Below are positions 1-64,000 of a stretch of DNA of 64,000 nucleotides, piece after piece. The stretch is from positions 124,001 to 188,000 of the forward strand of contig JAJDYE010000006.1 in assembly GCA_022822905.1 (NCBI GenBank). Direction: 5' to 3'. Made by a program: the position numbers and the translations under genes. The notes under the pieces are model-generated. The model saw only the letters and a program-made list of their open reading frames with translations, searched no databases and was not told the origin of the DNA. Numbering within the stretch: the stretch's first letter is position 1; each line of letters starts with the position of its first letter. Source of the stretch: Acidimicrobiia bacterium (GTDB lineage Bacteria; Actinomycetota; Acidimicrobiia; Acidimicrobiales; Bin134).

Positions 1-856
1 CGAACTCGCGGGCGTTGTCGTTGAACTCAGCGACCGTGCCGATGGTCTTGGCCTTGGCGGTGCCTCCACGCAGCGCGGCCAGCGGGTCGGTCTGGTCGCC
101 TACATAGCCCAGGGCGAACGCGCCTTGGGTGTAGCCCATCATTCTCAGCAGATCGTCGTCTAGGGTGCGGGCGATCTCGGGCGGGCAGGCCAGATACTGG
201 TTCTCCTCTTGGCGCACCCAACCCACCGCGTAGGTGATGTTCACCCCTCGGCGCACTCCGTGGCTGGTGTTGGCCCCGGCGCCGTGGAGAACCTTGCCGT
301 CGTAGAACAGCACACTGCCCCGGCCCATCTCGGCCTGGGCATCGGGCAAGTTGAGGGCCTCGTCGTCGCCCACACCTGAGCTGCCGGCCAGTATGTGGGT
401 GGCGCCGTTGGCCGCGGTGAAGTCGGTGAGCGCCCACATGGTGTTGCACTGCACGTGGTAGTCGGCCCCGAAGGGGAAGAAGTCGAAGGCCATTTCGTCG
501 CGGTGCGGCTTTTGGCGGGTCTCCCCCGGTTCCACCGAGATGATCTGGGTGAGGTGGAGCTGCACCGCGCTCACATGGCTGAGGAAATGGCTGACGGTGC
601 CGACCGCCACCGGGTGCATGATCAGTTCGCGGGCGGTGGGGCAGCGGGCAATTAGGGCACCGGTGCGACGGGTGAACCGGCCGTCGTACTCATCGCGGCC
701 GGCGTCGGAGGCTTCGATATAGGGCATGGCTTCGGCCTCAAGCCGATCCATGGTGGCCGCATCGGCCACGTCGTCGACGATGGCGTAGCCGAAGCGGCGC
801 AGATGATCGCTCACTTCGGCCAGATCGGCGTTTGGGGGGAAATGACTCAGGGCCAC
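1..856 (-). CDS. Phytanoyl-CoA dioxygenase (PhyH) family protein, C-terminus cut by window edge
   Basis: Predicted non-haem Fe(II)/2-oxoglutarate oxygenase that hydroxylates a small organic substrate; the true substrate is unknown. About 285 residues are visible. The facial triad is readable: H118-x-D120 (in KPHRDEMAF) and the distal His191 (VLHGAGANTSHG), followed by an Arg about 12 residues on (VRRGVNITY) that would bind 2-oxoglutarate. The reading frame runs off the left edge, so the C-terminus is missing. The start is uncertain: GTG at 856 leaves 32 bp to the divergent deacetylase gene, while the first ATG (751) would remove about 35 residues. Confidence 0.85.
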   Translation of the reverse strand, partial: MALSHFPPNADLAEVSDHLRRFGYAIVDDVADAATMDRLEAEAMPYIEASDAGRDEYDGRFTRRTGALIARCPTARELIMHPVAVGTVSHFLSHVSAVQLHLTQIISVEPGETRQKPHRDEMAFDFFPFGADYHVQCNTMWALTDFTAANGATHILAGSSGVGDDEALNLPDAQAEMGRGSVLFYDGKVLHGAGANTSHGVRRGVNITYAVGWVRQEENQYLACPPEIARTLDDDLLRMMGYTQGAFALGYVGDQTDPLAALRGGTAKAKTIGTVAEFNDNAREF

Positions 857-888
857 GACAAGATGGTAAGCGGACTAGTTTCGAAACC

Positions 889-1740
889 GTGACTCGACTG
901 GTGATCCATGCCGATGACGTGGGGATGTGCCACGGCGCCAACCAGGCCTTTGTGGAGCTGTCGCACTTCGGCACCATTACTTCTGGCTCCGTGATGGTTC
1001 CCTGTCCGTGGTTCACCGAGATCGCCGAGGCTGCGGCGAGCGACGACTCCCTCGACTGCGGGATCCACCTCACGCTCAACGCTGAGAAGACGCACTACCG
1101 CTGGGGTTCTGTGAGCACGGCGGCCCCTTCATCGGGGCTGGTGGACGAGCACGGATTCTTGTGGCGAACCGTGGCCGAGGTGCGGCGCAACGCCCACCCC
1201 GACGCGGTGGAACAGGAGTGGCGGGCGCAGATCGACCGGGCGCTGGCGTTCGGGGTCAACGTAACCCACCTGGATGCCCACATGGGCTCGGCGCTGGCCC
1301 CGGAGTGGTGCGACCGCTACGTGGCGGTGGGCATCGACTACGGGGTGCCGGTGCTCATTACTGATTCTCTGGCCGCCTATGGCCCCCGACGCCATGTGGC
1401 CAGCCCACCAGAGGCCCAAGCCGCCGACGAGGCCATCAGGTCCGCCGCCGCGGATGCCCGAGCGGCAGGGATGCCGGTGTTTGACGTTGTGCTGGAGACT
1501 GATTTCTCTCGGCTACCGCACCAGCCAGCCGACTATCAGGAGATGCTGGGCGGCTTGGAAGAGAGCTTGGTGTTTTGCGCCTTTCACCCCAACGCCCCTG
1601 GAGGGGCGGAGATCGAGGTGATCGAGCCCGACTCCTTCCATGTGCGCACCGACGAGTACGAGCTGTTCGGTACTTATGGTTGGATAGAATGGTTGATGAG
1701 CCAGCCCTACGAGCTGGCCTCGATGGCTGACTTGGCTTAG
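889..1740 (+). CDS. ChbG/YdjC-family carbohydrate deacetylase-like protein
   Basis: Metal-dependent deacetylase-like protein of the YdjC/ChbG superfamily (283 aa from GTG 889; family usually 250-300 aa). The signature metal site is intact: HADDVG at residues 7-12, GIHLTL with His60, and HLDAH with His127 and His131. ChbG itself removes an acetyl group from chitooligosaccharides; many actinobacterial relatives have no known substrate. A longer frame opens at 832 but would overlap the divergent PhyH start and adds no conserved sequence. Cytosolic, no signal peptide. Confidence 0.85.
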   Translation: MTRLVIHADDVGMCHGANQAFVELSHFGTITSGSVMVPCPWFTEIAEAAASDDSLDCGIHLTLNAEKTHYRWGSVSTAAPSSGLVDEHGFLWRTVAEVRRNAHPDAVEQEWRAQIDRALAFGVNVTHLDAHMGSALAPEWCDRYVAVGIDYGVPVLITDSLAAYGPRRHVASPPEAQAADEAIRSAAADARAAGMPVFDVVLETDFSRLPHQPADYQEMLGGLEESLVFCAFHPNAPGGAEIEVIEPDSFHVRTDEYELFGTYGWIEWLMSQPYELASMADLA

Positions 1741-1756
1741 CCGCAGCTAACCGCGC

Positions 1757-2458
1757 TTAGCCGGTGGGATGGGCCTCCAGGTGGCGCTGGCCTTGGCGGC
1801 GCATGAGGGTCCAGGTCTGCTCTAGGTAGCCAGCCTGGTCGTCCACCAGCTTCTTCAGCCCGAGCCGTAAGTGCTCGGGAATCTCGGGGGCGTCGGTGGG
1901 CTCAAGGAGCACGTCGAGCTGGGCCTGGTCTTCCAGGGTGGCGTGAAGGGCGGCGGCCCGGGCCAGGGTGGCCCCCACGCAGATGGCCCCGTGCCAGGGG
2001 ATGATCACGGTGTGGTTGGTCTCGATGGCCGGCCCGATGGATTCGAAGCGGTCGTCGGGGCTGAGCACCTGGTCGTCGTGGAAGATGCAGCAAAGGTTGT
2101 GACGCATCTTCAACGGGCGGGCCAAGGAGGCCAGCGCGGTGATCCATCGGCCGTGACTATGAACGATGGCGTTCACTTCGTTGCGGTTCTGATACACCCC
2201 GGCATGGAACTCGAAGCCCAGGCTCACCTCCCGGTTGCCCTCCAGCAGGTTGCCCTCGTAGTCGAGCTTCATTACGTCGTCGGCGGTGATCTCGCCCAGC
2301 GTCCGGTCGAAGGCGTTGATCCAGAAGGCGTCCTCGCCGGGTACCCGCACGCTGACATGGCCGCCGATGCCAGTGTCGCACCCCCTCACGGTCAGGGCCC
2401 GACAAGCCAACACAATGTCGTTCACAATCTCTCTGGCTTCGCTCTCGGTAGTGCTCAT
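1757..2458 (-). CDS. Class II aldolase/adducin family protein
   Basis: A 233-aa protein of the zinc-dependent class II aldolase fold (fuculose-phosphate aldolase, adducin head domain). It shows the N-terminal GIGGHVSVRVPG loop, the catalytic-acid region GFEFHAGVY, and the zinc motif HSHGRW at residues 100-105. These proteins cleave or rearrange aldol substrates, or act as decarboxylases or epimerases; the substrate cannot be read from sequence. It is convergent with the deacetylase gene and lies 86 bp from the divergent ketopantoate-reductase-like gene. Confidence 0.88.
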   Translation of the reverse strand: MSTTESEAREIVNDIVLACRALTVRGCDTGIGGHVSVRVPGEDAFWINAFDRTLGEITADDVMKLDYEGNLLEGNREVSLGFEFHAGVYQNRNEVNAIVHSHGRWITALASLARPLKMRHNLCCIFHDDQVLSPDDRFESIGPAIETNHTVIIPWHGAICVGATLARAAALHATLEDQAQLDVLLEPTDAPEIPEHLRLGLKKLVDDQAGYLEQTWTLMRRQGQRHLEAHPTG

Positions 2459-2544
2459 GGCCCCTAGAGTACGGCATCAATGGGACAGCGCCAGTGTGAG
2501 ACCTCCGGGGTGTCTGATTACGGCCCCAATCGTGGGAAGCATCA

Positions 2545-3492
2545 ATGACGACAGTGGTAGTGCTCGGGGCCGGAGCGCTGGGATCGGTGTACGGCGCATG
2601 GTTCGCCGAAGCAGGTGCCGATGTGACCCTGGTAGCCCGACCGGCTCACGCCGACGCGGTGAATCGGAGCGGGCTGAGGATCGACGACCAGGCACCGGTG
2701 GCCATCCGAGCGATCACCGACCCGGCCCAAGCCGGCGACTGCGACATTCTGCTGTTGGCCAGCAAGGCGTTCGACAACGCTGAGCTGTTGGACGGCTATC
2801 GGGGTTCGGCCCAAGCCGCGTTCTCAGTGCAGAACGGGGTGCGCCAAGCCGAGCCTCTGGCGGCCCGATTCGGAACCGCCGCAGTGGGCTGCGTGTCGTT
2901 GGTGGGCGGCACGCTGGGCGAGCCCGGCCATGCTTCTCACTCCTTTGACGGCCCCACCATGTTGGGCGATCTGTCGAGCACCACGCCAGGCACGGCGGCG
3001 GCCATCGCTGCGGCCTTGCCGGGACGCAAGCTGGAGGTCCACGACGACATCGCCCCCGCGCTGTGGTCCAAAGGGGTGCTGGCCGCCGCGGCCATGGGAG
3101 TGGTGGGCCTGACCCGGCTGGTGTACCACCGAATTTTCTTGTTGCCGGAGACCCGTGACGTGTTCTACGACCTGGCTTGCGAAGGAGCAGCCATCGCCGC
3201 GGCAGAAGGCGTGGAGCTGATCGACGGGCACGGGCCATTCCAAATACGGGCGCTTACCCAGGAGAGCCGGGCTGAGGCCCATCGGCGGCTCCTAGCCGTG
3301 GGCGAGGGCATGGAGGCGGCCGGAGAGACCGAGGTTCGGGTGTCCATCTTGCAGAGCATCGACCGGGGGCGGCCCTTCGAAGTGCAGGCCGTGTTCGGCG
3401 ACCTGGTGGAGGTCGCCAACAACCACCGACTCGAGGTGCCCACGCTGCGGGCCGTCACCCGGCTGCTGGCCGCGGCTATGTCTGGAGGATGA
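2545..3492 (+). CDS. Ketopantoate reductase (PanE/ApbA) family protein
   Basis: NADPH-dependent 2-oxoacid reductase family protein of 315 aa, close to the usual 300. The N-terminus has the Rossmann motif VVLGAGALGSVYG, the middle has the ASKAFDN region, and the C-terminal ApbA_C domain carries SILQSIDRGRPFEV, close to the family S-M-x-x-D-x-x-x-G-R-x-x-E pattern. It stops 7 bp before the FMN hydroxy-acid oxidase, so the two are probably co-transcribed. That neighbour suggests a catabolic 2-hydroxy/2-oxo acid role rather than pantothenate synthesis; no other pantothenate gene is nearby. Confidence 0.85.
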   Translation: MTTVVVLGAGALGSVYGAWFAEAGADVTLVARPAHADAVNRSGLRIDDQAPVAIRAITDPAQAGDCDILLLASKAFDNAELLDGYRGSAQAAFSVQNGVRQAEPLAARFGTAAVGCVSLVGGTLGEPGHASHSFDGPTMLGDLSSTTPGTAAAIAAALPGRKLEVHDDIAPALWSKGVLAAAAMGVVGLTRLVYHRIFLLPETRDVFYDLACEGAAIAAAEGVELIDGHGPFQIRALTQESRAEAHRRLLAVGEGMEAAGETEVRVSILQSIDRGRPFEVQAVFGDLVEVANNHRLEVPTLRAVTRLLAAAMSGG

Positions 3493-3499
3493 TGAAACG

Positions 3500-4690
3500 A
3501 TGAAGCTGCGAGAGCTGAGCCGGATGCTGGCCCGAGCCCCCAAGGGGGCGGCCCGGTGGCACACCTACGCCGACTTCCGGGAGGCCGCCCGGCGGCGGCT
3601 GCCCAAGATGGTGTTCGAGTTCGTGGAGGGGGGCGCGGAGGGCGAGCTCAGCATCGCCGCCAACCGGGCTTCCATCGATGCGGTGGAGTTGGCCCCGAAT
3701 TACCTGGTGGACGTGGCAAACCGGGACGTGTCCACCACCGTGTTGGGCCGGCCGGTGTCGCTGCCATTCCTGTTGGCCCCGGCCGGGCTGGCCACGCTGG
3801 TGCATCGCGAGGGAGAGCTGGCCGCAGCCCGGGCGGCCGCCGCCGCGGGCACGGTGTTCGCAGTGAGTACCGGATCTGGCTACTCGCTGGAGGACATCGC
3901 CGCCGCGGCCCCCAACTGCCGGCGGTGGTTCCAGCTCTATCTGTGGAAGAGCCCCGAGGTGGTGCAGTCGCTGGTGAATCGGGCCCGAGACGCGGGCTAT
4001 GAGGCATTGGTGTTGACGGTGGACGTGCCAGTGGTGGGCAAGCGAGAGCGCGACCTGCGCAATGGGATGTCGCTTCCCCCTCGCATCCGTTTGAACAGCG
4101 CGCTGGACACAGCCCGGCGGCTGCGGTGGCTGCGCCAACTGGTGACCGGCCCCGACATCACCTTCGGCAGCCTGGTGGAGCTGGGCATCGGCGACGACGC
4201 CAGCGCCATCGGGGCCTACGTGGACCGAGAGCTGGCCGATCCGTCGCGCACCTGGGACGACCTGGCGTGGCTGCGGCGGGAGTGGGACGGCCCGCTGCTG
4301 ATCAAAGGAGTGATCTCGGTGGCCGACGCCGAGGCTGCGGTGAAATGGGGGGCCGACGGGGTGATCGTGTCGAACCACGGCGGGCGACAGCTCGACTCGG
4401 TGCCGGGGGCGTTCGCCGTGCTTCCCCAGATTGCCGAGGCGGTGGGCGACAGGGCCGAGGTGCTGGTAGACGGCGGATGCCAGCGGGGCGCCGACGTGGT
4501 GAAGGCCCGGGCCCTGGGCGCCCAAGCCGCGATGGGCGGGCGGAGTTGGTTCTGGGGCTTGGCCGCAGCCGGCGAGTCCGGGGTGGCCCGAATGCTCGAC
4601 ATCTACCGCACCGACATCGACCGCACTTTGGCCCTGGTGGGACGTCCTCGGTTCGACGACATCGGCCCCGACCTCATCGACACGCCCTGA
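3500..4690 (+). CDS. FMN-dependent alpha-hydroxy-acid oxidase/dehydrogenase (LldD-like)
   Basis: A 396-aa TIM-barrel flavoprotein of the lactate oxidase, glycolate oxidase and mandelate dehydrogenase family. The FMN/catalytic signature SNHGGRQLD (His base and Arg) is intact, preceded by LLIKGV with the FMN-binding Lys, and the N-terminal FREAARRRLPKMVFEFVEGG region matches the family start. It oxidises an L-2-hydroxy acid to the 2-oxo acid, which its upstream neighbour could reduce. It ends 120 bp before the first Liv-type transporter operon. Confidence 0.92.
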   Translation: MKLRELSRMLARAPKGAARWHTYADFREAARRRLPKMVFEFVEGGAEGELSIAANRASIDAVELAPNYLVDVANRDVSTTVLGRPVSLPFLLAPAGLATLVHREGELAAARAAAAAGTVFAVSTGSGYSLEDIAAAAPNCRRWFQLYLWKSPEVVQSLVNRARDAGYEALVLTVDVPVVGKRERDLRNGMSLPPRIRLNSALDTARRLRWLRQLVTGPDITFGSLVELGIGDDASAIGAYVDRELADPSRTWDDLAWLRREWDGPLLIKGVISVADAEAAVKWGADGVIVSNHGGRQLDSVPGAFAVLPQIAEAVGDRAEVLVDGGCQRGADVVKARALGAQAAMGGRSWFWGLAAAGESGVARMLDIYRTDIDRTLALVGRPRFDDIGPDLIDTP

Positions 4691-4810
4691 CCGCAGTCGG
4701 TCTGCGAAACTGCAATGGCAGATCAGGCCAGCGGCAAGAGCCGGCACCACACTTGTCACCGCCCGCGATTAGTCTTGCCTGGAGATTTTGCACCTACAGG
4801 AGGCTCAGCT

Positions 4811-6196
4811 ATGAGAAGATTCCGCTTTTCCCGCAGACTCGCGCCGCGCAAGGGCACATTCGCGTGGGCGTTTGCCGTTCTAGCGGCGTTCTCGCTGCTC
4901 GCAGCGTCCTGCGGCAACGACGACGACGGGCCTGCCGTCGTCGATCAGGCCCCGCTGGCCACCGCCACCGAAGCGCCTGCGGCCGACCCAGCGCCTGCGG
5001 CCGACCCGAGGGGTGATGCTTTGGGCGACGGTTCGCTTGGTGTCGTGACCGTTCCCACCGGCGAGTCCATCCAGATCCGGTCGCTGAACGCCATCAGCGG
5101 TCCGGTGGCCTTCTTGGGGCTGCCCAACCAGCGAGCCGTGGAGTTGGCCATCGCCGATTACGGGGATATCAGCGGGTTCTCAGTGGATATGGGCACGCCG
5201 CTCGACGGGCTCTGCTCTTCGGAGGGAGGCCAGGCCGCGGCTCAGACCATCGCCGCGGACGAGCAGGTCATCGGGGTGATCGGCACGTCTTGCAGCGGTG
5301 CCGGGGTGGCCGCGGCCCCGCTCATCACCCAGGCCGGCATGGTGATCATCTCGCCGTCCAATACCTCTCCCGCCCTCACCTCAGACTTCCAGGGCAATCC
5401 CGGTGCGAGCTACAACGTGGGCTACTACCGAACCGCCCACAACGACCTTGTGCAGGGCGCTGCAATGGCCAACTTCGTGTTCTCCGAGTTGGGCATCGAC
5501 AACGCGGCGGCCCTCCACGACGGCGACCCCTACACCCAGGGGCTGGCCTCGGCCTTCCGCAATTCGTTCGAAGAGCTGGGCGGCACGGTTTCGGGCTTCA
5601 CCGGCATCAACAAGGGTGACACCGACATGGTGCCCGCCCTCACGGAATTGGCTGCCGGCAGCCCCGGGGCGCTGTTCTTCCCGATCTTCCAGCCCGAGGG
5701 CGACTTCGTGGCCGCTCAAGCCCCGACGGTCTCCGGGCTGGAGGGCACCTCGCTGCTCGCCGCCGACGGCTTGCTCGTGGACGACTTCCTGGCCCTCACC
5801 GACTCGGTGGGCATGCACTTCTCGGGTCCCGACACCCGGTTCGGAACCAACACGAACCAGAGCACCGGCCAAAACGCCGACCAGATCCTGGCCGCCTACA
5901 CCCAAGCCTACGGCGAGGCGCCGTCGGCGGCCTTCTGGGGGCATTCCTACGACGCCGCCACGCTGCTCCTCGACGCCATCGCCGCGGCCTCATGGGTGGA
6001 AGACGGCGATCTGCACATCGACCGGGCCGGGGTGCGCCAACACCTGAACTCGGTCAGCGGCTACAGCGGAATCACCGGCACCCTGAGCTGCGACGACTTC
6101 GGCGACTGCGCATCCCAGAAGATAACCGTCCTCTACCACCAGGATTCAGAGGACGTAGAGGCCAGCAAGGAGAACGTCGTCTACTCCTACCCCTAG
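4811..6196 (+). CDS. Branched-chain amino acid-type ABC transporter substrate-binding lipoprotein
   Basis: A 461-aa periplasmic-binding-fold lipoprotein, the ligand receptor of the importer encoded downstream. The ATG at 4811 is set by AGGAGG about 7 nt upstream and begins a clear lipoprotein signal: basic MRRFRFSRR, a hydrophobic stretch, then lipobox LLAASC. A short Ala/Pro/Asp linker with a repeated ADPAPA unit follows, then a Leu/Ile/Val-binding type I domain (NAISGPVAFLG, VIGVIGTSCSGA, LFFPIFQPEGD). The substrate could be an amino acid, amide or another small acid. A longer frame from 4715 lacks a ribosome site. Confidence 0.92.
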   Translation: MRRFRFSRRLAPRKGTFAWAFAVLAAFSLLAASCGNDDDGPAVVDQAPLATATEAPAADPAPAADPRGDALGDGSLGVVTVPTGESIQIRSLNAISGPVAFLGLPNQRAVELAIADYGDISGFSVDMGTPLDGLCSSEGGQAAAQTIAADEQVIGVIGTSCSGAGVAAAPLITQAGMVIISPSNTSPALTSDFQGNPGASYNVGYYRTAHNDLVQGAAMANFVFSELGIDNAAALHDGDPYTQGLASAFRNSFEELGGTVSGFTGINKGDTDMVPALTELAAGSPGALFFPIFQPEGDFVAAQAPTVSGLEGTSLLAADGLLVDDFLALTDSVGMHFSGPDTRFGTNTNQSTGQNADQILAAYTQAYGEAPSAAFWGHSYDAATLLLDAIAAASWVEDGDLHIDRAGVRQHLNSVSGYSGITGTLSCDDFGDCASQKITVLYHQDSEDVEASKENVVYSYP

Positions 6197-6233
6197 GCGG
6201 CCGGCACTTTCGACCTAGCCGTTCATCCATTGC

Positions 6234-6264
6234 GCCGCCGCCGGTGGCTCTCATCGGCGGCGGC
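6234..6264 (+). promoter_or_regulatory. Intercistronic stem-loop between binding protein and permease genes
   Basis: A perfect 10-bp inverted repeat, GCCGCCGCCG (6234-6243) and CGGCGGCGGC (6255-6264), with an 11-nt loop and no T-tract after it. It lies 37 bp beyond the binding-protein stop and 40 bp before the permease start. In other importer operons such stems protect the upstream mRNA end or partly stop transcription, giving more binding protein than permease; that role here is inferred. Confidence 0.6.
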
Positions 6265-6304
6265 CTAGATGGTGGGGCTGGGCGGTGGGGCTAGGCGGAC
6301 GGTG

Positions 6305-7411
6305 ATGCATAAGACCACCAAACAGCGCACAAACGTTGACTGGTTCCTCACCGTTCTTCGCGTCACCTCCCTGGCGATGATCGCTGCGGGACTGTTGGCT
6401 TTCGCCGCCCAGATCATCGACAGCAACAATCCGTTCGCCCGATGGGCCAACCCCGACGCCATCAGTCTGACCGGTGAGCAGTTCCAAGGTCTCGTGGTCA
6501 CCGGTCTGGCCCAAGGGGCCATGTACGGGCTGATCGCGCTGGGCTATTCGATGGTGTACGGGGTGCTGGGGTTCATCAACTTCGCCCACGGCGAGGTGTT
6601 CATGGTGGGCGCCATGACCGGGGCCATCACCTCCAACAAGCTGGCCGAAGCCGGGTACTGGGAGAGCAGCTTTGTGCTCTGCCTGATGCTGGTAGTGGCG
6701 CTGTCCGTGGTGGTATGCACTATCACCGCCGTAATCATGGAGCGGGTGGCCTACCGCCCCTTGCGGGGCAAACCCCGGCTCATTCCGCTCATAACCTCGA
6801 TCGGGGTCTCGTTCTTCCTCCAGAACTGCGTGCTGGTGCTGTTGGGGTCAACCGTCAAGTCTTATCCCGATCTGCCCAACTGGCTCACCGACAAGCGGAC
6901 GTTCCTTGAGATCCAGGGCTCCAAGGTCCTGGTGCTGGCAGTGGCCGCGCTGGCCATGGTGGGGCTGTGGTACTTGGTGGAGAAGACCAAGACCGGTCAG
7001 GCCATGCGAGCGGTGGCGGAGGACGCTGAGATCGCCTCGCTCATGGGCATCGATGTGAACCGCATCATTGTCAAAACCTTCGCGGTGGGCGGCGCCATGG
7101 CCGGGGTGGCCGGCATCTTGTGGGGGCTGCTGTTCCGCAGCGTGATCCACACCACCGGGTTCCTACCCGGCATCAAGGCGTTCAGCTCCGCGGTGGTGGG
7201 CGGAATCGGCAACCTGGGGGGCTCCATGGCCGGAGGCCTGACCATCGGGGTGGCCGAATCTCTGGGACCACTGATGATCCTAGAGCCACTCGGGGTGAGC
7301 GGGCCCTCGCAGCTTCGCGACGCGGTGGCGTTTGCCGTGCTCATCATCGTGCTGCTGGTGCGCCCCAGCGGCATCTTCGGCGAGCGGCTCCCCTCCGAGG
7401 AGCGCACTTGA
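6305..7411 (+). CDS. livH: ABC transporter permease, LivH type
   Basis: Inner-membrane permease of the branched-chain amino acid-type importer, 368 aa from ATG 6305. After a cytoplasmic start and one hydrophobic segment (VLRVTSLAMIAAGLLAFAA), the LivH core begins at GLVVTGLAQGAMYGLIALGYSMVYGVLGFINFAHGEVFM, with the EAA-loop region AVAEDAEIASLMGIDVNRI. Eight or more membrane spans are apparent. It overlaps the LivM start (TTGA). The longer start at 6269 adds a Gly-rich stretch without a better ribosome site. Confidence 0.92.
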   Translation: MHKTTKQRTNVDWFLTVLRVTSLAMIAAGLLAFAAQIIDSNNPFARWANPDAISLTGEQFQGLVVTGLAQGAMYGLIALGYSMVYGVLGFINFAHGEVFMVGAMTGAITSNKLAEAGYWESSFVLCLMLVVALSVVVCTITAVIMERVAYRPLRGKPRLIPLITSIGVSFFLQNCVLVLLGSTVKSYPDLPNWLTDKRTFLEIQGSKVLVLAVAALAMVGLWYLVEKTKTGQAMRAVAEDAEIASLMGIDVNRIIVKTFAVGGAMAGVAGILWGLLFRSVIHTTGFLPGIKAFSSAVVGGIGNLGGSMAGGLTIGVAESLGPLMILEPLGVSGPSQLRDAVAFAVLIIVLLVRPSGIFGERLPSEERT

Positions 7412-9300
7412 CGGTGACTGGGAAGATCTCCGCCATCCGAGGCGCAGGCCCTGCCCCCGCCCACCGTCGGCGACTGCTAGACCAAGACTGGCCGAGACTG
7501 CTGCGGGCGGGTGCCGTCTTGGCTTTAGGGCAGGTCTTCATCGCCCTGTCTGGCATGCCGGTCTCATTCGATCGGCGCCTGCTGATCGATCCGGTCCTGA
7601 GCCTCGGCTATCTGTCGTTGCTTTGGCTGCCGCTGGTGGTGGGCTACTGGGTAGGCCGAGAGCAAGTGCTCGAGGGGATGGCGGCCTACACCCGGGGCGG
7701 TCGGGACGTTGCGGCTGGGGCGATCGCCGGGCTGTTGGGCAACGCCGGCCTCACGTTGCTGGTGTTGGGGATCACTCACTTCGACATCCGCGACCCGCTG
7801 GTCAACTGGAGTCCCCAGCTTTTGGACATCTTGGAGTTTGAGGAGTCGGTATGGCTGGGGACGCTCATCTGGCCGGCGATCGGGGCGGGCACCGGAGCTC
7901 TGGGCGGCGGGATGCACTGGGCAGGCTCCCGGACCAGCCGAACTACGGTGACCGTCTTGTTGTCGGTATTCGGGACCGCGGTGCTGGAGAGCGTGATCAC
8001 CGATCTGACCCAGGGCTTCCACGTCGAGGCGGTGTCGGACTGGCTCTATGGTCCCAAGCGCGGGCTCACCTACCCCGCGGCCATCGCGGTAGCGGCCACA
8101 GCAGTGGGGGTGATGACTGGGCTGGCGGCCTATCGAGCTTCACCGGCCCGAGACGGAAGGACAACCCGTGGTAATGGCGCAGCCACAGTCGGAGGGTCCG
8201 AATCAGCTCGACCAGCATGGCGGCGCATGCCGACCAGGCGGGCGATGAATCTTGTGCTCACCGTGGCCGCCATCGTGGTGCTCCCGCTGTTCTTGGGACG
8301 ACTCACCAACGAGCTGCTGGCCAACGTAGGGCTTTTCATCTTGTTGGCGCTGGGGCTCAACATCATCGTGGGGCTAGCCGGCATCCTCGATCTGGGCTAC
8401 GTGGCATTTTTCGCGGTGGGCGGCTACAGCGTGGCCGTGCTCACCTCGCCGGGATCGCCCCGGTTCGATCCTGAGATACCGTGGTTCGGAGCCCTGTTCG
8501 CGGCCATGCTGCTGGCCGGGCTGGCGGGGCTGTTCATCGGCGCCCCGGTGATCAGGATGCGGGGAGACTACCTGGCCATCGTCACCCTGGGATTCGGCGA
8601 GATCATCCGTGTCTTGCTCTTGTCCGACTGGCTCTCGGGCACGTTCAACGGCGCTCAGGGAATCACCAACGTCCCCGGGGTGGAGGTGTTCGGGCTGGCC
8701 ACCGTGCGGGGATTCGAGCCCCGGTCGGTGCTGTATCTGGTGCTGGTCTTCTGCGCCATCGCTGTCTATGTCTCTTGGCGGCTGGAGAACTCCCGCATCG
8801 GCCGGGCCTGGATGGCCATCCGGGAAGACGAGAACGTGGCCGAGGCCATGGGGGTGGACACGGTGAGCGCCAAGCTCATGGCGTTCGTCACCGGCGCGGT
8901 GCTGGGATCGTTCAGCGGGGCGATCTTGTCGGCCAAAGTAGGATCGGTGTTCCCCCACAGTTTCGCCATCATCGTGTCGATTGTGATCCTGGTGGTGGTG
9001 ATCTTCGGCGGCATGGGCAACATCCCCGGCGTCATCGCCGGCGCCGTAGTGCTCATCGGCATACTGGGGGGCCCGAATCAGCCGGGGCTTCTCCAAGAGT
9101 TCGCGGAGTACAAGATACTCATCTACGGCGCGCTGTTGGTGTGGATGATGCTCCAGCGGTCCGAGGGCCTGATACCCAATATGAGGCGAGCCCGCGAGCT
9201 GCACATCGACGAGATGAACCAAGATGTCTGGCTACGGGCCCAGGCTGCGGCCGATGACGCCCACAACGAAGGCGGCAACCCCAGAGGGGGCCGGCTGTGA
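7408..9300 (+). CDS. livM: ABC transporter permease, LivM type, with a large extra N-terminal membrane domain
   Basis: Second permease of the importer, 630 aa where LivM proteins are usually 300-430. The LivM core occupies about residues 275-600 (LANVGLFILLALGLNIIVGLAGILDLGYVAF; AIREDENVAEAMGVD). About 270 residues precede it, with several hydrophobic spans (VLALGQVFIALSG, LLWLPLVVGYWVG, GAIAGLLGNAGLTLLVLG, YPAAIAVAATAVGVMTGLAAY) and an acidic/aromatic loop between them. The TTG at 7408 sits 5 nt after GAGGAG and overlaps the LivH stop; GTG 7414 is the alternative. No frameshift joins the two parts, so this appears to be a real fusion or extension. Confidence 0.9.
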   Translation: MTVTGKISAIRGAGPAPAHRRRLLDQDWPRLLRAGAVLALGQVFIALSGMPVSFDRRLLIDPVLSLGYLSLLWLPLVVGYWVGREQVLEGMAAYTRGGRDVAAGAIAGLLGNAGLTLLVLGITHFDIRDPLVNWSPQLLDILEFEESVWLGTLIWPAIGAGTGALGGGMHWAGSRTSRTTVTVLLSVFGTAVLESVITDLTQGFHVEAVSDWLYGPKRGLTYPAAIAVAATAVGVMTGLAAYRASPARDGRTTRGNGAATVGGSESARPAWRRMPTRRAMNLVLTVAAIVVLPLFLGRLTNELLANVGLFILLALGLNIIVGLAGILDLGYVAFFAVGGYSVAVLTSPGSPRFDPEIPWFGALFAAMLLAGLAGLFIGAPVIRMRGDYLAIVTLGFGEIIRVLLLSDWLSGTFNGAQGITNVPGVEVFGLATVRGFEPRSVLYLVLVFCAIAVYVSWRLENSRIGRAWMAIREDENVAEAMGVDTVSAKLMAFVTGAVLGSFSGAILSAKVGSVFPHSFAIIVSIVILVVVIFGGMGNIPGVIAGAVVLIGILGGPNQPGLLQEFAEYKILIYGALLVWMMLQRSEGLIPNMRRARELHIDEMNQDVWLRAQAAADDAHNEGGNPRGGRL

Positions 9301-10088
9301 GTTCCCACCCGATGCTGGAGATCACCGGATTGCATGTGGAGTTCGGGGGTCTGCACGCCCTCAACAATCTGGACTTCACCGTGGAAGAGGGCGAGATCGT
9401 GGCGGTGATCGGCCCCAATGGAGCAGGCAAGACCACGTTCTTCAACGTGGTCAGCGGGATGGTGAAGCCCACCGAGGGCCGGCTCTTGTTCCAGGGCCGG
9501 TCGCTGCTGGGGCTCGACCCCAACAAGATCACCGCCCGGGGCATCGCCCGCACCTTCCAAAACGTGCGGCTGTTCAACAACATGACGGTGCTGGAAAACG
9601 TGATGGTGTCCCAGCATTGCCGCACCCGACAACGGATTCTCGACGCCCTGCTCCAAACCCGCCGGTTCCGCACCGAGGAGGCGCTAGTAAGAGATCGGGG
9701 CAAGGAGGTGTTGGGCTTCTTCGGCACCCGCCTCACCGGGTACCGCTTCGACCAGCCGGCCTCAGTGCTTTCCTATGCCAACCGCCGCCGTTTGGAGATC
9801 GCCCGGGCCATGGCCACCAGCCCCAAGCTGATCCTTCTAGACGAGCCGGTGGCGGGCATGAACCCGGTGGAATCGGCTGAGCTGACCCAGCTCATCGGCA
9901 AGCTCCGCGACGAGATGGGCTACACCATCGTGCTCATCGAACACGACATGTCGGTGGTGCGGGACATCTCCGACCGGGTGGTGGTGCTGGATCACGGCGA
10001 GGCCATCGCCCGGGGCACCTACGCCGAGGTGTCGGCCAACCCGCAGGTGATCGAGGCCTACCTGGGGCAGACGACCGATGGGAGTTGA
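9297..10088 (+). CDS. livG: ABC transporter ATP-binding protein, LivG type
   Basis: Cytoplasmic ATPase of 263 aa. Walker A is GPNGAGKTTF, Walker B is LILLDEPVAGMNP, and the LivG-specific C-terminus (VVVLDHGEAIARGTYAEV...VIEAYLG) is present. The signature motif reads LSYANRRRLEIARA where LivG proteins usually have LSYGQQRRLEIARA, so the Gly and first Gln are Ala and Asn. It starts at GTG within the LivM stop (GTGA) and its end overlaps the LivF start, indicating one translationally coupled operon. Confidence 0.94.
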   Translation: MSSHPMLEITGLHVEFGGLHALNNLDFTVEEGEIVAVIGPNGAGKTTFFNVVSGMVKPTEGRLLFQGRSLLGLDPNKITARGIARTFQNVRLFNNMTVLENVMVSQHCRTRQRILDALLQTRRFRTEEALVRDRGKEVLGFFGTRLTGYRFDQPASVLSYANRRRLEIARAMATSPKLILLDEPVAGMNPVESAELTQLIGKLRDEMGYTIVLIEHDMSVVRDISDRVVVLDHGEAIARGTYAEVSANPQVIEAYLGQTTDGS

Positions 10089-10809
10089 ATCACCGGTGCT
10101 GGAGATGCGGGGGGTGAACACCCACTACGGAGCGGTCCACATCCTCAAAGATGTGGACCTGGCCATCTACTCCGGCGAGCTGGTGTGCCTGTTGGGGGGC
10201 AACGCCAGCGGAAAGTCCACCACTCTGCGGACGATCCTGGGCATGGTGAAGCCCACCACTGGCGATGTGGTGCTCAACGGGCAGGTGGTGACTACCCAAT
10301 CCACCCGGGAGCGAGTAGCGCTGGGGGTGACCATGGTCCCGGAGAACCGGCGGCTGTTCAAACGCCTCACGGTGGGCGAGAACCTGGAGATGGGGGCGTT
10401 TCTGCGCACCGACTCCGATGGGATCGCCACCGACCGGGAGTGGGTGTTCGAGCTGTTCCCCCGGGTGAAGGAGCGTCTGAACCAAAAGGCCGGCACCCTG
10501 TCGGGGGGCGAGCAGCAGATGGTGGCCATCGGCCGGGCGCTGATGGCCCGCCCCCAGATTCTGCTCATGGACGAGCCCTCCATGGGGCTGGCCCCTGCGC
10601 TGGTGCAACAGAACTTCGAGCTGATCCAGCAGATCCATGAAGCCGGGCTAACCGTGTTCATGGTGGAGCAGAACGCCAACATGGCCCTGTCCATCGCCGA
10701 CCGGGGCTGGGTGCTGCAAACCGGGCGAGTGGTACTGGACGACACCGCCGAAAACCTCCTGGCCCACCCCGACCTACAAGCCTCCTACCTCGGCACCACC
10801 GAGAAGTAA
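10078..10809 (+). CDS. livF: ABC transporter ATP-binding protein, LivF type
   Basis: Second ATPase of the importer, 243 aa, a normal LivF length. Walker A is GGNASGKST, the Q-loop region runs into GVTMVPENRRLFKRLTVGENL as in LivF proteins, the signature is LSGGEQQMVAIGRAL, and Walker B is ILLMDEPSMGLAP. The start overlaps the LivG stop by 11 nt. It is the last gene of the transporter operon; the next gene begins 37 bp on with its own GGAGG site. Confidence 0.94.
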   Translation: MGVESPVLEMRGVNTHYGAVHILKDVDLAIYSGELVCLLGGNASGKSTTLRTILGMVKPTTGDVVLNGQVVTTQSTRERVALGVTMVPENRRLFKRLTVGENLEMGAFLRTDSDGIATDREWVFELFPRVKERLNQKAGTLSGGEQQMVAIGRALMARPQILLMDEPSMGLAPALVQQNFELIQQIHEAGLTVFMVEQNANMALSIADRGWVLQTGRVVLDDTAENLLAHPDLQASYLGTTEK

Positions 10810-10846
10810 GGTAATATGCGACAGCCGATACCTCTTGGAGGCAGAC

Positions 10847-11494
10847 ATGTCCGACACCTCGAGCATGGCAGAAGGCACTGGAGCCAGTTATCCGGCAAGG
10901 TTGGATGTCGAATACCCAGAAGCGGGACTCAGTCGGGTGAAAACGCTGTTCCGCATCATTCTGGTAATCCCCATTGCGATCGTGTTCCTGCTAGTTTCCA
11001 GCGTCGGCATCTCAAATAGCGACAACTGGGATGGCCTGTTAGCCATTTTTGGCGCCCTGTTCCTTCCCACCGTGCTGATGCTCCTGTTTCGCCGCAAGTA
11101 CCCGCGGTGGTGGTTCGACTGGAACCTCGAACTCACGAGATTCACAACCCGAATTTGGGCCTACTTGGGGCTGCTGCGAGAGGAATACCCGTCAACCGAC
11201 GAGCAACAAGCCGTCCACCTCGACTTGGACTACCCTGACGCGTCCCGCGATCTGAAGCGTTGGATGCCTCTAGTCAAATGGTTCCTCGCTATCCCGCACT
11301 ACCTCCTTCTGACCATCCTGGGCATCGCAGCCTTCCTCAGCGTTGTGTTTGCATGGTTCGCAATCATCTTTACCGGTCGCTACCCGAGCGGCCTCTTCGA
11401 CTTCGTGGTCGGCGTAGGGCGCTGGAACTTGCGAGTCAACGCCTACGCGTTTCTGCTCATCACCGACCGTTATCCCCCCTTCTCGCTGAAGTAA
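10847..11494 (+). CDS. DUF4389-domain membrane protein
   Basis: A 215-aa membrane protein with two copies of the DUF4389 pattern: YPARLDVEYPEAGLSRVKTLFRIILVIPI near the N-terminus and VHLDLDYPDASRDLKRWMPLVKWFLAIPHY in the second half, each followed by hydrophobic spans. A central YPRWWFDWNLELTRF segment is also typical. ATG 10847 follows GGAGG with a 5-nt gap. The molecular function of the family is unknown. Base composition is lower in GC than the transporter genes before it. Confidence 0.8.
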   Translation: MSDTSSMAEGTGASYPARLDVEYPEAGLSRVKTLFRIILVIPIAIVFLLVSSVGISNSDNWDGLLAIFGALFLPTVLMLLFRRKYPRWWFDWNLELTRFTTRIWAYLGLLREEYPSTDEQQAVHLDLDYPDASRDLKRWMPLVKWFLAIPHYLLLTILGIAAFLSVVFAWFAIIFTGRYPSGLFDFVVGVGRWNLRVNAYAFLLITDRYPPFSLK

Positions 11495-11730
11495 CACACA
11501 TCAGCTGAGCATTCGGGGTCGCCTGGCCCCCTCAAGTCGATTGCAAGTCTCACGTTGGGAATCTTGTCGATTGTCCTTCCGAGATACTTGGTGTTGCGCT
11601 AGCATGTTGCCTGCCGCTTTGTAGGGGGTTCTTGTCCGAAAGGTCGGATTCGAGCCAGGGCATGCGGATTTCAAAGCTGGCATTGCGCTGATTTGGCGAC
11701 AAGGCCTGATGAAATCTGAAGGAGCCTTAG
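11495..11730. other. Intergenic region, longest gene-free gap in the window
   Basis: About 236 bases with no supported gene. Near its start a short GGGG/CCCC hairpin could end transcription of the DUF4389 gene, but there is no T-tract. Just before 11731 an AGGAG sequence provides the ribosome site for the lipoprotein gene. A stretch near 11640 superficially resembles a tRNA T-loop but does not fold into a tRNA. Confidence 0.5.
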
Positions 11731-13035
11731 TTGCGAGTCCGTTTTCGCCCCTACTGGATCATTGTTGCTATTGCGCTGGTTGCGATTGCAACGTCGTGCC
11801 TGCCGGTTGGGACGGCCTCGACGACTACGCATGCGTCCATCACTGCGTCTCCCACGGCCGAAGGCACCGGGGCCAATGATGCTGGCACGCCTTCCTCCCT
11901 CGCCGGTTTGGCAGTGGCCGCTATCCAGGGGGCCTCCTCTGCACCTGAAGTTCAGGTCGATTTAAACCTCGAGCCCCCCGAGGTGGACCAGCCGACCGCG
12001 ACACCGGAGCCCGTGGCGGTGGTCGAGCGGGTGTGGATAGTGGCCGACGACGAGCAGGCCGCGACGCTGGCGGCCCAAGGCCACCAAATCGGCAACACGG
12101 TGATCGTGGCCACCGGCGACTTGAGAGCCCTTTCCCTACCGACCAGGCAGAAGATCCTCGACGCCTCGGAGCTAATACTGGCTCCGGACCTCAGCGAGGA
12201 CGCGCTCTGGCAGTTGGAGGTCATCCGCCGGGGCCAAGAGATTCCTGGGGGCGGCTTGCTTATGTTCGACTCAGGCATTAACCGCCGCTTGGTGGCCCTC
12301 TACGGCCACCCGGCGACAGCGGCACTGGGCGTGCTGGGAGAACAGGGTCCCGATGCGGGGGTTGAGCGTCTCCGATCCATCGCCGCGGGTTACGACGGCG
12401 ACGGATTTGTGGTGTTGCCCACCTTTGAGATCATCGCCACCGTTGCATCGGCCAGCGCCGGCAGCGATGGCGACTACTCGGTGGGGACGCTCAAGGACGA
12501 CACCAGGCCTTGGATCGAGGCTGCGGCCGCCAATGACATGTACGTGGTGCTGGACCTTCAGTCGGGGCGAAGCGACTTTCTGACGCAGGCGAAGATGTAC
12601 GAGGAGTTCCTGCGCCTGCCCCATGTGGGGTTAGCCCTCGATCCTGAGTGGAGGCTCAAGCCCCACGAGGTGCATCTCGAGCAGATCGGCACAGTGGACG
12701 CGGCCGAGATCAACCAGGTGGTGGAGTGGCTGGCCGGGATCGTCCGAGAAGAGGCCCTGCCACAGAAGCTGCTCGTCCTCCACCAATTCCGGTTCTCCAT
12801 GATCACCGACCGCGAACTCATCGACACGCCCCCAGAGCTGGCAGTGCTGATCCACATGGACGGCCAAGGCCCTCTCAATCTCAAGTACAACACCTGGAAC
12901 TTTCTGACCAACGAACCTGACGCCGACCAGTTCTATTGGGGCTGGAAGAACTTCTACGACGAAGACTCCCCCATGGCCACCCCGCAACAAGTCCTAGAAC
13001 TCACCCCCACCCCAGAGTTCGTTTCATTCCAATAG
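11731..13035 (+). CDS. Predicted lipoprotein of unknown function
   Basis: A 434-aa predicted surface lipoprotein; I do not recognise a named family. The TTG start at 11731 is supported by AGGAG 7-8 nt upstream and begins a lipoprotein signal ending in the lipobox AIATSC. A Thr/Ser/Ala-rich linker to about residue 100 follows, then an alpha/beta region (VERVWIVADDEQAATLAAQG). The C-terminal 200 residues have segments such as YVVLDLQSGRSDFL, HVGLALDPEWRLK and KLLVLHQFRFSMI, which could be strands of a TIM-barrel-like domain. Any polysaccharide or cell-wall role is speculative. Confidence 0.7.
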   Translation: MRVRFRPYWIIVAIALVAIATSCLPVGTASTTTHASITASPTAEGTGANDAGTPSSLAGLAVAAIQGASSAPEVQVDLNLEPPEVDQPTATPEPVAVVERVWIVADDEQAATLAAQGHQIGNTVIVATGDLRALSLPTRQKILDASELILAPDLSEDALWQLEVIRRGQEIPGGGLLMFDSGINRRLVALYGHPATAALGVLGEQGPDAGVERLRSIAAGYDGDGFVVLPTFEIIATVASASAGSDGDYSVGTLKDDTRPWIEAAAANDMYVVLDLQSGRSDFLTQAKMYEEFLRLPHVGLALDPEWRLKPHEVHLEQIGTVDAAEINQVVEWLAGIVREEALPQKLLVLHQFRFSMITDRELIDTPPELAVLIHMDGQGPLNLKYNTWNFLTNEPDADQFYWGWKNFYDEDSPMATPQQVLELTPTPEFVSFQ

Positions 13036-13073
13036 GGTCGATTGCGGTCTGGCGTCGGTCTCCGCCGAGGTAG

Positions 13074-14888
13074 CTAGCCGAATTCAACACCGTGGGCGTC
13101 GGTGATGGCGGTGAGGATGGTGCCGGGATCGCGGGCGTCGCCGACGACTTGGACATTGAGGCCGGCGTTGGCGAGACCGGCGGACAGGGGGTCGTGGGCG
13201 TGTTTGGCCACGGTGAGGGTGAAGTCAGCCTCGGGGGGGATGTCGAGTTTGGTTTGAATGTTGACATCTAGGGCTTGCAGGCGCTCTAGGGCGGGTTGGA
13301 CTACCAAGTCGAGCAGGGCGTTGGCGGACACCCGGCGGCGGGGGGTGGTCAGGGTTACGGCTAGCCCTCGAGTGGCCAACCACTCGGCGAGGCCAAGGGC
13401 TTCGTAGCCGCCGAAGCGGTCGTCGACCACGGCAGTGGTGCCCTTCGACACTGTGCTGAGGTCGGGGAGTTCAGCGCCAGTGGCACCGGTGGCCACCACC
13501 ACGAGGTCGGGGTGGGAAGCGGTGACTGACTCAACATCGGCGGCTTGGTTCAAACGCACATTGACGCCGAGGCGGGATAGCTCTCGCTCTTGCCAGTCGC
13601 AGATGTCGCCCAGCAAGGCTCGGGTGGGTAGCTCTTGGGCTTGCCGGACGGCGCCGCCCAAGCAGTCGCGGGCCTCGAACAGCACCACATCGTGGCCCTG
13701 GATGGCAGCCAAGCGGGCGACTTCCATGCCGCCGGGGCCACCGCCGACAACTACAACCTGTTGGGGTTGGGCACTGGGCTGGTGCGAGGGCTGGTCCAGC
13801 TCGCGGCCCACTGCGGGGTTGACCGCGCACGACAGGCGACCTCGGTTGAGGCCGCCGACGCAGCCATCGTTACCGGCGATGCAGGGGCGAACCTCGGCTT
13901 CCCGGCCTTCAACGCTCTTGGCCACTAGATCGGGGTCGGCGATGTGGGCTCGGGTGAGGCCCACCATGTCGGCCACCCCTTCGGCGATCAATTGGTCGGC
14001 CTCGGCCAGAGTGCGGAACCGGCCAGTGACGATGGCGGGCAGATCCACAGCAGCCACCACCGGAGCAGCGGCCTCCAACTCGTAGCCGGGCAGCTCGTGC
14101 ATCCCGCCCATGATCTTGTGGGGCCGAAGACAGCTTCCGTAGGTGAGGTTCACATAGTCGATGAGGCCGTCGTCGGCCAGCACCCTCACCAACTCGGCGC
14201 AATCGTGCTCTGTCACTCCCCCGTCGCCCACGGCTTCTGATCCGATCCGCACGCCGAGCGGTATCTCGGCACCGATCGCCGTCCGCACCGCGCCGACAAC
14301 CTCGCGGGCCAGGCGGATGCGGTTCTCCCACGATCCGCCGTATTCGTCAGTGCGCTGGTTGGTGGCCGACGACATGAACTGCTGGAGCAGGTAACCGTGG
14401 GCGATGTGGACCTCCACCCCGTGGACACCCCCCTCAACGCTCCACCGGGCGGCATGGGCGAAGGCATCGGTGAGCTCGGCGATGTCGTCGGCGGTCATAG
14501 CCTTGGCCGGGCGGCGAATGCTGGGGCCGGGAAGCTCCGACGCCGACCACGGCGGGTCGCCATCGGAGGTCACCCCCTCATAGCCGAGATGGCCGAGCTG
14601 CTGGAAAACCGTCATGCCGTAAGGGGCCAGCCGGCCCATCAGCCGCCGGTAGTCGTCCACCACCGAGGCGTCGTGCAGCCGCAGCGTGCCCATGTCGGTG
14701 GGATGGACCGACGCCGCTTCCAAGATGGTCAGCCCGCACCCACCGGCGGCTCGGGCCTCGTGGTAGGCGATCAGCTCGTCGGTGATCCGCCCTTGGCCGA
14801 TGTTGGTGCCGTGCGCGGTGCGCACCACTCGGTTCTTGATCTTCAGCCCATTGATCTCAATCGGTGCCAGAACGTGCTCGTAGCTCAT
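13074..14888 (-). CDS. FMN/FAD ene-reductase of the 2,4-dienoyl-CoA reductase type
   Basis: A 604-aa protein with an Old Yellow Enzyme TIM barrel (residues 1 to about 340: ITDELIAYHEARAAGG, VEVHIAHGYLLQQF, TDEYGGSWENRIRL) and a C-terminal nucleotide-binding half (VVVVGGGPGGMEVARLAA). Family members reduce conjugated double bonds or demethylate amines, passing electrons through FAD and a 4Fe-4S cluster to FMN. The cluster motif here is CIAGNDGC followed by Cys after ten residues: the second Cys of the usual C-x2-C-x3-C-x11-C is Gly and the last spacing is one residue short, so the cluster may be altered or absent. Confidence 0.88.
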   Translation of the reverse strand: MSYEHVLAPIEINGLKIKNRVVRTAHGTNIGQGRITDELIAYHEARAAGGCGLTILEAASVHPTDMGTLRLHDASVVDDYRRLMGRLAPYGMTVFQQLGHLGYEGVTSDGDPPWSASELPGPSIRRPAKAMTADDIAELTDAFAHAARWSVEGGVHGVEVHIAHGYLLQQFMSSATNQRTDEYGGSWENRIRLAREVVGAVRTAIGAEIPLGVRIGSEAVGDGGVTEHDCAELVRVLADDGLIDYVNLTYGSCLRPHKIMGGMHELPGYELEAAAPVVAAVDLPAIVTGRFRTLAEADQLIAEGVADMVGLTRAHIADPDLVAKSVEGREAEVRPCIAGNDGCVGGLNRGRLSCAVNPAVGRELDQPSHQPSAQPQQVVVVGGGPGGMEVARLAAIQGHDVVLFEARDCLGGAVRQAQELPTRALLGDICDWQERELSRLGVNVRLNQAADVESVTASHPDLVVVATGATGAELPDLSTVSKGTTAVVDDRFGGYEALGLAEWLATRGLAVTLTTPRRRVSANALLDLVVQPALERLQALDVNIQTKLDIPPEADFTLTVAKHAHDPLSAGLANAGLNVQVVGDARDPGTILTAITDAHGVEFG

Positions 14889-14940
14889 TGCCTCACCCCG
14901 GGGAGCCCGTCAGCGAGCTTGGCCGTCGCCCGGCCATTGG

Positions 14941-16125
14941 TCAAGAGACAACGTCGCCGACTCGGTTGGCGCGGGCGAAGCAGGCGGCAGATGCGGCGCT
15001 GCCCAGTGCCATGACCAGCCAGGCCCAGGTGTAAGTGCCCAGCCAGTCGACCAACGCGCCGAAGCTCACCGGGGTGGCCAGCGCGCCCATGTAATAGCCG
15101 GTCATCGTGACGCCGGTGGCCCGGGCCACGGCTTGCGGGGCCCGATCTACCACTGCGGCGTGCATGACGCCTATGGCCGCCAATTGGACGATGAAACCGG
15201 CAAATAGCCCGACGGTGGCCACGGCCAGACCTAGCGTCAGGCCACTCATGGTCACAAGAAGCGACGCGGTCAGCACTACGCACAGCCCTACGATGAGCGG
15301 CACCCGGCGAGTTCGGCCGAGGTAGTCGGCCCGCAACGCGGTCAGCGACATGCAAACCGCGCCCAGTCCGGCGGCAATTCCGGCGATAGCGCCCGCCACC
15401 GGCTTGGAGGTGCCTAGCCCTTCGTCCAAGTACGGAACGGCCCAAGAAAAAAGCGGCTGGGAGGATCCCACCAAGAAGAAGGCCGATACTGCGAACCACC
15501 AGAATCCCCTCGGTAGGACCGACCCTTGGCGCTGGACCCGCAGCCGAGAAGAGCGGATGTCGGGAATGACCGCTGTGGCGATGAGCGCACTCACCGCGGC
15601 GATGGTCCCGCCGATCATGAGAATGAGGTTCCAGCACCAGCGATCGGAAGCCCAGGGCACCAAGATTGCGCTAATCAGTGCCATCGTCGGTACTCCCGAC
15701 GTCTTGGCCGACAACGCCAGCGTGCGACGGCTTTCCGGCACCGCAGCGGCTACCGCCTCATTGGTGGCCGCGTTGGTCAGCGCGTAGCCGAAACCGGCGA
15801 ATACCGCGGCCCCGATCAAAGCGGCATAGCTATCGAGCAGAGCGGCAGACCACGCAGCCACCGCTACGATCAACTGATCGGCAACAACTGCGGTGCGGGT
15901 TCCGATCTTCTCGGTGATCCGGGCTCCGATAATCGATCCCAAACCAGTACAGCCGAAATGCAGGCTCACCAGCAGCCCGACCTGGGCCCGGGAAATGCCG
16001 AGGTCGTCGCGCACCGCGGCCACGAAATAGCCGGGGAAGAAGCCCAGGCTTGAACCGATGCCCAGCGCCAGCATGCTGGCCGCCACCACGGCCGGGCCTC
16101 GGCCGGCGTTTGCCTGTGAATTCAT
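14941..16125 (-). CDS. Major facilitator superfamily transporter
   Basis: A 394-aa integral membrane protein with about 12 hydrophobic spans in two halves. The loop after span 2 reads GARITEKIGTRTAVVADQ, resembling the MFS motif A region, and the second half has an equivalent RADYLGRTRRVPLI. Substrate unknown. It lies 52 bp upstream of the ene-reductase gene on the same strand, so the transporter may bring in that enzyme's substrate. The start at 16125 precedes a short polar N-terminus and the first span. Confidence 0.88.
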   Translation of the reverse strand: MNSQANAGRGPAVVAASMLALGIGSSLGFFPGYFVAAVRDDLGISRAQVGLLVSLHFGCTGLGSIIGARITEKIGTRTAVVADQLIVAVAAWSAALLDSYAALIGAAVFAGFGYALTNAATNEAVAAAVPESRRTLALSAKTSGVPTMALISAILVPWASDRWCWNLILMIGGTIAAVSALIATAVIPDIRSSRLRVQRQGSVLPRGFWWFAVSAFFLVGSSQPLFSWAVPYLDEGLGTSKPVAGAIAGIAAGLGAVCMSLTALRADYLGRTRRVPLIVGLCVVLTASLLVTMSGLTLGLAVATVGLFAGFIVQLAAIGVMHAAVVDRAPQAVARATGVTMTGYYMGALATPVSFGALVDWLGTYTWAWLVMALGSAASAACFARANRVGDVVS

Positions 16126-16226
16126 CTAGCTCGCCCGCCCAACACTCCAGGCGACGTTACTGGGCGGCATAAGTGGCCTCGTGGTTGGGGTCAAGTGACC
16201 TTGTGCCACCCCGGTACGCTCATTCA

Positions 16227-17117
16227 GTGGACTTGTCGCCACCCGCAGTGGGGAGAGCAGTCGCAGAGGTGATGGACGGGGCCAACCCTCACCCCCGAGT
16301 CGAGCGGCTCAGCCGGGGGTTTTCTTGGGTAACGCTGGTGGTAGACGACGTGATCGTGCGAGTGGCACCGTCGGGCGGGTCTCTAGACCCCTACGACCCG
16401 GAGGTGGAGGCGGCCAGCTTGCGCCGGGTGGAAGGGATTGTGCCCGCGCCCTGTGTGCTGGCGGTACAGCCCAGCCCTGACAACCCCATCGGTCGGCCAT
16501 TCGGCGTTCACACCCGGATGCCGGGCAAGGTGCTGAGACTCGGGAATGTGACCGAGCACCGCTCTGAGTACACCGCCGCCGCGGCCCAGGCGTTAGGCCA
16601 ACTCCACAAACTGACGGCGCCAATAACCGTGGCCGAGGCTTACGACGCCGAACTCGACCAGACCGAGGCCGTCTATCGGCGGGCCGCTCCCGACCGCCAC
16701 CCTGAATTCGAGGCTGCGCTGAAGTGGCTGACAGCCAATCGACCCGACTGCGACGATCCCGCGGTGTGGTGCCACGGGGACTTCCGGTTCTCCAACTTCA
16801 GCTGGTCTGGGCCGGGCCAGTTGGGCGGGATCTTGGACTGGGAGCGCTCCTGGCCCGGCGACCCGATGTGCGACGTGGCCTTCACCCAACGCTTCTCCGG
16901 CTGGTGCGCCATCGAAGACTCCACTGACTACGGCCACCACCTCGACCAGGAGCGACTGGCTTATGCCGCCCGCTTCGAGCGAGTCCGCTCCTTCACCGCA
17001 TCAATGCGAGCCATCCGCGCCTGGCTCGACGGCCGCTCCCACGACCCCCGCCTCCTGACCATCGGCCGCCGCGGCGAGGAGGCTATGCAGACAGAACTGG
17101 CTTGGGCCGCGGGCTAG
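16227..17117 (+). CDS. APH-family phosphotransferase-like protein
   Basis: Kinase-like protein of the aminoglycoside phosphotransferase/choline kinase superfamily, 296 aa from GTG 16227. The catalytic loop WCHGDFRFSNF (HGDxxxxN) and the metal motif GILDWERSWPGDP are intact. Actinobacterial relatives encoded near acyl-CoA genes often resemble the ACAD10/11 kinase domain, which phosphorylates hydroxyacyl-CoA; antibiotic resistance is only one possibility. The start is uncertain: an in-frame GTG at 16173 would add 18 residues. It abuts the convergent thiolase gene. Confidence 0.82.
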   Translation: MDLSPPAVGRAVAEVMDGANPHPRVERLSRGFSWVTLVVDDVIVRVAPSGGSLDPYDPEVEAASLRRVEGIVPAPCVLAVQPSPDNPIGRPFGVHTRMPGKVLRLGNVTEHRSEYTAAAAQALGQLHKLTAPITVAEAYDAELDQTEAVYRRAAPDRHPEFEAALKWLTANRPDCDDPAVWCHGDFRFSNFSWSGPGQLGGILDWERSWPGDPMCDVAFTQRFSGWCAIEDSTDYGHHLDQERLAYAARFERVRSFTASMRAIRAWLDGRSHDPRLLTIGRRGEEAMQTELAWAAG

Positions 17118-18284
17118 CTAGCCCCCGCCCAGCACCATCACGTTGTGATACTGGGCACCGGAGCCGGCGCCGGTGACTAGGGCGACTTGGGCGTTGGGGA
17201 CTTGGCCGGGGCCGGCGGTGCCCCTCAATTGCCGCACGGCTTCGACGATCTTCAGGGTGGGGCCGCCCCAGCCGATGTGGCTGTAGCTGAGCAGGCCGCC
17301 GTCGGTGTTGAGGGGGTGGCTGCCGTCGGTGCCGATGCCCGCCTCCCACAAGTACTCGGCCCCCTCGCCTTCGGCGCACAGGCCCAGCATCTCGAACTGG
17401 CGCACCACCTCGTAGGTGTTGATGTCGTAGAGCTCGAACACGTCCACGTCGTGCGGCCTCAGGTCGGCCAAGTCGAACGCCCGCCGGGCAGCGTCGGCCC
17501 CCAACCCCCAGACCTCGTCGTAGCGGGGCGGGTTCACGTATTGCTGGCGGTGCCACTCCGATCCCCCGCCAAGGATGGCCACCGGCGCCTGGGCTAGATC
17601 CCGAGCCCGCTCGGCAGTGGTGATCACCATGGCCGCGGCCCCCTCGGTGGCCAGGCACAAGTCGAGCAGCCGGAACGGTTCAGCCACCATCGGAGAGGCC
17701 AGAACGTCGGCCGCGGTGTAGGGGCCCCGACCAGCCATCACCGCAGCCGGATTCGTCGACCCCGCATTGCGGATGGCGGCGGCGATCGCAGCCAACTGTT
17801 CGGGGTCGGGGGCATAGCGGTGCCGGTATACCTGGGCCACCAGGGCGAACTGGGCCGCGGTGAGCGAACCCCAGCAGGCGATGAACTCGTTGTCGGGCCG
17901 GGTGTAGTCGGCCACCGCCGACCCGCCCATGACCCCGGCCTGGCCCCCGAACACCAGCGCTGTCTCGCACAAACCGGCGGCCACCGCGGCGGCGGCGTCC
18001 AGCGCGCCGGGAACTCCCTGGGGGTAGGTGTCGCACACCCAGCGCAGTGGCTGACCGAATACCTCGGCCCAGTCGGCGGAGCCGGGCTGGAACACGGTTC
18101 CTCCCGGTCCGGGCCAGCGGGCGGCCACCCCGTCGACATCGGCCACACCCAGTCCGGCGTCGTCGAGGGCAGCCAGCGCAGCCCGAAGGGAGACCTCCGC
18201 CGAGGTGGTATCGAGCTGGCGGGCCATCTCGGTGGCCGCCACCCCGACGATGGCCACTCGGTGCAGCGGATGGGTGCCGCTCAC
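17118..18284 (-). CDS. Thiolase-like lipid-transfer protein (SCP2-thiolase/Ltp2 type)
   Basis: A 388-aa thiolase-fold protein of the SCP2-thiolase group, with RVAIVGVAATEM at the N-terminus, LFDLCLATEGAAAMVIT-like core (LLDLCLATEGAAAMVIT), VFELYDINTYEVVRQ, and the C-terminal NTDGGLLSYSHIGWGG. In Mycobacterium the Ltp2 protein pairs with a DUF35 partner to cleave a steroid side-chain acyl-CoA by retro-aldol reaction; a DUF35 gene lies two genes upstream in this operon. The GTG at 18284 overlaps the ligase stop. Aldolase versus thiolase activity cannot be settled by reading. Confidence 0.85.
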   Translation of the reverse strand: MSGTHPLHRVAIVGVAATEMARQLDTTSAEVSLRAALAALDDAGLGVADVDGVAARWPGPGGTVFQPGSADWAEVFGQPLRWVCDTYPQGVPGALDAAAAVAAGLCETALVFGGQAGVMGGSAVADYTRPDNEFIACWGSLTAAQFALVAQVYRHRYAPDPEQLAAIAAAIRNAGSTNPAAVMAGRGPYTAADVLASPMVAEPFRLLDLCLATEGAAAMVITTAERARDLAQAPVAILGGGSEWHRQQYVNPPRYDEVWGLGADAARRAFDLADLRPHDVDVFELYDINTYEVVRQFEMLGLCAEGEGAEYLWEAGIGTDGSHPLNTDGGLLSYSHIGWGGPTLKIVEAVRQLRGTAGPGQVPNAQVALVTGAGSGAQYHNVMVLGGG

Positions 18285-19807
18285 ACCTGCCGGCCTTCTC
18301 CCCAATAGCGGGCTCGCAATTCCTCCTTGGCGATCTTTCCCACCGCGTTCTTGGGCAGCGAATCGGTGAACTCCACCCGCTCGGGGATCTTGATGGAGGT
18401 CAGCTCCGATTGGCGGCACCACAGCCGCAGCTCTTGGTCGTCGGCCGAGGCCCCCTGTTTGAGGGCGACCACGGCCACGATGGCCTCGCCCCACTCGGGG
18501 TCGGGCACGCCGATCACCGATGCTTCCAGCACAGCGGGATGGCGGTACAGCACGTTCTCGATCTCGGTGGGGGCGATGTTGAGCCCGCCTCGAATGATGA
18601 GGTTCTTCATGCGGTCGACGATGTAGATGAAGCCCTCCTCGTCGACCTCGGCCACATCGCCGCTGTGCATCCAGCCATCCCGCAGCGCCTCGGCGGTGCG
18701 CTCAGGGTCGCGGAAGTAGCCCTTCATCACATGGGGGCCGCCGAAGATCACCTCGCCCCGCTCCCCTACCGAGATACCGCGGCCGTCGGGGTCCACTACC
18801 CGCACGTCCACCGCATACGACGGCTGCCCGCACGACGACAGCAACTCGGGCCGCTCCTGCAAGCCCCGCACATGGTCTTCCTTGCGCAGGATGGTGCCGA
18901 TGGAGGCGATCTCGGCCATGCCGTAGAGCTGGTTGAACACCGGGCCGAAGCGCTCCACCAACTCGGCCAGGCGGTCGGGGGAGATGGGCGAAGAGCCGTA
19001 GCCCAGCGTGCGCAGCGACCCCAGCCTGTGGTCGTCGGAACGGTCTAGTCGGTCGAGTAGGCGCATCAGCTGGGTGGGCACCAGAAACGAGTGGCTTACC
19101 CCATGGTCTTCCACCAGGCGGACGTAACGCACCGGGTCGAAGTTGCGGCTGTCGACAAACCCCTGGGCCGCCCCGATGATCAGGCACGGGAGGATGGTGA
19201 TGTTCACGCTGGAGTTGTGGGGAATCTGGATGAGGTAGCGGCTGTGGCGATCGATCTCGTATTCCAGGCAGGCCACGGTGGCGTGCTGGAGCACCCGGGC
19301 GTGGTCGAAGTACACCCCTTTGGGCCGCCCGGTGGTGCCGCTGGTGTACACGATGCAGAAGTCGTCTTCCGGGCGCACCTGATGGAGGGTGGCCGGGGGT
19401 TTGGCCGAGGCGGCATCGGCCAGAGCGTCCAGATCGCGGTCGATGTCGATAATCGGCAAGTCGAACCCGTCGAGCTGATCTCGGTGCTCGGTGTCGGTGA
19501 TGGCCAGGGTTGGGTCGGCGCTGTCGAAGACCTGCTCCAACTCCACCGGGCCAAGCCGGAAATTGAGCCCCACATAGCAGCCGCCAGCTTTGGTGATGCC
19601 GCCAAGCACCTCCACCACCTCGGGGCGGTTGGCCACCAGCAGGGCTACCCGGTCGCCCTTGCCCAGCCCATGGGCTTCCAACAGGGCATTGGCGATGCGG
19701 TTGGTGCGCTCGTCGAGCTGGCGGTTGTCTAGCTCCCGTTCGCCAAAGATGGCGGGGTCGCGGGGATGGCGGGCCGCGTTGCGGGCGAAGGCCAAGCCGA
19801 CGTTCAC
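18281..19807 (-). CDS. Acyl-CoA synthetase (AMP-forming, FadD-like)
   Basis: Activates a carboxylic acid to its CoA thioester through an acyl-adenylate; 508 aa. Motifs in order are the P-loop YTSGTTGRPKG, YGMAEIASIG, the hinge SGDVAEVDEEGFIYIVDRMK with IIRGGLNIAPTEIE, and the C-terminal catalytic Lys in LPKNAVGKIAKEEL. The GTG at 19807 overlaps the DUF35 stop and the end overlaps the thiolase start, so the three genes are translationally coupled. The likely substrate is the acid produced by the upstream P450/SDR steps. Confidence 0.93.
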   Translation of the reverse strand: MNVGLAFARNAARHPRDPAIFGERELDNRQLDERTNRIANALLEAHGLGKGDRVALLVANRPEVVEVLGGITKAGGCYVGLNFRLGPVELEQVFDSADPTLAITDTEHRDQLDGFDLPIIDIDRDLDALADAASAKPPATLHQVRPEDDFCIVYTSGTTGRPKGVYFDHARVLQHATVACLEYEIDRHSRYLIQIPHNSSVNITILPCLIIGAAQGFVDSRNFDPVRYVRLVEDHGVSHSFLVPTQLMRLLDRLDRSDDHRLGSLRTLGYGSSPISPDRLAELVERFGPVFNQLYGMAEIASIGTILRKEDHVRGLQERPELLSSCGQPSYAVDVRVVDPDGRGISVGERGEVIFGGPHVMKGYFRDPERTAEALRDGWMHSGDVAEVDEEGFIYIVDRMKNLIIRGGLNIAPTEIENVLYRHPAVLEASVIGVPDPEWGEAIVAVVALKQGASADDQELRLWCRQSELTSIKIPERVEFTDSLPKNAVGKIAKEELRARYWGEGRQV

Positions 19808-20223
19808 CGGGCTGCCTCCGCAGGGGCGAACGCCGGAAGGGGGTGGCCGTCGGGGCCGTTGACGAACCGCACTCTCACCGGCATACCGATCTCCACGTGA
19901 TCGGGTTCGCAGTCCACGATCCAAGTGAGCAGGTGCCACCCCTCCTCCACGTCCACATCGGCCATCACGTAGGGGGCGGTGAACGCCGCGGTGGGGGGCC
20001 GATGCACGGTGGTGTGGCTGTACACCCGGCCTCGGCCAATGCTGGGCTGATAGTCCCAGTTGGTGCTCTGGCACCGGGGACAGGCGAACTGGGGAACGAA
20101 GAAGCTCTGCCCGCAGTCGTTGCACACCGGTCGAACCAACTCACCCCGGTTCACCGCGGCCCAGAATTCCCCGGTCAGCGGGCGCAGACTCCGGTCCTCA
20201 AGCTCGCCAGTGGGCCCCTCCAT
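19804..20223 (-). CDS. Zn-ribbon/OB-fold (DUF35) protein
   Basis: A 139-aa protein with an N-terminal rubredoxin-like zinc ribbon (C34-N-D-C37 and C48-P-R-C51) and a C-terminal OB-fold (RGRVYSHTTVHRPP, YVMADVDVEEGWHLLTWI). DUF35 proteins bind acyl-CoA substrates and form complexes with thiolase-fold partners. The coupled order DUF35, ligase, thiolase-like supports such a complex with the protein encoded at 17118-18284. Confidence 0.9.
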   Translation of the reverse strand: MEGPTGELEDRSLRPLTGEFWAAVNRGELVRPVCNDCGQSFFVPQFACPRCQSTNWDYQPSIGRGRVYSHTTVHRPPTAAFTAPYVMADVDVEEGWHLLTWIVDCEPDHVEIGMPVRVRFVNGPDGHPLPAFAPAEAAR

Positions 20224-20232
20224 CGGTGATCT

Positions 20233-20284
20233 GCCTATCAGAACTGCGGCCTGCCCATCGGATCAGCAATCCGCCTATCAGAAC
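20233..20284. repeat. 12-bp direct repeat flanking the P450 stop codon
   Basis: GCCTATCAGAAC occurs at 20233-20244 and again at 20273-20284, 40 bp apart. The second copy includes the P450 stop codon. It lies in the only sizeable gap (54 bp) of the 17-22.6 kb operon and may be a small duplication; no function is apparent. Confidence 0.6.
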
Positions 20285-21471
20285 ACCACGGGGTATGTGC
20301 CCCACCAGACCCGGGCGATGTTGGGGTCTTGCTGAGGGGGATTGTCGGGGTCCCGCTGGGCACCGCGCACCAGCAGACCCCGCAAGATCAGCGCCACCGT
20401 TCCCAAAAGGATGGGGGCCCCGGTGTTCTCATCGGCAGGAACGCCGCCGTCGAGCTCCATGCCGATGCAGGCGTGACGTCCTCCGCCGAAGGTGTGACCC
20501 CACCGGGGCACGTCGTCGCGGATCGAGCGGAGCGGGTTGAAACTGTCGGCGTCGTCCCCGAACACCTCGGTGTCGCGGTTGGCCGACCACAGATCGAACA
20601 CCACCGTGTCGCCCACCGCCATCTCGGTGCCGCTGCGCAGCGTGACCGGCTCCACGGCCTCCCGGCGGGCCACCGGGCTGGCCGGGTGCAGCCGCATGGA
20701 CTCGTGCACGCAGTGCTGGAGGAACACCGGATCCTCGATCATGCGGTTGCGGTCTTCGGGATGGTCGTCGAACCAGCCGAATGCGCCATGAACGGCGTGG
20801 GTGGTTGCTGCTCCCGTGGAGTGCATTCCGGCCAGCATGTAGAAGGCCACCTCTCGGCGAACCACATCTCGGGGCAGATCCAGGGAGTCCTGATTGCGGA
20901 CCAGCACCGTGAGCACATCTTTGGGCAGGTCGTCCTCTTCGATCTCGCCCGCGCTGAACCGCTCGAAGAGCTCGGTGCGGCGGTCCAGCGACGGAGCGAA
21001 GAACTCCTTGTCCCAGCCCTCCAGCGCCTCGGCCACCTCGGCTCTCAACTCCTCGGGGTCTCTCGTGCTGTGAACCGCAGTGGCGCCTTCGCTGAACTTG
21101 ACTGCATAGGAGAACAGCCGATCGGTCTCTTCTGCCGTGCCCTCTGAGTAGTCCACGCCAGCGGCGGCCGCGGTGAGGTTGACCACGATCCTGCGGGCCA
21201 AGGGCACCACATCGCCCTTTCCCTGGGCCGCGGCCGGATCCAACTGCTTGTCCACTGCCAGCGGAAGCAGATCCCGCTCATAGTGCTCAAACGTCTCCCG
21301 GCGGAACAGCCGATTCTCCAACCGGCGGCGGCGGCGGTGATCGTCACCCCACAGAGTGAGCAGGGTGTCGGCCATGATCACCCCGGCCGCGTCATACAGT
21401 GCCTGCTTGAGGCCCTTTTGCCGGTAGGCGTCGCGCACCTCGTCGAACCGGGTGAGGGTGATCTCTGCCAT
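20278..21471 (-). CDS. Cytochrome P450 (paralogue of the one at 33.9-35.1 kb)
   Basis: Haem monooxygenase of 397 aa. The haem-binding loop FGGGRHACIG and the K-helix ESMRLHP (ExxR) are intact. The I-helix reads LAGMHSTGAATTH: His replaces the usual acidic residue and Ser replaces the oxygen-activating Thr of AGx(D/E)TT. The first 60 residues are very similar to the P450 at 33892 (both contain RRRLENRLFRR). Electrons probably come from the 3Fe-4S ferredoxin encoded two genes upstream. Confidence 0.92.
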   Translation of the reverse strand: MAEITLTRFDEVRDAYRQKGLKQALYDAAGVIMADTLLTLWGDDHRRRRRLENRLFRRETFEHYERDLLPLAVDKQLDPAAAQGKGDVVPLARRIVVNLTAAAAGVDYSEGTAEETDRLFSYAVKFSEGATAVHSTRDPEELRAEVAEALEGWDKEFFAPSLDRRTELFERFSAGEIEEDDLPKDVLTVLVRNQDSLDLPRDVVRREVAFYMLAGMHSTGAATTHAVHGAFGWFDDHPEDRNRMIEDPVFLQHCVHESMRLHPASPVARREAVEPVTLRSGTEMAVGDTVVFDLWSANRDTEVFGDDADSFNPLRSIRDDVPRWGHTFGGGRHACIGMELDGGVPADENTGAPILLGTVALILRGLLVRGAQRDPDNPPQQDPNIARVWWGTYPVVF

Positions 21472-21510
21472 TGCGGTTTCTCTCCTTGGATCAGGTTGTG
21501 GGGGTCGGCT

Positions 21511-22278
21511 TCATTCCTCGACGCCGTCGATCGACGCGGGGCGGGGCATCCCGGCCAGCACGGTGGAAACCACGCCGCCGTCCACCACCAAGTTGTGGCC
21601 GTTGACGTATTCGGCGTCGTCGGAGCACAGCCACATCACGGCCTTGGCAATGTCGTCGGCGGTGCCCAGCCGCCGGCTGGGGGTGCGTTCGGAGCGGGTG
21701 GCCCGCACTTCGGGGTCGGCCAGGACGGGGGCCGACATGCCGTCGTCGATGATGCCGGGGGCCACCGAGTTGACCCGGATGCCGGCCGAGCCCCATTCGA
21801 TGGCCATCTGCCGGGTGAGCTGGATCACGGCGGCCTTGGTCGGGCTGTAGGCCCCCGAATTGGGGCCGGGCGCGATGCCGTTGATGGAGGAGATGTTGAC
21901 TATCGATCCCTTGCGGCCCTCGGAGATCATGCGGCGGGCCACGGCTCTACCGCACACGAACGGGCCGTTGAGGTTCACATCCACCACCGCCCGCCAATCG
22001 TCCTCCGTGTGGTCGACCAGCGGGGTGAAGCGCACGATGCCGGCGTTGTTCACCAGCGCATCGGGGGTGCCGAAGGCGTCAAGCGCGGCCTCCACCGCGC
22101 CGGAGTCGGTGCTTGACGCCACCAGGGGCACCGCATCGGGCAAAGACTGGGCAATCTCATCTGCGGCGTCGGCATTGATGTCCAGCACCCCCACCCGATA
22201 GCCGCCCGCCGCCGCTTGGCGGGCGATCTCCGCTCCAATGCCGTGTCCGGCCCCGGTCACAATGATCGATTTCGTCAC
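21511..22278 (-). CDS. Short-chain dehydrogenase/reductase
   Basis: A 255-aa classical SDR. The cofactor motif is VTGAGHGIGAEIARQ with GVLDIN after strand 2 (Asp favours NAD), then NNAGIV, a catalytic Ser in IVNISSINGIAPG, and YSPTKAAV with the catalytic Tyr and Lys. It lies 39 bp upstream of the P450 gene on the same strand. An alcohol made by the P450 could be its substrate, which is an inference from order. Confidence 0.93.
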   Translation of the reverse strand: MTKSIIVTGAGHGIGAEIARQAAAGGYRVGVLDINADAADEIAQSLPDAVPLVASSTDSGAVEAALDAFGTPDALVNNAGIVRFTPLVDHTEDDWRAVVDVNLNGPFVCGRAVARRMISEGRKGSIVNISSINGIAPGPNSGAYSPTKAAVIQLTRQMAIEWGSAGIRVNSVAPGIIDDGMSAPVLADPEVRATRSERTPSRRLGTADDIAKAVMWLCSDDAEYVNGHNLVVDGGVVSTVLAGMPRPASIDGVEE

Positions 22279-22343
22279 GAGCGCAAACCTTAGTGGTCCG
22301 CCTGCAAATCAGCGGAGGTGGTCGGCAACAGCAGCGGTCAAAG

Positions 22344-22559
22344 CTACTCCAGGAGGGTGCCGTCGGCGTCGAAGACCTGGATGGCTCGAGAGGGGCAATT
22401 CCGGGCCGCCCGGAGGAGCTGTTGATCGGTGAGATTCCCCACGGTGGGCAGCACGGTGGCCAATTCGTCGTCGTCAAAGGCGAATGCCGCGGGGTAGTCG
22501 GCCACGCATCGCCCCGAGCTCATGCACTCGTCCTGATCGATCTCCACCCGGTAGGCCAT
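22344..22559 (-). CDS. 3Fe-4S type ferredoxin, P450 partner
   Basis: A 71-aa ferredoxin with three cluster cysteines: Cys12, Cys18 (spacing C-x5-C, ECMSSGRC) and Cys55 in NCPSRAI. The missing fourth Cys marks the single-cluster 3Fe-4S type that feeds actinobacterial P450s. It is the first gene of the minus-strand operon containing the SDR and P450, so it is very probably the redox partner of the P450 at 20278-21471. No matching reductase is encoded in the window. Confidence 0.93.
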   Translation of the reverse strand: MAYRVEIDQDECMSSGRCVADYPAAFAFDDDELATVLPTVGNLTDQQLLRAARNCPSRAIQVFDADGTLLE

Positions 22560-22623
22560 GGCATGACCCTAGCCATCTCCTGACCCTGATGGTTTGACGG
22601 CTGCCCAGTAAGGTCGCAAGTCG

Positions 22624-23385
22624 ATGAAGTCAATCGACGGCATGTCTGTGTTGATCACCGGGGGCGGTTCGGGCATCGGCGCGGGAGCGGCGGGGCACTT
22701 GGCTGGCCGAGGGGCGCTGGTGACCATCACCGGCCGTCGTCAGGACAAAGTGGAAGCGGTGGCGGCTGGGGTGGGCGACCGGTGTCGGGCGGTGGCTGGA
22801 GACGTAACCGAGGCAGGCGACCGCACCGCCATGATCGAGGCCGCGGTGGACCACGGCGGCGGTTTGGACGCGCTGATCAGCAATGCAGCCAACATGTACC
22901 GGGGTCCGGTGGACGAACTGGACGAGCAAGCCCTGCTCGACGTGTTCCATACCAACGTGGTGGCGGGCATGATGCTGGTGGGCGAGGCGCTCCCCCATTT
23001 GCGGGAAAGGCAAGGGTGCGTGTTGTTTGTGGGGTCGGTCCACACCCAGCGGGCCTTTCCCGGCGTGGCCCCATACGCCGCCACCAAGGGGGCGCTGGAG
23101 GCGCTCACCGGAGTGCTGGCCGCCGAGTTGGGGCCCCAGGGGGTGCGGGTGGGCTGCGTACGGCCTGGTGCCGTGTTCACCGAGATCAACCAGCGGGCCG
23201 GGCTGATGGGCGACGAGGAGGCCAAGGCCCGGCTGGAGGGACTGGGGCCGGCTCATGCCTTGGGCCGCATCGGCACCGTTGCCGAGATAGCCGAGGCGTT
23301 CGAGTACCTGATCGGGGCCGAATGGGCCACCGGCTCGGTCCTCACTGTGGATGGCGGGCTCAGCCTCGGCATCACCAATGCGTGA
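22624..23385 (+). CDS. Short-chain dehydrogenase/reductase
   Basis: A 253-aa SDR with VLITGGGSGIGAGAAGHLA, TGRR after strand 2 (Arg-Arg suggests NADP preference), SNAANMY in place of NNAG, LFVGSVHTQRA with the catalytic Ser, and YAATKGAL with Tyr and Lys. It is divergent from the ferredoxin gene with 64 bp between starts and overlaps the NTF2-like gene by 8 bp. In-frame ATGs exist at 22624 and 22642; the first is used. Confidence 0.9.
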   Translation: MKSIDGMSVLITGGGSGIGAGAAGHLAGRGALVTITGRRQDKVEAVAAGVGDRCRAVAGDVTEAGDRTAMIEAAVDHGGGLDALISNAANMYRGPVDELDEQALLDVFHTNVVAGMMLVGEALPHLRERQGCVLFVGSVHTQRAFPGVAPYAATKGALEALTGVLAAELGPQGVRVGCVRPGAVFTEINQRAGLMGDEEAKARLEGLGPAHALGRIGTVAEIAEAFEYLIGAEWATGSVLTVDGGLSLGITNA

Positions 23386-23716
23386 TTCGTTGACAGTGGT
23401 TCTAGACCACTTGGCCGCGGTCCGCTCCGGCAACCCTGAAGCCATGGCCGCCGACTATGCCGCCGATGCCGTGCTGATGCGGGATGAGGCATATCGCGGC
23501 CGCGACGCCATTGCCGGCTATTTCACCACCGTGCCCGAGCGGCTGGGCGGCGGCCGAGTGGAGTTTGCCGAGCCCCGGATGGAGGGAGAGCAGGTAGCGG
23601 TTTCTTGGACGCTGGTGGGCGGCCCCGGCGACGGCACGTCAGGTACTGATCGCTTCGACGTGGCCGACGGCATGATCGTCCGCCAGACAGTGGCCCTCGA
23701 CGGCGGGGATTTCTAG
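23378..23716 (+). CDS. NTF2/SnoaL-like protein
   Basis: A 112-aa cone-shaped NTF2-like protein (LAAVRSGNPEAMAADYAADAVLMRDEAYRGRDAIAGYF is split by an Ala/Asp-rich loop; the fold pattern of helix, DAVL strand and RGRDAI is typical). Members act as isomerases, cyclases or hydrolases, or as binding proteins. It overlaps both neighbours, the SDR by 8 bp and the flavoprotein by one base, implying a three-gene operon. Confidence 0.8.
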   Translation: MRDSLTVVLDHLAAVRSGNPEAMAADYAADAVLMRDEAYRGRDAIAGYFTTVPERLGGGRVEFAEPRMEGEQVAVSWTLVGGPGDGTSGTDRFDVADGMIVRQTVALDGGDF

Positions 23717-25173
23717 TGTTCGACGAGAACTACGACGTGGTGGTCGTGGGTTTCGGCGCGGCGGGCACAGCCGCGGCCATCACCGCCTACGATGCCGGCG
23801 CCTCGGTGGTGCTGGTGGAGAAGAACCCCGAGTACCGCCACACCCCGTCGACCCGGATGTCGGGGGGCATGGTGATGACGGTGACCGATGTGGACGCCGG
23901 GGCCCGCTATCTGGATGCCTGCGCCTCGGGCATGGTGCCCTTCGACGTGACCCATGCCTGGTCGGAACGGGCTGCGAGTCTGCCGCAGTGGTTTGAGGAC
24001 GTCATCGGCGGCCTGGACATGGTGGCCTCAGCGGGAGCCGAGCATCCTGATTTCGAGGGGGCGGAGGCGATTGTGGCCGTGCAGCCCGGCGGGGTGGCCG
24101 AGCGGTTGGCCGCCGCGGCCGGGGGCGGTCCCCGGTTCTTCGATGGGCTGGCTGCCGCTGTCGCTCGACGGGACATCCCCATCCGGTGGGACACTGCGGC
24201 GTCTCGGCTGATCCAGGATGCCGATGGCAGGGTTACCGGGTTGACTGTGACCAGCGACGGTCAAACAAATGCTCTGGGCGCTCGCCGCGGCGTTGTGCTG
24301 GCCTGCGGCGGCTATGAGTTCGACGAAGATCTCAAGCGAGACCACCTGCGGGTTTATCCCGCGCACTTCTACGGCAACCCCAACAACACCGGCGATGGGG
24401 TGCGCATGGCCGCCGGGGTCGGGGCCTCCATGTGGCACATGAACCAGATGATCGGCCGGGCCATCGGCCACTTCGACCACAACGGACAGCCGCTGAACTT
24501 CATCATCGGCATCGATCCTCCCGGCTATGTGATCTGCGACCAGGCCGGGAACCGGTTCGCCAACGAGCACAATCAAGCGCTGTTGCGCCACGACTTCTAC
24601 TACGACCTGCTGGCCTACGATCCGGCCACCAACACTTACCCCCGGGTGCCCTGCTATTGGTTCTTCGACGAGTCCCGACGCCAGGCCGGGCCGCTCACCT
24701 ACACCCACTTCGGCGCGGTGGCTGTGGGACTCTACGACTGGAGCGACGACAACACCGCCGAGATCGAGCAGGGTTGGATCGCCCCGGGGTCCACCATCGC
24801 AGAGGCGGCTGTGGCCGCGGGCATGACCGAGGACGCCGCCCAGCAGGCGGCCGCCACTGTGGACGCCTACAACCAACTGTGTCGCAACGGCGATCCCGAC
24901 CCGTGGGGCCGCCCGTCCGACACCATGATCCCCATCGAGAAGCCGCCCTACTACTGCGTGGTGCTGTGGCCCGGAGGATCGAACACCACCGGAGGTCCCC
25001 GCCGCGATCGCCACGGCCGCATCCTTGACGCCTTCGGCGACCCTATTGCCGGCCTGTACGGGGCAGGGGAATTGGGCCAAGCCTCCGGGTTGCTCTACCC
25101 CAGTGACGGATCAAACCTGTCCGAAGCCCTCTGCTTCGGCCAGATCGCCGTCGAACACGCCCTCAGCCGCTGA
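23716..25173 (+). CDS. FAD-dependent dehydrogenase (fumarate reductase/3-ketosteroid dehydrogenase superfamily)
   Basis: A 485-aa flavoprotein. The N-terminal FAD motif is VVVVGFGAAGTAAAITA with VLVEKN, the middle has GVVLACGGYEFDEDL, and the C-terminus closes the FAD site with YGAGELGQASGLLYPSDGSNLSEAL. This is the arrangement of fumarate reductase-like and 3-ketosteroid dehydrogenase-like enzymes, which introduce or reduce C=C bonds next to a carbonyl. The GTG overlaps the preceding stop by one base. The steroid link is inferred from the neighbouring operon. Confidence 0.9.
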   Translation: MFDENYDVVVVGFGAAGTAAAITAYDAGASVVLVEKNPEYRHTPSTRMSGGMVMTVTDVDAGARYLDACASGMVPFDVTHAWSERAASLPQWFEDVIGGLDMVASAGAEHPDFEGAEAIVAVQPGGVAERLAAAAGGGPRFFDGLAAAVARRDIPIRWDTAASRLIQDADGRVTGLTVTSDGQTNALGARRGVVLACGGYEFDEDLKRDHLRVYPAHFYGNPNNTGDGVRMAAGVGASMWHMNQMIGRAIGHFDHNGQPLNFIIGIDPPGYVICDQAGNRFANEHNQALLRHDFYYDLLAYDPATNTYPRVPCYWFFDESRRQAGPLTYTHFGAVAVGLYDWSDDNTAEIEQGWIAPGSTIAEAAVAAGMTEDAAQQAAATVDAYNQLCRNGDPDPWGRPSDTMIPIEKPPYYCVVLWPGGSNTTGGPRRDRHGRILDAFGDPIAGLYGAGELGQASGLLYPSDGSNLSEALCFGQIAVEHALSR

Positions 25174-25177
25174 GGAC

Positions 25178-25582
25178 TCACGACTTGGCTTGGTCGGCCA
25201 GTTGCTTGATCCGCTGATGGGAGACACCTAGGACTTGACCAGCTTCTCGCATCGTCAGATTGGCATCCAACAGCGCGGTCGCGGCATCGCGGCGGGCTCT
25301 CGCAGCAACTGCCCGCGCCTCCGCCTCAGTGACTGCGGCCTGTCGGGCTCGGTCCACCGCAGCTTCGAGATTCTCGGGCATCGAAACGCTGACTTCCACC
25401 TTGATGTCGGTTGCATCCAGTCCAAGAAGCTCAGAGATCAACCTGCGGGCGACTTTTGGAACCTTGTTCAGCCGGCGAGTTTGGCTCACCCCCAGTACGT
25501 TTTCGGGTAGCCCAGAGACCACCTCGATTGCCCACCAATCACCGGAACGGCTTGCATTGACCTCGTAGACCGTTTCAGTCAT
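25178..25582 (-). CDS. hicB: HicB-like antitoxin
   Basis: A 134-aa protein translated with the HicA-like gene (4-bp overlap). The N-terminal 75 residues have the strand pattern of the HicB partial RNase H fold (YEVNASRSGDWWAIEVVSGLPENVLGVSQTRRL is its first strand-rich part), and the C-terminus contains a helix-turn-helix (MREAGQVLGVSHQRIKQLADQ) that would bind the pair's own promoter. A long Ala/Arg-rich helix joins the two. HicB neutralises HicA and represses the operon. Confidence 0.8.
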   Translation of the reverse strand: MTETVYEVNASRSGDWWAIEVVSGLPENVLGVSQTRRLNKVPKVARRLISELLGLDATDIKVEVSVSMPENLEAAVDRARQAAVTEAEARAVAARARRDAATALLDANLTMREAGQVLGVSHQRIKQLADQAKS

Positions 25583-25797
25583 CTGCTGTTTCCTCCTCGA
25601 TCTTCCAAGTGCTCTGCCAACCGTTTCATGATTGCTCGGGCCGTGCCCTCGGCGATTTCACGGTGCCTGGGAATGGGGAAAGTGAGTCCGTCGCATTCCC
25701 AGATCTCATGCCTGCCCTGACGCACCGGCTCGGCGACAACGTTGTGGCGGCTGGCGAGCTCTCTGATCTGCGCCACCAACTCTCTTCGCTTCAGCAT
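25579..25797 (-). CDS. hicA: HicA-like mRNA interferase toxin
   Basis: A 72-aa HicA-type small dsRBD-fold toxin that would cut mRNA. The active-site His sits in RQGRHEIWEC, matching the G-S/R-H motif of HicA, followed by FPIPRHREIAEGTARAIMKRL, equivalent to the family P-x-H-x-x-x-E-I-x-x-G-T-x-x-x-I-L region. It precedes and overlaps the antitoxin gene, the usual hicAB order. The pair sits between two flavoprotein genes as an insertion-like cassette. Confidence 0.85.
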   Translation of the reverse strand: MLKRRELVAQIRELASRHNVVAEPVRQGRHEIWECDGLTFPIPRHREIAEGTARAIMKRLAEHLEDRGGNSR

Positions 25798-25849
25798 CCT
25801 GCTCCCTCGCAGTCTCTTGAAATTGTGCGGGGAAGCGAAGCACGACTTT

Positions 25850-25877
25850 AGTCTAGTGTGGCTTTACAAAAGTTCAA
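25850..25877 (-). promoter_or_regulatory. Putative sigma70-type promoter of hicAB
   Basis: Read on the minus strand there is a TTGAAC -35 element (25877-25872) and a TAGACT -10 element (25855-25850) with a 16-bp spacer, about 50 bp upstream of the HicA start. Local AT content is higher than in the flanking genes. Confidence 0.5.
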
Positions 25878-25906
25878 CCCAATATTGATGGCAGTGTCGA
25901 TAGCTG

Positions 25907-27232
25907 CTAGCCGCTGTTGGCAACAGCCTGGCCACCGATGCGGCCCAGGGTGAGGGCAGCGGTGATCTTCACCCCGCCCAGGCCGATAGCCGGGCTGACT
26001 CCGCCCACGCAATCGCCCACGGCGTAGAGACCGGGAATGGCATCTCCGAACACATCGAGCACCTGCATGTCGGCGCTTACCCGGAAGCCTCCGGCGGGGA
26101 AGTTGATACCCACCACCATGGGAGCGGCCCACAGCGGCGGCTCGACGATGCCGGTTCGCGGCTCACCGAAGATCACCCGGCCGAATTCGGGGTCGCGGTC
26201 GGCGCCTGACTGCGCCGTCTGATTCCAGCGGCCCAGCGTTTGGGACAAACTATTGACATCGCACCCCATTGCCGCCGCAAGCTCCGCGGCATCGGTTCCT
26301 GACACCGCCGGCTCGGGCATCTCATCCACCAGCTGGGCCTTTTCTTGGGCGATTCGGTTGTCGAACACGTACCAGGCCTGCTGGTCGGGCTGGGCTTCCA
26401 ATGCCGCCACTCGGTCGTCGTAGGGGCCGGCCTCATCGTGAAAGCGGCGGCCGTGCCGGTTGACGGCGATCGCATCTTCAACCAGAGCGGATCCCACCAT
26501 TACCAGCGGAGGGATCATGGTCATGTTGATCAAGTCGCCCCCCACCGCTAGGCCCATGAGATGGCCGTCGCCTCGGCAGAATTCGGTGCCCAGATAGGGG
26601 GTGGACGCCTTGGCCTCGGGTTGGAACCGGGAGCGTAGGTCGGGGTTGGCCTGGTACCCGCCTGCGGCCAGGATGACGCCGTTGGCCGCCCCGAAGCGCC
26701 GACAGGTATCGGAGACCACTCCTGAGATCCGGTCATCGTCTTGCAACAAGCGCACGGCCCGAGTCTTGTAGCGAACGTCCACTCCGGCGTCGGCCAGGGC
26801 CGACTCGAAGCACGCGGTGAACATGGCGGTGTCGGCCACGCTCACCATTCGGTCCACGGTGTGCTGGACGGGCCGGGGCAGGAACCGGTCGAATCGGAAG
26901 CCCAACTCAATGAGCTCCCGGTAGGTGGCAGCCGAGTCCTCGGCGTAGCGCTGGGCCAAGTCCATGTCGAAGATCAGCCCGTAGCGGTGCTTTTGGCGGT
27001 CGATCTCGGCCTGCATATCGGCCAAGTACTGCTCGGGGCTGTCGTCAGCGCCGATGTCGCCTTGCATGTCGAAGTCGGCGAAAGCCACATAGCCGGTGGA
27101 GCGAGCGGCGTTGCCGCCGAGCTGCTTGTCGGCCTCCAATAGCACCACCGAGGCGCCGCTGCGGGCGGCGGCTAGGGCGGCCGCCGAGCCTCCCGGTCCC
27201 CCTCCTACGACGACTACATCGAAGGTTTCCAT
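25907..27232 (-). CDS. FAD-dependent oxidoreductase (fumarate reductase flavoprotein-like)
   Basis: A 441-aa flavoprotein with the Rossmann motif VVVVGGGPGGSAAALAA and VLLEAD, GVILAAGGYQANPDL in the middle, and the closing FAD motif GLYAVGDCVGGVSPAIGLGGVKITAAL. It belongs to the same superfamily as the protein at 23716-25173 but is shorter and clearly divergent. It is followed after 24 bp by no same-strand gene upstream of HicAB, so it may end a unit beginning with the LivK-type transporter. Substrate unknown. Confidence 0.88.
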   Translation of the reverse strand: METFDVVVVGGGPGGSAAALAAARSGASVVLLEADKQLGGNAARSTGYVAFADFDMQGDIGADDSPEQYLADMQAEIDRQKHRYGLIFDMDLAQRYAEDSAATYRELIELGFRFDRFLPRPVQHTVDRMVSVADTAMFTACFESALADAGVDVRYKTRAVRLLQDDDRISGVVSDTCRRFGAANGVILAAGGYQANPDLRSRFQPEAKASTPYLGTEFCRGDGHLMGLAVGGDLINMTMIPPLVMVGSALVEDAIAVNRHGRRFHDEAGPYDDRVAALEAQPDQQAWYVFDNRIAQEKAQLVDEMPEPAVSGTDAAELAAAMGCDVNSLSQTLGRWNQTAQSGADRDPEFGRVIFGEPRTGIVEPPLWAAPMVVGINFPAGGFRVSADMQVLDVFGDAIPGLYAVGDCVGGVSPAIGLGGVKITAALTLGRIGGQAVANSG

Positions 27233-27263
27233 TGCACCTTTCAGGCTATCGGCGGTTTGCCGA

Positions 27264-27779
27264 TTAACGGTCGGTGGCGGCGGGGAAGTCGGCGCCGGCC
27301 AGCCAATTCAGGAAGTCTTGACGGCGGTTCGCGTCCACCAGCTCCACTCGCAGGCCGGTGGTTGGAAGCCAGTGGTAGGTAAAGCCCAGCGGACGCCCGT
27401 CGGAAGCCTCATAGGAGGCCAGGGGCTCATAGCCGGCATCAGCCAGTCGTTGGGCGTCGGCCACCAGGTCGTGGCTCCAGTAGCCCAGATGATGGACTCC
27501 ACCAGCAGTGCAGGGATCCCACACGGTGCCCGGCGTGCCGGTGATGAGCTCGATGTGGGGCGGCCCGGCGATGGAATAGGTGAACTGGAACTCGGCCAGC
27601 ACCACCCCGTTGGGCTGGCGAACCATGAACTCCCGGTTCTGGACGGGGCCCCATTCAAATCCGTGGATGGCGGTCCACTCGGCCATAGCCGCATCGAGAT
27701 CGGTGACCACGACGCCGAAGTGGTAGAAGTCGTCGAGGGGCACCAGCCCCGTCAGCGATTGGGAAGTTGAATCAGGCAT
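27264..27779 (-). CDS. VOC (glyoxalase/bleomycin-resistance) family protein
   Basis: A 171-aa protein of the vicinal-oxygen-chelate fold: DDFYHFGVVVTDLDAAMAEW opens the first beta-alpha-beta-beta-beta module (metal His in FYHFGV) and HHLGYWSHDLVADAQRL the second (His in HHLGYW). Such proteins isomerise, epimerise or oxygenate small substrates with a bound metal. ATG 27779 is chosen because GGAGGG lies 10 nt upstream and the start overlaps the SDR stop by a few bases. An upstream in-frame ATG at 27797 would overlap more. Confidence 0.85.
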   Translation of the reverse strand: MPDSTSQSLTGLVPLDDFYHFGVVVTDLDAAMAEWTAIHGFEWGPVQNREFMVRQPNGVVLAEFQFTYSIAGPPHIELITGTPGTVWDPCTAGGVHHLGYWSHDLVADAQRLADAGYEPLASYEASDGRPLGFTYHWLPTTGLRVELVDANRRQDFLNWLAGADFPAATDR

Positions 27780-28458
27780 TTCCGTGCCACCCTCCATCGG
27801 TGAATAGAACCTCGCCAGTTATGTAGGACGCTTTGTCGCTGAGCAAAAAAGAGATCACCTCGGCGATCTCGGCGGGCTCAGCCACCCGGCCCATCGGCAC
27901 CCGAGCATCCAGCCAGGCCGCCTGCTCGGGGTCGCCGAGCCGCTCTGCGGTCATGGGGGTCCGTACCGGCCCCGGCGCCACCGCGTTGACCCGCACTCCC
28001 AGCGGCGCAGCTTCCACTGCGGCCGCCCGGGTAAGCGCCGACACCGCCCCCTTTGACGCCACGTAGTGGGCCTGATCAGGCACCGCGATCTCGGCGTTCA
28101 CCGAAGACACGTTGACGATGGCCCCCGCAGTGCCGGGCTGGTGGCGGCGCAAGAACCCCCGAATGCCCAGCCAGGTGCCGACCAAATTCACTTGCATGTG
28201 GCGTTCAAAGTCATCCAACTGAGTATCGACAATCGAACTGCGGCTGCGGATGCCAGCACAGTTCACCAACCCGGCCAGCGGACCGGCATCGTCCAACACC
28301 TGATCCCAGGCGGCCTCGTCGGTCACGTCGAGGAGTACCACGCCGCTGGCGGCCGTCACATCGGCGGCCACAACATCCCAGTCAGCGTCAGCCAGTGTTT
28401 GACATGTCGCCGCTCCGATGCCCGAAGCTCCGCCGGTTACCAGCACCCGACCCGGCAT
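27772..28458 (-). CDS. Short-chain dehydrogenase/reductase
   Basis: A 228-aa SDR, shorter than usual because strand 2 and the following helix are compact. Motifs are VLVTGGASGIGAATCQ, VAADV, NCAGIR (Cys replaces the first or second Asn of NNAG), IVNVSSVNAEIA with the catalytic Ser, and YVASKGAV with Tyr and Lys. The start overlaps the LivF stop (TGATG), so it is translated as part of the second transporter operon, perhaps acting on the imported compound. Confidence 0.9.
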   Translation of the reverse strand: MPGRVLVTGGASGIGAATCQTLADADWDVVAADVTAASGVVLLDVTDEAAWDQVLDDAGPLAGLVNCAGIRSRSSIVDTQLDDFERHMQVNLVGTWLGIRGFLRRHQPGTAGAIVNVSSVNAEIAVPDQAHYVASKGAVSALTRAAAVEAAPLGVRVNAVAPGPVRTPMTAERLGDPEQAAWLDARVPMGRVAEPAEIAEVISFLLSDKASYITGEVLFTDGGWHGNA

Positions 28459-29168
28459 CAGTGGCCGAGATACGAACGCACCAAGTCGTGGGAGGCCCGC
28501 AATTCGGCCGACGGCCCGCTGATGTCGTTGTTGCCGGTGCGCAGCACGTAGGTGCGGTCGGAAACCTCCAGCACCCCGGCGTTCTGCTCCACCAGCAGGA
28601 AGGTGGTGCCCCCCTCGTCCCGCAGGTCCACCACCAACTCGAACAGCTGGTCCACCAGGTTGGGGGCCAAGCCGAAAGAAAGCTCGTCGATCATCAGAAG
28701 CTTGGGCCGGGTGATCATGGCCCGGGCCAGAGCCAGCATCTGCTGCTGTCCACCCGACAGCGAGGATGCCTGCTCGCCGATCTTCTCGGCCAGCGCGGGC
28801 AGCAGGTCCAAGAGGCGGTCGCGGTCGCGGCGAATTGCCGCCGCGCCGTCCGAGCGCAGCCCCAGGCCCAACTCCATGTTCTCTTTGACTGACAGGTTCT
28901 GGAAAATGCCCCGGCCTTCGGGCAGGTGGCCGAGCCCTCGCATGGCCCGGCGCTCGATGGCCAGGCTGCCCAAGTTCTCCCCGTCGAGCACCACCGATCC
29001 CGACCAGGTGTCGAGCACTCCAGAGATGGCCCGCAGCAGGGTGGTCTTGCCCGCTCCGTTGGCCCCTAGCACCGACACGATCTCGCCCTCTTCTACCGAC
29101 AGCGAGACGCCGTGGAGCACTTCGAGGCGGCCGTAGCCCGAAACCAGGTCGTTGATCTCGAGCAGCAT
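28458..29168 (-). CDS. livF: ABC transporter ATP-binding protein, LivF type (second importer)
   Basis: A 236-aa ATPase. Walker A is GANGAGKTTLLRAI, followed by GHLPEGRGIFQNLSVKENM as in LivF, signature LSGGQQQMLALARAM and Walker B LLMIDELSFGLAP. The Walker B has Glu-Leu where Glu-Pro is usual. ATG 29168 overlaps the LivG stop (TGATG); 14 residues of upstream frame are rejected for that reason. It is followed directly by the SDR and VOC genes. Confidence 0.93.
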   Translation of the reverse strand: MLLEINDLVSGYGRLEVLHGVSLSVEEGEIVSVLGANGAGKTTLLRAISGVLDTWSGSVVLDGENLGSLAIERRAMRGLGHLPEGRGIFQNLSVKENMELGLGLRSDGAAAIRRDRDRLLDLLPALAEKIGEQASSLSGGQQQMLALARAMITRPKLLMIDELSFGLAPNLVDQLFELVVDLRDEGGTTFLLVEQNAGVLEVSDRTYVLRTGNNDISGPSAELRASHDLVRSYLGH

Positions 29169-30109
29169 CAGGACGACTCCCCCTTCTCGGGACCGTCGTC
29201 TTCGGTCCAAACCTCTTCCAGTGTTCCCTCTTCTTCGACGTGGTCAATGTGATGGTGCTCCGACAGCGGCCCCTCCACCTCGTGAATCTCGCCGCCTTCC
29301 TCAGCCTCGAAACCATGACCCAGGTAGGCCTCGATCACCGCCGGATCGGATGTGACGTGCTCGGGGCTGCCCTCCGAGATGATCTCGCCGAAGTGCAGCA
29401 CGCTGATCTTGGGGCAAAGGCTGGTCACCAGTTGCAGGTCGTGCTCGATGATGATCACGCACAGGTTGCGCTCCGCTTGGATCTCCCGCAAACCCCGCAG
29501 CAACACCGTCACGTCGTCAGCCCCCAGCCCGGCGGCGGGCTCATCAAGCAGCACCACGGTGGGATCGGACACCAGGGCCCGGGCCACCTCCACCAGCTTC
29601 TGCGAACCCAACGACAGTGCTCCGGCCTCTTCGTGGGCGTCATCGGCCAAGCCGAACCGGTCGAGCATGTCCATGCAGATCTGCCGGGCATTGGTTTCTT
29701 CTCTGCGTTGTTGGGGCAACAACAGAAGCTCGGCCAGATGTCCCCAGCGGAACAGGTGGTGACGGCCCAACAGAGTGTTCTCCATCACAGTGGCGTCGAG
29801 AATCAGACGAGGCGCCTGGAAAGTACGCCCGATACCGGCCTTCACCCGCTGGGTGCGGGACATACGCAGGAGATCCTTGCCATGTAGGCGAACTTCGCCC
29901 TGGCTGCTGCGGACATAGCCAGAGATCACATTGAACACAGTGGTCTTGCCCGCACCATTGGGCCCAATGAGCCCGTTGAAGCCCGGCGCGAAGGTCAAAT
30001 CGACTCCCTGGAGCACATGGTTCCCGCCGAATGACACATGCATGTTGTCGATGCCCAGGGAAGCAGTAGATTCCACTACCTGTGCAGCACCAGACGTAAT
30101 TCCAGCCAT
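29168..30109 (-). CDS. livG: ABC transporter ATP-binding protein, LivG type (second importer)
   Basis: A 313-aa ATPase with Walker A GPNGAGKTTVFNVI, signature LSLGSQKLVEVARAL and Walker B VVLLDEPAAGLG. A C-terminal extension of about 50 residues, rich in Glu, Asp and His, follows the usual LivG end (AVIEAYLGHGFEAEEGGE onward) and is unusual for the family. The TAATG overlap with the LivM stop fixes the start at 30109. The tail could be regulatory or just disordered. Confidence 0.92.
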   Translation of the reverse strand: MAGITSGAAQVVESTASLGIDNMHVSFGGNHVLQGVDLTFAPGFNGLIGPNGAGKTTVFNVISGYVRSSQGEVRLHGKDLLRMSRTQRVKAGIGRTFQAPRLILDATVMENTLLGRHHLFRWGHLAELLLLPQQRREETNARQICMDMLDRFGLADDAHEEAGALSLGSQKLVEVARALVSDPTVVLLDEPAAGLGADDVTVLLRGLREIQAERNLCVIIIEHDLQLVTSLCPKISVLHFGEIISEGSPEHVTSDPAVIEAYLGHGFEAEEGGEIHEVEGPLSEHHHIDHVEEEGTLEEVWTEDDGPEKGESS

Positions 30110-31239
30110 TATTGTCCCGCCAACATTTGCGCCCTGCGTTGCAACCGCTCTATCCATTTCTGTTTTTCTAACCAGTCCTGGACTTGTCTTCCTCTCCTGC
30201 TATCTCTGATTCTCTTCGGAATGGCTGCTATGCCATGCGGAAGAATGAGTACCGCCATGAGTAGCGTGAGGCCGAAGAACAAGAACAACAGCTTCTGGGT
30301 GTCTTGAAACCTCTGGCGGAAGTATATGAAGAAGATAGCTCCGATCAGTGGGCCCCATTTGTGACTAAGTCCACCCACGATCAACACCACCAGTAAGAAC
30401 ACCAATAGCCGTGTCTTGAAGGCGGATGGATTGGCAAAAGAACTGTTCTGTGCCCACATAGCCCCGCCAAAGGCAGCAGCGAAGGCAGAAATTCCAAACG
30501 CTAGCAATTTATAGTAAGTGGATGGAATGCCTAGCGGGCCGGTAGCTATGTCGATATCTCGTACAGCTTTTAGTGTACGGCCAAGTCTTCGATTCGTAAG
30601 CACGACGTATGCAACCATTGTGATAAACAATGCCCCCAACGAAAGCATGTAAACGCTTTGGATGCGGTCGAGACCCGGCACTCGGAACTGCGGCACTTGC
30701 TTTCCGGTGCCACCGTTGGTCTTGAGGCCGCTCCACACCTTTTCATCGAGGCGGATGATGGTGACGATCAATTCGCCAAGAGCCAAGGTGGCGATGGCCA
30801 AAAAGAACCCCTTGAGCCGCGCCGCAGGGAAGCCCACGATAAAGCCAATGATGGCTGCGGCGACACATACAACTGGCAATGCCAGAAAAAACGGCCAATC
30901 ATATCCGGCCAGAGCTTCCCTGGCACCGCTAGGTGCCGACAGCACGGCGGTGCCATAGGCCCCCAATGCAAACAGGCCCGCAACCGCTAGGCCCAGGGTG
31001 CCCGAAAAGCCCACCAGTAGGTTGAACCCCACGGCTGCAACCGTGAATGCATAAACGAAAGCAAGGTTGCCCAACCCAAAGTTGTTGCTGCTGTCAAAGA
31101 TATCGGTCCAGCCCAAGATCGGCATCCAGGGCAAGAAAGCCAAGAAGAGGAACACCGCGAGGGTGGTGACCCATTCGGGCACAGCCTTCCTGAGAGAACT
31201 CTTGGGGGCATAGAGTGAAGGCAGAGTCTGATCAGACAT
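30109..31239 (-). CDS. livM: ABC transporter permease, LivM type (second importer)
   Basis: A 376-aa permease of normal LivM size with a short N-terminus and the core AVGFNLLVGFSGTLGLAVAGLFALGAYG, IGFIVGFPAARLKGFFLAIATLALGE, and AVRDIDIATGPLGIPSTYYKLLAFGISA. It has no equivalent of the N-terminal extension seen in the first importer. Codons are noticeably more A/T-rich at third positions than in neighbouring genes. It ends in a basic, Gln/Arg-rich tail. Confidence 0.92.
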   Translation of the reverse strand: MSDQTLPSLYAPKSSLRKAVPEWVTTLAVFLFLAFLPWMPILGWTDIFDSSNNFGLGNLAFVYAFTVAAVGFNLLVGFSGTLGLAVAGLFALGAYGTAVLSAPSGAREALAGYDWPFFLALPVVCVAAAIIGFIVGFPAARLKGFFLAIATLALGELIVTIIRLDEKVWSGLKTNGGTGKQVPQFRVPGLDRIQSVYMLSLGALFITMVAYVVLTNRRLGRTLKAVRDIDIATGPLGIPSTYYKLLAFGISAFAAAFGGAMWAQNSSFANPSAFKTRLLVFLLVVLIVGGLSHKWGPLIGAIFFIYFRQRFQDTQKLLFLFFGLTLLMAVLILPHGIAAIPKRIRDSRRGRQVQDWLEKQKWIERLQRRAQMLAGQ

Positions 31240-31242
31240 CAG

Positions 31243-32340
31243 CTACACCTCTCGTGTTTGGGCGGTACGGCTGAATCCCCCTGGAGCCACCAAGAGAACC
31301 ACTACCACAACCAACAGAGCGATGGTGGGCTGCAAACTGGTGGAGATCTGTCCGCCAGCCAGAGCCTCGCCCACTCCGATGAGCAGCCCTCCGGCGAAAG
31401 TGCCGCCCAGTGAGGTGAACCCGCCAAGCACTGCGGCAATGAACCCCTTGAGAATCAGGCCCTCCGCGCTGCCTAGCTCCAGCACCGTGGAACTGGTGTT
31501 GAGGATCATGGCCGCTCCGGCGACAAAGGTCCCGATTGCCCAGGCAGTAAGGGATACCCGTCTGGCATTGATGCCCAAGAGTCGGGCAGTAGACCCGTCT
31601 TCGGCGATTGCCCTCATTCGCACGCCCCACTTGGACCAGAAGAACAGGGCCATCCCAATGGCAATGGCAATGCCCACTGCGATAGTGATCACCTGATCCC
31701 AGCCGATCCGGGTGCTGCCCAAATCGAAGGTCTCTCCCGACCAAGGGGCGTCGAATCGCTTAGGTGTAGACCCCCAGGCATTTTCGATGACTGAGCCGAG
31801 GATGAAATTAAGGGCGATAGTTGCCAACAGCAAGGGGAAGTGATCAACATCGCGGAGAACTATCACCAACTTATAAACCAAAAGATAGTTCAATATTGCC
31901 GCGATTATTGCCAACGGAATAGACACTATTAGGTAAAAGCCACCAGATGTGACTGGGAACCAGTCAAGAAACGTAGGCAATCCTTCATCATTGAGAAAGG
32001 GAATACTGGTAATCAAAATAACTAGTCCCCAGACAACTGCAAAAGGCCGTGGAGACAGGCCAGTCAATGGCCCAATAACCAAGTAATGGGTAACGGCCCC
32101 GAACACCGCGGCAAAGCCCAGCGCCAGGACAATGGCCAGCCAGAACGGCCACCCGACTCCACCCAGCGCGGGATCGCCGGACAAGAACCAGGCCATGAAC
32201 GCGGCCACCAGCCCCATCTCGGCCATGGCGAAGTTGGGGACATCGGTGGACTTCATGATGACCACGATGGCCAAGCCGATGAGGGCGTAGCTCGACCCGG
32301 ACTCCAGTCCGGCCACAATCTGCTGGAGGAGTTGGTCCAC
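31243..32340 (-). CDS. livH: ABC transporter permease, LivH type (second importer)
   Basis: A 365-aa permease: LLQQIVAGLESGSSYALIGLAIVVIMKSTDVPNFAMAEMG is the LivH start, with the EAA loop in AIAEDGSTARLLGINARRVSLTAWAIG. GTG 32340 is preferred because AGGAG lies about 8 nt upstream; a frame to 32379 would run into the stem-loop. The middle of the gene is strikingly AT-rich (21 G or C in 60 bases at 31861-31920) compared with the ends. Confidence 0.9.
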   Translation of the reverse strand: MDQLLQQIVAGLESGSSYALIGLAIVVIMKSTDVPNFAMAEMGLVAAFMAWFLSGDPALGGVGWPFWLAIVLALGFAAVFGAVTHYLVIGPLTGLSPRPFAVVWGLVILITSIPFLNDEGLPTFLDWFPVTSGGFYLIVSIPLAIIAAILNYLLVYKLVIVLRDVDHFPLLLATIALNFILGSVIENAWGSTPKRFDAPWSGETFDLGSTRIGWDQVITIAVGIAIAIGMALFFWSKWGVRMRAIAEDGSTARLLGINARRVSLTAWAIGTFVAGAAMILNTSSTVLELGSAEGLILKGFIAAVLGGFTSLGGTFAGGLLIGVGEALAGGQISTSLQPTIALLVVVVVLLVAPGGFSRTAQTREV

Positions 32341-32362
32341 CCGCTGTGCTCCTAGGATCAGA

Positions 32363-32396
32363 TGGTCCGGGACCGGCACTCAGCGGTCCCGGACCA
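32363..32396 (-). promoter_or_regulatory. Intercistronic stem-loop between binding protein and permease genes (second importer)
   Basis: A perfect 13-bp inverted repeat (TGGTCCGGGACCG at 32363-32375 and its complement at 32384-32396) with an 8-nt loop. It lies 9 bp past the binding-protein stop and 22 bp before the permease start, at the same place as the stem-loop of the first importer. There is no T-tract, so mRNA stabilisation or partial termination is more likely than full termination. Confidence 0.65.
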
Positions 32397-32405
32397 GCTA
32401 GTGAA

Positions 32406-33809
32406 TTAGCTCGCGGGCGGGAGGAACTCCCGAACCTGAGTCCACGACATGGTCTCAGCATCGTACTCTGCGATTCCCGCACCCGAAGCACAGCCGTGGC
32501 CACCAGGAAGCGGCCCACAGGCCAGCACTGGCATCGCCGGAATCAGGATGGGGTCATCCGCCATTGCTTCGGCTGTGGCGTGGAAGTTCTCGTAGGAGTA
32601 GTCGCCGTCCAGCCGATCCCACAGCTCGAAGAAGGCCCGAGTGATGGAATAGGTCTGAAGGCTGAAGTTGGGGGCCAAGCTCCCTGCGCCGGGACCGTCG
32701 TAGGCCTCCCACATCTCACGCCAGTGCTGCACGAACTCCATGTCGGAATCGGGCAGGGCTCCCTGAAGGCCGCCCAAGTAGCCATCGGCCGCCTCGGGGA
32801 CGGCGAGCCCAACCGTGGTCTGGCCTCCGGCTCCAGCCGAACCCTGGTCAGAGCACACCAGCGGATCGAAGCCCGCCTCGTGGAATTGGTCGAGCACCAA
32901 GCCGTTCTGGGTGCCGTCGAGCGCGGTGAGCACCGCATCGGCACCCGAGTCGATAACCGAGAGCACTGCCGGGGCAACCGCGTCGGAGAGCACCTCGACT
33001 TCTTCCTTGGCCACGATCTCCATACCGTGAACCGGGGCCTGCATGTCAATGGCGTTGAACGCCTCCTCGCCCAGTTCGTTGTCCTGGCCGATGGCGGCCA
33101 CCCTGGTGGCACCCTGCTCGGCGAAGTAGTCGATGCAGATTCGGCCCTGCTCAGTACGGGTCGGGTTGGTCAGGTACACCTCTTGGATGTCCTGATCGGC
33201 GGGTGAGACCGGACCCCATAGCGGGGTGCCGGCAGCCTCGATGTCGGGATAGGTGGAGGGGATGGCCTGCGAACCCGCAGTGCCCACAAAACCCCACACG
33301 TCGTCTTGCTCGATCATCTTGCGGACGTTGGTGACCATCTGCTCGATCTCGAAGCGGTCGTCTTCCCAAACGAGCTCAAAGGTGCATCCGTCGATGCCGC
33401 CATTGGCGTTGACCTCGTCGACGGCAATGATGATGCCGGCAATCAGACCCTCGCCGGCAACGGCGGCCCGGCCGGTGAACGGCTGGGAGCTGCCGATGGT
33501 TATGACGCCGTTCTCCTTGTCCACGCCCCGTACGTCGCCGTCGGTGTTGGCGCCACAGGTGTCAACCATCTCTTCTTCAGCCATGTCCCCTTCGGCCATG
33601 TCGTCTTCCTCGGCCATGTCCTCTTCGGCCATGTCGTCTTCTTCAGCCATGTCCTCTTCGGCCATGTCGTCTTCCTCGGCCGGAGCAGCGGGCGCTTCGG
33701 TGGCTGCCGGAGCTGGCGCAGCGCCGCCGTCGTCATCGTCGTTGCCACATGCGGCTGCTACCAGAGCCACTGCGAACAGCAGCGCCAGAACTTTCAAGAG
33801 CTTGGACAT
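32406..33809 (-). CDS. Branched-chain amino acid-type ABC transporter substrate-binding lipoprotein (second importer)
   Basis: A 467-aa lipoprotein. ATG 33809 follows a strong GGAGGGGA site, and the signal MSKLLKVLALLFAVALVAAAC ends in the lipobox VAAAC. An Ala/Pro stretch and then an acidic linker of repeated MAEED/MAEEDD units precede the type I periplasmic-binding domain (GVITIGSSQPFTGRAAVAGEG, GFVGTAGSQAIPSTYP, RVAAIGQDNELGEEA). It receives the ligand for the permeases and ATPases downstream. It is divergent from the P450 gene. Confidence 0.92.
   Translation of the reverse strand: MSKLLKVLALLFAVALVAAACGNDDDDGGAAPAPAATEAPAAPAEEDDMAEEDMAEEDDMAEEDMAEEDDMAEGDMAEEEMVDTCGANTDGDVRGVDKENGVITIGSSQPFTGRAAVAGEGLIAGIIIAVDEVNANGGIDGCTFELVWEDDRFEIEQMVTNVRKMIEQDDVWGFVGTAGSQAIPSTYPDIEAAGTPLWGPVSPADQDIQEVYLTNPTRTEQGRICIDYFAEQGATRVAAIGQDNELGEEAFNAIDMQAPVHGMEIVAKEEVEVLSDAVAPAVLSVIDSGADAVLTALDGTQNGLVLDQFHEAGFDPLVCSDQGSAGAGGQTTVGLAVPEAADGYLGGLQGALPDSDMEFVQHWREMWEAYDGPGAGSLAPNFSLQTYSITRAFFELWDRLDGDYSYENFHATAEAMADDPILIPAMPVLACGPLPGGHGCASGAGIAEYDAETMSWTQVREFLPPAS
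33570..33680 (-). repeat. Tandem coding repeat in the binding-protein linker
   Basis: Alternating 15- and 18-bp units (33-bp period) encode MAEED and MAEEDD repeated about three and a half times. On the plus strand each unit ends in GCCATG. Units differ by a few silent or single changes. The repeat forms an acidic spacer between the lipid anchor and the ligand-binding domain and could change copy number between strains. Confidence 0.8.
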
Positions 33810-33829
33810 GGATTCCCCTCCACTTGGTT

Positions 33830-33866
33830 GGACGTGCACTGATCGGACGTACACAAGTTCGGAACT
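33830..33866. promoter_or_regulatory. Possible operator in a divergent intergenic region
   Basis: Between the binding protein and the P450 there is a direct repeat, GGACGTGCAC (33830-33839) and GGACGTACAC (33845-33854), spaced 15 bp, and a perfect palindrome AGTTCGGAACT (33856-33866). Such symmetric sites in an 82-bp divergent region may bind a regulator of both units. No regulator gene is adjacent. Confidence 0.35.
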
Positions 33867-33891
33867 CTAACAGAGAATTTTCTGCGACAAA

Positions 33892-35103
33892 ATGCCGGAG
33901 ATGGCAGAAATCACCATGACCACGTTCGCCGAAGCCCGCGAGTGCTATCGGAACAAGAACCTTCGCCAAGCGTTGTACGACGCGGGCGAGGTGATCATGA
34001 GCGATGTGGTGGTGAACCTCCACGGCGATGAGCACCGGGATCGCCGTCGACTGGAGAACCGCCTCTTCCGCCGGGACACGTTCATGCTGTACGAACAGGA
34101 TTTGTTCCCGCCCATCATCGAGTCGACGCTGGCGCCCCACTTGGCCGAGGGCAAGGCCGAGCTGGTGAAGCTGGGCCACCAGCTCATGATGAACCTGGCC
34201 GCCTTCACCGCCGGGGTGGACCGGCCCCAGGGAACGCCGGAGGAGACTTTCCGGCTCTACGACTATCTGACCAAGTTCATCGAGGGGGCCACTCTGGCCC
34301 ACTACACCGGTGACAAGGAGGCCAAGGTGGTCGAGATCGAGGCTGCTCTGGAGGCGTTCGACGCAGAGTTCCTCACCCCGGGCATGGACCGGCGCCAGGC
34401 GCTGCTGGATCAACTCGAAGCTGGAGAGATCGATGCCGACGAGCTGCCCAAGGACGTGCTGATGGTGCTGATGCACAACCAGGACCGCCTCGAGCTAAGC
34501 CATGAAACCATCCGGCGGGAGATCGCCTTCTACATGCTGGCCGGGGCGCACACTTCGGCCACCGCCTTCAACCGGGTAGTACACAACATATTCGGCTGGC
34601 TGGCCGATCACCCTGAAGACGAGAACCGGGTGCGCGACGACCGTTTGTTCATGCAGCGCTGCACCCACGAGACCATCCGCCTCCAGCCCTCCAGCCATAC
34701 CGGCATGCGCTGGGCCCTGGCCGACATAGACCTGTCGAGTGGCGTCCACATCGCCAAAGGCGACCGGGTCACGCTCGATCTCCTATCAGTGAACCGGGAT
34801 ACCTCGGTGTTCGGCGACGATGCCGCCGATTTCAATCCCGACCGCACCCTGCCCGAGGGAATTGCCCCGTGGGGACTGAGCTTTGGTCAGGGCATGCACG
34901 CCTGCATCGGCCAAGACTTGGCCGCCGGAGTCACGTTCATGGACGGCGACGACGTCGACGCCCATCTGTTCGGCCTAGTGCCGGCAGCGGTGCAGACCCT
35001 GTTCGACCACGGCTGCCGCCCCGATCCCGACGACCCGCCCGAGATGGACGCCTCCACCACCCGCCCCTACTTCGGCCGCTACCCGGTGGTGTTTGCGGCT
35101 TAG
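33892..35103 (+). CDS. Cytochrome P450 (paralogue of the one at 20.3-21.5 kb)
   Basis: A 403-aa P450 with haem loop FGQGMHACIG and K-helix ETIRLQP. The I-helix reads LAGAHTSATAF, with His in place of the usual acid, as in its paralogue, but with the Thr present. N-terminal EITMTTFAEARECYRNKNLRQALYDAGEVIMSD aligns closely with the paralogue. The start may be ATG 33892 or 33901; the paralogue favours the second. No ribosome site is clear. It overlaps the convergent amidohydrolase at the stop codons. Confidence 0.9.
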   Translation: MPEMAEITMTTFAEARECYRNKNLRQALYDAGEVIMSDVVVNLHGDEHRDRRRLENRLFRRDTFMLYEQDLFPPIIESTLAPHLAEGKAELVKLGHQLMMNLAAFTAGVDRPQGTPEETFRLYDYLTKFIEGATLAHYTGDKEAKVVEIEAALEAFDAEFLTPGMDRRQALLDQLEAGEIDADELPKDVLMVLMHNQDRLELSHETIRREIAFYMLAGAHTSATAFNRVVHNIFGWLADHPEDENRVRDDRLFMQRCTHETIRLQPSSHTGMRWALADIDLSSGVHIAKGDRVTLDLLSVNRDTSVFGDDAADFNPDRTLPEGIAPWGLSFGQGMHACIGQDLAAGVTFMDGDDVDAHLFGLVPAAVQTLFDHGCRPDPDDPPEMDASTTRPYFGRYPVVFAA

Positions 35104-36422
35104 TTGACCAAGTCGCTGGTGAGGATCTGGGCGGCCCAGTTGGCCACTTTCTCGCCGGGAATGGGGGCCCGGGTGGGCCACGGGCGGTCCAGATCGACGA
35201 GTTCGCCGCGGCTGATCACGCTGCGGAGGTTGGCCCTGTTGGCCAGCACGGTGACGTCGGCGGCCGGGTTTCCGTCCACCACCAGCACGTCGGCAGCCAT
35301 TCCGGGGGCCAGGGTGCCCACTTCGCCCTCCATGCGCATTGCGATGGCGCCGTTGGCGGTGGCGCAGGCGATGGCCTGAAGCGGGCTCAGCCCGACCGAT
35401 TCCACCAGCACCTCCATCTCCCGGGCGTGCCAGTGGCCGTAGGGAGTGAGGGCGAACCCCGATTCTGAGCCGCACAGCAGCGGCACTCCGGCGTCGTGGG
35501 CCTTGGCCATCATCTTGGCGGTGGCCTTGATCTCGCCCCGGAACACGTCTTGCATGCCGGCCCCGGCGCCCACCAGGTGGCCATAGTCGGCCAGGTTGGC
35601 CAGGAAGGTGAAGGTGGGCATGAGGGCGGCACCGGCTTCGATCACCGCCTCGAGGCCAGCGTCATCCATGAACGACGCGTGCAGTATGAGGTCGACGCCG
35701 GCCTCGGCACAGGCCCGGGTGCTGCCCGCTGAGCGGGCGTGGGCCATCACCGGAGTCTCCAGTTCGTGGGCGGTGTCGCACACCGCCTTCAGCTCATCGG
35801 GCTTCCAGGCCAGCAACTCGCCCTTGTGGCGGGGAATGGACCCGGTGGCGTGGATCTTGATCCAGTCGGCTCCGTACTTGATGTGGCGGCGGGTCATCTG
35901 GATCATCTCGTCGACCGTGGTCACCACCTGGGCGTAGCCCACCACCCCGGTGTCGGGGATGAGCCGCCCGGCGGTGCCCCCCACCGCAGTAACCAGCGCT
36001 TGCACGCCGGTGGCCATGCGAGGGCCCTCCACCACCCCGGCGTCCACGGCGTCGCGCAACGACGGACCCATGGAGAACAGCGTGTCGGGGTCGCAGAATC
36101 CGGTGACCCCGGCCATCAGCAGCTTCTGGAGGTTCTGGGCGGCGATCAGCGCGGCCAGGGTGTGGTCGCGGTGGAAGAACAGCTCGTCGTTGGACTGCAC
36201 GTCGTCAAAGGTGCAGTGGACATGGGCGTCAATCAGACCGGGCATGACGGTGCATCCGGCGGCGTCGATGACTATGGCGCCGGGCTGATTGGTGCTTGCA
36301 TCGGGGCCGACAGCGGCAATGCGGTCGCCTTCCAGCAGCACCGAGGTGTCGGGTTGGGGTGGGGAACCGGTGCCGTCGATCACCGTTCCCCCGGTGATCA
36401 GGATGGGCGTCGGCTCGGTCAT
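35100..36422 (-). CDS. Amidohydrolase (imidazolonepropionase/prolidase-like)
   Basis: A 440-aa metal-dependent hydrolase of the amidohydrolase superfamily, with the N-terminal composite beta domain (GGTVIDGTGSPPQPDTSVLLEGDRIAAVGPDA), the metal motif GLIDAHVHCTF, a Lys in DWIKIHATGS that would be carbamylated, and the second His in MAHARSAGS. The final metal/catalytic Asp, normally GTDSG, reads GSESG here, so Asp has become Glu. It likely cleaves a cyclic amide or dipeptide-like substrate. It is 15 bp downstream of the duplicated unknown gene. Confidence 0.87.
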   Translation of the reverse strand: MTEPTPILITGGTVIDGTGSPPQPDTSVLLEGDRIAAVGPDASTNQPGAIVIDAAGCTVMPGLIDAHVHCTFDDVQSNDELFFHRDHTLAALIAAQNLQKLLMAGVTGFCDPDTLFSMGPSLRDAVDAGVVEGPRMATGVQALVTAVGGTAGRLIPDTGVVGYAQVVTTVDEMIQMTRRHIKYGADWIKIHATGSIPRHKGELLAWKPDELKAVCDTAHELETPVMAHARSAGSTRACAEAGVDLILHASFMDDAGLEAVIEAGAALMPTFTFLANLADYGHLVGAGAGMQDVFRGEIKATAKMMAKAHDAGVPLLCGSESGFALTPYGHWHAREMEVLVESVGLSPLQAIACATANGAIAMRMEGEVGTLAPGMAADVLVVDGNPAADVTVLANRANLRSVISRGELVDLDRPWPTRAPIPGEKVANWAAQILTSDLVN

Positions 36423-36437
36423 CTGACTTAGCCCCTT

Positions 36438-37301
36438 TCAGTCCCCCAGCAGGGCCGCGGCGGCGTCCTTGACGGACATGCCCACCTCGACGCCTCGGTC
36501 GCGGGCCGGCTGGTTGCACGCGCTGATGATCCCCTCATCGTACGCCTTGAACGCATCCCCCACCGGAGCACTCCACGCATCGCAGCACGCACCGGCCAGT
36601 CCGTGGGCCTCGGTGATGGCCAACCCGGCGATGCCGGCGTCGTTCTTGCTGCGGCCTCCGTCGGAGCAGATGAAGCCGTGGGGGCTCACCTCCAGCAGGA
36701 AGTCCGCCCCGCTGCGCCCGGTGTGGCCCGCGGTGACCAGCACGTTGCGGGAGTCTTCAGGCAAGGCGAACACAATGGAGTCGGTCACCACGATCTGACG
36801 TCCGCTGTCGGTGGTGGCCTTGACCTCGCGGCGGATCTTGGTGCCCTCGTCCACCTCGCCGGGATCGTTGTTCAACAGCAGCTTGGCCGCCTCTGAAACG
36901 GCCATGCCCTCGGTGACCCCGCAGCGCTCGGCGTAGATGTTGAGCCGGGAGATGACCCCGGTCTCGTACAGGTCGAGGCCGTTGCCCAGCTCGGCGCTCA
37001 TCCCGTCGGCGGTGGCTGCGGGGATGCCGAGGGCCTCCAAGAACCAGAGCCCGGAGATGCCCGCGCCGTCTTTTCCGATACAGCCGTCGTGGCCGATGAC
37101 CCCCTTCGGCCGATGGGGGGCCATGAGCCGGGCGGGCAGCACTCCGAGATACGAAGACGGCACCACCACGTCGTTGTCCCGGTTGCGGGCGTCCACGTAC
37201 CGGGCCGAGTCCATGGTCACGATCCGGCGGTCGCCGTCGGTGAACACCACCTCTTGGGGGTGGTCTTCTTCGTTGGCCAGCAGTGGGGCTTCTTCAGGCA
37301 C
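36438..37301 (-). CDS. Unrecognised internally duplicated protein (copy 1)
   Basis: A 287-aa cytosolic protein that I cannot place in a named family. It is two homologous halves: residues about 25-145 and 168-286. Aligned without gaps, GVIGHDG (from 67) to the end of half 1 and GFICSDG (from 209) share about 33 of 79 residues by hand count, including K-x-x-A-G-I-x-G-L, E-A, A-x-x-D, G-x-I-S, and V-x-x-G-M. The gene is between an SDR and an amidohydrolase on one strand. A second copy lies at 45469-46311. Function unknown. Confidence 0.8.
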   Translation of the reverse strand: MPEEAPLLANEEDHPQEVVFTDGDRRIVTMDSARYVDARNRDNDVVVPSSYLGVLPARLMAPHRPKGVIGHDGCIGKDGAGISGLWFLEALGIPAATADGMSAELGNGLDLYETGVISRLNIYAERCGVTEGMAVSEAAKLLLNNDPGEVDEGTKIRREVKATTDSGRQIVVTDSIVFALPEDSRNVLVTAGHTGRSGADFLLEVSPHGFICSDGGRSKNDAGIAGLAITEAHGLAGACCDAWSAPVGDAFKAYDEGIISACNQPARDRGVEVGMSVKDAAAALLGD

Positions 37302-37337
37302 GGCTCGACGTTACTCCTTGCTTGCTCCGTTGATTCC

Positions 37338-38174
37338 CTACAGACCGGTGCGGCCGGCTTCGCGGATCATAGGGGCGTAGTCGGCGAAGCCGGGGGCGTC
37401 GGGCCGGGCCCCGGTGGTGAATCCGGCGTCGGTGGCCAGGGTGTGGCCGCTGGTGTAGCCCGACTCGTCGGAGGCCAGCCACAGGGCGGCGTTGGCCACG
37501 TCGGTGGCCAGGCCGGGGCGGCCGATCAGCGGGGAACTGGCAGTGAGCTCGGCTAGCGCACCGTCCATGTTGGTGTGGTCGCCAGTATGGGCGAAGGCCA
37601 CCATCGGGGTGGCCATGGACGCAGGAGCGATGCAATTCACCCGGATGCCGAAGCGGCACAGCTCGGCGGCGGCGTTCTTGGTCAGGCCGACCACGGCGTG
37701 CTTGGCGGCGGCATAGGCGTGGGGGCCGAGGCCGCCCATCACCCCGGCGGTGCTCGACATGGAGATTATCGAGCCCGTCATCCGGGGCTTCATCACCCGG
37801 GCGGCGTGCTTGACGCCGTAGAACACCCCGTGGAGCAGGACGTCGATGCTGGCGTGCCACTCGTCGGCCGGGGTGGTGTCGACAGGACCCACTGCACCGA
37901 CGATGCCGGCGTTGTTGTACATCACGTCGAGCTGGCCGAACTCGGCCACCGCGGCGTCTACCAGGCCGGACACGTCGTCTTCGGAGGTCACGTCGCAATG
38001 GACGTAGATTGCGGCGTCGCCTAGAGACTCGGCCAGCGTCTGTCCGGCGTTGTCTTGGATATCGCCGATGGCCACCTTGGCGCCCTCCTCAGCGAATCGC
38101 TCAGCCGCAGCCCGGCCGATACCGCTGGATGCCCCGGTGATAGCCGCCACCCGCCCGTCAAGTCGTCCGCTCAT
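37338..38174 (-). CDS. Short-chain dehydrogenase/reductase
   Basis: A 278-aa classical SDR: AAITGASSGIGRAAAERFAEEGAKVAIGDIQ (Asp after strand 2, NAD-type), NNAGIVG, IISMSSTAGVMGGLG with Ser, and YAAAKHAVVGL with Tyr and Lys. ATG 38174 is set by an AGGAGG site upstream (CAGGAGGCAAAG). It is 36 bp upstream of the duplicated unknown gene on the same strand, giving an SDR, unknown, amidohydrolase order. It is divergent from the SnoaL-like gene. Confidence 0.93.
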   Translation of the reverse strand: MSGRLDGRVAAITGASSGIGRAAAERFAEEGAKVAIGDIQDNAGQTLAESLGDAAIYVHCDVTSEDDVSGLVDAAVAEFGQLDVMYNNAGIVGAVGPVDTTPADEWHASIDVLLHGVFYGVKHAARVMKPRMTGSIISMSSTAGVMGGLGPHAYAAAKHAVVGLTKNAAAELCRFGIRVNCIAPASMATPMVAFAHTGDHTNMDGALAELTASSPLIGRPGLATDVANAALWLASDESGYTSGHTLATDAGFTTGARPDAPGFADYAPMIREAGRTGL

Positions 38175-38224
38175 CTTTGCCTCCTGTGAATCGACTGCGC
38201 CCGGCACCGTAACCTGAGCGGCCT

Positions 38225-38734
38225 ATGGAGACCAGATCAGAAGACACCCAGGCCCTCGACGTGGATCGAATCCAAGACCTCTTGGACCGCGACGCCATCC
38301 GCCACATCCAGATTCGCTACGCCTGGAGCCTGGACAACCACAACTGGGAGGCGCTCAAGGAGGTCTTCTTGCCCGACGCGGTGGCCGACTATCGGGGCGA
38401 GCGGTTCGAGGGGCTTGAGGCCATCGTGGCCAAGTGCGCCTCGTCGCTGGAGCCGGCCGATGCCAGCCAGCACCTCAACGGCTGCCACTGGGCCCAGATC
38501 GACGGAGACAAGGCCATCGCCGGCTGCTATTTCATCGCCACCAAGTACATCGCGGATGTCCCCGGCGGCGACACCTTCATCGTGGGCGGCAAGTACATCG
38601 ACCAGATGGTTCGCACCCCCGACGGCTGGCGCATCGCCCACCGCCTCCTAGAGCAAACCTTCCTCGACGGCAACCCCGAAGTAGAAACCATCTCCCAAAC
38701 CCGCTGGGCCGCCCGCCAGCAAAGCGAAGGCTAG
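38225..38734 (+). CDS. SnoaL-like (NTF2-fold) protein
   Basis: A 169-aa NTF2-fold protein of the SnoaL_4 type: IQDLLDRDAIRHIQIRYAWSLDNHNWEALKEVFLPDAVADYRG contains the conserved D-x-x-A-I and the Tyr-x-x-x-x-D motif, and HLNGCHWAQIDGDKAIAGCYF and RTPDGWRIAHRLLEQTF continue the sheet. Relatives include bile-acid 7-alpha-dehydratase and steroid isomerases. It may act as a dehydratase on the same pathway as the SDR next door. Confidence 0.85.
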   Translation: METRSEDTQALDVDRIQDLLDRDAIRHIQIRYAWSLDNHNWEALKEVFLPDAVADYRGERFEGLEAIVAKCASSLEPADASQHLNGCHWAQIDGDKAIAGCYFIATKYIADVPGGDTFIVGGKYIDQMVRTPDGWRIAHRLLEQTFLDGNPEVETISQTRWAARQQSEG

Positions 38735-38737
38735 GCC

Positions 38738-40192
38738 CTACGGCATATCCAACTGCCCTTCGTAAAATTCTCCCCAGCACTCCAGAATTCCGTCGGGGCG
38801 AAGCCCACACGTATGCCACAGACCAGCCGAGATCGCCGTGAACTCACCGCCAGGCTCGTAAGTAGCGGCGTTTTGGACGTAGTCGTTCGAAATGACGTGA
38901 ACCCAGCACTCAACCGACCCGTCCGATCGCAACCCGCACGAATGCCACCCTCCGGCAGAAACAGATGTGAACACGCCTTCGAAGGCACCGATTTCTCCTA
39001 GCTGGTTGCCGACGTAGCCCCAACACTGAGCGGTTCCATCGCTGCGCAATCCGCAGGTGTGAACCGCACCGGCGGACACAGATGTGAACTCACCAATGGG
39101 AGCTTCCACCTGCCCGTATTCGTTGTCCCCCCAACACTCGACAACCCCGCTTGAACGCACACCACACGAATGCACTGCGCCAACCGACACGAACTTCCAA
39201 GTACCGGTTGCGACGTTGCGAACAGACGCAGGAACGTAGTCTCCGAGATCATGCACCTCGGGCACGTAGTGGCCCCAGCACTCAATTGCTCCATCGGCTC
39301 TCAGCCCGCACGCGTGAGGGCGGCCAACTGACAGTGTTTTGAATTCACCCTCTGGAACGTCAAACTCATCAAAATGCCCCCCACCCGGAAAGCGCGGCCA
39401 ACACTCCACAGCCCCGCTGAACCGCAGCCCGCACGAGCGAACACTTCCAGCAGAAACAGATGCGAACTCGCCCTCCGGCACATCCCGGACAACCTTGGAG
39501 CGGTAGTAGCCCCAGCACTCCACTGCTCCGCTTACACGCAATCCGCATGAATGCTCCGCACCGACAGAGACCGCAGAGAACTCGCCCCCTGGTGCTGCTA
39601 GTCGGCCGTAGAAATGGTTACCCCAACACTCGATGGTGCCGTCCATACGCAATCCGCAGGCATGGGTTTGGCCCGCCGAAATTGCTGTGAACTTGTCCTC
39701 GGGAGCGTCCAACTGCCCGTAGGACCGATCCCCCCAACAGTCGATGGTCTCGTCCCAACGCAATTCCGCCACATTTGGGAGAGAACAATCCCGTCGAAGC
39801 ACCCCCCAACAGTCAACGGTCCCGTCTTCACGCAGCCCACAGGCAAAGTCCAACCCAGCTGAGACCGCACTCCACGGACCGCCTGGAATTTCCGCCCAAG
39901 AAGGAATCTCCGGAGCCGGGGTTGGGGTTGGCGTAGGCGCCAGTGTGGGTACGGACGAAGGAGTCGGCGCTGGTGTGGGCGTTGGAGATTCCATCGGAGT
40001 GGAAGTAGGTGTCGGGGTCGGCGCAGACAGGGGAACAGGAGTCAAGGCCGCAGTCGCTGTAGCGGTTGGCTGTGGGGTGATCGCTACATCTTCAGTAGGC
40101 GGAAGAAGACCGACTTCTTCTCCACCGTCACTTGAGCAAGCAGAGGCAGCCAGGGCCATCACCAGCATCAAACCAACCCAGCAAACGCGCAT
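38738..40192 (-). CDS. Secreted lipoprotein with nine RCC1-like repeats
   Basis: A 484-aa predicted surface lipoprotein. The signal ends in lipobox LAASAC, followed by a Pro/Thr/Ser linker to about residue 95. The rest is about nine imperfect repeats of 37-48 residues with the core F-x-x-V-S-A-G-x-x-H-x-C-G-L-R-x-D-G-x-x-x-C-W-G, which resemble RCC1 beta-propeller blades. Each has two Cys eleven apart, so in the oxidising outside environment they could form disulfides. Function and binding partner are unknown. Confidence 0.85.
   Translation of the reverse strand: MRVCWVGLMLVMALAASACSSDGGEEVGLLPPTEDVAITPQPTATATAALTPVPLSAPTPTPTSTPMESPTPTPAPTPSSVPTLAPTPTPTPAPEIPSWAEIPGGPWSAVSAGLDFACGLREDGTVDCWGVLRRDCSLPNVAELRWDETIDCWGDRSYGQLDAPEDKFTAISAGQTHACGLRMDGTIECWGNHFYGRLAAPGGEFSAVSVGAEHSCGLRVSGAVECWGYYRSKVVRDVPEGEFASVSAGSVRSCGLRFSGAVECWPRFPGGGHFDEFDVPEGEFKTLSVGRPHACGLRADGAIECWGHYVPEVHDLGDYVPASVRNVATGTWKFVSVGAVHSCGVRSSGVVECWGDNEYGQVEAPIGEFTSVSAGAVHTCGLRSDGTAQCWGYVGNQLGEIGAFEGVFTSVSAGGWHSCGLRSDGSVECWVHVISNDYVQNAATYEPGGEFTAISAGLWHTCGLRPDGILECWGEFYEGQLDMP
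38750..39890 (-). repeat. RCC1-like repeat array in coding sequence
   Basis: Nine coding repeats of roughly 110-145 bp. The first contains a partly degenerate extra segment, and repeats 4, 5 and 8 carry longer inserts between cores. Similarity is at the protein level; the DNA has diverged. Confidence 0.75.
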
Positions 40193-40287
40193 CCTCCGCC
40201 CCCTTTGCGAGCACTAGACGCATCACGACCCAATTCGGTTCCCAATTGCCCCCATCAGCAGGCCGGGGACGAAAACAGCGGTGTTCT

Positions 40288-40318
40288 ATACGTATATCTA
40301 TTGCTAGTATATGCGTAT
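40288..40318. promoter_or_regulatory. Probable operator of the VapBC-like pair overlapping its start
   Basis: An inverted repeat ATACGTATAT (40288-40297) and ATATGCGTAT (40309-40318), one mismatch between arms and an 11-bp spacer, lies across the start codons of the antitoxin. Ribbon-helix-helix antitoxins bind such palindromes to repress their own operon. The overlap with both possible start codons and the absence of a ribosome site suggest a leaderless or very short-leader mRNA. Confidence 0.5.
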
Positions 40319-40547
40319 GCCAAATCGGACGATCTATCTGCCTGAGGAGCTTGACGAGATCAGCCGCCGTGTGGGGCTCAATCTCTCTCGACTGACCCAG
40401 CAGGCGATCAGGGACTTTGTGGCCGAGCACCAAGAGACAGCCCTCAGAGCCCGTATTGATGCCATCTCCGACCGATCACGTGAGCTGGGAATCGACTGGC
40501 CCAGAAATTATCTGGATGAGCAGCGATCAGAAGCCGGGGAGCGATGA
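40317..40547 (+). CDS. Ribbon-helix-helix antitoxin (VapB-like)
   Basis: A 76-aa protein with N-terminal strand NRTIYLPEEL, helix 1 (LDEISRRVG), helix 2 (LSRLTQQAIRDFVAE), the RHH_1/CopG pattern, and a basic/acidic C-terminus that would bind the toxin (SRELGIDWPRNYLDE). ATG 40317 gives the usual MPNRTIYLP start; ATG 40311 is the alternative. Its last codons overlap the PIN-domain gene (ATGA). No recognisable ribosome site. Confidence 0.82.
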   Translation: MPNRTIYLPEELDEISRRVGLNLSRLTQQAIRDFVAEHQETALRARIDAISDRSRELGIDWPRNYLDEQRSEAGER

Positions 40548-40936
40548 CGATCGTTGTCGACGCGAACATCGCCATCGCCGTTCTCGACCCCCAGCACTCC
40601 TTCCACCGAGTTGCGGTTCGGCGCTGCCTCGAGTCGGAAGGGGTCGCGATCTTGAATATCACCCACGCCGAAGCACTCATCTATCCCAGTCAGCAAGGCA
40701 AACTCGACGAGGCAACTGCGGTGCTCGATCAACTTGGGTTTGAAGTCGAAGTGCTCGACAACGCCGTTGCCGACCGGGCCAGGGAACTGCGAGCGGTGTA
40801 CGGCAACCGAAACTTCCCGATGGTGGACGCCGCCGTGGTCGCCCTGGGCTTAGAACGGAGCTGCGCAGTCGTGACCTGCGACACCAAGTGGCCTGATATC
40901 GACGAAGCGGATATCCAGGTTCTTGCGACTCGCTAG
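40544..40936 (+). CDS. PIN-domain RNase toxin (VapC-like)
   Basis: A 130-aa PIN-domain protein, normal for VapC. Acidic residues of the four-residue metal site are visible: Asp6 in VVDANIAIA, Glu in THAEAL, Asp in PMVDAAVVAL and Asp in VVTCDTKW. VapC cleaves specific RNAs, mostly tRNAs, when freed from VapB. The ATG overlaps the antitoxin stop, and the stop is 4 bp from the convergent amidohydrolase. Confidence 0.9.
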   Translation: MTIVVDANIAIAVLDPQHSFHRVAVRRCLESEGVAILNITHAEALIYPSQQGKLDEATAVLDQLGFEVEVLDNAVADRARELRAVYGNRNFPMVDAAVVALGLERSCAVVTCDTKWPDIDEADIQVLATR

Positions 40937-40939
40937 CCG

Positions 40940-41920
40940 CTAGAGCCTAAGTAGGCGGGTGGCGTTGGCGTTGAGGGTGTCGGTTAGGTGGGTGACGTCG
41001 GGGCCGGTGCCTCGGTCCCAGCCGCCGAAGTTGGTGCCGTAGACCAGTCGGTCGGTGCCGTATTGCTCTAGGGCCAGGGTGAGTTCGGCGGCGCCTGTTA
41101 TGTGGCAGTCGAACCACAGGCGGCTGAGGGCACGGTCGAAGGCACCGGGCTCTTTGATCCACTCCGGGGCGGCGGGGCGGCGCTCGGCCAGCTTGCGGAG
41201 CTTCGACAGGATGACAGGGGTGGTGCCGCCGCCGTGGGACAGGCACAGGTCGAGATCGGGATTGCGCTCGGTGACGCCGCCGAATACCAGGGTGGCCACT
41301 GCCACCGTTTCCTCGTAGGAGTACTCCAGCACCAAATCGAGGTCCCAGCGGCGCAGCCGGGGGTCGAGTAGAGGACCGTCGATGCCCGACTGGGTGGGGT
41401 GCAAGAAGTGGGGAACGTTGAGGTCGACACACAGCGACCAGAGCTGGTCTAGGGCCGGGTCATCCAACGGGGTGCCGAAGTCGGTGCCCGTGTAGCCGGC
41501 CAACAAGCCCAACTCCCCCACTGCCCGCTCCAATTCGGCACAGGCGGCGTCGACGTCTTGCATGGGCAACGCGGCCAATCCGACGAAGCGGTCGGGGTGC
41601 AGGGCCACCGCGGCGGCCAGGTCGTCGTTGTGGCGGCGGCAAAAGTCGATGGCCAACTGCGGCTCAATGAAATGGAGGTAGGTGAGCGGGTTGGGCGACA
41701 GGGCCTGCACCGAGATGCCCTGGGCGTCCATGGCCTCCAGGCGCATGTCCAGCTCGATGAACAGCGATCCCCGGTAGGCCACTCCGTCGAGCTGATAGCC
41801 GCCTACCCGGAACCAGGGGGTGCCGTCGTCGTGGGCGCCGATCTCGGGACCGCACGGCCCGGCCGCTCCCATCGTGCCCTCCAGCACGATGTGGGCGTGG
41901 ACGTCGATAAGCCCGGTCAT
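40940..41920 (-). CDS. Amidohydrolase-related protein, ACMSD type
   Basis: A 326-aa protein of the amidohydrolase 2/ACMSD family of metal-dependent decarboxylases and hydrolases. GLIDVHAHIVLEG carries the first metal His pair, NVPHFLHPTQSG another His, and SHGGGTTPVILSKL the family motif. The fold's final Asp, usually GSDYP, is Asn in RLVYGTNFGGWD. The Asn is not a normal strong metal ligand, so activity may differ. It is the last gene of a minus-strand unit with CMD, SDR and acyl-CoA dehydrogenase genes. Confidence 0.87.
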   Translation of the reverse strand: MTGLIDVHAHIVLEGTMGAAGPCGPEIGAHDDGTPWFRVGGYQLDGVAYRGSLFIELDMRLEAMDAQGISVQALSPNPLTYLHFIEPQLAIDFCRRHNDDLAAAVALHPDRFVGLAALPMQDVDAACAELERAVGELGLLAGYTGTDFGTPLDDPALDQLWSLCVDLNVPHFLHPTQSGIDGPLLDPRLRRWDLDLVLEYSYEETVAVATLVFGGVTERNPDLDLCLSHGGGTTPVILSKLRKLAERRPAAPEWIKEPGAFDRALSRLWFDCHITGAAELTLALEQYGTDRLVYGTNFGGWDRGTGPDVTHLTDTLNANATRLLRL

Positions 41921-41971
41921 GTCAGCCCGCGTACCTCACATCGGTCCGCCGTGAGGCGGCAAATCACAGCC

Positions 41972-42706
41972 TTAACGGCCTTCCATGATTCCGTCGGCAC
42001 CGGGCAGCCAGGAGGCCACGCCGGAGATGGGAATGGCGCACACCACTGCCTCGGTGATCTCAGCCTCGGTGGCCCCGGCGTTGCGGGCGCCGTTGCAGTG
42101 GATGTTCACAAACCGACTGGAGAACTCGGCGGCGTTGATGGTGCAAAGCAGCAACTCCACGTGCTTAGCGTCGAGCTTGTTCTCAGCCAGCGACCACTGC
42201 CGCATGAGCACATAGCCCTCCAAGGCCCGGGGGGCGTTGTCGGCCATCACCTCGATGTAGTCGGGCACGAACCCGAAATAGCTCTGGAAGTAGTCGAGCG
42301 CGGCCTGGCGGTCGAGGGAGAAATCGGGGATGGGCTCGGTGGAGTGATCGGCGGGGATGTCGAATGCTTCGTCGACGGCCCGGGCGAAGGCGTTGTAGGT
42401 GGCCTCGCCCCGGGAGATGAGGACGGCCAGCGACGCGCCTCGGGCGTCGCTCAGGGTGAGCCCCAACTCGCGGGATCGGATGAGCTCGCGAAGGGCCAGT
42501 TCAGGCTGGACCCTCACCGACGCCGCACACGCCATGTAAAGCGCCTTGGCCCAAGCCGGGCAGGCGCCGTCGCGGTCGGTCACGTCGCGAATCCGGGCAT
42601 AGCCCTCGGCGAACTTGGGCGAGATTGCGGCCAGTTCGCCGCTCGACAGCGCGGGGCTGCCCAGGTCGCTGTGGACCGCGTTGTTGGTCGTGGCTTGCAT
42701 GGTCAT
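41972..42706 (-). CDS. Carboxymuconolactone decarboxylase-like (AhpD fold) protein
   Basis: A 244-aa protein with the all-helical CMD/AhpD fold pattern. The N-terminal part has PAWAKALYMACAASVR and the C-terminal part HVELLLCTINAAEFSSRFVNIHCNGARNAGATEAEITEAV, which resembles the CMD motif with H-C-N-x-A-x-x-x-G-A-x-x-x-E-I but lacks the CxxC of peroxidase-type AhpD. Functions in this group include lactone decarboxylation and peroxide removal. It lies between the SDR and the ACMSD-like gene. Confidence 0.8.
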   Translation of the reverse strand: MTMQATTNNAVHSDLGSPALSSGELAAISPKFAEGYARIRDVTDRDGACPAWAKALYMACAASVRVQPELALRELIRSRELGLTLSDARGASLAVLISRGEATYNAFARAVDEAFDIPADHSTEPIPDFSLDRQAALDYFQSYFGFVPDYIEVMADNAPRALEGYVLMRQWSLAENKLDAKHVELLLCTINAAEFSSRFVNIHCNGARNAGATEAEITEAVVCAIPISGVASWLPGADGIMEGR

Positions 42707-42748
42707 CTATCGCCTCTCTTGGCCGTCTTCATGGTCAGAGTCTCATCG

Positions 42749-43507
42749 TCAGAGTTTGGACACCTCGCCCCCGTCGATAACGAAGCACGATCCAGTAACG
42801 AACCCCGACGCCTCCGATGCTAGGTAACAGACCAGCGGTCCGAGCTCATCGGGCTGGCCCATGCGACGTACCGGGATCTTGCGCAGCCGGGCGGCCAGGG
42901 TGTCGGGATCGCCCAGCACCGCGGCCTGGGCGTCGGTTTCGAACGCACCGGGGGCGATCACGTTCACCCGGATGTCGTAGCGGGCCCACTCTCCGGCCAA
43001 GGCCTCGGCGAGCCGCAGCAGCCCGCCCTTGGAGGCCGAGTAGGCGGCCAGCGTTGGCTTGCCCTTGAGCCCCGATGTGGAGGCCACGTTGATGACCGAG
43101 CCGGGCTGGCCGATGTCGATCCAGTGGGAAGCGGCCCGTCGGGCCAGCGCAGCCGGAGCGGCCAGATTCACAGCCAGCACTTCGTCGAACACGTCGTCGG
43201 GCTGGTCGACAAACTTGGCTGCGGGGGCGATACCCGCGTTGTTTACCACCGAGTCGAGGCGGCCGAACCGCGCAATGGCCTCGTCCGCCAGGCCGGCCAC
43301 CGCCGCCCGATCCCGCATGTCGCACGGCACCGCGGCCACGCTGTCGCCCAGCTCGCCGGCCAGCGCTTCCAGAGCGTCAGCTGAGCGGGCTGCGGCCACC
43401 ACTCGGGCGCCCTCGGCCACCATGGCCCGCACCGCGGCCTCCCCCAGCCCCCGGCTGGCCCCGGTCACCACCGTCACATGGCCGTCCAAGCCCCAGTCCA
43501 CCGCCAT
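42749..43507 (-). CDS. Short-chain dehydrogenase/reductase
   Basis: A 252-aa SDR with VTVVTGASRGLGEAAVRAM, AAAR after strand 2 (NADP-type), NNAGIAP, VINVASTSGLKGKPT with Ser, and YSASKGGLLRL with Tyr and Lys, ending in CFVIDGGEVSKL. It starts 4 bp after the acyl-CoA dehydrogenase stop, suggesting co-transcription. The pair could oxidise and dehydrogenate the same acyl or alcohol substrate. Confidence 0.93.
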   Translation of the reverse strand: MAVDWGLDGHVTVVTGASRGLGEAAVRAMVAEGARVVAAARSADALEALAGELGDSVAAVPCDMRDRAAVAGLADEAIARFGRLDSVVNNAGIAPAAKFVDQPDDVFDEVLAVNLAAPAALARRAASHWIDIGQPGSVINVASTSGLKGKPTLAAYSASKGGLLRLAEALAGEWARYDIRVNVIAPGAFETDAQAAVLGDPDTLAARLRKIPVRRMGQPDELGPLVCYLASEASGFVTGSCFVIDGGEVSKL

Positions 43508-43511
43508 GCCT

Positions 43512-44660
43512 CTACTCCTCGTCCGCCCGATCGGCCACTTCGTCGCACAGCCGGGTGGCGATGCCCAGCCGCAGCACCTCGGAGGCCCCCTCGTAGATCC
43601 GCATAGGCCGGGCTTGTCGGTAGTAGCGCTCTATATCGGAACCCCTGATGAGCCCCCATCGGCCCATCACCTGCACGCAGCGGTCCACCACCCGACTGGC
43701 GGCCTCGGTGGCGGCCAGCTTGGCCAGCGACGACCGGTCGAGGTGGGCCGATGGATCCTCGCGGGCAGCCTCGGCGGTGGCGTAGGCCAGCAGCCGGGTG
43801 GACTCCAGTTCGGCCCAGGAGTCGGCCAGCAGCCCCGCCACCGGCCCTAGCCGCACCAGCGGTCGTCCGAACTGCTCGCGTGTGGCGGCGTGGTTGGCGG
43901 CGCAGGTCAACGCCCCGTCCATGAGGCCGATGGCGGCTCCGGCCACCGAGATGCGGAACACCGACAGGGTGGCCAGCACATGTCGGAATCCCGCGCCGGG
44001 CTCTCCCAGGCGGGCGGAGGCGGGTAGGCGCACACGGTCGAAAGTCACCTCGCCCAGCACGTGGGGGGCGATGATCTCCGGGGAGGGCTCGATCGACACG
44101 CCGGGGGCATCGGCAGGCACCAGCACCAGCGAGAACCTGTCCTCCTCTTTGGCCATGGTGGTGTAGAAGCCGGCCGCTCCCCCGTTGGAGATGAACGACT
44201 TGGTTCCGTTCAGCTCCACCTCGTCGCCGTTCGCCATCAGCGTGGTCTCGATGCCCCGCAGATCGGATCCGGCTACTGGCTCGGTGAGGGCCAGGGCGGC
44301 CAGCACCTCGGCGTTGGCCACTTTGGGCAGCCAATCCTCCCGCTGCTCGTCGGTGCCGGCCACCGCGATGGCGTAGCTGCCGATGCCCTGAAGAGCGAAC
44401 AGCGAATCCAAGTGCGACGAGGCCCGCATCAGCGCCTCACGGGCCACGCACACTGCCAGCGGGTCCACCCGCTCGTGGCGACCGCCGTAGGCCGCCGGCA
44501 CCATCAACGAGCACAGGTCGCTGCTGCGCAGCACGTCGAGGGTGGGCTGGTGGACGTGGCTGCACTCATCGGCTTCCGCGGCGAACCCCTCAACCAGGCG
44601 GGCTACCGCCCGGGCCTCCTGCTGGATGGCCAGGATGTCAGGGCCAAGCTCTAACGCCAT
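43512..44660 (-). CDS. Acyl-CoA dehydrogenase
   Basis: A 382-aa FAD-dependent acyl-CoA dehydrogenase. ALALTEPVAGSDLRGIETTLMANGDEVELNGTKSFISNGG carries the first FAD-binding signature, and the C-terminal helical domain has VMGRWGLIRGSDIERYYRQARPMRIYEGASEVLRLGIA, with the Glu of YEGASEV at the typical catalytic position (short-chain type, Glu in the J/K region). It would introduce the alpha-beta double bond that the crotonase at 44702 could hydrate or open. It is divergent from that gene by 41 bp. Confidence 0.93.
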   Translation of the reverse strand: MALELGPDILAIQQEARAVARLVEGFAAEADECSHVHQPTLDVLRSSDLCSLMVPAAYGGRHERVDPLAVCVAREALMRASSHLDSLFALQGIGSYAIAVAGTDEQREDWLPKVANAEVLAALALTEPVAGSDLRGIETTLMANGDEVELNGTKSFISNGGAAGFYTTMAKEEDRFSLVLVPADAPGVSIEPSPEIIAPHVLGEVTFDRVRLPASARLGEPGAGFRHVLATLSVFRISVAGAAIGLMDGALTCAANHAATREQFGRPLVRLGPVAGLLADSWAELESTRLLAYATAEAAREDPSAHLDRSSLAKLAATEAASRVVDRCVQVMGRWGLIRGSDIERYYRQARPMRIYEGASEVLRLGIATRLCDEVADRADEE

Positions 44661-44701
44661 ACGATGCTGGACAGTATGCGGTACGGGGAAAGGACACCAC
44701 C

Positions 44702-45472
44702 GTGAGCGACATCATCGTTGAGCGAAACGACCGAGTCGTCTGGCTGCGGCTGAATCGGCCAGAGCGGCTGAACTCCTATGACCGCAACACGATCGACGAG
44801 ATCATCGCCGCGTTCCGAGAGCACGTCGACGCCGGGGTGGTGGTGATCACCGGCCAGGGTCGAGCGTTCTGCGCCGGGGGATACCTGGCCAACTTGGCCG
44901 AGGCGAACTTCTATGAGCTGCGGACGATGTTCTACGGCTCGCTGGAGCTGTTCGACGCCATCCGCAATGCGCCTATGCCGGTGATCGCGGCAGTCAACGG
45001 CCCCGCCTTCGGAGGCGGCAACGAGCTGGTGGTGGCGTGCGACTTCGCCATTGCCGCTGCGTCGGCCGAGCTGGGTCAGACCGGGGTCAAGGTGGGCAGC
45101 GCCCCGGTGCTGGGGGGCACCAACCTGCTGGCCATGACCATCGGGGAGAAGCGGGCCAAGGAGGTGGCGTTCCTGTGCCGCAAGTACACCGCGGAGCAGG
45201 CCTGCGAAATGGGGTGGATCAACGCGGTGGTGCCCGACGATGAGCTGGAAGACGAAGTGGGGCGCTGGTGCGACGAGCTGCTGAAGATGAGCCCCCGCTA
45301 TCTGGAGGCGGCCAAGATCAGCTCCAACGTGTACTGGAACCAACTCAGGGACAACATGGCCTCGGGGCTGGGGATGCTGGCCCAGGCCATCGGGTCGCCC
45401 GACATGATCGAGGGCGCCACCGCCTTCATGGAGAAGCGCCGCCCGGAGTTCCCCCCGAGAACCGCCCGATGA
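44702..45472 (+). CDS. Enoyl-CoA hydratase/isomerase family protein, MenB/BadI-like
   Basis: A 256-aa crotonase-fold protein. Oxyanion-hole segments are GRAFCAGGYLANLA and NGPAFGGGNEL. The region KVGSAPVLGGTNLLAMTIGEKRAKEVAFLCRKYTAEQACEMGWINAVVP is close to MenB (naphthoate synthase) and BadI (ring-opening hydrolase) in pattern. The usual Asp after CAGG is Tyr. The substrate might be a cyclic beta-keto acyl-CoA; simple hydratase activity is also possible. GTG start follows a GGAAAGGACACC site. Confidence 0.85.
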   Translation: MSDIIVERNDRVVWLRLNRPERLNSYDRNTIDEIIAAFREHVDAGVVVITGQGRAFCAGGYLANLAEANFYELRTMFYGSLELFDAIRNAPMPVIAAVNGPAFGGGNELVVACDFAIAAASAELGQTGVKVGSAPVLGGTNLLAMTIGEKRAKEVAFLCRKYTAEQACEMGWINAVVPDDELEDEVGRWCDELLKMSPRYLEAAKISSNVYWNQLRDNMASGLGMLAQAIGSPDMIEGATAFMEKRRPEFPPRTAR

Positions 45473-46311
45473 GCGCAGAGACCGACAAGCAGACCGAGGT
45501 GCTGGCCTCGGCCCGGGGTCGGGTGATGTGCATGGACTCGGCCTATGACGTGGACGAGGCCAACCGGGACCGGGATGTGTGCGTCAACTCGTCGTACTGC
45601 GGGGTGCTGCCCGCCCGGTTCATCGCCGAGCATCGGCCTCGGGCGGCCATCGGCATGGACTGCGGGATCGGGCCGGAGGGCTCGGCCATCGCCGGGTTGT
45701 GGTACTTGGAGGCCCTGGGCATTCCCGCCGCGGTGGCTGATGTGATGACCGCTCACTTGGGTGACGGGGTGCACCTCTATGAACATGGCGTGGTCAGCTT
45801 TGTCAACCAGCTGGCCTTGGACTGCGGGGTGACCGCGGGCATGTCGGTGCGTGACGCGGCCGCAGCGCTGCTGGACAACGACCCGGTGGCCGCCACGGCA
45901 TCGGAGATCACCAACCGCACCGTTATGGAGACCGCTCCCGACGGGCGCTGCGTGGTGGCGGCTGACTCCATCGCCTTCGGCACAAGCGAGGACACCGACC
46001 GCAACGTGCTGGTCACCGCCGGGCACACCGGCCGCTCAGCGGTGCCCTACCTGCGCCGCTGCCGCCCATTCGGATTCATCTGCTCCGACGGCGGCCGGGG
46101 CATGGACGACTCCGGAATGGCCGGGCTCTTCATCGTGGAGCCCGACGGCCTGGCCGGCGCCACCGTCGACGCTCGCCGCGCCCGCATGGGCAGCGGTCTG
46201 TCCCACTACCACGACGGCATCATCTCCGCCGCCAATGCCCTTGCCGCTGATGCCGGCGTCGAGGTCGGCATGCCCTGCCCCCAAGCCGCCAGCCTGCTGC
46301 TGAACCGGTAA
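45469..46311 (+). CDS. Unrecognised internally duplicated protein (copy 2)
   Basis: A 280-aa paralogue of the protein at 36438-37301, same length and order of blocks (MDSAYDVDEANRDRDVCVNSSYCGVLPARF; GLWYLEALGIPAAVADVMTAHLGDGVHLYEHGV; FICSDGGRGMDDSGMAGL; VLVTAGHTGRS). It is also two homologous halves. The ATG overlaps the crotonase stop (ATGA), so the two are co-translated. I do not recognise the family. Its position beside crotonase and acyl-CoA genes here, and beside an amidohydrolase in copy 1, suggests a catabolic enzyme or binding protein. Confidence 0.8.
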   Translation: MSAETDKQTEVLASARGRVMCMDSAYDVDEANRDRDVCVNSSYCGVLPARFIAEHRPRAAIGMDCGIGPEGSAIAGLWYLEALGIPAAVADVMTAHLGDGVHLYEHGVVSFVNQLALDCGVTAGMSVRDAAAALLDNDPVAATASEITNRTVMETAPDGRCVVAADSIAFGTSEDTDRNVLVTAGHTGRSAVPYLRRCRPFGFICSDGGRGMDDSGMAGLFIVEPDGLAGATVDARRARMGSGLSHYHDGIISAANALAADAGVEVGMPCPQAASLLLNR

Positions 46312-46363
46312 GGCGTCACTAGCATGACGAGACCGTGACCACCGACGTTCAAAAAGCACTTCG

Positions 46364-47353
46364 ATGACAACCCTGGCCGCAGCCGACCTACTGGCCCAGT
46401 CGTCTGACGACTCCATCATCGACGAGGCCCTGACCGTGTCCGACTGGGTGCAAGCCGGAATCATCGTGGCCGCCTCAATCGTGGTGTCCGTGATCGTCGC
46501 CCGCCTTGTACGAAGGGTGCTGATCCACGTGGTGGGACCGGGCTTTGCGGCGATCGTGACCGCACGGCTTGTCGGCTATCTCCTTTTCCTGATCGGGCTG
46601 TTCTACGCGCTCACCAGCCTGGGGGTGCAGGTCGGACCGCTGATCGGCGCCATCGGGCTCGGCGGTTTGGTTCTGGCGCTGGCCTTGCAGAAGCTGGTGG
46701 AGAACTTCTTCTCCGGGCTGATCCTTCAGGCTCGAAGGCCTTTCAGAGTGGGCGACACGGTGCTTCTGGGCGACCACCTGGGCGTCGCCACCGACATCGA
46801 CTCCCGCACCACCGTGCTGCGCGGTCTCGACGGATCTGCGGTGCGGGTCCCCAACAGCGAGGTAGCCGCCGGTCCCATCGTCAACCTCACCAACGAGCCG
46901 TTGCGGCGCAGCGAACTGGAGGTGGGCGTGGCCTATGACACCAACCTGGAAGCAGCCACGCAGTGCCTGACAGAAGCACTCGGGCAGGTGGAGCGGGTAA
47001 GCGCTGAGCCTCCGGCGCAGGCGCTGCTGACCCGCTTCGGATCGTCGAGCATCGACTTCACGCTGTACTACTGGCACGGCAGCGACGTGCCGACGGAGCT
47101 GGCCACCCGCCACGACGTGATCTTGTCGGTGCACCAGAGCTTTGCCGCCGTGGGCATAACCATCGCCTTCCCCCAGGTGGTGGTGTGGTCGGGCCACAAC
47201 GAGGACGACCAGCCCTACCGGGGCCGCGCCGGGATTATCTCGGCGGGCCCGACACCGGGCACCCAGTCGAACATGCCACCCGCCCTGGTCCGCCAGCTCT
47301 CCCGGTGGCGCGTCCGCTCTGGCATCCTGCGCCGCTTCAACCCCGGCGACTAG
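46364..47353 (+). CDS. Mechanosensitive ion channel, MscS family
   Basis: A 329-aa membrane channel releasing solutes at osmotic shock. Three membrane spans occur in the first 110 residues; the third (LIGAIGLGGLVLALALQKLVENFFSGLILQ) is the Gly/Ala-rich pore helix. The beta domain begins at RRPFRVGDTVLLG. The C-terminus ends in a basic Arg-rich tail without a large domain. Gene starts 52 bp after the duplicated unknown gene; no functional tie is apparent. Confidence 0.93.
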   Translation: MTTLAAADLLAQSSDDSIIDEALTVSDWVQAGIIVAASIVVSVIVARLVRRVLIHVVGPGFAAIVTARLVGYLLFLIGLFYALTSLGVQVGPLIGAIGLGGLVLALALQKLVENFFSGLILQARRPFRVGDTVLLGDHLGVATDIDSRTTVLRGLDGSAVRVPNSEVAAGPIVNLTNEPLRRSELEVGVAYDTNLEAATQCLTEALGQVERVSAEPPAQALLTRFGSSSIDFTLYYWHGSDVPTELATRHDVILSVHQSFAAVGITIAFPQVVVWSGHNEDDQPYRGRAGIISAGPTPGTQSNMPPALVRQLSRWRVRSGILRRFNPGD

Positions 47354-47373
47354 CCCGGCCTTGGCCACAAACA

Positions 47374-48201
47374 ATGCTGGTAGTGACCGATCTAGATCGA
47401 ACGCTCTGGGGCTTGGACTGTGTCGCGCCGACGGCCCACTTGGAGGCGCTGGCCGAGCTCGAGTCGGCAGGACATGTCGTGCTGGCGGCCACCGGTCGTC
47501 GGTTGCTGAACATCGCCCGCCTGTTCGACTTGAACGGTCTCCGATTGCCCGCGGTAGCCCTCGACGGATCGATCGGGATGGACTTTGCCACCATGGAGCG
47601 CTTCCACCGCATTGCGTTCGACCCGGCGGTTCTGTGGGAGCTATTGGACGTTCTCGACACCCAAGGCATCCGCCCCTGCCTCTACATAGACGACCACAGT
47701 GAGCCTGGCGGCGACGTAGTGCTGCCGAAGTACCCCACCAGCGAACCCACCCACTTGGAGTTCCTCGAAGAAGACATCAACCACGCCCTCAGCCCCGCCG
47801 ACGTCGAGGCCGATGTACTGGAGTTGGTGTTGACCGGCCTCCCATCAGACCTCGCTCACCGGACGGCCAAGGAGGTCCATTCAAGGTCGCTAGGAGTCGC
47901 CCGCGTCGACGAACCCGACCCGCTCTACGGAGGAAGCCGCCTGACAGTGTCACCCCCCGGGATATCCAAGGTCTCCGGAGTGGAGGCCTTCTGCCAATGG
48001 CAAGGCCACGAGTTCGACTTCGCCGCCATCGGCGACGGAGTAAACGACCTAGAACTCCTAGAAGCCGCCTCCATCAGCATCGCCATCGCCGGCAGCCACG
48101 CCAGCCAAGCCACCACCCCCCACCACACCATCCCTCCCCCCGAAAAATCCGGCTGGGCCACAGTGCCCCAACTTGTCGATTCTTGGCGACACAATCTTTA
48201 G
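47374..48201 (+). CDS. HAD-superfamily phosphatase, Cof type
   Basis: A 275-aa haloacid dehalogenase-like hydrolase. Motif I is VTDLDRTLWG with nucleophile Asp6 and acid Asp8, motif II AATGRR, and motif IV IGDGVNDLELLEAA with the metal Asp pair; a Lys in SPPGISKVSGV occupies motif III. Relatives dephosphorylate sugar phosphates and cofactor intermediates. It starts 21 bp after the MscS stop. Confidence 0.9.
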   Translation: MLVVTDLDRTLWGLDCVAPTAHLEALAELESAGHVVLAATGRRLLNIARLFDLNGLRLPAVALDGSIGMDFATMERFHRIAFDPAVLWELLDVLDTQGIRPCLYIDDHSEPGGDVVLPKYPTSEPTHLEFLEEDINHALSPADVEADVLELVLTGLPSDLAHRTAKEVHSRSLGVARVDEPDPLYGGSRLTVSPPGISKVSGVEAFCQWQGHEFDFAAIGDGVNDLELLEAASISIAIAGSHASQATTPHHTIPPPEKSGWATVPQLVDSWRHNL

Positions 48202-48245
48202 TTTGCGGCGCATGGGTGTCGCCGCTCGGGGGTAGGGTTACGATC

Positions 48246-49430
48246 ATGGCAGCCTCTTCGTTGTGCTATCCCAGTGCAGTACCGGTTGAAGACGCCTGCC
48301 GGGCTTTTGGCGATGAGCCGGCGGCTACTCGGTTCTTGGAACAGGCCCGGTGGCCAGGGGGGCCTGCTTGTCCCCGTTGTGGGGCGAAGGCGAAGAGCCG
48401 GTTCCCCGATGATGCCGGGAGGAGATGGTGCGGCCGATGCCGGCGACGGTACAGCGTGCGCACGGGTACGATCCTGGCCAACGGGAATGCGCCCCTGCGA
48501 GGGTGGGCAGTGGGAGCAGTTCTCACCTCCAACGGCCCGTTCACAGCCAAGCCAGGGGCGCTGAGCAGGCTGGACGGGGTTTCACCGGGGGCAGCGCGAG
48601 CAATTGCCGACGGCATTCGCTTAGTGTGCGGAAGCCGGGTCAGCCCTTATGACCAGCCCGAGCAGCTCGCGGCCCGGATCACCCGGGCGAACGGCCAGGA
48701 CAGGGAGGTGGGACCCAACCGATCCAGCGAGGGGTCCGCGTTGAACTGGATGCACTGGTCGCCTGACCGCCAATTCGCGGTTCCAGCCAGTGCAGAGCGC
48801 TGGCTGACGCCCCCTGCTCCACCCGAGCAATTGCCGGCATCGCTGCCACCCCATCCCCGCCCCGACATCACTGCGGCAGAAGTGCTGGTTTTGACCGTGC
48901 TGCGCTCCTATCTGGGTGGTGCCGACTCAGCGGTTATCGGCGACGCCGCGGGCATCGCCCGGCGCAGCGCACAACGGGCGCTTCGACGCTTGGAAGCCGA
49001 CGGGTACGTCGACTCCGCATTCGCCGAGGTGCCCTGGAAGCACCGAACCCGGCGGATACTGAGATGGAAGCTGGCCCAGGGCGGCCAACTCGACGACCTG
49101 CGCCCCTATCTGCCGATGATGCGCTGGGCTCGGCGCTCCCGGTGCCCCGAGACGCTGCCCCCCGACCTCTGGCACCTGTTCTGGTCGGGCCCCGACCCCG
49201 CCGACATCCGGCTTCCCCGCGACGCCGTGCTGGTGGCCAACCGGCTGCTCAACGGAAGGCTGTTGGACTTCGACGCCCGCCGATGGGCACTGCGCTGCCT
49301 CCCGCTTGACGCCCTCGCAGCGCAGACCGGGATCCCAGGATGCCCCAGGAGCGTCGAACTGGCCGTCGCCGAACTCGTCGAACAGGAATCGGGCCAACCA
49401 AACCGACAGCCGGAGTACTGGGTCCGATGA
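48246..49430 (+). CDS. IS1595-type zinc-ribbon/winged-helix fusion protein, probable antitoxin partner
   Basis: A 394-aa protein in three parts. Residues about 20-110 match the N-terminus of IS1595-family transposases: FLEQARWPGGPACPRCG, then C-x2-C (RRWCGRCRRRYSVRTGT), LPL-like APLRGW, and LSRLDGVSPGAARAI resembling the HTH before the catalytic domain. No DDE domain follows. At about 215-265 is a winged helix (VLTVLRSYLGGADSAVIGDAAGIARRSAQRALRRLEADGYV). The last 80 residues (LPPDLWHLFWSGPDPADI, ANRLLNGRLLDFDARRWALR) resemble the domain paired with AbiEii toxins. It overlaps the next gene by 4 bp. Confidence 0.75.
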   Translation: MAASSLCYPSAVPVEDACRAFGDEPAATRFLEQARWPGGPACPRCGAKAKSRFPDDAGRRWCGRCRRRYSVRTGTILANGNAPLRGWAVGAVLTSNGPFTAKPGALSRLDGVSPGAARAIADGIRLVCGSRVSPYDQPEQLAARITRANGQDREVGPNRSSEGSALNWMHWSPDRQFAVPASAERWLTPPAPPEQLPASLPPHPRPDITAAEVLVLTVLRSYLGGADSAVIGDAAGIARRSAQRALRRLEADGYVDSAFAEVPWKHRTRRILRWKLAQGGQLDDLRPYLPMMRWARRSRCPETLPPDLWHLFWSGPDPADIRLPRDAVLVANRLLNGRLLDFDARRWALRCLPLDALAAQTGIPGCPRSVELAVAELVEQESGQPNRQPEYWVR

Positions 49431-50119
49431 ACCAGATCGACGACTGGCGGGAGGTGATCGGCCATCGCCAGCGGGCCGTGTGGCCCAAAGCGGCGGCCGC
49501 CGCGGCCGAATGCGGGGGCGTGCTAGTCGGAGGCACCGCGGTGGCCATTCACCTGAGGCACCGCCTCAGCGAAGACATCGACATCTTGGCCCCCGGCCCC
49601 TTCGACACTGCGGGTGCGAGATCGCAATTGGAGGAACAAGCCGACGAGTCCTTCACGATGATCGGGTTGAGCTCCCACGAGGTTCATGCCCTGGTCGACG
49701 GGGTGAGCGTACACATATTCGAAGACCCCAACGCCGAATCCCGCACCGCTGCCGTGGCGGTGTTGAAGCAGGGACCGGAGATCGACACGATGCCGGTGGC
49801 ATCGCTGCAAGACCTCCTGGCCCTCAAACTCGATCTGATCCGCTGGCGAAGCACGCTGCGAGACTTGATCGACCTTGCCGCCATCGACCAGCTCAGCGGG
49901 CACCGCCTAGAAGACGGCCTGTTCTACTGGCTACAGAAATTCGGGGCCGAATGGGACAACGCCGCGCTCGACCAGCTCGTCTTCAGGCTGAGGTTCCCCT
50001 CCGCCGAAAACGCCGACCCCCTCTTCGACGAGTCCCGCGACCAGATCATCGCCTACCTCAAGAAGCGAGCCCCCCAAATAGAACAAGCCCTACACCAACG
50101 CCGAACAGCAGCCCACTAA
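49427..50119 (+). CDS. AbiEii/AbiGii-like nucleotidyltransferase, probable toxin
   Basis: A 230-aa nucleotidyltransferase of the AbiEii toxin group. LVGGTAVAIHLRHRLSEDIDIL carries the GG(T/S) and the D-x-D metal pair, followed by SLQDLLALKLDLIRWRSTLRDLIDLAAI, the family helical region with KL-x-x-x-x-R and RDLIDL. AbiEii-type toxins transfer nucleotides to tRNA or other targets and are silenced by their partner. The ATG overlaps the fusion gene's stop (ATGA), so the two form a pair. Its tail overlaps the opposite gene at 50058-51176 by 62 bp. Confidence 0.83.
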   Translation: MNQIDDWREVIGHRQRAVWPKAAAAAAECGGVLVGGTAVAIHLRHRLSEDIDILAPGPFDTAGARSQLEEQADESFTMIGLSSHEVHALVDGVSVHIFEDPNAESRTAAVAVLKQGPEIDTMPVASLQDLLALKLDLIRWRSTLRDLIDLAAIDQLSGHRLEDGLFYWLQKFGAEWDNAALDQLVFRLRFPSAENADPLFDESRDQIIAYLKKRAPQIEQALHQRRTAAH

Positions 50120-51176
50120 CAAACCACACCAAGCCGCTGGTCAACCGCCCTGAGCCATCCCGCCCATCGGAAGAGTCAGAACCCCTGTTGCGGCGGGCAG
50201 CTTCCTCGGCAGCGGCAACAATCACGGCGGCCTGGTCCTTGATAAAGCGGGTTACCTCGACCAAGCTCACGTTTTTGGTGGCCCGGTAAGCCAGTACGCC
50301 GGTGGTGATGCCAACGATGAGCGCTGTTCCCGCAGAGGCACCGATTGAGCCGATCACTGCGACGGCCATCAGGCTGGCCCCGGAGGTCGCGGCACCTTTG
50401 AACGCGCCATCGGCGAGCTCGGCGAACTCCTCGGCGCTGCTGGCCTTGTTGTAGGCCCGGCCCATGGCAACCACCGACACCACCATCAACAACGGGTTCG
50501 TGCTGACCGCGGCCGACATGCCGACGGTCGAGGCAATCCGGGCGAATTCCTCAGTGTCAGCGCGGTTCCAGCCAAAGATCACCGACACCACCCCGATGGA
50601 GGCCCCCAGCAGGTCGGCCGCGTCATAGGTGTTCAGCTCGTAAAACCAGCTCTTGGGAATCCCGAACCTCGAATTCAAAGAGCCCGCCACCGAATCGAAA
50701 GTGCTCTTGTCCCAGGTGGCCAGCGGCAGCCCCCGGGGGGTCGACGCGTCCTTCATCAGCGCCTTGACCGTTCCCAAGGCCTCCTGCACCACCGTGTCGT
50801 CCGCCGACACCCCCCTTGCGGCCCTAGCCGCCCCGGCAATGGAATGGCCCCCATCAAACAGCCGGTGATAGCTGCCACCTAGTCCGGAGCGCTGCGCCGA
50901 ATCAAGATAGTTGGCGTCCATCGCCTTGTCGTAGACCGTCGGAGCCCCCTTCACCGCCGCAGCCACCAACCGGTTGAGGCTCCCAGAGAGATCACTAGCC
51001 ACCAAAGCCTGCGCCACCGACAAGACCCGCCCCGCACGCTCCTTCGCCCCATCAATCGCCGCCCGACTCCCAACCCGAACCCTCCAAGCCGCCACCATCC
51101 CCACCCCAGCAACCTTCGCCAAACCCCGCGAGCCGCGAGCCGCCATCGCACTCTTGACCTTCTTCATCGAAGACAT
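50058..51176 (-). CDS. Predicted membrane protein of unknown function
   Basis: A 372-aa protein; no family recognised. ATG 51176 follows a GGGAGG site. The N-terminus is basic (MSSMKKVKSAMAARGSRGLAK). Residues about 225-315 hold two hydrophobic, Gly/Ala-rich segments (VGMSAAVSTNPLLMVVSVVAMGRAY; ASLMAVAVIGSIGASAGTALIVG), and a single hydrophobic helix occupies the C-terminus (LVWFVSGLLFGVGVGLVLFGG). Could be an effector that inserts in the membrane. Its end overlaps the convergent nucleotidyltransferase gene, and it is near a divergent small gene. Confidence 0.7.
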   Translation of the reverse strand: MSSMKKVKSAMAARGSRGLAKVAGVGMVAAWRVRVGSRAAIDGAKERAGRVLSVAQALVASDLSGSLNRLVAAAVKGAPTVYDKAMDANYLDSAQRSGLGGSYHRLFDGGHSIAGAARAARGVSADDTVVQEALGTVKALMKDASTPRGLPLATWDKSTFDSVAGSLNSRFGIPKSWFYELNTYDAADLLGASIGVVSVIFGWNRADTEEFARIASTVGMSAAVSTNPLLMVVSVVAMGRAYNKASSAEEFAELADGAFKGAATSGASLMAVAVIGSIGASAGTALIVGITTGVLAYRATKNVSLVEVTRFIKDQAAVIVAAAEEAARRNRGSDSSDGRDGSGRLTSGLVWFVSGLLFGVGVGLVLFGGLAS

Positions 51177-51275
51177 GGATACCTCCCCATCGAGGTGACC
51201 GCCAACGGGATGATCCTCAATGGTCCCTCCTCCGACCCCTCTATCAGCGCTCAGATCGTGCAACGAGAGGCCAGA

Positions 51276-51521
51276 ATGGAATCGAACGGGCAACTTGTAG
51301 ACTTTGCGGTGATACTCCAGGTCAGCAGAAACGGCAACGACTGGGACGATCTTGTGAGGATCGACACCGCCCACCGAGTTGTGCACGTCCACCGACCAGA
51401 GGCCGGGGGCAATGTGCACGACACCACTCTTGTACCTCGAGAGTGCCGCCACGACATTGATCTGGCCTGGGAATGGGCTAAGAATTACGCTTGGGACCAA
51501 GCCACGAGGGAGATCATGTGA
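51276..51521 (+). CDS. Small protein of unknown function (toxin-like, possible DUF7718/TumE relative)
   Basis: An 81-aa protein from ATG 51276, chosen because GAGAGG lies 6 nt upstream and it leaves 99 bp to the divergent membrane-protein gene; GTG 51195 or ATG 51210 would extend it by up to 27 residues. FAVILQVSRNGNDWDDLVRIDTAHRVVHVHR is a strand-rich region ending in a His-x-His-Arg pair, and HDIDLAWEWAKNYAWD a helix. This recalls small toxin-like families with R-x-D-T-A-H motifs. It overlaps the next gene (TGATG). Confidence 0.55.
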   Translation: MESNGQLVDFAVILQVSRNGNDWDDLVRIDTAHRVVHVHRPEAGGNVHDTTLVPRECRHDIDLAWEWAKNYAWDQATREIM

Positions 51522-51970
51522 TGAACGAGATTGCCCTGCGACAGCTCATTGGCCGGATGGCCTCTCTGAGCGGCCCTGATGATCACCTCATCAAATGGGC
51601 AGCGCGAGCCAGAGAAGACCTATTCATCGTGCCCGTGCTCCCCAAAGACAGCCTTAACGAGTCAATCGCAATCATCCACGACAAGGGGCACCGATCTGGA
51701 GTGCTGGTCACGGCCAGTTCACCCCAGGAGAAGAATCAGCTAGTTCTCCGCTGGATTACTGTCGAATCCGCGAGTGGCTACGACGACGGAAGCCACCTGC
51801 CTACTACCCCAGCCACGACGGTTGGAGACTTGCTGCGCATCCTGCGGCCAGGATCATCTATGACGATCCGTCTCGGAAACGACGAATTCGTTTTCCAGCC
51901 AGATGCCTCCCAGCAACAGATCACTGACAAACAAGCGGTGAAGTCACTCCGCAAAGCCATCTCGGCCTAG
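51521..51970 (+). CDS. Hypothetical protein, partner of the preceding small gene
   Basis: A 149-aa protein with no recognised domain. The pattern is alpha/beta with LIGRMASLSGPDDHLIKWAARAREDLFIVPVLPK at the start, VLVTASSPQEKNQLVLRWI in the middle and VGDLLRILRPGSSMTIRLGNDEFVFQ near the end. It is co-translated with the gene before it (stop and start share bases 51519-51523), which is how two-gene toxin-antitoxin cassettes are built, but no antitoxin DNA-binding motif is visible. Codon use is less GC-rich than nearby genes. Confidence 0.6.
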   Translation: MNEIALRQLIGRMASLSGPDDHLIKWAARAREDLFIVPVLPKDSLNESIAIIHDKGHRSGVLVTASSPQEKNQLVLRWITVESASGYDDGSHLPTTPATTVGDLLRILRPGSSMTIRLGNDEFVFQPDASQQQITDKQAVKSLRKAISA

Positions 51971-52019
51971 CGGTTCGTTTGTCACAAAGGCCCACCGCTA
52001 AGTCATGGGCGGACGGGGG

Positions 52020-52913
52020 CTAGCTAATCAAGCCAGCGAGGGCGTCGACGTGATCGCGCCACTCTTCGGGGGAGAGGGCTAGGGGGACGAGTAGGACGTG
52101 TTCTAGGCCGGCTTCTATGTAGGGGGCCAGGGTGTCGGTTATGTGGTCAATGTCGCCGATCACCATTTCGCGGTCGCCGTAGCCGTCGCCTACTACTGAC
52201 CAGCGGCCAGCGCTGTCGAGCGGGTCGCCAATTCTTAGCTCCATGTGGATGGAGATTGTGGTGTCCTCTGGAGCGCGACCTAGTCGGCTCTGTTCGGTCC
52301 GCAGTACATCAAGGCGTTCGGCGAAGACTTCGGGGGGGGCCCAGGTGCCCATCCAGCCGTCGCACCTTGCGGCTCGGCGGAGGGCGCCGGGGGATGATCC
52401 GCCGATCCAAATTGGGATCGGCGCCGCGGGCTGGGGGTTGATTCGCACGCCGGAGAAACTGAAGAACTCGCTCTGAAACTCAGTGGCGCCTGACCAGGCG
52501 GCTCGCCAGCCAGCGATGTAGTCATCTAACCGCTGGGCCCGGTGCAACATGGGCACGCCGCAGGCCTCGAACTCGGGCTCCAGCCACCCGGCACCCACCC
52601 CGAGGATGGTGCGGCCCGGGGCCAGCCAGTCGAGGGTGGCCCATTGCTTGGCGAACTGCATGGGGTTCCGATAGGCGGGGATCAGCACCGACGTGCCCAG
52701 ACCCACCCGCTGGGTGTGAGCAGCCACTGCCGACAACAACGGCACCGGCTCGGGGAAGAACGACGGCATCCCCTCCAAGTCGACCGGCACGGCCACGTGG
52801 TCGGCGGTCCAGACGTCGCCGAAGCCAGCGGCCTCGGCCTGCTGGGCAATCTCCACCAGCAGCTCCAAAGAGGCGGCCCGCCCGAGTTGGGGCAGGTGGA
52901 TGCCCCACTTCAT
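52020..52913 (-). CDS. LLM-class (luciferase-like) F420- or flavin-dependent oxidoreductase
   Basis: A 297-aa TIM-barrel protein of the luciferase-like monooxygenase family: MKWGIHLPQLGRAASLELLVEIAQQAEAAGFGDVWTADHVAVP at the start, VGLGTSVLIPAYRNPMQFAKQWATLDWLAPGRTILGVGAGW in the middle, and PAAPIPIWIGGSSPGALRRAAR near the end. Actinobacterial members mostly use F420; substrate unknown. It lies 50 bp downstream of the DUF7065-like gene. Confidence 0.9.
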   Translation of the reverse strand: MKWGIHLPQLGRAASLELLVEIAQQAEAAGFGDVWTADHVAVPVDLEGMPSFFPEPVPLLSAVAAHTQRVGLGTSVLIPAYRNPMQFAKQWATLDWLAPGRTILGVGAGWLEPEFEACGVPMLHRAQRLDDYIAGWRAAWSGATEFQSEFFSFSGVRINPQPAAPIPIWIGGSSPGALRRAARCDGWMGTWAPPEVFAERLDVLRTEQSRLGRAPEDTTISIHMELRIGDPLDSAGRWSVVGDGYGDREMVIGDIDHITDTLAPYIEAGLEHVLLVPLALSPEEWRDHVDALAGLIS

Positions 52914-52963
52914 GGGACCAGCTTCCCGCTGATGATGCCCACGGCCATCAGCCTACGAAGCAT

Positions 52964-53968
52964 CTAGTACCGATACCGGGGCCAGGGCGGGTGGATCGAG
53001 TACTCCACCACCCCGTAGCCCCGCTCGCCGGTCTCCAGCACCTCGAAGTCGAAGAACGGCTCGTGGCAGTCCAGTCGCACCTCGGCGTCGTTCTCGTCCC
53101 GCATGAGCCCGTTGCGGGTGTGGGCGTGCTTGCGGCCGGTGCGCACGGTGAGCACCTCGCCGTCTGTGGTTTCAAAGGCCATATCGAAGGCCATGGCGGT
53201 GCGCTGGTCTTCTTCCAATCGGGGAACACAGGTGGCCGACCGCAGCGCGCGGGTGCCGCCGGCGTCGCCGATCCAGCCTCCGACCCCAGGCGTATCGTCG
53301 GGCAGCGGCTGCGTCGGACTCATCCACCCGAAGGAGTTGAGATGCCGGTCGGGGAGCTGCACCGACGGCCAGAAATGCCCCCAAGACTCAGCCTGGGTCC
53401 GACGATGACGCACATCCCAGGGCCCGGGCCGCTCAAACCGATGCGTCCAGGAGTGGTCCCGATGCGACCAGCACTCGATGGCCCGGCGCTCCCCCGCCCG
53501 AGGCCCACCCCGAGACTCGAGCTCACCCCGGCACATCAGAGCCTGCTCGTAGTGGCCGCCATAGCCCTCGTAGGCCCCCAGTGGGTTCCCCCCGAAGCAG
53601 TCGTTGTAGTCGAACACGCCAAAGCGATCCTCAAACACCAGATCGAAGCCGAAGCGAGGGGCATCAAGCTGCCAGCGATAGCGGGCAAACGGCTCCTCCA
53701 CCGAGTACGACACCCGGCCGTCGCCCAACACCGAGAACTCCGGCTCTGGGTCCAGCGGCTGTCGGGAGGCCCATTGCACGGGCACACCGTCGATCACGTA
53801 GTACGCACTGGCCCGCAAGTAGCCGTGGGAGAGGCTGGCGTGGATGTGGTTGATGCCATAGACATCAGCCTCCCGGTCGCACACCGAGAACCAGAAGTTG
53901 TCGCTCCACAGCGCGTCACGGCCCGGCGGCGGCTTGTGGAGGTATTCGTCAGAGTTGCTGAGCGGCAT
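52964..53968 (-). CDS. AttH/CrtC-like protein with DUF7064/DUF7065-type regions
   Basis: A 334-aa soluble protein of two lipocalin-like halves by pattern. DALWSDNFWFSVCDREADVYGINHI opens the first and ECWSHRDHSWTHR with a following GPWDVRHRR the second; the aromatic and Asp-rich strands recall the AttH/CrtC hydratase-like fold and DUF7065 proteins. These bind hydrophobic molecules such as carotenoid or steroid derivatives, or act as hydratases. Divergent from the P450 gene by 48 bp. Confidence 0.72.
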   Translation of the reverse strand: MPLSNSDEYLHKPPPGRDALWSDNFWFSVCDREADVYGINHIHASLSHGYLRASAYYVIDGVPVQWASRQPLDPEPEFSVLGDGRVSYSVEEPFARYRWQLDAPRFGFDLVFEDRFGVFDYNDCFGGNPLGAYEGYGGHYEQALMCRGELESRGGPRAGERRAIECWSHRDHSWTHRFERPGPWDVRHRRTQAESWGHFWPSVQLPDRHLNSFGWMSPTQPLPDDTPGVGGWIGDAGGTRALRSATCVPRLEEDQRTAMAFDMAFETTDGEVLTVRTGRKHAHTRNGLMRDENDAEVRLDCHEPFFDFEVLETGERGYGVVEYSIHPPWPRYRY

Positions 53969-54016
53969 CAGGCAACGACAATAGGCTTCGAGCTCGAATC
54001 AGATAAAACAACAGCC

Positions 54017-55303
54017 ATGGCCGAACTGCCTCTGATCACCCCGATGCCCACGGTCGCCGACTGCGTGCTCCCTTGGGACGGGCCGGTCAGCGACACCGTG
54101 GCAGCCATCGGCGCGGCCCGATCGGCTTGCGGCGATACCTTCGTGATCGACGGCGGCGACGACCGCTATCTGTTCCTCTTCTCGCCAGCCGGGTTGCGAG
54201 ACTTCTATGCCGTTCCCGAGCAGCAGGCCAGCAAGGGCATTGCCGACTGGAAGATGCTGGTCCGCAAGCTTCCTGACGAACTCTTCGACGGTCGGCGCAC
54301 CCTGCCACACGAGCTGTTCACTCGGCCCAACGTGGCCGGCTACCTCGATGCGCTGGAGGAGGCCATCTCGATCCAGCTCTCCGAGCTGCATCTGGGCGAC
54401 GAGATCGATCTGTTCGACTTCACCCGCCGCCTCGGCCACCGCCTGGGATTGGCCAGCTGGGGCGGGCGCGAGATACTGCACTCAGATCGCTTCGACGAAC
54501 TGATCGAAGCGCTGGATGTGCTCGACGGGTCGGAGGCATTCGTGGCCCCCACCCGGATGCAAGAGGTGGCCCAGTCGGGAAAGGCGGCCGAGCGCGAGGC
54601 CATGGCCAAGGCCGAGCTGATCCTGGCCGACTCCATCGCCGCCCGCCGCAATCCAGTTGGCGACCTGCTCGACATGATTCTGGAGCGATGGGCCGACATC
54701 CCCGATCCCGAACGGCTGAGCGGAGTGGCCCGAGATGTGATCCTGGTCCACCTCGGATCCATGTCCAATCTGTTCGCGGCTCTGGGCTGGTCGCTGGTCC
54801 ATCTGGCCCAGCATCCCGATGTGCTGGCCCGAGTGCGGGCCAAACAGGACGCAGACCACGACTTGGTGTCGCGCTGCGTGCTGGAATCCACCCGGATCGG
54901 CCAGCGCTCCATAATGCTTCGCACCGTGCTCGAGCCCGTGTCCATCGACGACGGCGCCCACACCTACGAAGTGTCGCCCGGTGCCACCCTGGCCACGTTC
55001 CTGCCCCTGACCAACATGGACGCCGGCCCCGGTTTAGACCGCTACGATCCCGACCGATGGCAGGGCCCCCGCCTGGTGTCGCCGCCGGGGCTGCCCTCTG
55101 AGTTGGTCATAACCTTCGGCGTCGGTCCCCACGCCTGTCCAGCCCGGCCCTTCTCGGTGACGGCCATGTCCCGGGTGATCGAGCGGCTCTTCGACGCCTT
55201 CGACCTCGAGGCTCTGTTCGATGATGCCAGACCGCGGCCCGGCCAGATCGGCGGGGTTGCCCGCGCCGCAGAGCCCTGCATGGTCGTTTTGCGGGACCGC
55301 TGA
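54017..55303 (+). CDS. Divergent cytochrome P450
   Basis: A 428-aa P450. The K-helix ESTRIGQR (ExxR) is present and the haem loop is FGVGPHACPARPF, in which the Gly after Cys-x is Ala. The I-helix VILVHLGSMSNLFAALGWSLVHL lacks the acid-Thr pair completely and more nearly resembles CYP7/CYP8-type helices, whose members act as hydroxylases or isomerases. The first 100 residues have no obvious relatives in the other two P450s of the window. ATG 54017 is the natural start after the divergent gene. Confidence 0.8.
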   Translation: MAELPLITPMPTVADCVLPWDGPVSDTVAAIGAARSACGDTFVIDGGDDRYLFLFSPAGLRDFYAVPEQQASKGIADWKMLVRKLPDELFDGRRTLPHELFTRPNVAGYLDALEEAISIQLSELHLGDEIDLFDFTRRLGHRLGLASWGGREILHSDRFDELIEALDVLDGSEAFVAPTRMQEVAQSGKAAEREAMAKAELILADSIAARRNPVGDLLDMILERWADIPDPERLSGVARDVILVHLGSMSNLFAALGWSLVHLAQHPDVLARVRAKQDADHDLVSRCVLESTRIGQRSIMLRTVLEPVSIDDGAHTYEVSPGATLATFLPLTNMDAGPGLDRYDPDRWQGPRLVSPPGLPSELVITFGVGPHACPARPFSVTAMSRVIERLFDAFDLEALFDDARPRPGQIGGVARAAEPCMVVLRDR

Positions 55304-55310
55304 TTCCGGC

Positions 55311-56378
55311 CTAAGGCAAGCTCTCGGCCGGCTCAGGCGCTCCAACCATTCTAACTTGGCCGTCGCCCTTCTCCACTTCGCCCACCACGGTCGCCCGATG
55401 CCCGCCAGTCCGCAGAGTGTCGATGGCCTTGGTGGCGTCTTTGTCTCGCACTGCCACGATCATGCCCAACCCGAGGTTGAACACCTTGGCCATCTCCTCG
55501 TCGGGGACCTCGCCGATGCGCTGCAACTCGGCGAACACCGGGGGCTGCTCCCAACTGCTCCGATCGACCACCGCATCGACCTTGTCGGGCAGCACACGGG
55601 CCAAATTGCCGGGAATGCCTCCGCCAGTCACATGGGTGATGGCCCGGGCCTCCACCTTGGCCAGCATGTCTCGCACCGCGGGGGCGTAGACCACCGACGG
55701 CAGCAACAGCTCTTCGGCCACCGAATGGGAGCTCCCCTCCCAGGCAGGATCGTCCAGTCTTCTCTTGGCCACCTCGAAATACAGCCGGCGGGCCAAGGAA
55801 TAGCCGTTGCTCCGCAAGCCGGGCGACGGCAGCCCGATCAGCGTGTCGCCGGGGCGCACGTCGGCCCCGGTGATCAGCCGCGACCGCTCCACCACCCCAA
55901 CGGCAAACCCCACCAGTTCAAACTGATTGTCCAACTCGTCTACCCGGGCAGGGTGCTCCGCCATTTCGCCCCCGATGAGCGCGCAGCCCGCTTGGCGGCA
56001 GCCCTCCACCACCCCCACTACCAGTTGCTCGATCCGGTCGGGGTCAAGCTTGTGTACCGATATGTAGTCCAACATGAACAGCGGCTCGGCCCCCTGGCAC
56101 ACCAGGTCGTCCACGCACATGGCCACCAGATCGATGCCGATGGTGTTGTACCGGCCAGCCGCCGAAGCCACATACGCCTTTGTCCCCACCCCATCGGTGG
56201 TCGACACCAGTACCGGCTTCTTGTAGCCGTGACGGGTGAAGTCGAACAGCCCTCCGAACCCGCCGATCTCGCCGATCGCCTCCGGTCGAAACGTTGAGCG
56301 CACATGCTCCTTGATGCGCTGCACCGCCTCTTCGCCCGCGGCGATATCCACCCCTGACGACTCGTAGGTCTCAACCAT
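55311..56378 (-). CDS. purM: Phosphoribosylformylglycinamidine cyclo-ligase
   Basis: AIR synthetase, ATP-dependent ring closure to form aminoimidazole ribonucleotide (purine step 5). Length 355 aa, standard. Motifs are YESSGVDIAAGEEAVQRIK at the start, VLVSTTDGVGTK for ATP, DLVAMCVDDLVCQGAEPLFMLDYIS, and HVTGGGIPGNLARVLP. ATG 56378 follows GGAGGGGG. It is 29 bp after purF on the same strand; the frame continues upstream but without sequence belonging to PurM. Confidence 0.97.
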   Translation of the reverse strand: MVETYESSGVDIAAGEEAVQRIKEHVRSTFRPEAIGEIGGFGGLFDFTRHGYKKPVLVSTTDGVGTKAYVASAAGRYNTIGIDLVAMCVDDLVCQGAEPLFMLDYISVHKLDPDRIEQLVVGVVEGCRQAGCALIGGEMAEHPARVDELDNQFELVGFAVGVVERSRLITGADVRPGDTLIGLPSPGLRSNGYSLARRLYFEVAKRRLDDPAWEGSSHSVAEELLLPSVVYAPAVRDMLAKVEARAITHVTGGGIPGNLARVLPDKVDAVVDRSSWEQPPVFAELQRIGEVPDEEMAKVFNLGLGMIVAVRDKDATKAIDTLRTGGHRATVVGEVEKGDGQVRMVGAPEPAESLP

Positions 56379-56407
56379 CAGCAGATGCCACCCCCTCCGT
56401 CGAAAGC

Positions 56408-57913
56408 TCAGCCGCCGCCGGTGGCCCAGAGCGACGGCGCGGACTCCTCGTCGGCGTCGGCGAACTGCGCGGCACTGCGCTGATAGGCAATCGAGCCGGG
56501 CGGCGCCACCGGCACTTCCACCGGGTATTCGCCGGTGAGGCAGGCATTGCAGAATCCGGCCCCCACCGCCCCGGTGGCGTCGGTCAAGCCCTCCATGTCG
56601 ATGAACGCCAGCGTGTCGGCTCCCACGTAATCGCACATCTCGGCCACACTGAGGTGGGCCGCCAACAATTCCGTTCGGTCGCCGGTGTCCATGCCGAAAT
56701 AGCAGGGCCAGCGATAGGGAGGCGAGCTGATGCGGAGGTGAACCTCGGCGGCACCCGCCTCCCGCAGCATGGTGACCAAAGCCCTCGTTGTGGTCCCCCG
56801 CACGATCGAGTCGTCCACCACCACTAGGCGGTTGCCCTCGATGCTGTCTCGCAGGGGGTTGAGCTTCATGCGCACCCCCATCGACCTCATCTGCTGGCTG
56901 GGGGCGATGAACGTGCGGCCGATGTAGCGGTTCTTCACCAGACCCTGGCCGTAGGGGATGCCGCTGGCCCGTGAGAATCCCTCTGCGGCGGGCAGTCCCG
57001 ATTCGGGCACTCCCATCACCAAGTCGGCATCCACCGGGGACTGTTTGGCCAGCATCTCCCCCATGCGCACCCGGGCGTGGTGCACGCTTTGGCCGTAGAT
57101 CACCGAGTCGGGGCGGGAGAAGTACACGAACTCGAAGATGCACAACCGGGGATCCACCCGCTCCTCCGGGAAGGGGCGCACCGACCGCACGCCCTCGCCG
57201 TTGATCACCACCATCTCCCCCGGGGCGAGCTCCCGCAAGAAGTGGGCCCCCACGATGTCGAGCGCGGGTGTCTCCGACGCCAGCACCCAGCCCCGATCCA
57301 GACGGCCCAGGCACAAAGGGCGGAAGCCGTTGGGGTCGCGCACGCCGATCACCCGCTTCTCGTCGGCCAAGACCAGCGAGAAGGCTCCCTCGAGCCGGGG
57401 CAGCACTCTTTCCAATGCCCGTTCGAGAACTTTGCCCTCCGATCGGCTCGACGGGGGCATCGCGGAGATCTCGATGGCCAGCAGCTCGGCAATCAAATCG
57501 CTGTCGGAGCCAACCATGCCGGGCAGGATCGAAGTCTCCTCGGCCAATTTCGCGGTGTTGGTGAGGTTGCCGTTGTGACCCAGCACAAACTGGTGGTCGC
57601 CTGTGCTGCGGTACACGGGCTGGGCGTTGCGCCACGAGCTCGATCCCGCGGTGGAATAGCGGGTGTGGCCGATGCCCAGGCGGCCCTCAAGGGTGGCCAG
57701 GGTGCGGTCGTCGAACACGGTGGCTACCAAGCCCATGTCCTTGACCACGGTGATGTTCTCTCCGTCGCTCACCGCGATGCCAGCCGACTCCTGGCCTCGG
57801 TGCTGCAACGCGTACAGAGCCAGATAGTTCAGATGGGCGACGGGATCATGAGGGGCATAGATGCCAACAACCCCGCAGGCCTCCCTGGGAGAGTCGTCCA
57901 TGGGGTTAGCCAC
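56408..57913 (-). CDS. purF: Amidophosphoribosyltransferase
   Basis: First committed enzyme of purine synthesis, converting PRPP and glutamine to phosphoribosylamine; 501 aa. The N-terminal nucleophile Cys is in PREACGVVGIY, so a short propeptide is removed. The PRPP loop is VVVDDSIVRGTTT. Cysteines in RLCIFEF, RWPCYFG and FCNACLTG correspond to the four ligands of the Bacillus-type 4Fe-4S cluster, so it is the iron-sulfur form. A start 12 nt later (MDDSPREA) is possible. Confidence 0.97.
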   Translation of the reverse strand: MANPMDDSPREACGVVGIYAPHDPVAHLNYLALYALQHRGQESAGIAVSDGENITVVKDMGLVATVFDDRTLATLEGRLGIGHTRYSTAGSSSWRNAQPVYRSTGDHQFVLGHNGNLTNTAKLAEETSILPGMVGSDSDLIAELLAIEISAMPPSSRSEGKVLERALERVLPRLEGAFSLVLADEKRVIGVRDPNGFRPLCLGRLDRGWVLASETPALDIVGAHFLRELAPGEMVVINGEGVRSVRPFPEERVDPRLCIFEFVYFSRPDSVIYGQSVHHARVRMGEMLAKQSPVDADLVMGVPESGLPAAEGFSRASGIPYGQGLVKNRYIGRTFIAPSQQMRSMGVRMKLNPLRDSIEGNRLVVVDDSIVRGTTTRALVTMLREAGAAEVHLRISSPPYRWPCYFGMDTGDRTELLAAHLSVAEMCDYVGADTLAFIDMEGLTDATGAVGAGFCNACLTGEYPVEVPVAPPGSIAYQRSAAQFADADEESAPSLWATGGG

Positions 57914-57941
57914 TGCTTAAGTCTGACATGCGGAGCGTCGC

Positions 57942-60146
57942 CTATTGCGCCTGACCGTTCGAATCTGACATGGCCGAGCGCCAGCGGTCAGTTATCGCCG
58001 ACATATCCAAATCCAGCAGACCCTTGATGGAGAAGCGGTCGCCGGCAGCCAATCCGATTCGGGCGACGGACACGCCGGTTGCCGCGGCTGCCGCCTCCAC
58101 CTCGGGCAACAACTCGGGGTCCACCGCGGCCACTGCCCGGGACGGGGCCTCGCCGAACAACTCCCCGTGGTTGTGGATGCGAGCGCCCCGGAAGCCAACC
58201 CCGGAGACGGCGGCCATCTCGGCCAGAGCCACGCCCAAACCCCCGCTGGACACGTCATGGACTGCTGACAGCCGGTCGTCGGCCACCAAGCCGGCCACCA
58301 AGCCGGCCACCCGCCGATGCTGTTCGTAATCCAAACTGGGAAGCTGGCCCCGTTTGTGCCCGGCAGTGGAAGCAGCCCACAGCGAGCCCGACAGCTCGGC
58401 GCTCCCCTCTCCCAGCACGATCACCCGATCGCCCTCGCACCACGCCAACCCGGGTGGAATGTGAGTCAAGCTGTCGATCACCCCGAGCAGACCGATCACC
58501 GGAGTGGGGTCGATGTTGTGGCCGTTGGACTCGTTGTAGAGGCTCACATTGCCGCCCACCACTGGGATGCCGAATGCGTCACATGCCTCGGCCATCCCGT
58601 CCACCGCCTCGGAGAACTGCCACATCACCTCCGGGTGCTCGGGATTGCCGAAGTTCAGGCAATTGACCAGGGCCAGCGGTCGGGCACCCACGCAGGCCAA
58701 GTTGAGCACTGCCTCGGCCACCGTCATGGCGGTTCCGGCTCGGGGGTCCACCGCGCACCAGCGGTGGTTGCCGTCTGCGGTCAGGGCCAAACCCCGGCCG
58801 GTATCGGCGCCAGAAGCAGGATGCTTGAGCCGCAGCACGGTGGCGTCACCGCCGGGGCCAACCACGGTATTGCAGAACAGCATGTGGTCGTACTGGTGAT
58901 AGACCCACGATGGATCGGCCAGCATGGCCAACAGGTCGGCGCCCACGTTCTCGGGTGGCGGCAACTGCTCGGCGGTGTCGGCCTTCAAGTCTTCCCAGTC
59001 TGGGGGAGGACGCCGGGGACGGTCATACAGCGGGGCGTCTTCGTGGAGAGAAGCCGCCGGCAGCTCGGCCAACACCTCACCGTCGACGCCGTCGCGCACC
59101 CGAAGCAGACCGCCTTCAGTCACCCGCCCCACTACCGAGGCCTGCACGTCCCAGCGATCGCAAATGGCCAAAACATCGTCGAGCCCGTCGGGCGAGACGA
59201 TGGCCAGCATCCGCTCCTGCGACTCGCTGGTGAGCACTTCGAAAGGCTCCATGCCCGGCTCACGGCGGGGGACAGCGGCCACGTCCACATCCATGCCCGC
59301 CCCACCCCGCGATGCGGTCTCGCTGGTGGCGCAGGTGAGTCCTGCGCCCCCCAGATCTTGGATCCCCACCACAAGCCCAGCGTCCAAAAGGGCCAGACAG
59401 GCCTCGATGAGCCGCTTTTCCTCAAACGGATCGCCCACCTGCACGCTGGGGCGCTTTTCGGCCTCCCCTTCCTCGTCGCCGAAGGAGGCTGACGCCAGCA
59501 CGCTCACCCCGCCGATCCCATCACGCCCCGTCGACGCACCCAACAGCACCGCCAGGTTGCCTTCGCCGCTGGCCTGCCCCAGCACCAGCCGATCAGCCGG
59601 CATCAACCCAAGGCACAGAACATTCACCAGTGGATTGCCGGAATACGTCTCATCGAAAACGGTTTCGCCTCCCACGGTTGGCACCCCAACCGCGTTGCCA
59701 TACCCGGAGATGCCCGATACCACCCCTTCGGCAATCCACCGACTGCGGGGATCGTCGGGACGGCCAAACCTCAGTGAGTCCATTACCGCAATCGGGCGGG
59801 CTCCCATGGTGAAGATGTCCCGCAGAATGCCGCCCACTCCGGTGGCCGCTCCCTGATAGGGCTCGATGGCCGAAGGGTGGTTGTGGCTCTCAATCCGAAT
59901 CGCAGCAGCAATGCCGTCGCCCACATCCACCACCCCGGCATTCTCACCGGGACCAACCAAGACCCAAGAGGCCTCGGTGGGCAGTCGGCGCAAATGCAAG
60001 CGGGAAGACTTGTAAGAGCAGTGCTCCGACCACATCACCGCATACATCGCCAATTCGAGATGATTGGGCGGGCGGTTCAAGATCTTCTCGATCGCTTCGG
60101 CCTCTTCGTCTGTCAGCCCCAATGACCGGTGCAGCGGCTCACTCAT
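57942..60146 (-). CDS. purL: Phosphoribosylformylglycinamidine synthase subunit II
   Basis: Synthetase subunit of FGAM synthase, 734 aa, the small form that works with PurS and PurQ. ATP and substrate motifs are [31 protein letters not shown] near the start, [17 protein letters not shown], and [16 protein letters not shown] near the C-terminus. The genes for the other two subunits lie beyond the opposite-strand gene at 60283. It begins the purL-purF-purM unit and starts at 60146 in an AT-rich, palindrome-containing intergenic region. Confidence 0.97.
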
Positions 60147-60227
60147 CTCAAATCATCCGAAATCGTTTTAGGCAGGAAAATCCAGAACTTTCATCAGATG
60201 AGACTCCCAGTTTGAATGAGCGCGCCG

Positions 60228-60262
60228 AATATAGTTCTATATTGGCGATCAGCAAACTGATC
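60228..60262. promoter_or_regulatory. Two palindromes in the purL / small-gene divergent promoter region
   Basis: The region between divergent starts contains AATATAG-TT-CTATATT (60228-60243, a perfect palindrome) and GATCAG-CAAA-CTGATC (60247-60262). AT content is much higher than in the surrounding genes. These may bind a regulator or form the promoter of one or both units; the second could also form a hairpin in the leader of the small gene. No PurR-type regulator is encoded here. Confidence 0.45.
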
Positions 60263-60282
60263 AAACAGATCAAGGAGTGATG

Positions 60283-60681
60283 ATGGTATCTGAAGAAGCC
60301 AAATCGGCGCGGGCCCTCGGACAGGCTCAGGGGCGCACAGTCAGCCGTTATCTGAATGCGCTTGACCAGAGCAAGCCCAAGCGGGGACGCCAGCGCTCTC
60401 CGGAGAGAATGCAGGCTCGGGTTGCCGAGCTCCCCGGTGAGATCGCCCAGGCCAAGCCGTTGAAGCGGGTTCATCTGATCCAAGAGCTCATGGACTTGGA
60501 AGCCGAACTCGGAAAAGAAGAGGAAACGGTTGACATCAGCGGCATTGAGAGCGAATTCATCGCTATCGCCGCCGAGTACAGTGGCCGCAAGGGCATTTCC
60601 TATGCGGCATGGCGTGAGGTCGGGGTTCCGGCGAGTGTGCTGAAAGCAGCCGGAGTTGCCCGCACACCTTCCACTGACTAA
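60283..60681 (+). CDS. Small hypothetical protein between purQ and purL
   Basis: A 132-aa soluble protein of unknown function; ATG 60283 has AAGGAG 5 nt upstream, better spaced than ATG 60280 or GTG 60277. It has a basic N-terminal region (RTVSRYLNALDQSKPKRGRQRSPERMQARV), then a heptad-like helical stretch (LKRVHLIQELMDLEAELGKEEE), then a mixed C-terminal part (FIAIAAEYSGRKGISYAAWREVGVPASVLKAAGV). This could be a nucleic-acid or protein binder. It is opposite in strand to all pur genes and its stop overlaps the purQ stop. Confidence 0.65.
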   Translation: MVSEEAKSARALGQAQGRTVSRYLNALDQSKPKRGRQRSPERMQARVAELPGEIAQAKPLKRVHLIQELMDLEAELGKEEETVDISGIESEFIAIAAEYSGRKGISYAAWREVGVPASVLKAAGVARTPSTD

Positions 60682-61340
60682 TCACCGCTGATCAGCCCTT
60701 TCAGCAGCAGAGCACCGTCGGTGCTGCCCAGTAACGGGTGAGCGGCACGCTCGGGGTGGGGCATAAGCCCCACCACGTTGCCGCTTTCGTTGCAAATCCC
60801 CGCAATATCAGCAGTGGCCCCATTGGGGTTGTCCCGATACGTGAGCACGATCTGATTTTTGTCGCGCAATTGTTCCAGCACTTGTTGTGAGCAAATGAAG
60901 TTGCCTTCAAAGTGATTGATGGGGATCTTGAGCTCGTCGCCAATGGACAGGCCGCGAGTCAATACCGAGCCCATTGATTCCACCCTCAAAACCGCAGGCT
61001 GACACAGGAATTTGAGTCCCCGATTCTTGTAGAGGGCTCCCGGCAGCAATTGAGCTTCGGTGAGAATCTGGAATCCATTGCAGATTCCAACCACCGGCCC
61101 GCCGTCGCGGGCAAAGCGCTCCACCGCGCCCATGATGGGGGAGAAACGGGCCATCGCTCCGGTGCGCAGATAGTCGCCATGGGCAAAGCCTCCGGGCAAT
61201 ACCACTGCGTCGACATCTCCAAGGCAAGTGTCCTTATGCCACAGAAGCTCGCCAGAACCCCCAACTGTGTCCACCGCTTCCACCACATCCTGCTCGCAGT
61301 TGGAGCCGGGAAACACGACGACGCCCACCTTGGTGGTCAT
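60678..61340 (-). CDS. purQ: Phosphoribosylformylglycinamidine synthase subunit I
   Basis: Glutaminase subunit of FGAM synthase, 220 aa. Class I glutamine amidotransferase motifs: VGVVVFPGSNCEQDV, VVLPGGFAHGDYLR, nucleophile Cys in VVGICNGFQIL, and the His/Glu pair in MPHPERAAHPLLG. ATG 61340 starts the conserved protein. It lies 34 bp after purS. The downstream stop overlaps the convergent small gene's stop by 4 bp. Confidence 0.97.
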   Translation of the reverse strand: MTTKVGVVVFPGSNCEQDVVEAVDTVGGSGELLWHKDTCLGDVDAVVLPGGFAHGDYLRTGAMARFSPIMGAVERFARDGGPVVGICNGFQILTEAQLLPGALYKNRGLKFLCQPAVLRVESMGSVLTRGLSIGDELKIPINHFEGNFICSQQVLEQLRDKNQIVLTYRDNPNGATADIAGICNESGNVVGLMPHPERAAHPLLGSTDGALLLKGLISGD

Positions 61341-61374
61341 CCTCGCCCCCAAACAGAGCAAACAGCGGGAATCG

Positions 61375-61635
61375 TCATAAGGCCGGACTCAGAGAGATGT
61401 CCACGTCTTCAATAACCGGATTGGCCAGGAACCGCTCGCACATGGCCTCTACTTGTGTACGGGCCTCATCTTCGTCTGAGGCTTCCACCACAAAGCGCAG
61501 GCTCTTTCCCACCCGAACGCCGCTCACGCCGCTGAATCCAAGCGCGGGCAGCGCCCGCTCGATGGTCAGGCCCTCCGGGTCGGCTATCCCGTCCCGGAGA
61601 CTCACCTCAACTGCCACATCAAATGCTGTACTCAT
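61375..61635 (-). CDS. purS: Phosphoribosylformylglycinamidine synthase subunit PurS
   Basis: Small PurS subunit, 86 aa, that links PurQ and PurL in the three-part FGAM synthase. DVAVEVSLRDGIADPEGLTIERALPALGF and VGKSLRFVVEA match the family. The ATG lies inside the purC stop (ATGA), so purC and purS are translationally coupled. The longer reading frame upstream overlaps purC and is ignored. Confidence 0.95.
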   Translation of the reverse strand: MSTAFDVAVEVSLRDGIADPEGLTIERALPALGFSGVSGVRVGKSLRFVVEASDEDEARTQVEAMCERFLANPVIEDVDISLSPAL

Positions 61636-62522
61636 GAGCCTCCGGGCCAGTCGGCGAAGCTGCGGCCGGTGATGATCTCGTAGGCGCTCACGTAGCGGGC
61701 CGCGCTGGCCGTCACCACCTCGTCGGGCAACGGCGGCGGCGGATACTGCTTGTCCCAATCCAACGTGCTCAGGTAATCGCGCACCGGCTGTTTGTCGTAT
61801 GACGGCGGGGTTGCCCCCGGCACCCAGCCGTCCACCGGCCAGAAGCGGGAGGAGTCGGGAGTGAGCACTTCGTCGGCCACCACCAGGGTCCCGTTCACCA
61901 TGCCCATCTCAAACTTGGTGTCGGCGATGATGATGCCCTTCTCGGCGGCCGCCTCCGACGCCCGTCGATAGAGCTCCAGCGAGGCCGCCCGGGCCTTCTC
62001 GGCCAGATCCGAACCCACCAGCTCTACCGCCTGGTCGTAGGAGATGTTCTCGTCGTGGCCCGACTCGGCTTTGGTCGAAGGTGTGAACACCGGTTCGGGC
62101 AGCTTGTCGGACTCCCGGAGCCCTTTGGGAAGATCCTGGCCGTGCATGGTGCCCTGGGCCTTGTACTCCTTCCAGGCCGAGCCGCTGAGATACCCCCGCA
62201 CGATGCACTCGATGGGCAGCATTTCAGCCCGATGGCACAGCATGGTTCGACCGGCCACCCCATTGGCCTGGGCCTCGGGTGGGAAGTCGGCCACGTCGGT
62301 GGAGATGAGGTGGCTGGGCAGCACATCGGCCAGGGTCTCGAACCAATAGGCCGACATGGCGGTCAGCACCCGCCCCTTCTCGGGTACGGGCTCGTCCATC
62401 ACCACGTCGAACGCTGAGATGCGGTCGGACGCGATCATCAACAGCCGGCCGTCGCCGGCGTCGAAGATGTCGCGGACCTTGCCGGAATGAACTGGGGGCA
62501 AGTTGATGTTCTTGGTGCTCAT
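61632..62522 (-). CDS. purC: SAICAR synthetase
   Basis: Phosphoribosylaminoimidazole-succinocarboxamide synthase, 296 aa, adding Asp to CAIR with ATP. Motifs are HSGKVRDIFDAGDGRLLMIASDRISAFDVV, ECIVRGYLSGSAWKEYKAQGT and VELVGSDLAEKARAASLELY, then IIADTKFEMGMVNGTLVVADEVLTPDSSRFWP. It is coupled to purB by ATGA overlap at 62519-62522. Confidence 0.97.
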   Translation of the reverse strand: MSTKNINLPPVHSGKVRDIFDAGDGRLLMIASDRISAFDVVMDEPVPEKGRVLTAMSAYWFETLADVLPSHLISTDVADFPPEAQANGVAGRTMLCHRAEMLPIECIVRGYLSGSAWKEYKAQGTMHGQDLPKGLRESDKLPEPVFTPSTKAESGHDENISYDQAVELVGSDLAEKARAASLELYRRASEAAAEKGIIIADTKFEMGMVNGTLVVADEVLTPDSSRFWPVDGWVPGATPPSYDKQPVRDYLSTLDWDKQYPPPPLPDEVVTASAARYVSAYEIITGRSFADWPGGS

Positions 62523-63919
62523 AGGATGGGCTCCGGTTGGTAGGCGGCAGCGTCAGGATTTTGGGTGCCCAACTCTTGGGCCTTGTCGGCAAAAGCCCGG
62601 GCTTGGCCAGCAGCCGCCCCGGTCAACGCCAAGAGTTGGCTCTTGATCTGTTCGACGTCCACAGAAGTAATCGGCAACCTCTCATCATCGGCAACAGCCG
62701 AGAAGAACCCGCCTCCCTTGGGGACATGCTCAGAGATGATGCGATGGGCTTCTTCCCGGCCCGCACCGGCGGCCACCGAGGCCATCAGTACTCGGGTGGC
62801 AGTGAGCGCCGGCAGGTTGGCGCTCAGCTCGGCCGCGATCGCGTCTTCGAACACTGCGAGCTCATTGAGCACCACCAGTACGGCCTCAAGCTGGCCGTCG
62901 AGAGCCAGGAACGCGCCGGGCAGGGCCACCCGGCGCACCACCGAACAACTCACGTCGCCCTCGTTCCATTGATCGCCCACCAGGGCGCCCACCATGTTGG
63001 CGTAGCCCTGCACCACCGCCGAGAACCCGCAGATGCGCTCGGAGGTGCGGGCGTTGCGCTTGCCGGGCATGGCTGACGAGCCCACTTGCCCAGCCTGAAA
63101 GCCCTCGGTGATCAAGCCATGGCCGGCCATGAGCCGGATGGTCCGGGCCAAGTTGGCCGGGGCCGATGACGCCTGCACCAGCGCAGTCACAACGTCGTAG
63201 TCCAGCGACCTCGGATAGACCTGCCCCACGCTGCCCATCGTGTCGGCAAATCCGAGACTGGCGGCCACCCGGTCTTCGAGTGCTGCGACCTGCTGGGTAT
63301 TGCCGCCAAACAAGTCAATCTGGTCCTGTTGGGTGCCGACTGGGCCCTTGAGCCCCCGCAGCCGATAGCGGTCAAGCAGGTCGTCGATCCGACCCAAGGC
63401 GGCCAGCGCCTCCTCGCCGTAGTTGGCGAAACGCTTGCCCAGGGTGGTGGCCTGGGCGGGCACGTTGTGAGAGCGGCCAACCATCACCAACTCGGAATGG
63501 GCGTCGGCCTGTGCCCCGAGAGCGCACACCGCCGCCACCAGCTTGTCTCGCACCAATCGCAATGAATCGCGGATCTGGAGTTGCTCGATGTTCTCAGTGA
63601 GGTCGCGCGACGTCATCCCCTTGTGGATGTGCTCGTGGCCGGCCAGCGCGCAGAACTCTTCGATGCGAGCCTTCACGTCGTGGCGGGTGACTCGCTCCCG
63701 CTCCCGAATGGAGTCCAGGTTCACCTGGTCGATGGCATCTCGATAGGCCTCCACAACCCCGTCGGGCACCTCGATGCCGAGACCCTTCTGGGCCTCCAAT
63801 ACCGCCACCCACAGGCGGCGCTCCGCTTTTACCTTGCCCTCCGGCGACCAGATAGCAGCCATCGCCGCGCTGGCATAGCGGTCGGCCAGAACGTCGGGAA
63901 TCAGGTCCTTCTCAGCCAC
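62519..63919 (-). CDS. purB: Adenylosuccinate lyase
   Basis: Fumarase/aspartase-superfamily lyase, 466 aa, that releases fumarate in two purine steps. The signature GSSAMPGKRNARTSE is intact, and MTSRDLTENIEQLQ and HNVPAQATTLGKRF carry other active-site residues. The GTG at 63919 overlaps the end of purE by 8 bp. GTG is used with no preceding ATG in frame. Confidence 0.97.
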   Translation of the reverse strand: MAEKDLIPDVLADRYASAAMAAIWSPEGKVKAERRLWVAVLEAQKGLGIEVPDGVVEAYRDAIDQVNLDSIRERERVTRHDVKARIEEFCALAGHEHIHKGMTSRDLTENIEQLQIRDSLRLVRDKLVAAVCALGAQADAHSELVMVGRSHNVPAQATTLGKRFANYGEEALAALGRIDDLLDRYRLRGLKGPVGTQQDQIDLFGGNTQQVAALEDRVAASLGFADTMGSVGQVYPRSLDYDVVTALVQASSAPANLARTIRLMAGHGLITEGFQAGQVGSSAMPGKRNARTSERICGFSAVVQGYANMVGALVGDQWNEGDVSCSVVRRVALPGAFLALDGQLEAVLVVLNELAVFEDAIAAELSANLPALTATRVLMASVAAGAGREEAHRIISEHVPKGGGFFSAVADDERLPITSVDVEQIKSQLLALTGAAAGQARAFADKAQELGTQNPDAAAYQPEPIL

Positions 63920-64000
63920 CGGCCATCTCAGCGCGATGGGCGGCCAGCCTTTCGGCCAGCCCCGAGTCGGTCACCGCCAATATCTGAATGGCCAGCAAAG
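63912..64000 (-). CDS. purE: N5-CAIR mutase C-terminus, cut by window edge
   Basis: Only the last 28 or so codons are in the window: LLAIQILAVTDSGLAERLAAHRAEMAGG followed by TGA at 63914-63912. This matches the C-terminal end of PurE (LLAxQILA...LxxRLxxxRxEM), which follows purK in many actinobacteria. Its end overlaps purB by 8 bp. The rest, including the substrate-binding loop, lies beyond the right edge. Confidence 0.85.
   Translation of the reverse strand, partial: LLAIQILAVTDSGLAERLAAHRAEMAGG

What the first reader, a model, noticed from the sequence alone, without database searches (positions are those of the whole stretch)
36438..37301. Unrecognised family with an internal duplication, copy 1
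The protein consists of two homologous halves (about 33 of 79 ungapped residues identical by hand between GVIGHDG... and GFICSDG...). The repeat ends in a G-V-x-x-G-M-x-V-x-x-A-A-x-x-L-L helix, and conserved acid, His, Ser and Gly positions in both halves could form two active sites or one across a pseudo-dimer. I cannot place it in any family. It is co-oriented with an SDR and an amidohydrolase that has an altered metal ligand.
Basis: seen in the sequence. Interest (0 to 1): 0.72.

Follow-up and report, generated by a model that had tools for sequence, protein, structure and literature searches.

The report
Duplicated-domain orphan family in catabolic operons
This gene makes a protein built from two copies of one unassigned domain; it belongs to a widespread, strongly conserved family that sits beside enzymes breaking down unusual acids in bacteria and archaea, so it is probably an unrecognised enzyme of those pathways.

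Summary
The 287-aa gene (minus strand) has two homologous halves: 33/79 identical residues as stated, and profile-profile E = 2e-38. It is a real gene under strong purifying selection, with a 53%-identical paralogue at 45469-46311. Pfam, NCBIfam, PHROGs and the PDB give no credible assignment; Pfam's "IMS" hit is a 28-residue motif, and DUF1805 similarity is sub-threshold. A confident half-domain model (pLDDT 94.6, pTM 0.91) finds no solved fold above noise, only a 53-residue partial match to a DUF1805 protein of unknown function.

The family spans Acidimicrobiia, Pseudonocardia, Rhodococcus, Patulibacter, Comamonadaceae, alphaproteobacteria and haloarchaea. Single-domain relatives exist. Context is consistent: SDR, acyl-CoA ligase, BadI-like crotonase or SCPx-type thiolase in the window's group; in haloarchaea, and with the single-domain form in Actinomycetota, an OiaX-like RuBisCO-like gene follows directly. 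Conserved Asp, Ser, Asp and Asn (and His, in the C-half only) follow the strands of each half, as in an active site.

Best reading: an unassigned acid-base enzyme on 3-hydroxy/3-oxo acids, their lactones or CoA esters, with the C-half keeping the full site. The reaction itself is unproven.

The parts
36438..37301 (-). Copy 1, duplicated-domain protein (287 aa, GTG start)
   Evidence: dN/dS 0-0.09 in genus
36852..37262 (-). N-half domain of copy 1 (residues 14-150); site residues D31,S32,S50,Y51,D72,D99,N121 (His replaced by Tyr)
   Evidence: strands
36441..36842 (-). C-half domain of copy 1 (residues 154-287); D174,S175,H193,D214,D241,N263 each just after (H193 at the end of) a predicted strand
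45469..46311 (+). Copy 2, paralogue of the same family (280 aa, 53% identical), start overlaps the stop of the crotonase gene
44702..45472 (+). BadI/MenB-like crotonase paired with copy 2
   Evidence: best NCBIfam hit badI 199 bits, below its 467 cut-off
37338..38207 (-). SDR oxidoreductase, co-directional and upstream of copy 1 (36 bp gap)
35100..36422 (-). Amidohydrolase (Amidohydro_1) downstream of copy 1, Asp to Glu at the last catalytic/metal position (GSES)
40940..41920 (-). Amidohydro_2 (ACMSD-like) enzyme of the island
41972..42706 (-). CMD-domain protein of the island
42749..43507 (-). Second SDR of the island
43512..44660 (-). Acyl-CoA dehydrogenase (acryloyl-CoA reductase / cyclohexane-1-carbonyl-CoA dehydrogenase-like)
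33892..35103 (+). Cytochrome P450 next to the copy-1 operon
17118..18257 (-). SCPx-type thiolase; in other genomes it lies next to copy-1-type genes
18281..19807 (-). Acyl-CoA (AMP-forming) ligase of the type that follows copy-1-type genes elsewhere

Best explanation
It is a fused pseudo-dimer of an undescribed, distantly DUF1805-like alpha/beta domain and most likely an enzyme of small-acid catabolism. Shown: the duplication; the conserved D-S / (S)H / D / D / N set after the strands of each half; the loss of His in the N-half; and the recurrent context of a dehydrogenase plus an enzyme whose family forms or cleaves a beta-oxo acid or thioester (RuBisCO-like OiaX-type, BKACE, BadI-like crotonase, SCPx thiolase). 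Inferred: the C-half carries the working site, with H193 as general acid/base set by D214/D174 and N263; the N-half (Y51) is a modified site that helps bind substrate or forms a second, different site; the substrate is a 3-hydroxy/3-oxo acid, its lactone or its CoA ester; and the reaction is an acid-base step without covalent Cys or Lys chemistry (lactone hydrolysis, hydration or keto-enol isomerisation). Paralogues 1 and 2 would do equivalent steps on two intermediates of one pathway.
For: N/C half homology. Column conservation including single-domain and archaeal relatives, with the conserved polar residues placed at the ends of predicted strands. Context: within +/-3 genes of 35 non-redundant members, SDR 49%, crotonase 40%, AMP ligase 40%, against 10%, 9% and 3% for 20 other stretches of the window's own genome. 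Six copy-2-type crotonases tested (window plus five loci), all BadI-like. In five haloarchaeal plasmids and two actinobacterial genomes the gene lies directly before a RuBisCO-like gene; for the two of these tested, OiaX is the best NCBIfam hit. An acid-sugar kinase (OiaK-like where tested) follows in the five plasmids and in one of the two genomes, where the other contig ends inside the RuBisCO-like gene. The two copies occur together in the genus: of 21 other genomes 17 have two, four have none, none has one. dN/dS 0-0.09.
Against: No relative has a known function and no solved structure matches beyond 53-58 residues. Spatial clustering of the site residues was inferred from secondary structure, not measured on coordinates. 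Neighbours beyond the SDR vary. A binding or regulatory role is not excluded. The genome background comes from one genome only.
Confidence: 0.42

Rival explanations
1. It is specifically a lactonase: the neighbouring sugar or alcohol dehydrogenase (SDR or Zn-ADH) makes a lactone, this protein opens it, and the acid goes on to oxidation, phosphorylation and decarboxylation (haloarchaea, Actinomycetota) or to CoA ligation (window type).
For: Haloarchaeal SDR exceeds the glucose 1-dehydrogenase subfamily cut-off; the clusters hold PGDH_C, OiaK-like and OiaX-like genes but no annotated lactonase; known D-apiose pathways pass through a lactone (Carter 2018, recalled; RLP step cited in PMC6302742).
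Against: TRAP transporters nearby suggest that the acid itself may be imported; no lactone is evident in the BadI-like branch; no sequence link to any lactonase family.
Confidence: 0.22
2. It is a hydratase, tautomerase or isomerase that prepares the beta-oxo substrate for the cleaving enzyme (for example the missing BadK-like hydration step before the SDR and BadI-like crotonase in the window).
For: The window island has ligase, acyl-CoA dehydrogenase, SDR and BadI-like crotonase but no separate BadK-type hydratase was recognised near copy 2; an Asp/His/Asn pocket suits proton transfer.
Against: Nocardioides and Rhodococcus clusters carry additional ordinary enoyl-CoA hydratases, and the window's genome has other crotonases elsewhere.
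Confidence: 0.2
3. It is a non-catalytic ligand-binding, scaffold or regulatory protein of catabolic operons.
For: Its only structural neighbour, DUF1805 protein TA1206 (1qw2), has no known function; neighbours vary while the protein stays conserved.
Against: Strict conservation of Asp, Ser, His and Asn at strand ends; GntR and IclR regulators are already present in several clusters.
Confidence: 0.13
4. It is related to Y-family DNA polymerases, as Pfam's IMS hit suggests.
For: IMS passes Pfam's cut-off in P0001 (30.6 vs 23.2 bits) and matches all 36 members tested; Foldseek aligns 24-27 residues to Dpo4/Rev1 at 0.3-0.7 A.
Against: Only 28 of 148 profile positions match; NCBIfam pol IV gives 13.9 bits against 256; the protein is shorter than a polymerase and its context is metabolic.
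Confidence: 0.01

Closest known systems
DUF1805 (PF08827, COG3377/YunC; TA1206, PDB 1qw2)
   Same: C-terminal G-[IV]-x-x-G-M-x-x-x-[DE]-A-x-x-[LM]-[LM] element; 53-58 residues superpose at 1.5-1.8 A in Foldseek; an Aminobacter relative passes the Pfam cut-off (31.7 vs 29.5 bits).
   Different: P0001 is below the cut-off (25.1 bits); an extra helix seems inserted after the third strand; no G-Y-x-M-C-G-x-L motif; profile-profile comparison not significant (probability 2-4%); duplicated; different gene context. DUF1805 function is itself unknown.
Y-family DNA polymerase fragment (Pfam IMS)
   Same: 28-residue strand-helix motif G-V-I-S-x-x-N-x-x-A-R-x-x-G-V-x-x-x-M.
   Different: Nothing else matches; a false family assignment that automatic annotation could make.
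Apionate-type pathway enzymes OiaX, OiaK and the PGDH_C oxidoreductase (ApnO-like, name recalled) as context
   Same: Distant double-domain and single-domain relatives sit directly before OiaX-like or RuBisCO-like genes, usually with the OiaK-like kinase.
   Different: These neighbours are below the strict equivalog cut-offs, so the exact substrate may differ; no described member of that pathway resembles this protein in the searches made.
Cyclohexanecarboxylate (Bad) pathway as context
   Same: BadI-like crotonase next to copy 2, with cyclohexane-1-carbonyl-CoA-dehydrogenase-like ACAD, SDR and ligase.
   Different: All scores are well below equivalog cut-offs; the known Bad pathway (recalled) has no homologue of this protein.

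Membership tests
DUF1805 (PF08827) | Score over the Pfam gathering cut-off of 29.5 bits | tested here: not met
   25.1 bits for P0001, 17.9 for copy 2; 31.7 for one Aminobacter relative
DUF1805 (PF08827) | Homology along the whole domain (profile-profile) | tested here: not met
   hhalign probability 2-4% against five DUF1805 sequences, one of them a fragment
DUF1805 (PF08827) | Same fold as 1qw2 | tested here: inconclusive
   Foldseek prob 0.72-0.75, 53-58 columns, rmsd 1.5-1.8 A, TM-score by target 0.43-0.46
DUF1805 (PF08827) | G-Y-x-M-C-G-x-L signature seen in most of the DUF1805 sequences fetched | tested here: not met
   Window protein has GVIGHDG and GFICSDGG there
Y-family DNA polymerase (IMS) | Pfam cut-off over a substantial part of the profile | tested here: not met
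   Score passes (30.6 vs 23.2) but only positions 30-57 of 148 match
Y-family DNA polymerase (IMS) | DNA polymerase IV equivalog score | tested here: not met
   13.9 bits vs 256
Duplicated-domain family described here | Two tandem copies of the about 130-residue domain with D-S, D, N and G positions conserved | tested here: met
Duplicated-domain family described here | Enzymatic activity | not testable with these tools
   No assay possible

The most novel reading that the evidence does not exclude
A new enzyme family with a fold not represented in the PDB, formed by duplication of a single-domain ancestor, that performs one so far unassigned step on beta-oxo acids or their lactones in two otherwise unrelated pathways: apionate-type acid-sugar breakdown in archaea and bacteria, and BadI-like ring-acid breakdown in Actinomycetota and Proteobacteria.
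Probability: 0.35. Interest if true: 0.72.

Novelty: new variant of a known kind. Interest (0 to 1): 0.52.

Why it matters
It gives a testable function to a widespread protein family that annotation calls hypothetical (or could mislabel as a DNA-repair polymerase domain), points at an unassigned step in acid-sugar and ring-acid catabolism, and offers a lead on the still uncharacterised DUF1805 domain. The half-domain model is confident yet has no clear PDB match, so a crystal structure would be informative in itself.

Tried and rejected
Pfam IMS assignment: rejected, because it is a 28-residue motif. Full DUF1805 membership: rejected for this protein, kept as a distant structural lead. Whole-model and half-model Foldseek against the PDB, and whole-model against BFVD: no match with E below 1e-3. 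PHROGs and the phage collection: nothing. Literature: nothing on the family; DUF1805 appears in two held papers; the D-apiose paper itself is not held. My first gene caller picked wrong frames in high-GC loci and was replaced. A tree of halves did not resolve whether distant haloarchaeal proteins share the same duplication event.

Full report
Observation. The ORF at 36438-37301 lies on the minus strand and encodes 287 residues. A local alignment of residues 1-145 with 146-287 scores 169, against a shuffled mean of 30 (maximum 60). Profiles of 88 N-halves and 88 C-halves match each other with probability 100 and E 1.9e-38. The duplication is therefore real. Fourteen orthologues of the same genus differ from it mostly at silent sites (dN/dS 0 to 0.09).

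Second copy and distribution. The genome has exactly one more member, window 45469-46311 (plus strand), 53% identical. Among 21 other genomes of the genus, 17 carry two copies, four carry none and none carries one. A scan of named genomes gave 64 loci in Acidimicrobiia, Pseudonocardia, Nocardioides, Patulibacter, Comamonadaceae, Sphingosinicella, Rhodobacteraceae and others. Plasmid records add Rhodococcus (about 65% identity), haloarchaea, Aminobacter, Rhizobium, Ponticoccus and Methylovirgula (29-36%), all hypothetical where annotated. A half-domain profile found single-domain proteins of 134 and 149 residues in two actinobacterial genomes of different genera. A tree of halves separates N from C halves for both window-type subfamilies, so the duplication is older than paralogues 1 and 2; the deep archaeal branch is unresolved.

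Families. Pfam reports only IMS (30.6 bits, 28 of 148 positions) and DUF1805 (25.1 bits, below the cut-off) for P0001. In 36 members IMS hits all and DUF1805 hits 33, for the window protein in both cases through the C-terminal strand-helix motif. The same motif superposes on Y-family polymerases over 24-27 residues, which I take as a shared small motif, not family membership. A direct profile comparison with DUF1805 is not significant. NCBIfam, PHROGs and PDB sequence searches give nothing credible.

Structure. AlphaFold on 36 members gives pLDDT 88 and pTM 0.69 for the whole protein. A half-domain alignment of 65 sequences gives pLDDT 94.6 and pTM 0.91. Neither finds a PDB entry with E below 1e-3. 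The most plausible partial match is 1qw2, TA1206, a DUF1805 protein of unknown function: 53-58 columns, rmsd 1.5-1.8 A, prob 0.72-0.75. The half is a strand pair followed by a strand-helix-strand series.

Likely site. Across N-halves, C-halves, the single-domain protein and archaeal members, the near-invariant polar positions are D31/D174, S32/S175, D72/D214, N121/N263, S118/S260, and D99/D241 (mostly Asp, otherwise often Ser). In the predicted secondary structure D31/D174, D72/D214, D99/D241 and N121/N263 follow strands 2, 4, 5 and 6, and H193 ends strand 3. His is 97% conserved in the C-half but Tyr in 90% of N-halves, while most distant relatives have His in both halves. The halves have therefore diverged, and the C-half keeps the ancestral set.

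Context. In the window copy 1 lies between an SDR and an amidohydrolase whose GSES motif is kept in all 14 members of its cluster. Copy 2 overlaps the stop of a crotonase whose best NCBIfam hit is BadI; five divergent crotonases from copy-2-type loci are also BadI-like, all below the equivalog cut-off. Copy-1-type genes are often followed by an acyl-CoA ligase and an SCPx-type thiolase, and copy-2-type genes often follow a crotonase with or without an acyl-CoA ligase. In Patulibacter both types sit in one run. Within three genes of 35 non-redundant members, SDRs occur at 49%, crotonases at 40% and AMP ligases at 40%, against 10%, 9% and 3% in 20 other stretches of the window's genome.

The strongest cross-domain link is elsewhere in the family. 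In five haloarchaeal plasmids the gene lies directly before a RuBisCO-like gene (one of them annotated only as a fragment) and an acid-sugar kinase, with an SDR close by and, in most, a PGDH_C dehydrogenase, an HpcH-type aldolase and TRAP transporter genes. In two actinobacterial genomes the single-domain form lies directly before a RuBisCO-like gene, in one followed by kinase, PGDH_C and BKACE genes. For the proteins tested, NCBIfam's best hits are OiaX and OiaK of the 3-oxo-isoapionate pathway, below the equivalog cut-offs. RLPs acting on 3-oxo-isoapionate-4-phosphate are described in work cited by PMC6302742.

Interpretation. A strictly conserved set of acid, Ser, His and Asn residues and repeated placement next to dehydrogenases and beta-oxo-acid enzymes make an enzyme the most likely reading. 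I favour an acid-base reaction (lactone hydrolysis, hydration or keto-enol isomerisation) on a 3-hydroxy/3-oxo acid, its lactone or its CoA ester, with the C-half as the main site. The duplication and family are shown; the pocket, reaction and substrate are inferred.

Limits. The background for enrichment is one genome; gene calls in other loci come from a simple composition caller; the D-apiose details, the Bad pathway steps and the ApnO name are recalled; no AlphaFold database search was possible.

Noticed in passing
all family members, e.g. residues 255-282 of copy 1 (window 36438-37301): Pfam's IMS (Y-family polymerase) model passes its gathering cut-off through a 28-residue motif; automatic annotation could mislabel this family as DNA repair.
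   Followed up: yes
35100-36422: Amidohydrolase with Glu instead of the usual Asp (GSES) at the last catalytic/metal position, conserved in all 14 members of its cluster.
   Followed up: partly
44702-45472: Crotonase that is BadI/MenB-like but far below the equivalog cut-off; a possible new ring-cleaving hydrolase.
   Followed up: partly
L163:8913-9317 and L164:761-1210: Single-domain form of the family directly upstream of OiaX-like RuBisCO-like genes in two actinobacterial genera.
   Followed up: yes
38738-40192: Protein with repeated CGLRxDGTxxCWG units (RCC1-like by eye) inside the island, present in only a few relatives.
   Followed up: no
40311-40936: Small ribbon-helix-helix-like and PIN-like gene pair, probable VapBC-type toxin-antitoxin by eye.
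   Followed up: no
28458-33854: Branched-chain amino acid type (Liv) ABC transporter operon with substrate-binding protein next to the catabolic island.
   Followed up: no

Follow-up and report, generated by a model that had tools for sequence, protein, structure and literature searches.

We analysed a window of 64,000 nucleotides from the genome of an Acidimicrobiia bacterium (contig JAJDYE010000006.1, positions 124,001 to 188,000); all coordinates below are positions in this window. Two adjacent genes on the same strand, which we call A and B, overlap in their reading frames by ATGA. They have the following parts:

48246..49430, + strand: gene A, fused regulator and putative antitoxin, 394 aa (ORF, Pfam)
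48279..48632, + strand: in A, IS1595-transposase-like DNA-binding half, zinc ribbon plus helix-turn-helix (profile, alignment, dN/dS)
48312..48446, + strand: in A, PF12760 zinc ribbon, residues 23-67, with four cysteines (Pfam)
48693..48830, + strand: in A, low-confidence linker, residues 150-195, probably disordered (pLDDT < 50)
48864..49073, + strand: in A, MarR-like winged helix, residues 207-276 (sub-cut-off MarR_2 match, predicted fold)
49146..49391, + strand: in A, C-terminal helical domain, residues 301-382, putatively toxin-facing (dN/dS, conserved motifs, weak relation to DUF6922)
49427..50119, + strand: gene B, AbiEii/DUF1814 nucleotidyltransferase and putative toxin, 230 aa (Pfam, predicted fold)
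49529..49582, + strand: in B, motifs I and II, G35 G36 ... R46 ... D50 x D52 (invariant in 39 sequences)
49826..49873, + strand: in B, motifs III and IV, K134 ... R141 and R145-D146-x-x-D149 (invariant in 39 sequences)

The initial annotation had read the start of A as an IS1595 zinc ribbon that lacks its DDE domain, placed before an overlapping gene for an AbiEii-type nucleotidyltransferase. Pfam searches bore this out: PF12760 (Zn_ribbon_IS1595) matches A residues 23-67 above its cut-off (E 7.3e-11, 42.3 bits versus 25.4), the DDE domain PF12762 is absent from A at E <= 1, and PF08843 (AbiEii) matches B (E 2e-11, 44.7 bits versus a cut-off of 22.5). The likeness of A to transposases reaches beyond the zinc ribbon. 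Its two Cys pairs, SVRTGT and LDGVSPGAARAI align with 12 IS1595-type transposases from the same taxonomic order, and residues ~1-128 correspond to the transposase DNA-binding half, helix-turn-helix included; the alignment ends right before the region of the first catalytic Asp. A profile of this front half, built partly from A's own sequence, matched A with E 1.4e-39. Among the 12 aligned transposases, PF12762 was confirmed by Pfam in L105 and L106, and most of those from the genus lie where the PF12762 search had matched; four (L019, L023, L024, L025) come from other families.

The rest of A consists of two further domains. MarR_2 matched residues 207-256 below its cut-off (Pfam, E 1e-4), and the predicted fold of the winged helix was best superposed on 74 residues of a MarR regulator (VIA Z 11.2, rmsd 1.7). 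In the C-terminal domain, FW, RLP and WAL motifs are conserved across the family. This domain had also been likened to DUF6922, which held weakly for the family and failed for the window protein: PF21956 (DUF6922) was matched at E <= 0.01 by 3 of 48 A-family members, and window A did not match it at E <= 1. Of two members viewed singly, only L193 exceeded the cut-off (E 1.6e-6), L192 falling short of it, and the match lay in the C-terminal domain; the literature that we searched contained no mention of DUF6922. No AbiEi family (the antitoxin type likened to COG5340/COG4861) matched A at E <= 1 in Pfam, NCBIfam or PADLOC, and AbiEi families were absent among those listed for 48 relatives of A (in Pfam, the first 25 of 42 families). 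Searched against PADLOC-DB 2.0.0, the window A protein had no match. AbiEi and Rv2827c structures were not among the matches listed for the fold of A, a list filled by the winged helix in which the C-terminal domain was barely covered, so that their absence does not speak for a different fold.

B looks like a complete member of its family. PF08843 was matched by 39/39 sequences of the B alignment at E <= 0.001; matches of B to the PADLOC AbiEii models were weak (best E 1.6e-5). All four DUF1814 motifs, as defined in the part of PMC3985639 consulted, are present in B, and G35 G36, R46, D50, D52, K134, R141 and R145-D146-D149 are invariant in the 39 sequences, with a spacing from motif I to motif II of 13 residues versus 15 in the AbiE toxin. 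The median dN/dS of B over eight orthologues was 0.213. The predicted structure (pLDDT 92.9) came closest to JHP933 (Z 14.1, rmsd 3.9, 191 residues), followed by MenT1 (Z 12.8, rmsd 3.8, 167 residues), MenT4 (Z 12.5, rmsd 4.2, 205 residues) and MenT3 (Z 11.5, rmsd 4.4, 197 residues). Fold likeness also reached antibiotic nucleotidyltransferases, namely ANT(2'')-Ia (Z 10.5) and LnuA (Z 9.5), which ranked below JHP933 and the MenT proteins.

The sections consulted of two papers report that MenT toxins extend tRNA 3' ends (PMC10435456) and that MenT1 and MenT3 are restrained via antitoxin-induced phosphorylation of T39 and S78 (PMC11375011). An invariant serine of B, S48, precedes the first Asp of the D-x-D motif by two residues, the same spacing as between T39 and D41 in MenT1; S78, the phosphoacceptor of MenT3, would match the S48 position if D82, named in a PDB title, were the second Asp. 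From the MenT-like fold and the position of S48, a tRNA substrate and restraint by phosphorylation are reasonable guesses for B, but no more than that.

How widespread is the pair? We searched 60 genomes for relatives at the protein level and found matches to A in 23 (transposases included) and to B in 19. A profile of the A core, which we define as the winged helix plus the C-terminal domain (alignment A1), matched 28 of 248 genomes of the order and 22 of 396 genomes of the phylum. For 12 of these 22 phylum genomes all matches were weak (best E 1e-8 or above); we took them for generic helix-turn-helix matches and dropped them. Core loci below 60 bits were also dropped (among them L186-L188 and L195-L198), two short core fragments (G012:C206 and G021:C66) were left out, and 69 core loci scoring 60 bits or more were kept. 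The fused transposase half recurs at 32 loci in 20 genomes, far more than chance would give, spread over three families of one Acidimicrobiia order: the genus accounts for 27 of these loci, in 16 of its 22 genomes, and two other families for five loci in four genomes. No fused copy was seen in the remaining 6/22 genus genomes, two of which are only 68% complete. The transposase half is missing from all six core loci that the phylum search found outside the order (L189-L194).

The pair is conserved as neighbours. A match to B lies at most 400 bp downstream of A on the same strand at 65 of the 69 core loci, counting broken or split B genes, and next to 30 of the 32 fused A genes, a few of the B genes being broken. 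The four core loci without B are L104 and L183, which are at or near a contig end, the decayed L107, and L176, where none was found in the remaining 706 bp. Broken copies include B in L095, a split B in L091 and a split A in L092. Distances between A cores correlate with those between B proteins (r = 0.932 for 56 pairs; r = 0.839 for 30 non-redundant pairs), and 0 of 2000 permutations reached either correlation. A and B thus co-diverge, common ancestry by itself explaining part of the correlation. No phage record was among the matches, and viral contigs held no relative of the window A protein or of the medium-class protein of L082. In four plasmid records the similarity was limited to A's front part and lay in genes labelled as transposases.

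Its patchy distribution and occasional breakage make B look unlike a housekeeping gene. Could the pair nevertheless be an operon of a regulator and an enzyme that has no toxin-antitoxin behaviour, in which B modifies a small molecule or an RNA for some ordinary purpose and A only represses it? The likeness of the B fold to ANT(2'')-Ia and LnuA speaks for such an operon, but JHP933 and the MenT structures rank above these antibiotic enzymes, PF08843 is found in every B member aligned and the four DUF1814 motifs do not vary. Moreover, the gene order and the repeat-bearing promoter described below resemble those of AbiE (PMC3985639, in the part consulted), and the pair occurs patchily, in multiple copies and at times broken. 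We consider such an operon unlikely.

Selection acts on the fused half. Over nine long-class A orthologues, the median dN/dS was low in both fused parts (zinc ribbon 0.155, transposase helix-turn-helix 0.151) and in the winged helix (0.200), and higher in the linker (0.438) and in a short stretch after the winged helix (0.504); the C-terminal domain (residues 301-370) had the lowest value of the six parts of A, 0.127. The CxxC..CxxC pattern is kept in 31 of the 32 fused modules, the sole exception being the decayed L107. The zinc ribbon of A is under purifying selection, and its low dN/dS supports the recruitment of the transposase part over an origin as mere debris.

The transposase half is one of several alternative front ends that appear, from alignments and trees, on a shared two-domain regulator. 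We labelled front ends by reading N-termini together with weak Pfam and NCBIfam matches, and built a core tree from 50 of the 69 cores and a module tree from 20 of the 32 fused modules plus 12 transposases; near-copies, decayed copies and the form with a zinc ribbon only were omitted from the module tree. Besides zinc-ribbon (ZnR) rows, the core tree holds 13 rows with a MerR/excisionase-like helix-turn-helix, 3 with a ribbon-helix-helix and 13 with no recognised module. All 21 ZnR rows and five module-less rows fall on one side of a branch supported at 99/94, and a single clade of ZnR rows alone was rejected (p-AU 5.6e-5). In the module tree, the 20 fused modules cluster together, separate from the 12 transposases (88/97, not starred). 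The simplest reading is that the transposase half was captured once and then lost several times; repeated capture from close transposases would be a less simple one.

These trees also bear on whether the transposase half is passive, that is, transposon debris fused by chance and without a functional role. ZnR-less relatives with intact reading frames retain the same core and B, and a form exists that has the zinc ribbon and lacks the transposase helix-turn-helix (L087, L088, L173), both of which speak for a passive half. Debris would, however, hardly be expected to show a dN/dS of ~0.15 over nine orthologues or to keep its four cysteines in almost every copy across three families. Nor are IS1595 elements a constant presence: PF12762 was found at E <= 1e-10 in 8 of the 22 genus genomes and not in the other 14, the window's own genome being one of the 14. 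We regard passive debris as very unlikely.

We then inspected the DNA in front of A, which contains the following features:

48183..48245, + strand: conserved promoter/operator-like block of the long class (nine-locus alignment, pattern search)
48185..48192, + strand: left arm of an inverted repeat, GGCGACAC (sequence)
48216..48223, + strand: right arm of the inverted repeat, GTGTCGCC, at a 23-nt spacing from the left arm (sequence)
48233-48238, + strand: -10-like TAGGGT, 7 nt before the ATG, leaderless-like (sequence)

A block of ~55 bp stands right before A in all nine long-class copies. The flanks upstream of it are mostly unrelated; the exceptions are G000 and G005, which share a site, and G010 and G021, which are alike. 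In the window the block reads GGCGACAC-N23-GTGTCGCC, a perfect inverted repeat; perfect 8-bp arms occur only in the window among the nine long-class loci and are partly kept in the other eight. A 27-letter pattern of the block, searched with up to three mismatches, was found in 6 of the 22 genus genomes, once in each and always before A, and the reversed pattern used as a control found 0 sites in the 22 genomes. The long-class copies of G005, G010 and G014 are too diverged for the pattern, with five, four and four mismatches, respectively, to its 26-letter form. The initial annotation had proposed that a transposase fragment was recruited as the DNA- or target-sensing part of the pair. Recruitment is supported by purifying selection; target sensing is not, as the block is confined to the pair's own promoter. 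The absence of a second copy of the block from the six genus genomes that have it points to autoregulation rather than to the sensing of foreign DNA.

Other classes have other blocks. Most medium-class copies are preceded by a different block, and so are three ribbon-helix-helix copies. With up to one mismatch, the medium block occurs at eight sites in the genus, six of them before an A gene (one being that of the decayed L107). Of the remaining two sites, one lies downstream of B in G008 and the other in G016, where no pair was found; these extra copies, which comprise the promoter and the start of gene A, look like remnants. These patterns suggest a separate putative operator for each class, in whose recognition the front module takes part. 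L090 and L104, which have a medium-like zinc-ribbon A and no medium block, go against a simple rule that links module and block. Moreover, the winged helices differ between the classes as the blocks do, and either DNA-binding module could be the reader. L077 had been a candidate for a medium-class gene stripped of both module and operator. This was rejected: the tree groups L077 with the module-less L167 (97/92, starred), and the missing block at L077 thus says little.

Does the pair move? The surroundings of the pair are as follows:

48170..50190, no strand assigned: inserted unit of ~2 kb flanked by a HAD hydrolase gene and an uncharacterised gene (approximate extent; ends of homology with pair-less sites)
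50061-51500, - strand: the uncharacterised gene to the right of the unit (next gene of the window)

On the left, the end of homology with pair-less sites falls at 48169-48181 for seven of the eight compared and at 48200 for L233. On the right, homology resumes at 50191-50230 in 4/8 sites, those that aligned well (L229, L234, L237 and L242). The upstream HAD gene is present in 18 of the 22 genus genomes, with A and B behind it in only two of the 18, G000 and G005. Within 1.5 kb behind HAD, the other 16 sites have the gene at 50061-51500 (nine sites), a luciferase-like gene (two sites) or no gene of the window (five sites). These differences between sites indicate that the ~2-kb A/B unit moves.

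On one possible route, the unit would be a mobile element that is not autonomous: the transposase half of A would read its end, and IS1595 transposases would move it in trans. The block does start within ~15 bp of the left insertion boundary, the upstream flanks of most copies are unrelated and the pair is missing at 16/18 HAD sites. Against this route, no shared right end after B was found across the eight long-class and eight medium-class loci that we compared. A search for IS1595 terminal inverted repeats (five transposases; 19 loci) yielded a clear flanking repeat only at L101 (G029) and, at L200, a candidate of 16 bp, and resolved no such repeats for IS1595 elements within the genus; by eye, neither resembles the operators, and the block is thus unlike the one clear IS1595 repeat. 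The lack of a second long-block copy in the six genus genomes having the block, and of a PF12762 match in most genomes of the genus, also speaks against movement by IS1595 transposases. Of the readings weighed here, we find this one the least probable.

Taken together, we favour, with moderate confidence, the reading of A and B as a mobile toxin-antitoxin pair, autoregulated and similar to AbiE/MenAT, in which the antitoxin has acquired the DNA-binding half of an IS1595 transposase, probably in one capture within the order; toxicity, neutralisation, DNA binding, substrate and the route of movement are presumptive parts of this reading. It builds on the directly observed architecture, conservation, pairing and selection, on a block confined to the promoter in the genus genomes searched, and on the presence or absence of the pair at its sites. 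B would be a DUF1814 nucleotidyltransferase toxin that most likely acts on tRNA 3' ends, as MenT toxins do. A would be both antitoxin and repressor: its C-terminal domain would hold B in check, and the winged helix and the IS1595-derived zinc ribbon and helix-turn-helix would bind the conserved block over the promoter. The transposase DNA-binding half would have been captured, probably once and within the order, onto a regulator made of a winged helix and a C-terminal domain, a step that may have equipped the pair with an additional DNA-reading module and an operator of its own.

A wider proposal, which we put forward tentatively as a possibility, is that antitoxins of this family carry exchangeable front cartridges (a MerR-like helix-turn-helix, a ribbon-helix-helix, none, or the transposase zinc ribbon plus helix-turn-helix), each paired with a separate operator, which would keep the several copies within a genome insulated from each other. 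The transposase cartridge would derive from an IS1595 element, and a fossil of the element's terminal sequence may have come with it to serve as the operator. In any case, the fusion in A is real, conserved and selected, and it sits in a toxin-antitoxin-like pair with a presumptive function. It looks like a bacterial transposase DNA-binding half reused as the regulatory front of an antitoxin, selected across species and missing in nested branches. The fusion may exemplify how toxin-antitoxin pairs alter operator specificity through module swapping, which bears on the coexistence of several related pairs in one genome. The finding also contributes an antitoxin-like family whose window protein had no match in PADLOC-DB 2.0.0.

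Our literature searches returned no comparable fusion. Titles and the starts of abstracts on AbiEii combined with IS1595 mentioned none, nor did titles on IS1595 with antitoxin or zinc, on domesticated transposase zinc ribbons or antitoxin fusions, or on AbiEii in Acidimicrobi, in a body of literature that mostly excluded subscription papers and preprints.

How does the pair compare with known families and systems? IS1595 transposases (PF12760 plus PF12762) share with A the DNA-binding half, to which residues ~1-128 align with the four cysteines included, but A lacks the DDE domain and the fused modules group apart in the tree. DUF6922 (PF21956) is matched by 3/48 members of the A family, one of them above the cut-off in the C-terminal domain, whereas window A stays below the match threshold. 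The MenAT systems of M. tuberculosis resemble the pair in the toxin: MenT1, MenT4 and MenT3 rank next after JHP933 for the predicted fold of B, and B has a Ser where MenT1 has its phosphoacceptor (PMC10435456 and PMC11375011, in the parts consulted). They differ in the antitoxin. MenA antitoxins belong to three families according to the portions seen, whereas A falls in no known antitoxin family searched, and no zinc ribbon or transposase part is mentioned for MenA in the available portions of PMC10435456 and PMC11375011.

A parallel in organisation is AbiE (AbiEi/AbiEii), a type IV toxin-antitoxin system. As in AbiE, a regulator gene comes first and a DUF1814 nucleotidyltransferase gene second, the regulator has a winged helix and a C-terminal domain, the putative promoter has an inverted repeat and the toxin has all four motifs (PMC3985639, as far as consulted). 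In AbiEi, according to the parts seen of PMC3985639 and PMC7319586, the N-terminal winged helix represses and the C-terminal domain suffices for neutralisation; A has the same domain order, winged helix and then C-terminal domain. The differences from AbiE are that A matches no AbiEi family in the libraries searched, that its C-terminal domain is short and is accompanied by an added front half derived from a transposase, and that in B, of 230 aa, motifs I and II are separated by 13 residues rather than 15. The pair is thus of an otherwise known type, AbiE/MenAT-like, in which the DNA-binding part of the regulator appears to have an unusual origin.

The inserted unit, in which the fused regulator and putative antitoxin A is paired with the AbiEii-type nucleotidyltransferase and putative toxin B (about 48170-50190), is bordered on its right by this gene:

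50061-51500, minus strand: uncharacterised 480-aa protein

At E <= 0.001 no Pfam family matched this protein, whose C-terminal end lacks a counterpart in relatives and extends into the inserted unit, where it overlaps the 3' end of B.

The window's own genome carries a second, diverged copy of the pair (G000:C31:18577-19982; locus L095, 6500-8046). In this copy the B gene is interrupted mid-gene, and the A gene apparently has no normal start. Apparent remnants of medium-class A genes were also found; most copies of this class have an upstream promoter/operator-like block different from that of the long class. At both L220 (G016:C25:31563) and L221 (G008:C23:51736), only the medium-class promoter and the first codons of A are present and the remainder of the gene is missing. 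L220 is a scar, in a genome where we found no pair; L221 sits downstream of B and is a second copy of the promoter and start in that genome.

Two unlike pairs adjoin at L084 (G015:C52, 5636-9610), one A having a zinc-ribbon front and the other a ribbon-helix-helix front, and an additional B-like gene lies upstream of the pair at L083 (G011:C61, 7009-9379). G117, a genome of another family, holds seven matches to the core of A (winged helix plus C-terminal domain; L161-L163 and L166-L168 are among the loci), the highest count in our core-profile search of 248 genomes of the order. Some B relatives (L081, L087) bear a Cys/His-rich C-terminal tail that could bind zinc.

When the relatives of A in alignment A3 were scanned with PADLOC, 7 of 48 matched the mad1 model, the best of them at 4.8e-11; the matching region may be the helix-turn-helix at the front of MerR-like members.
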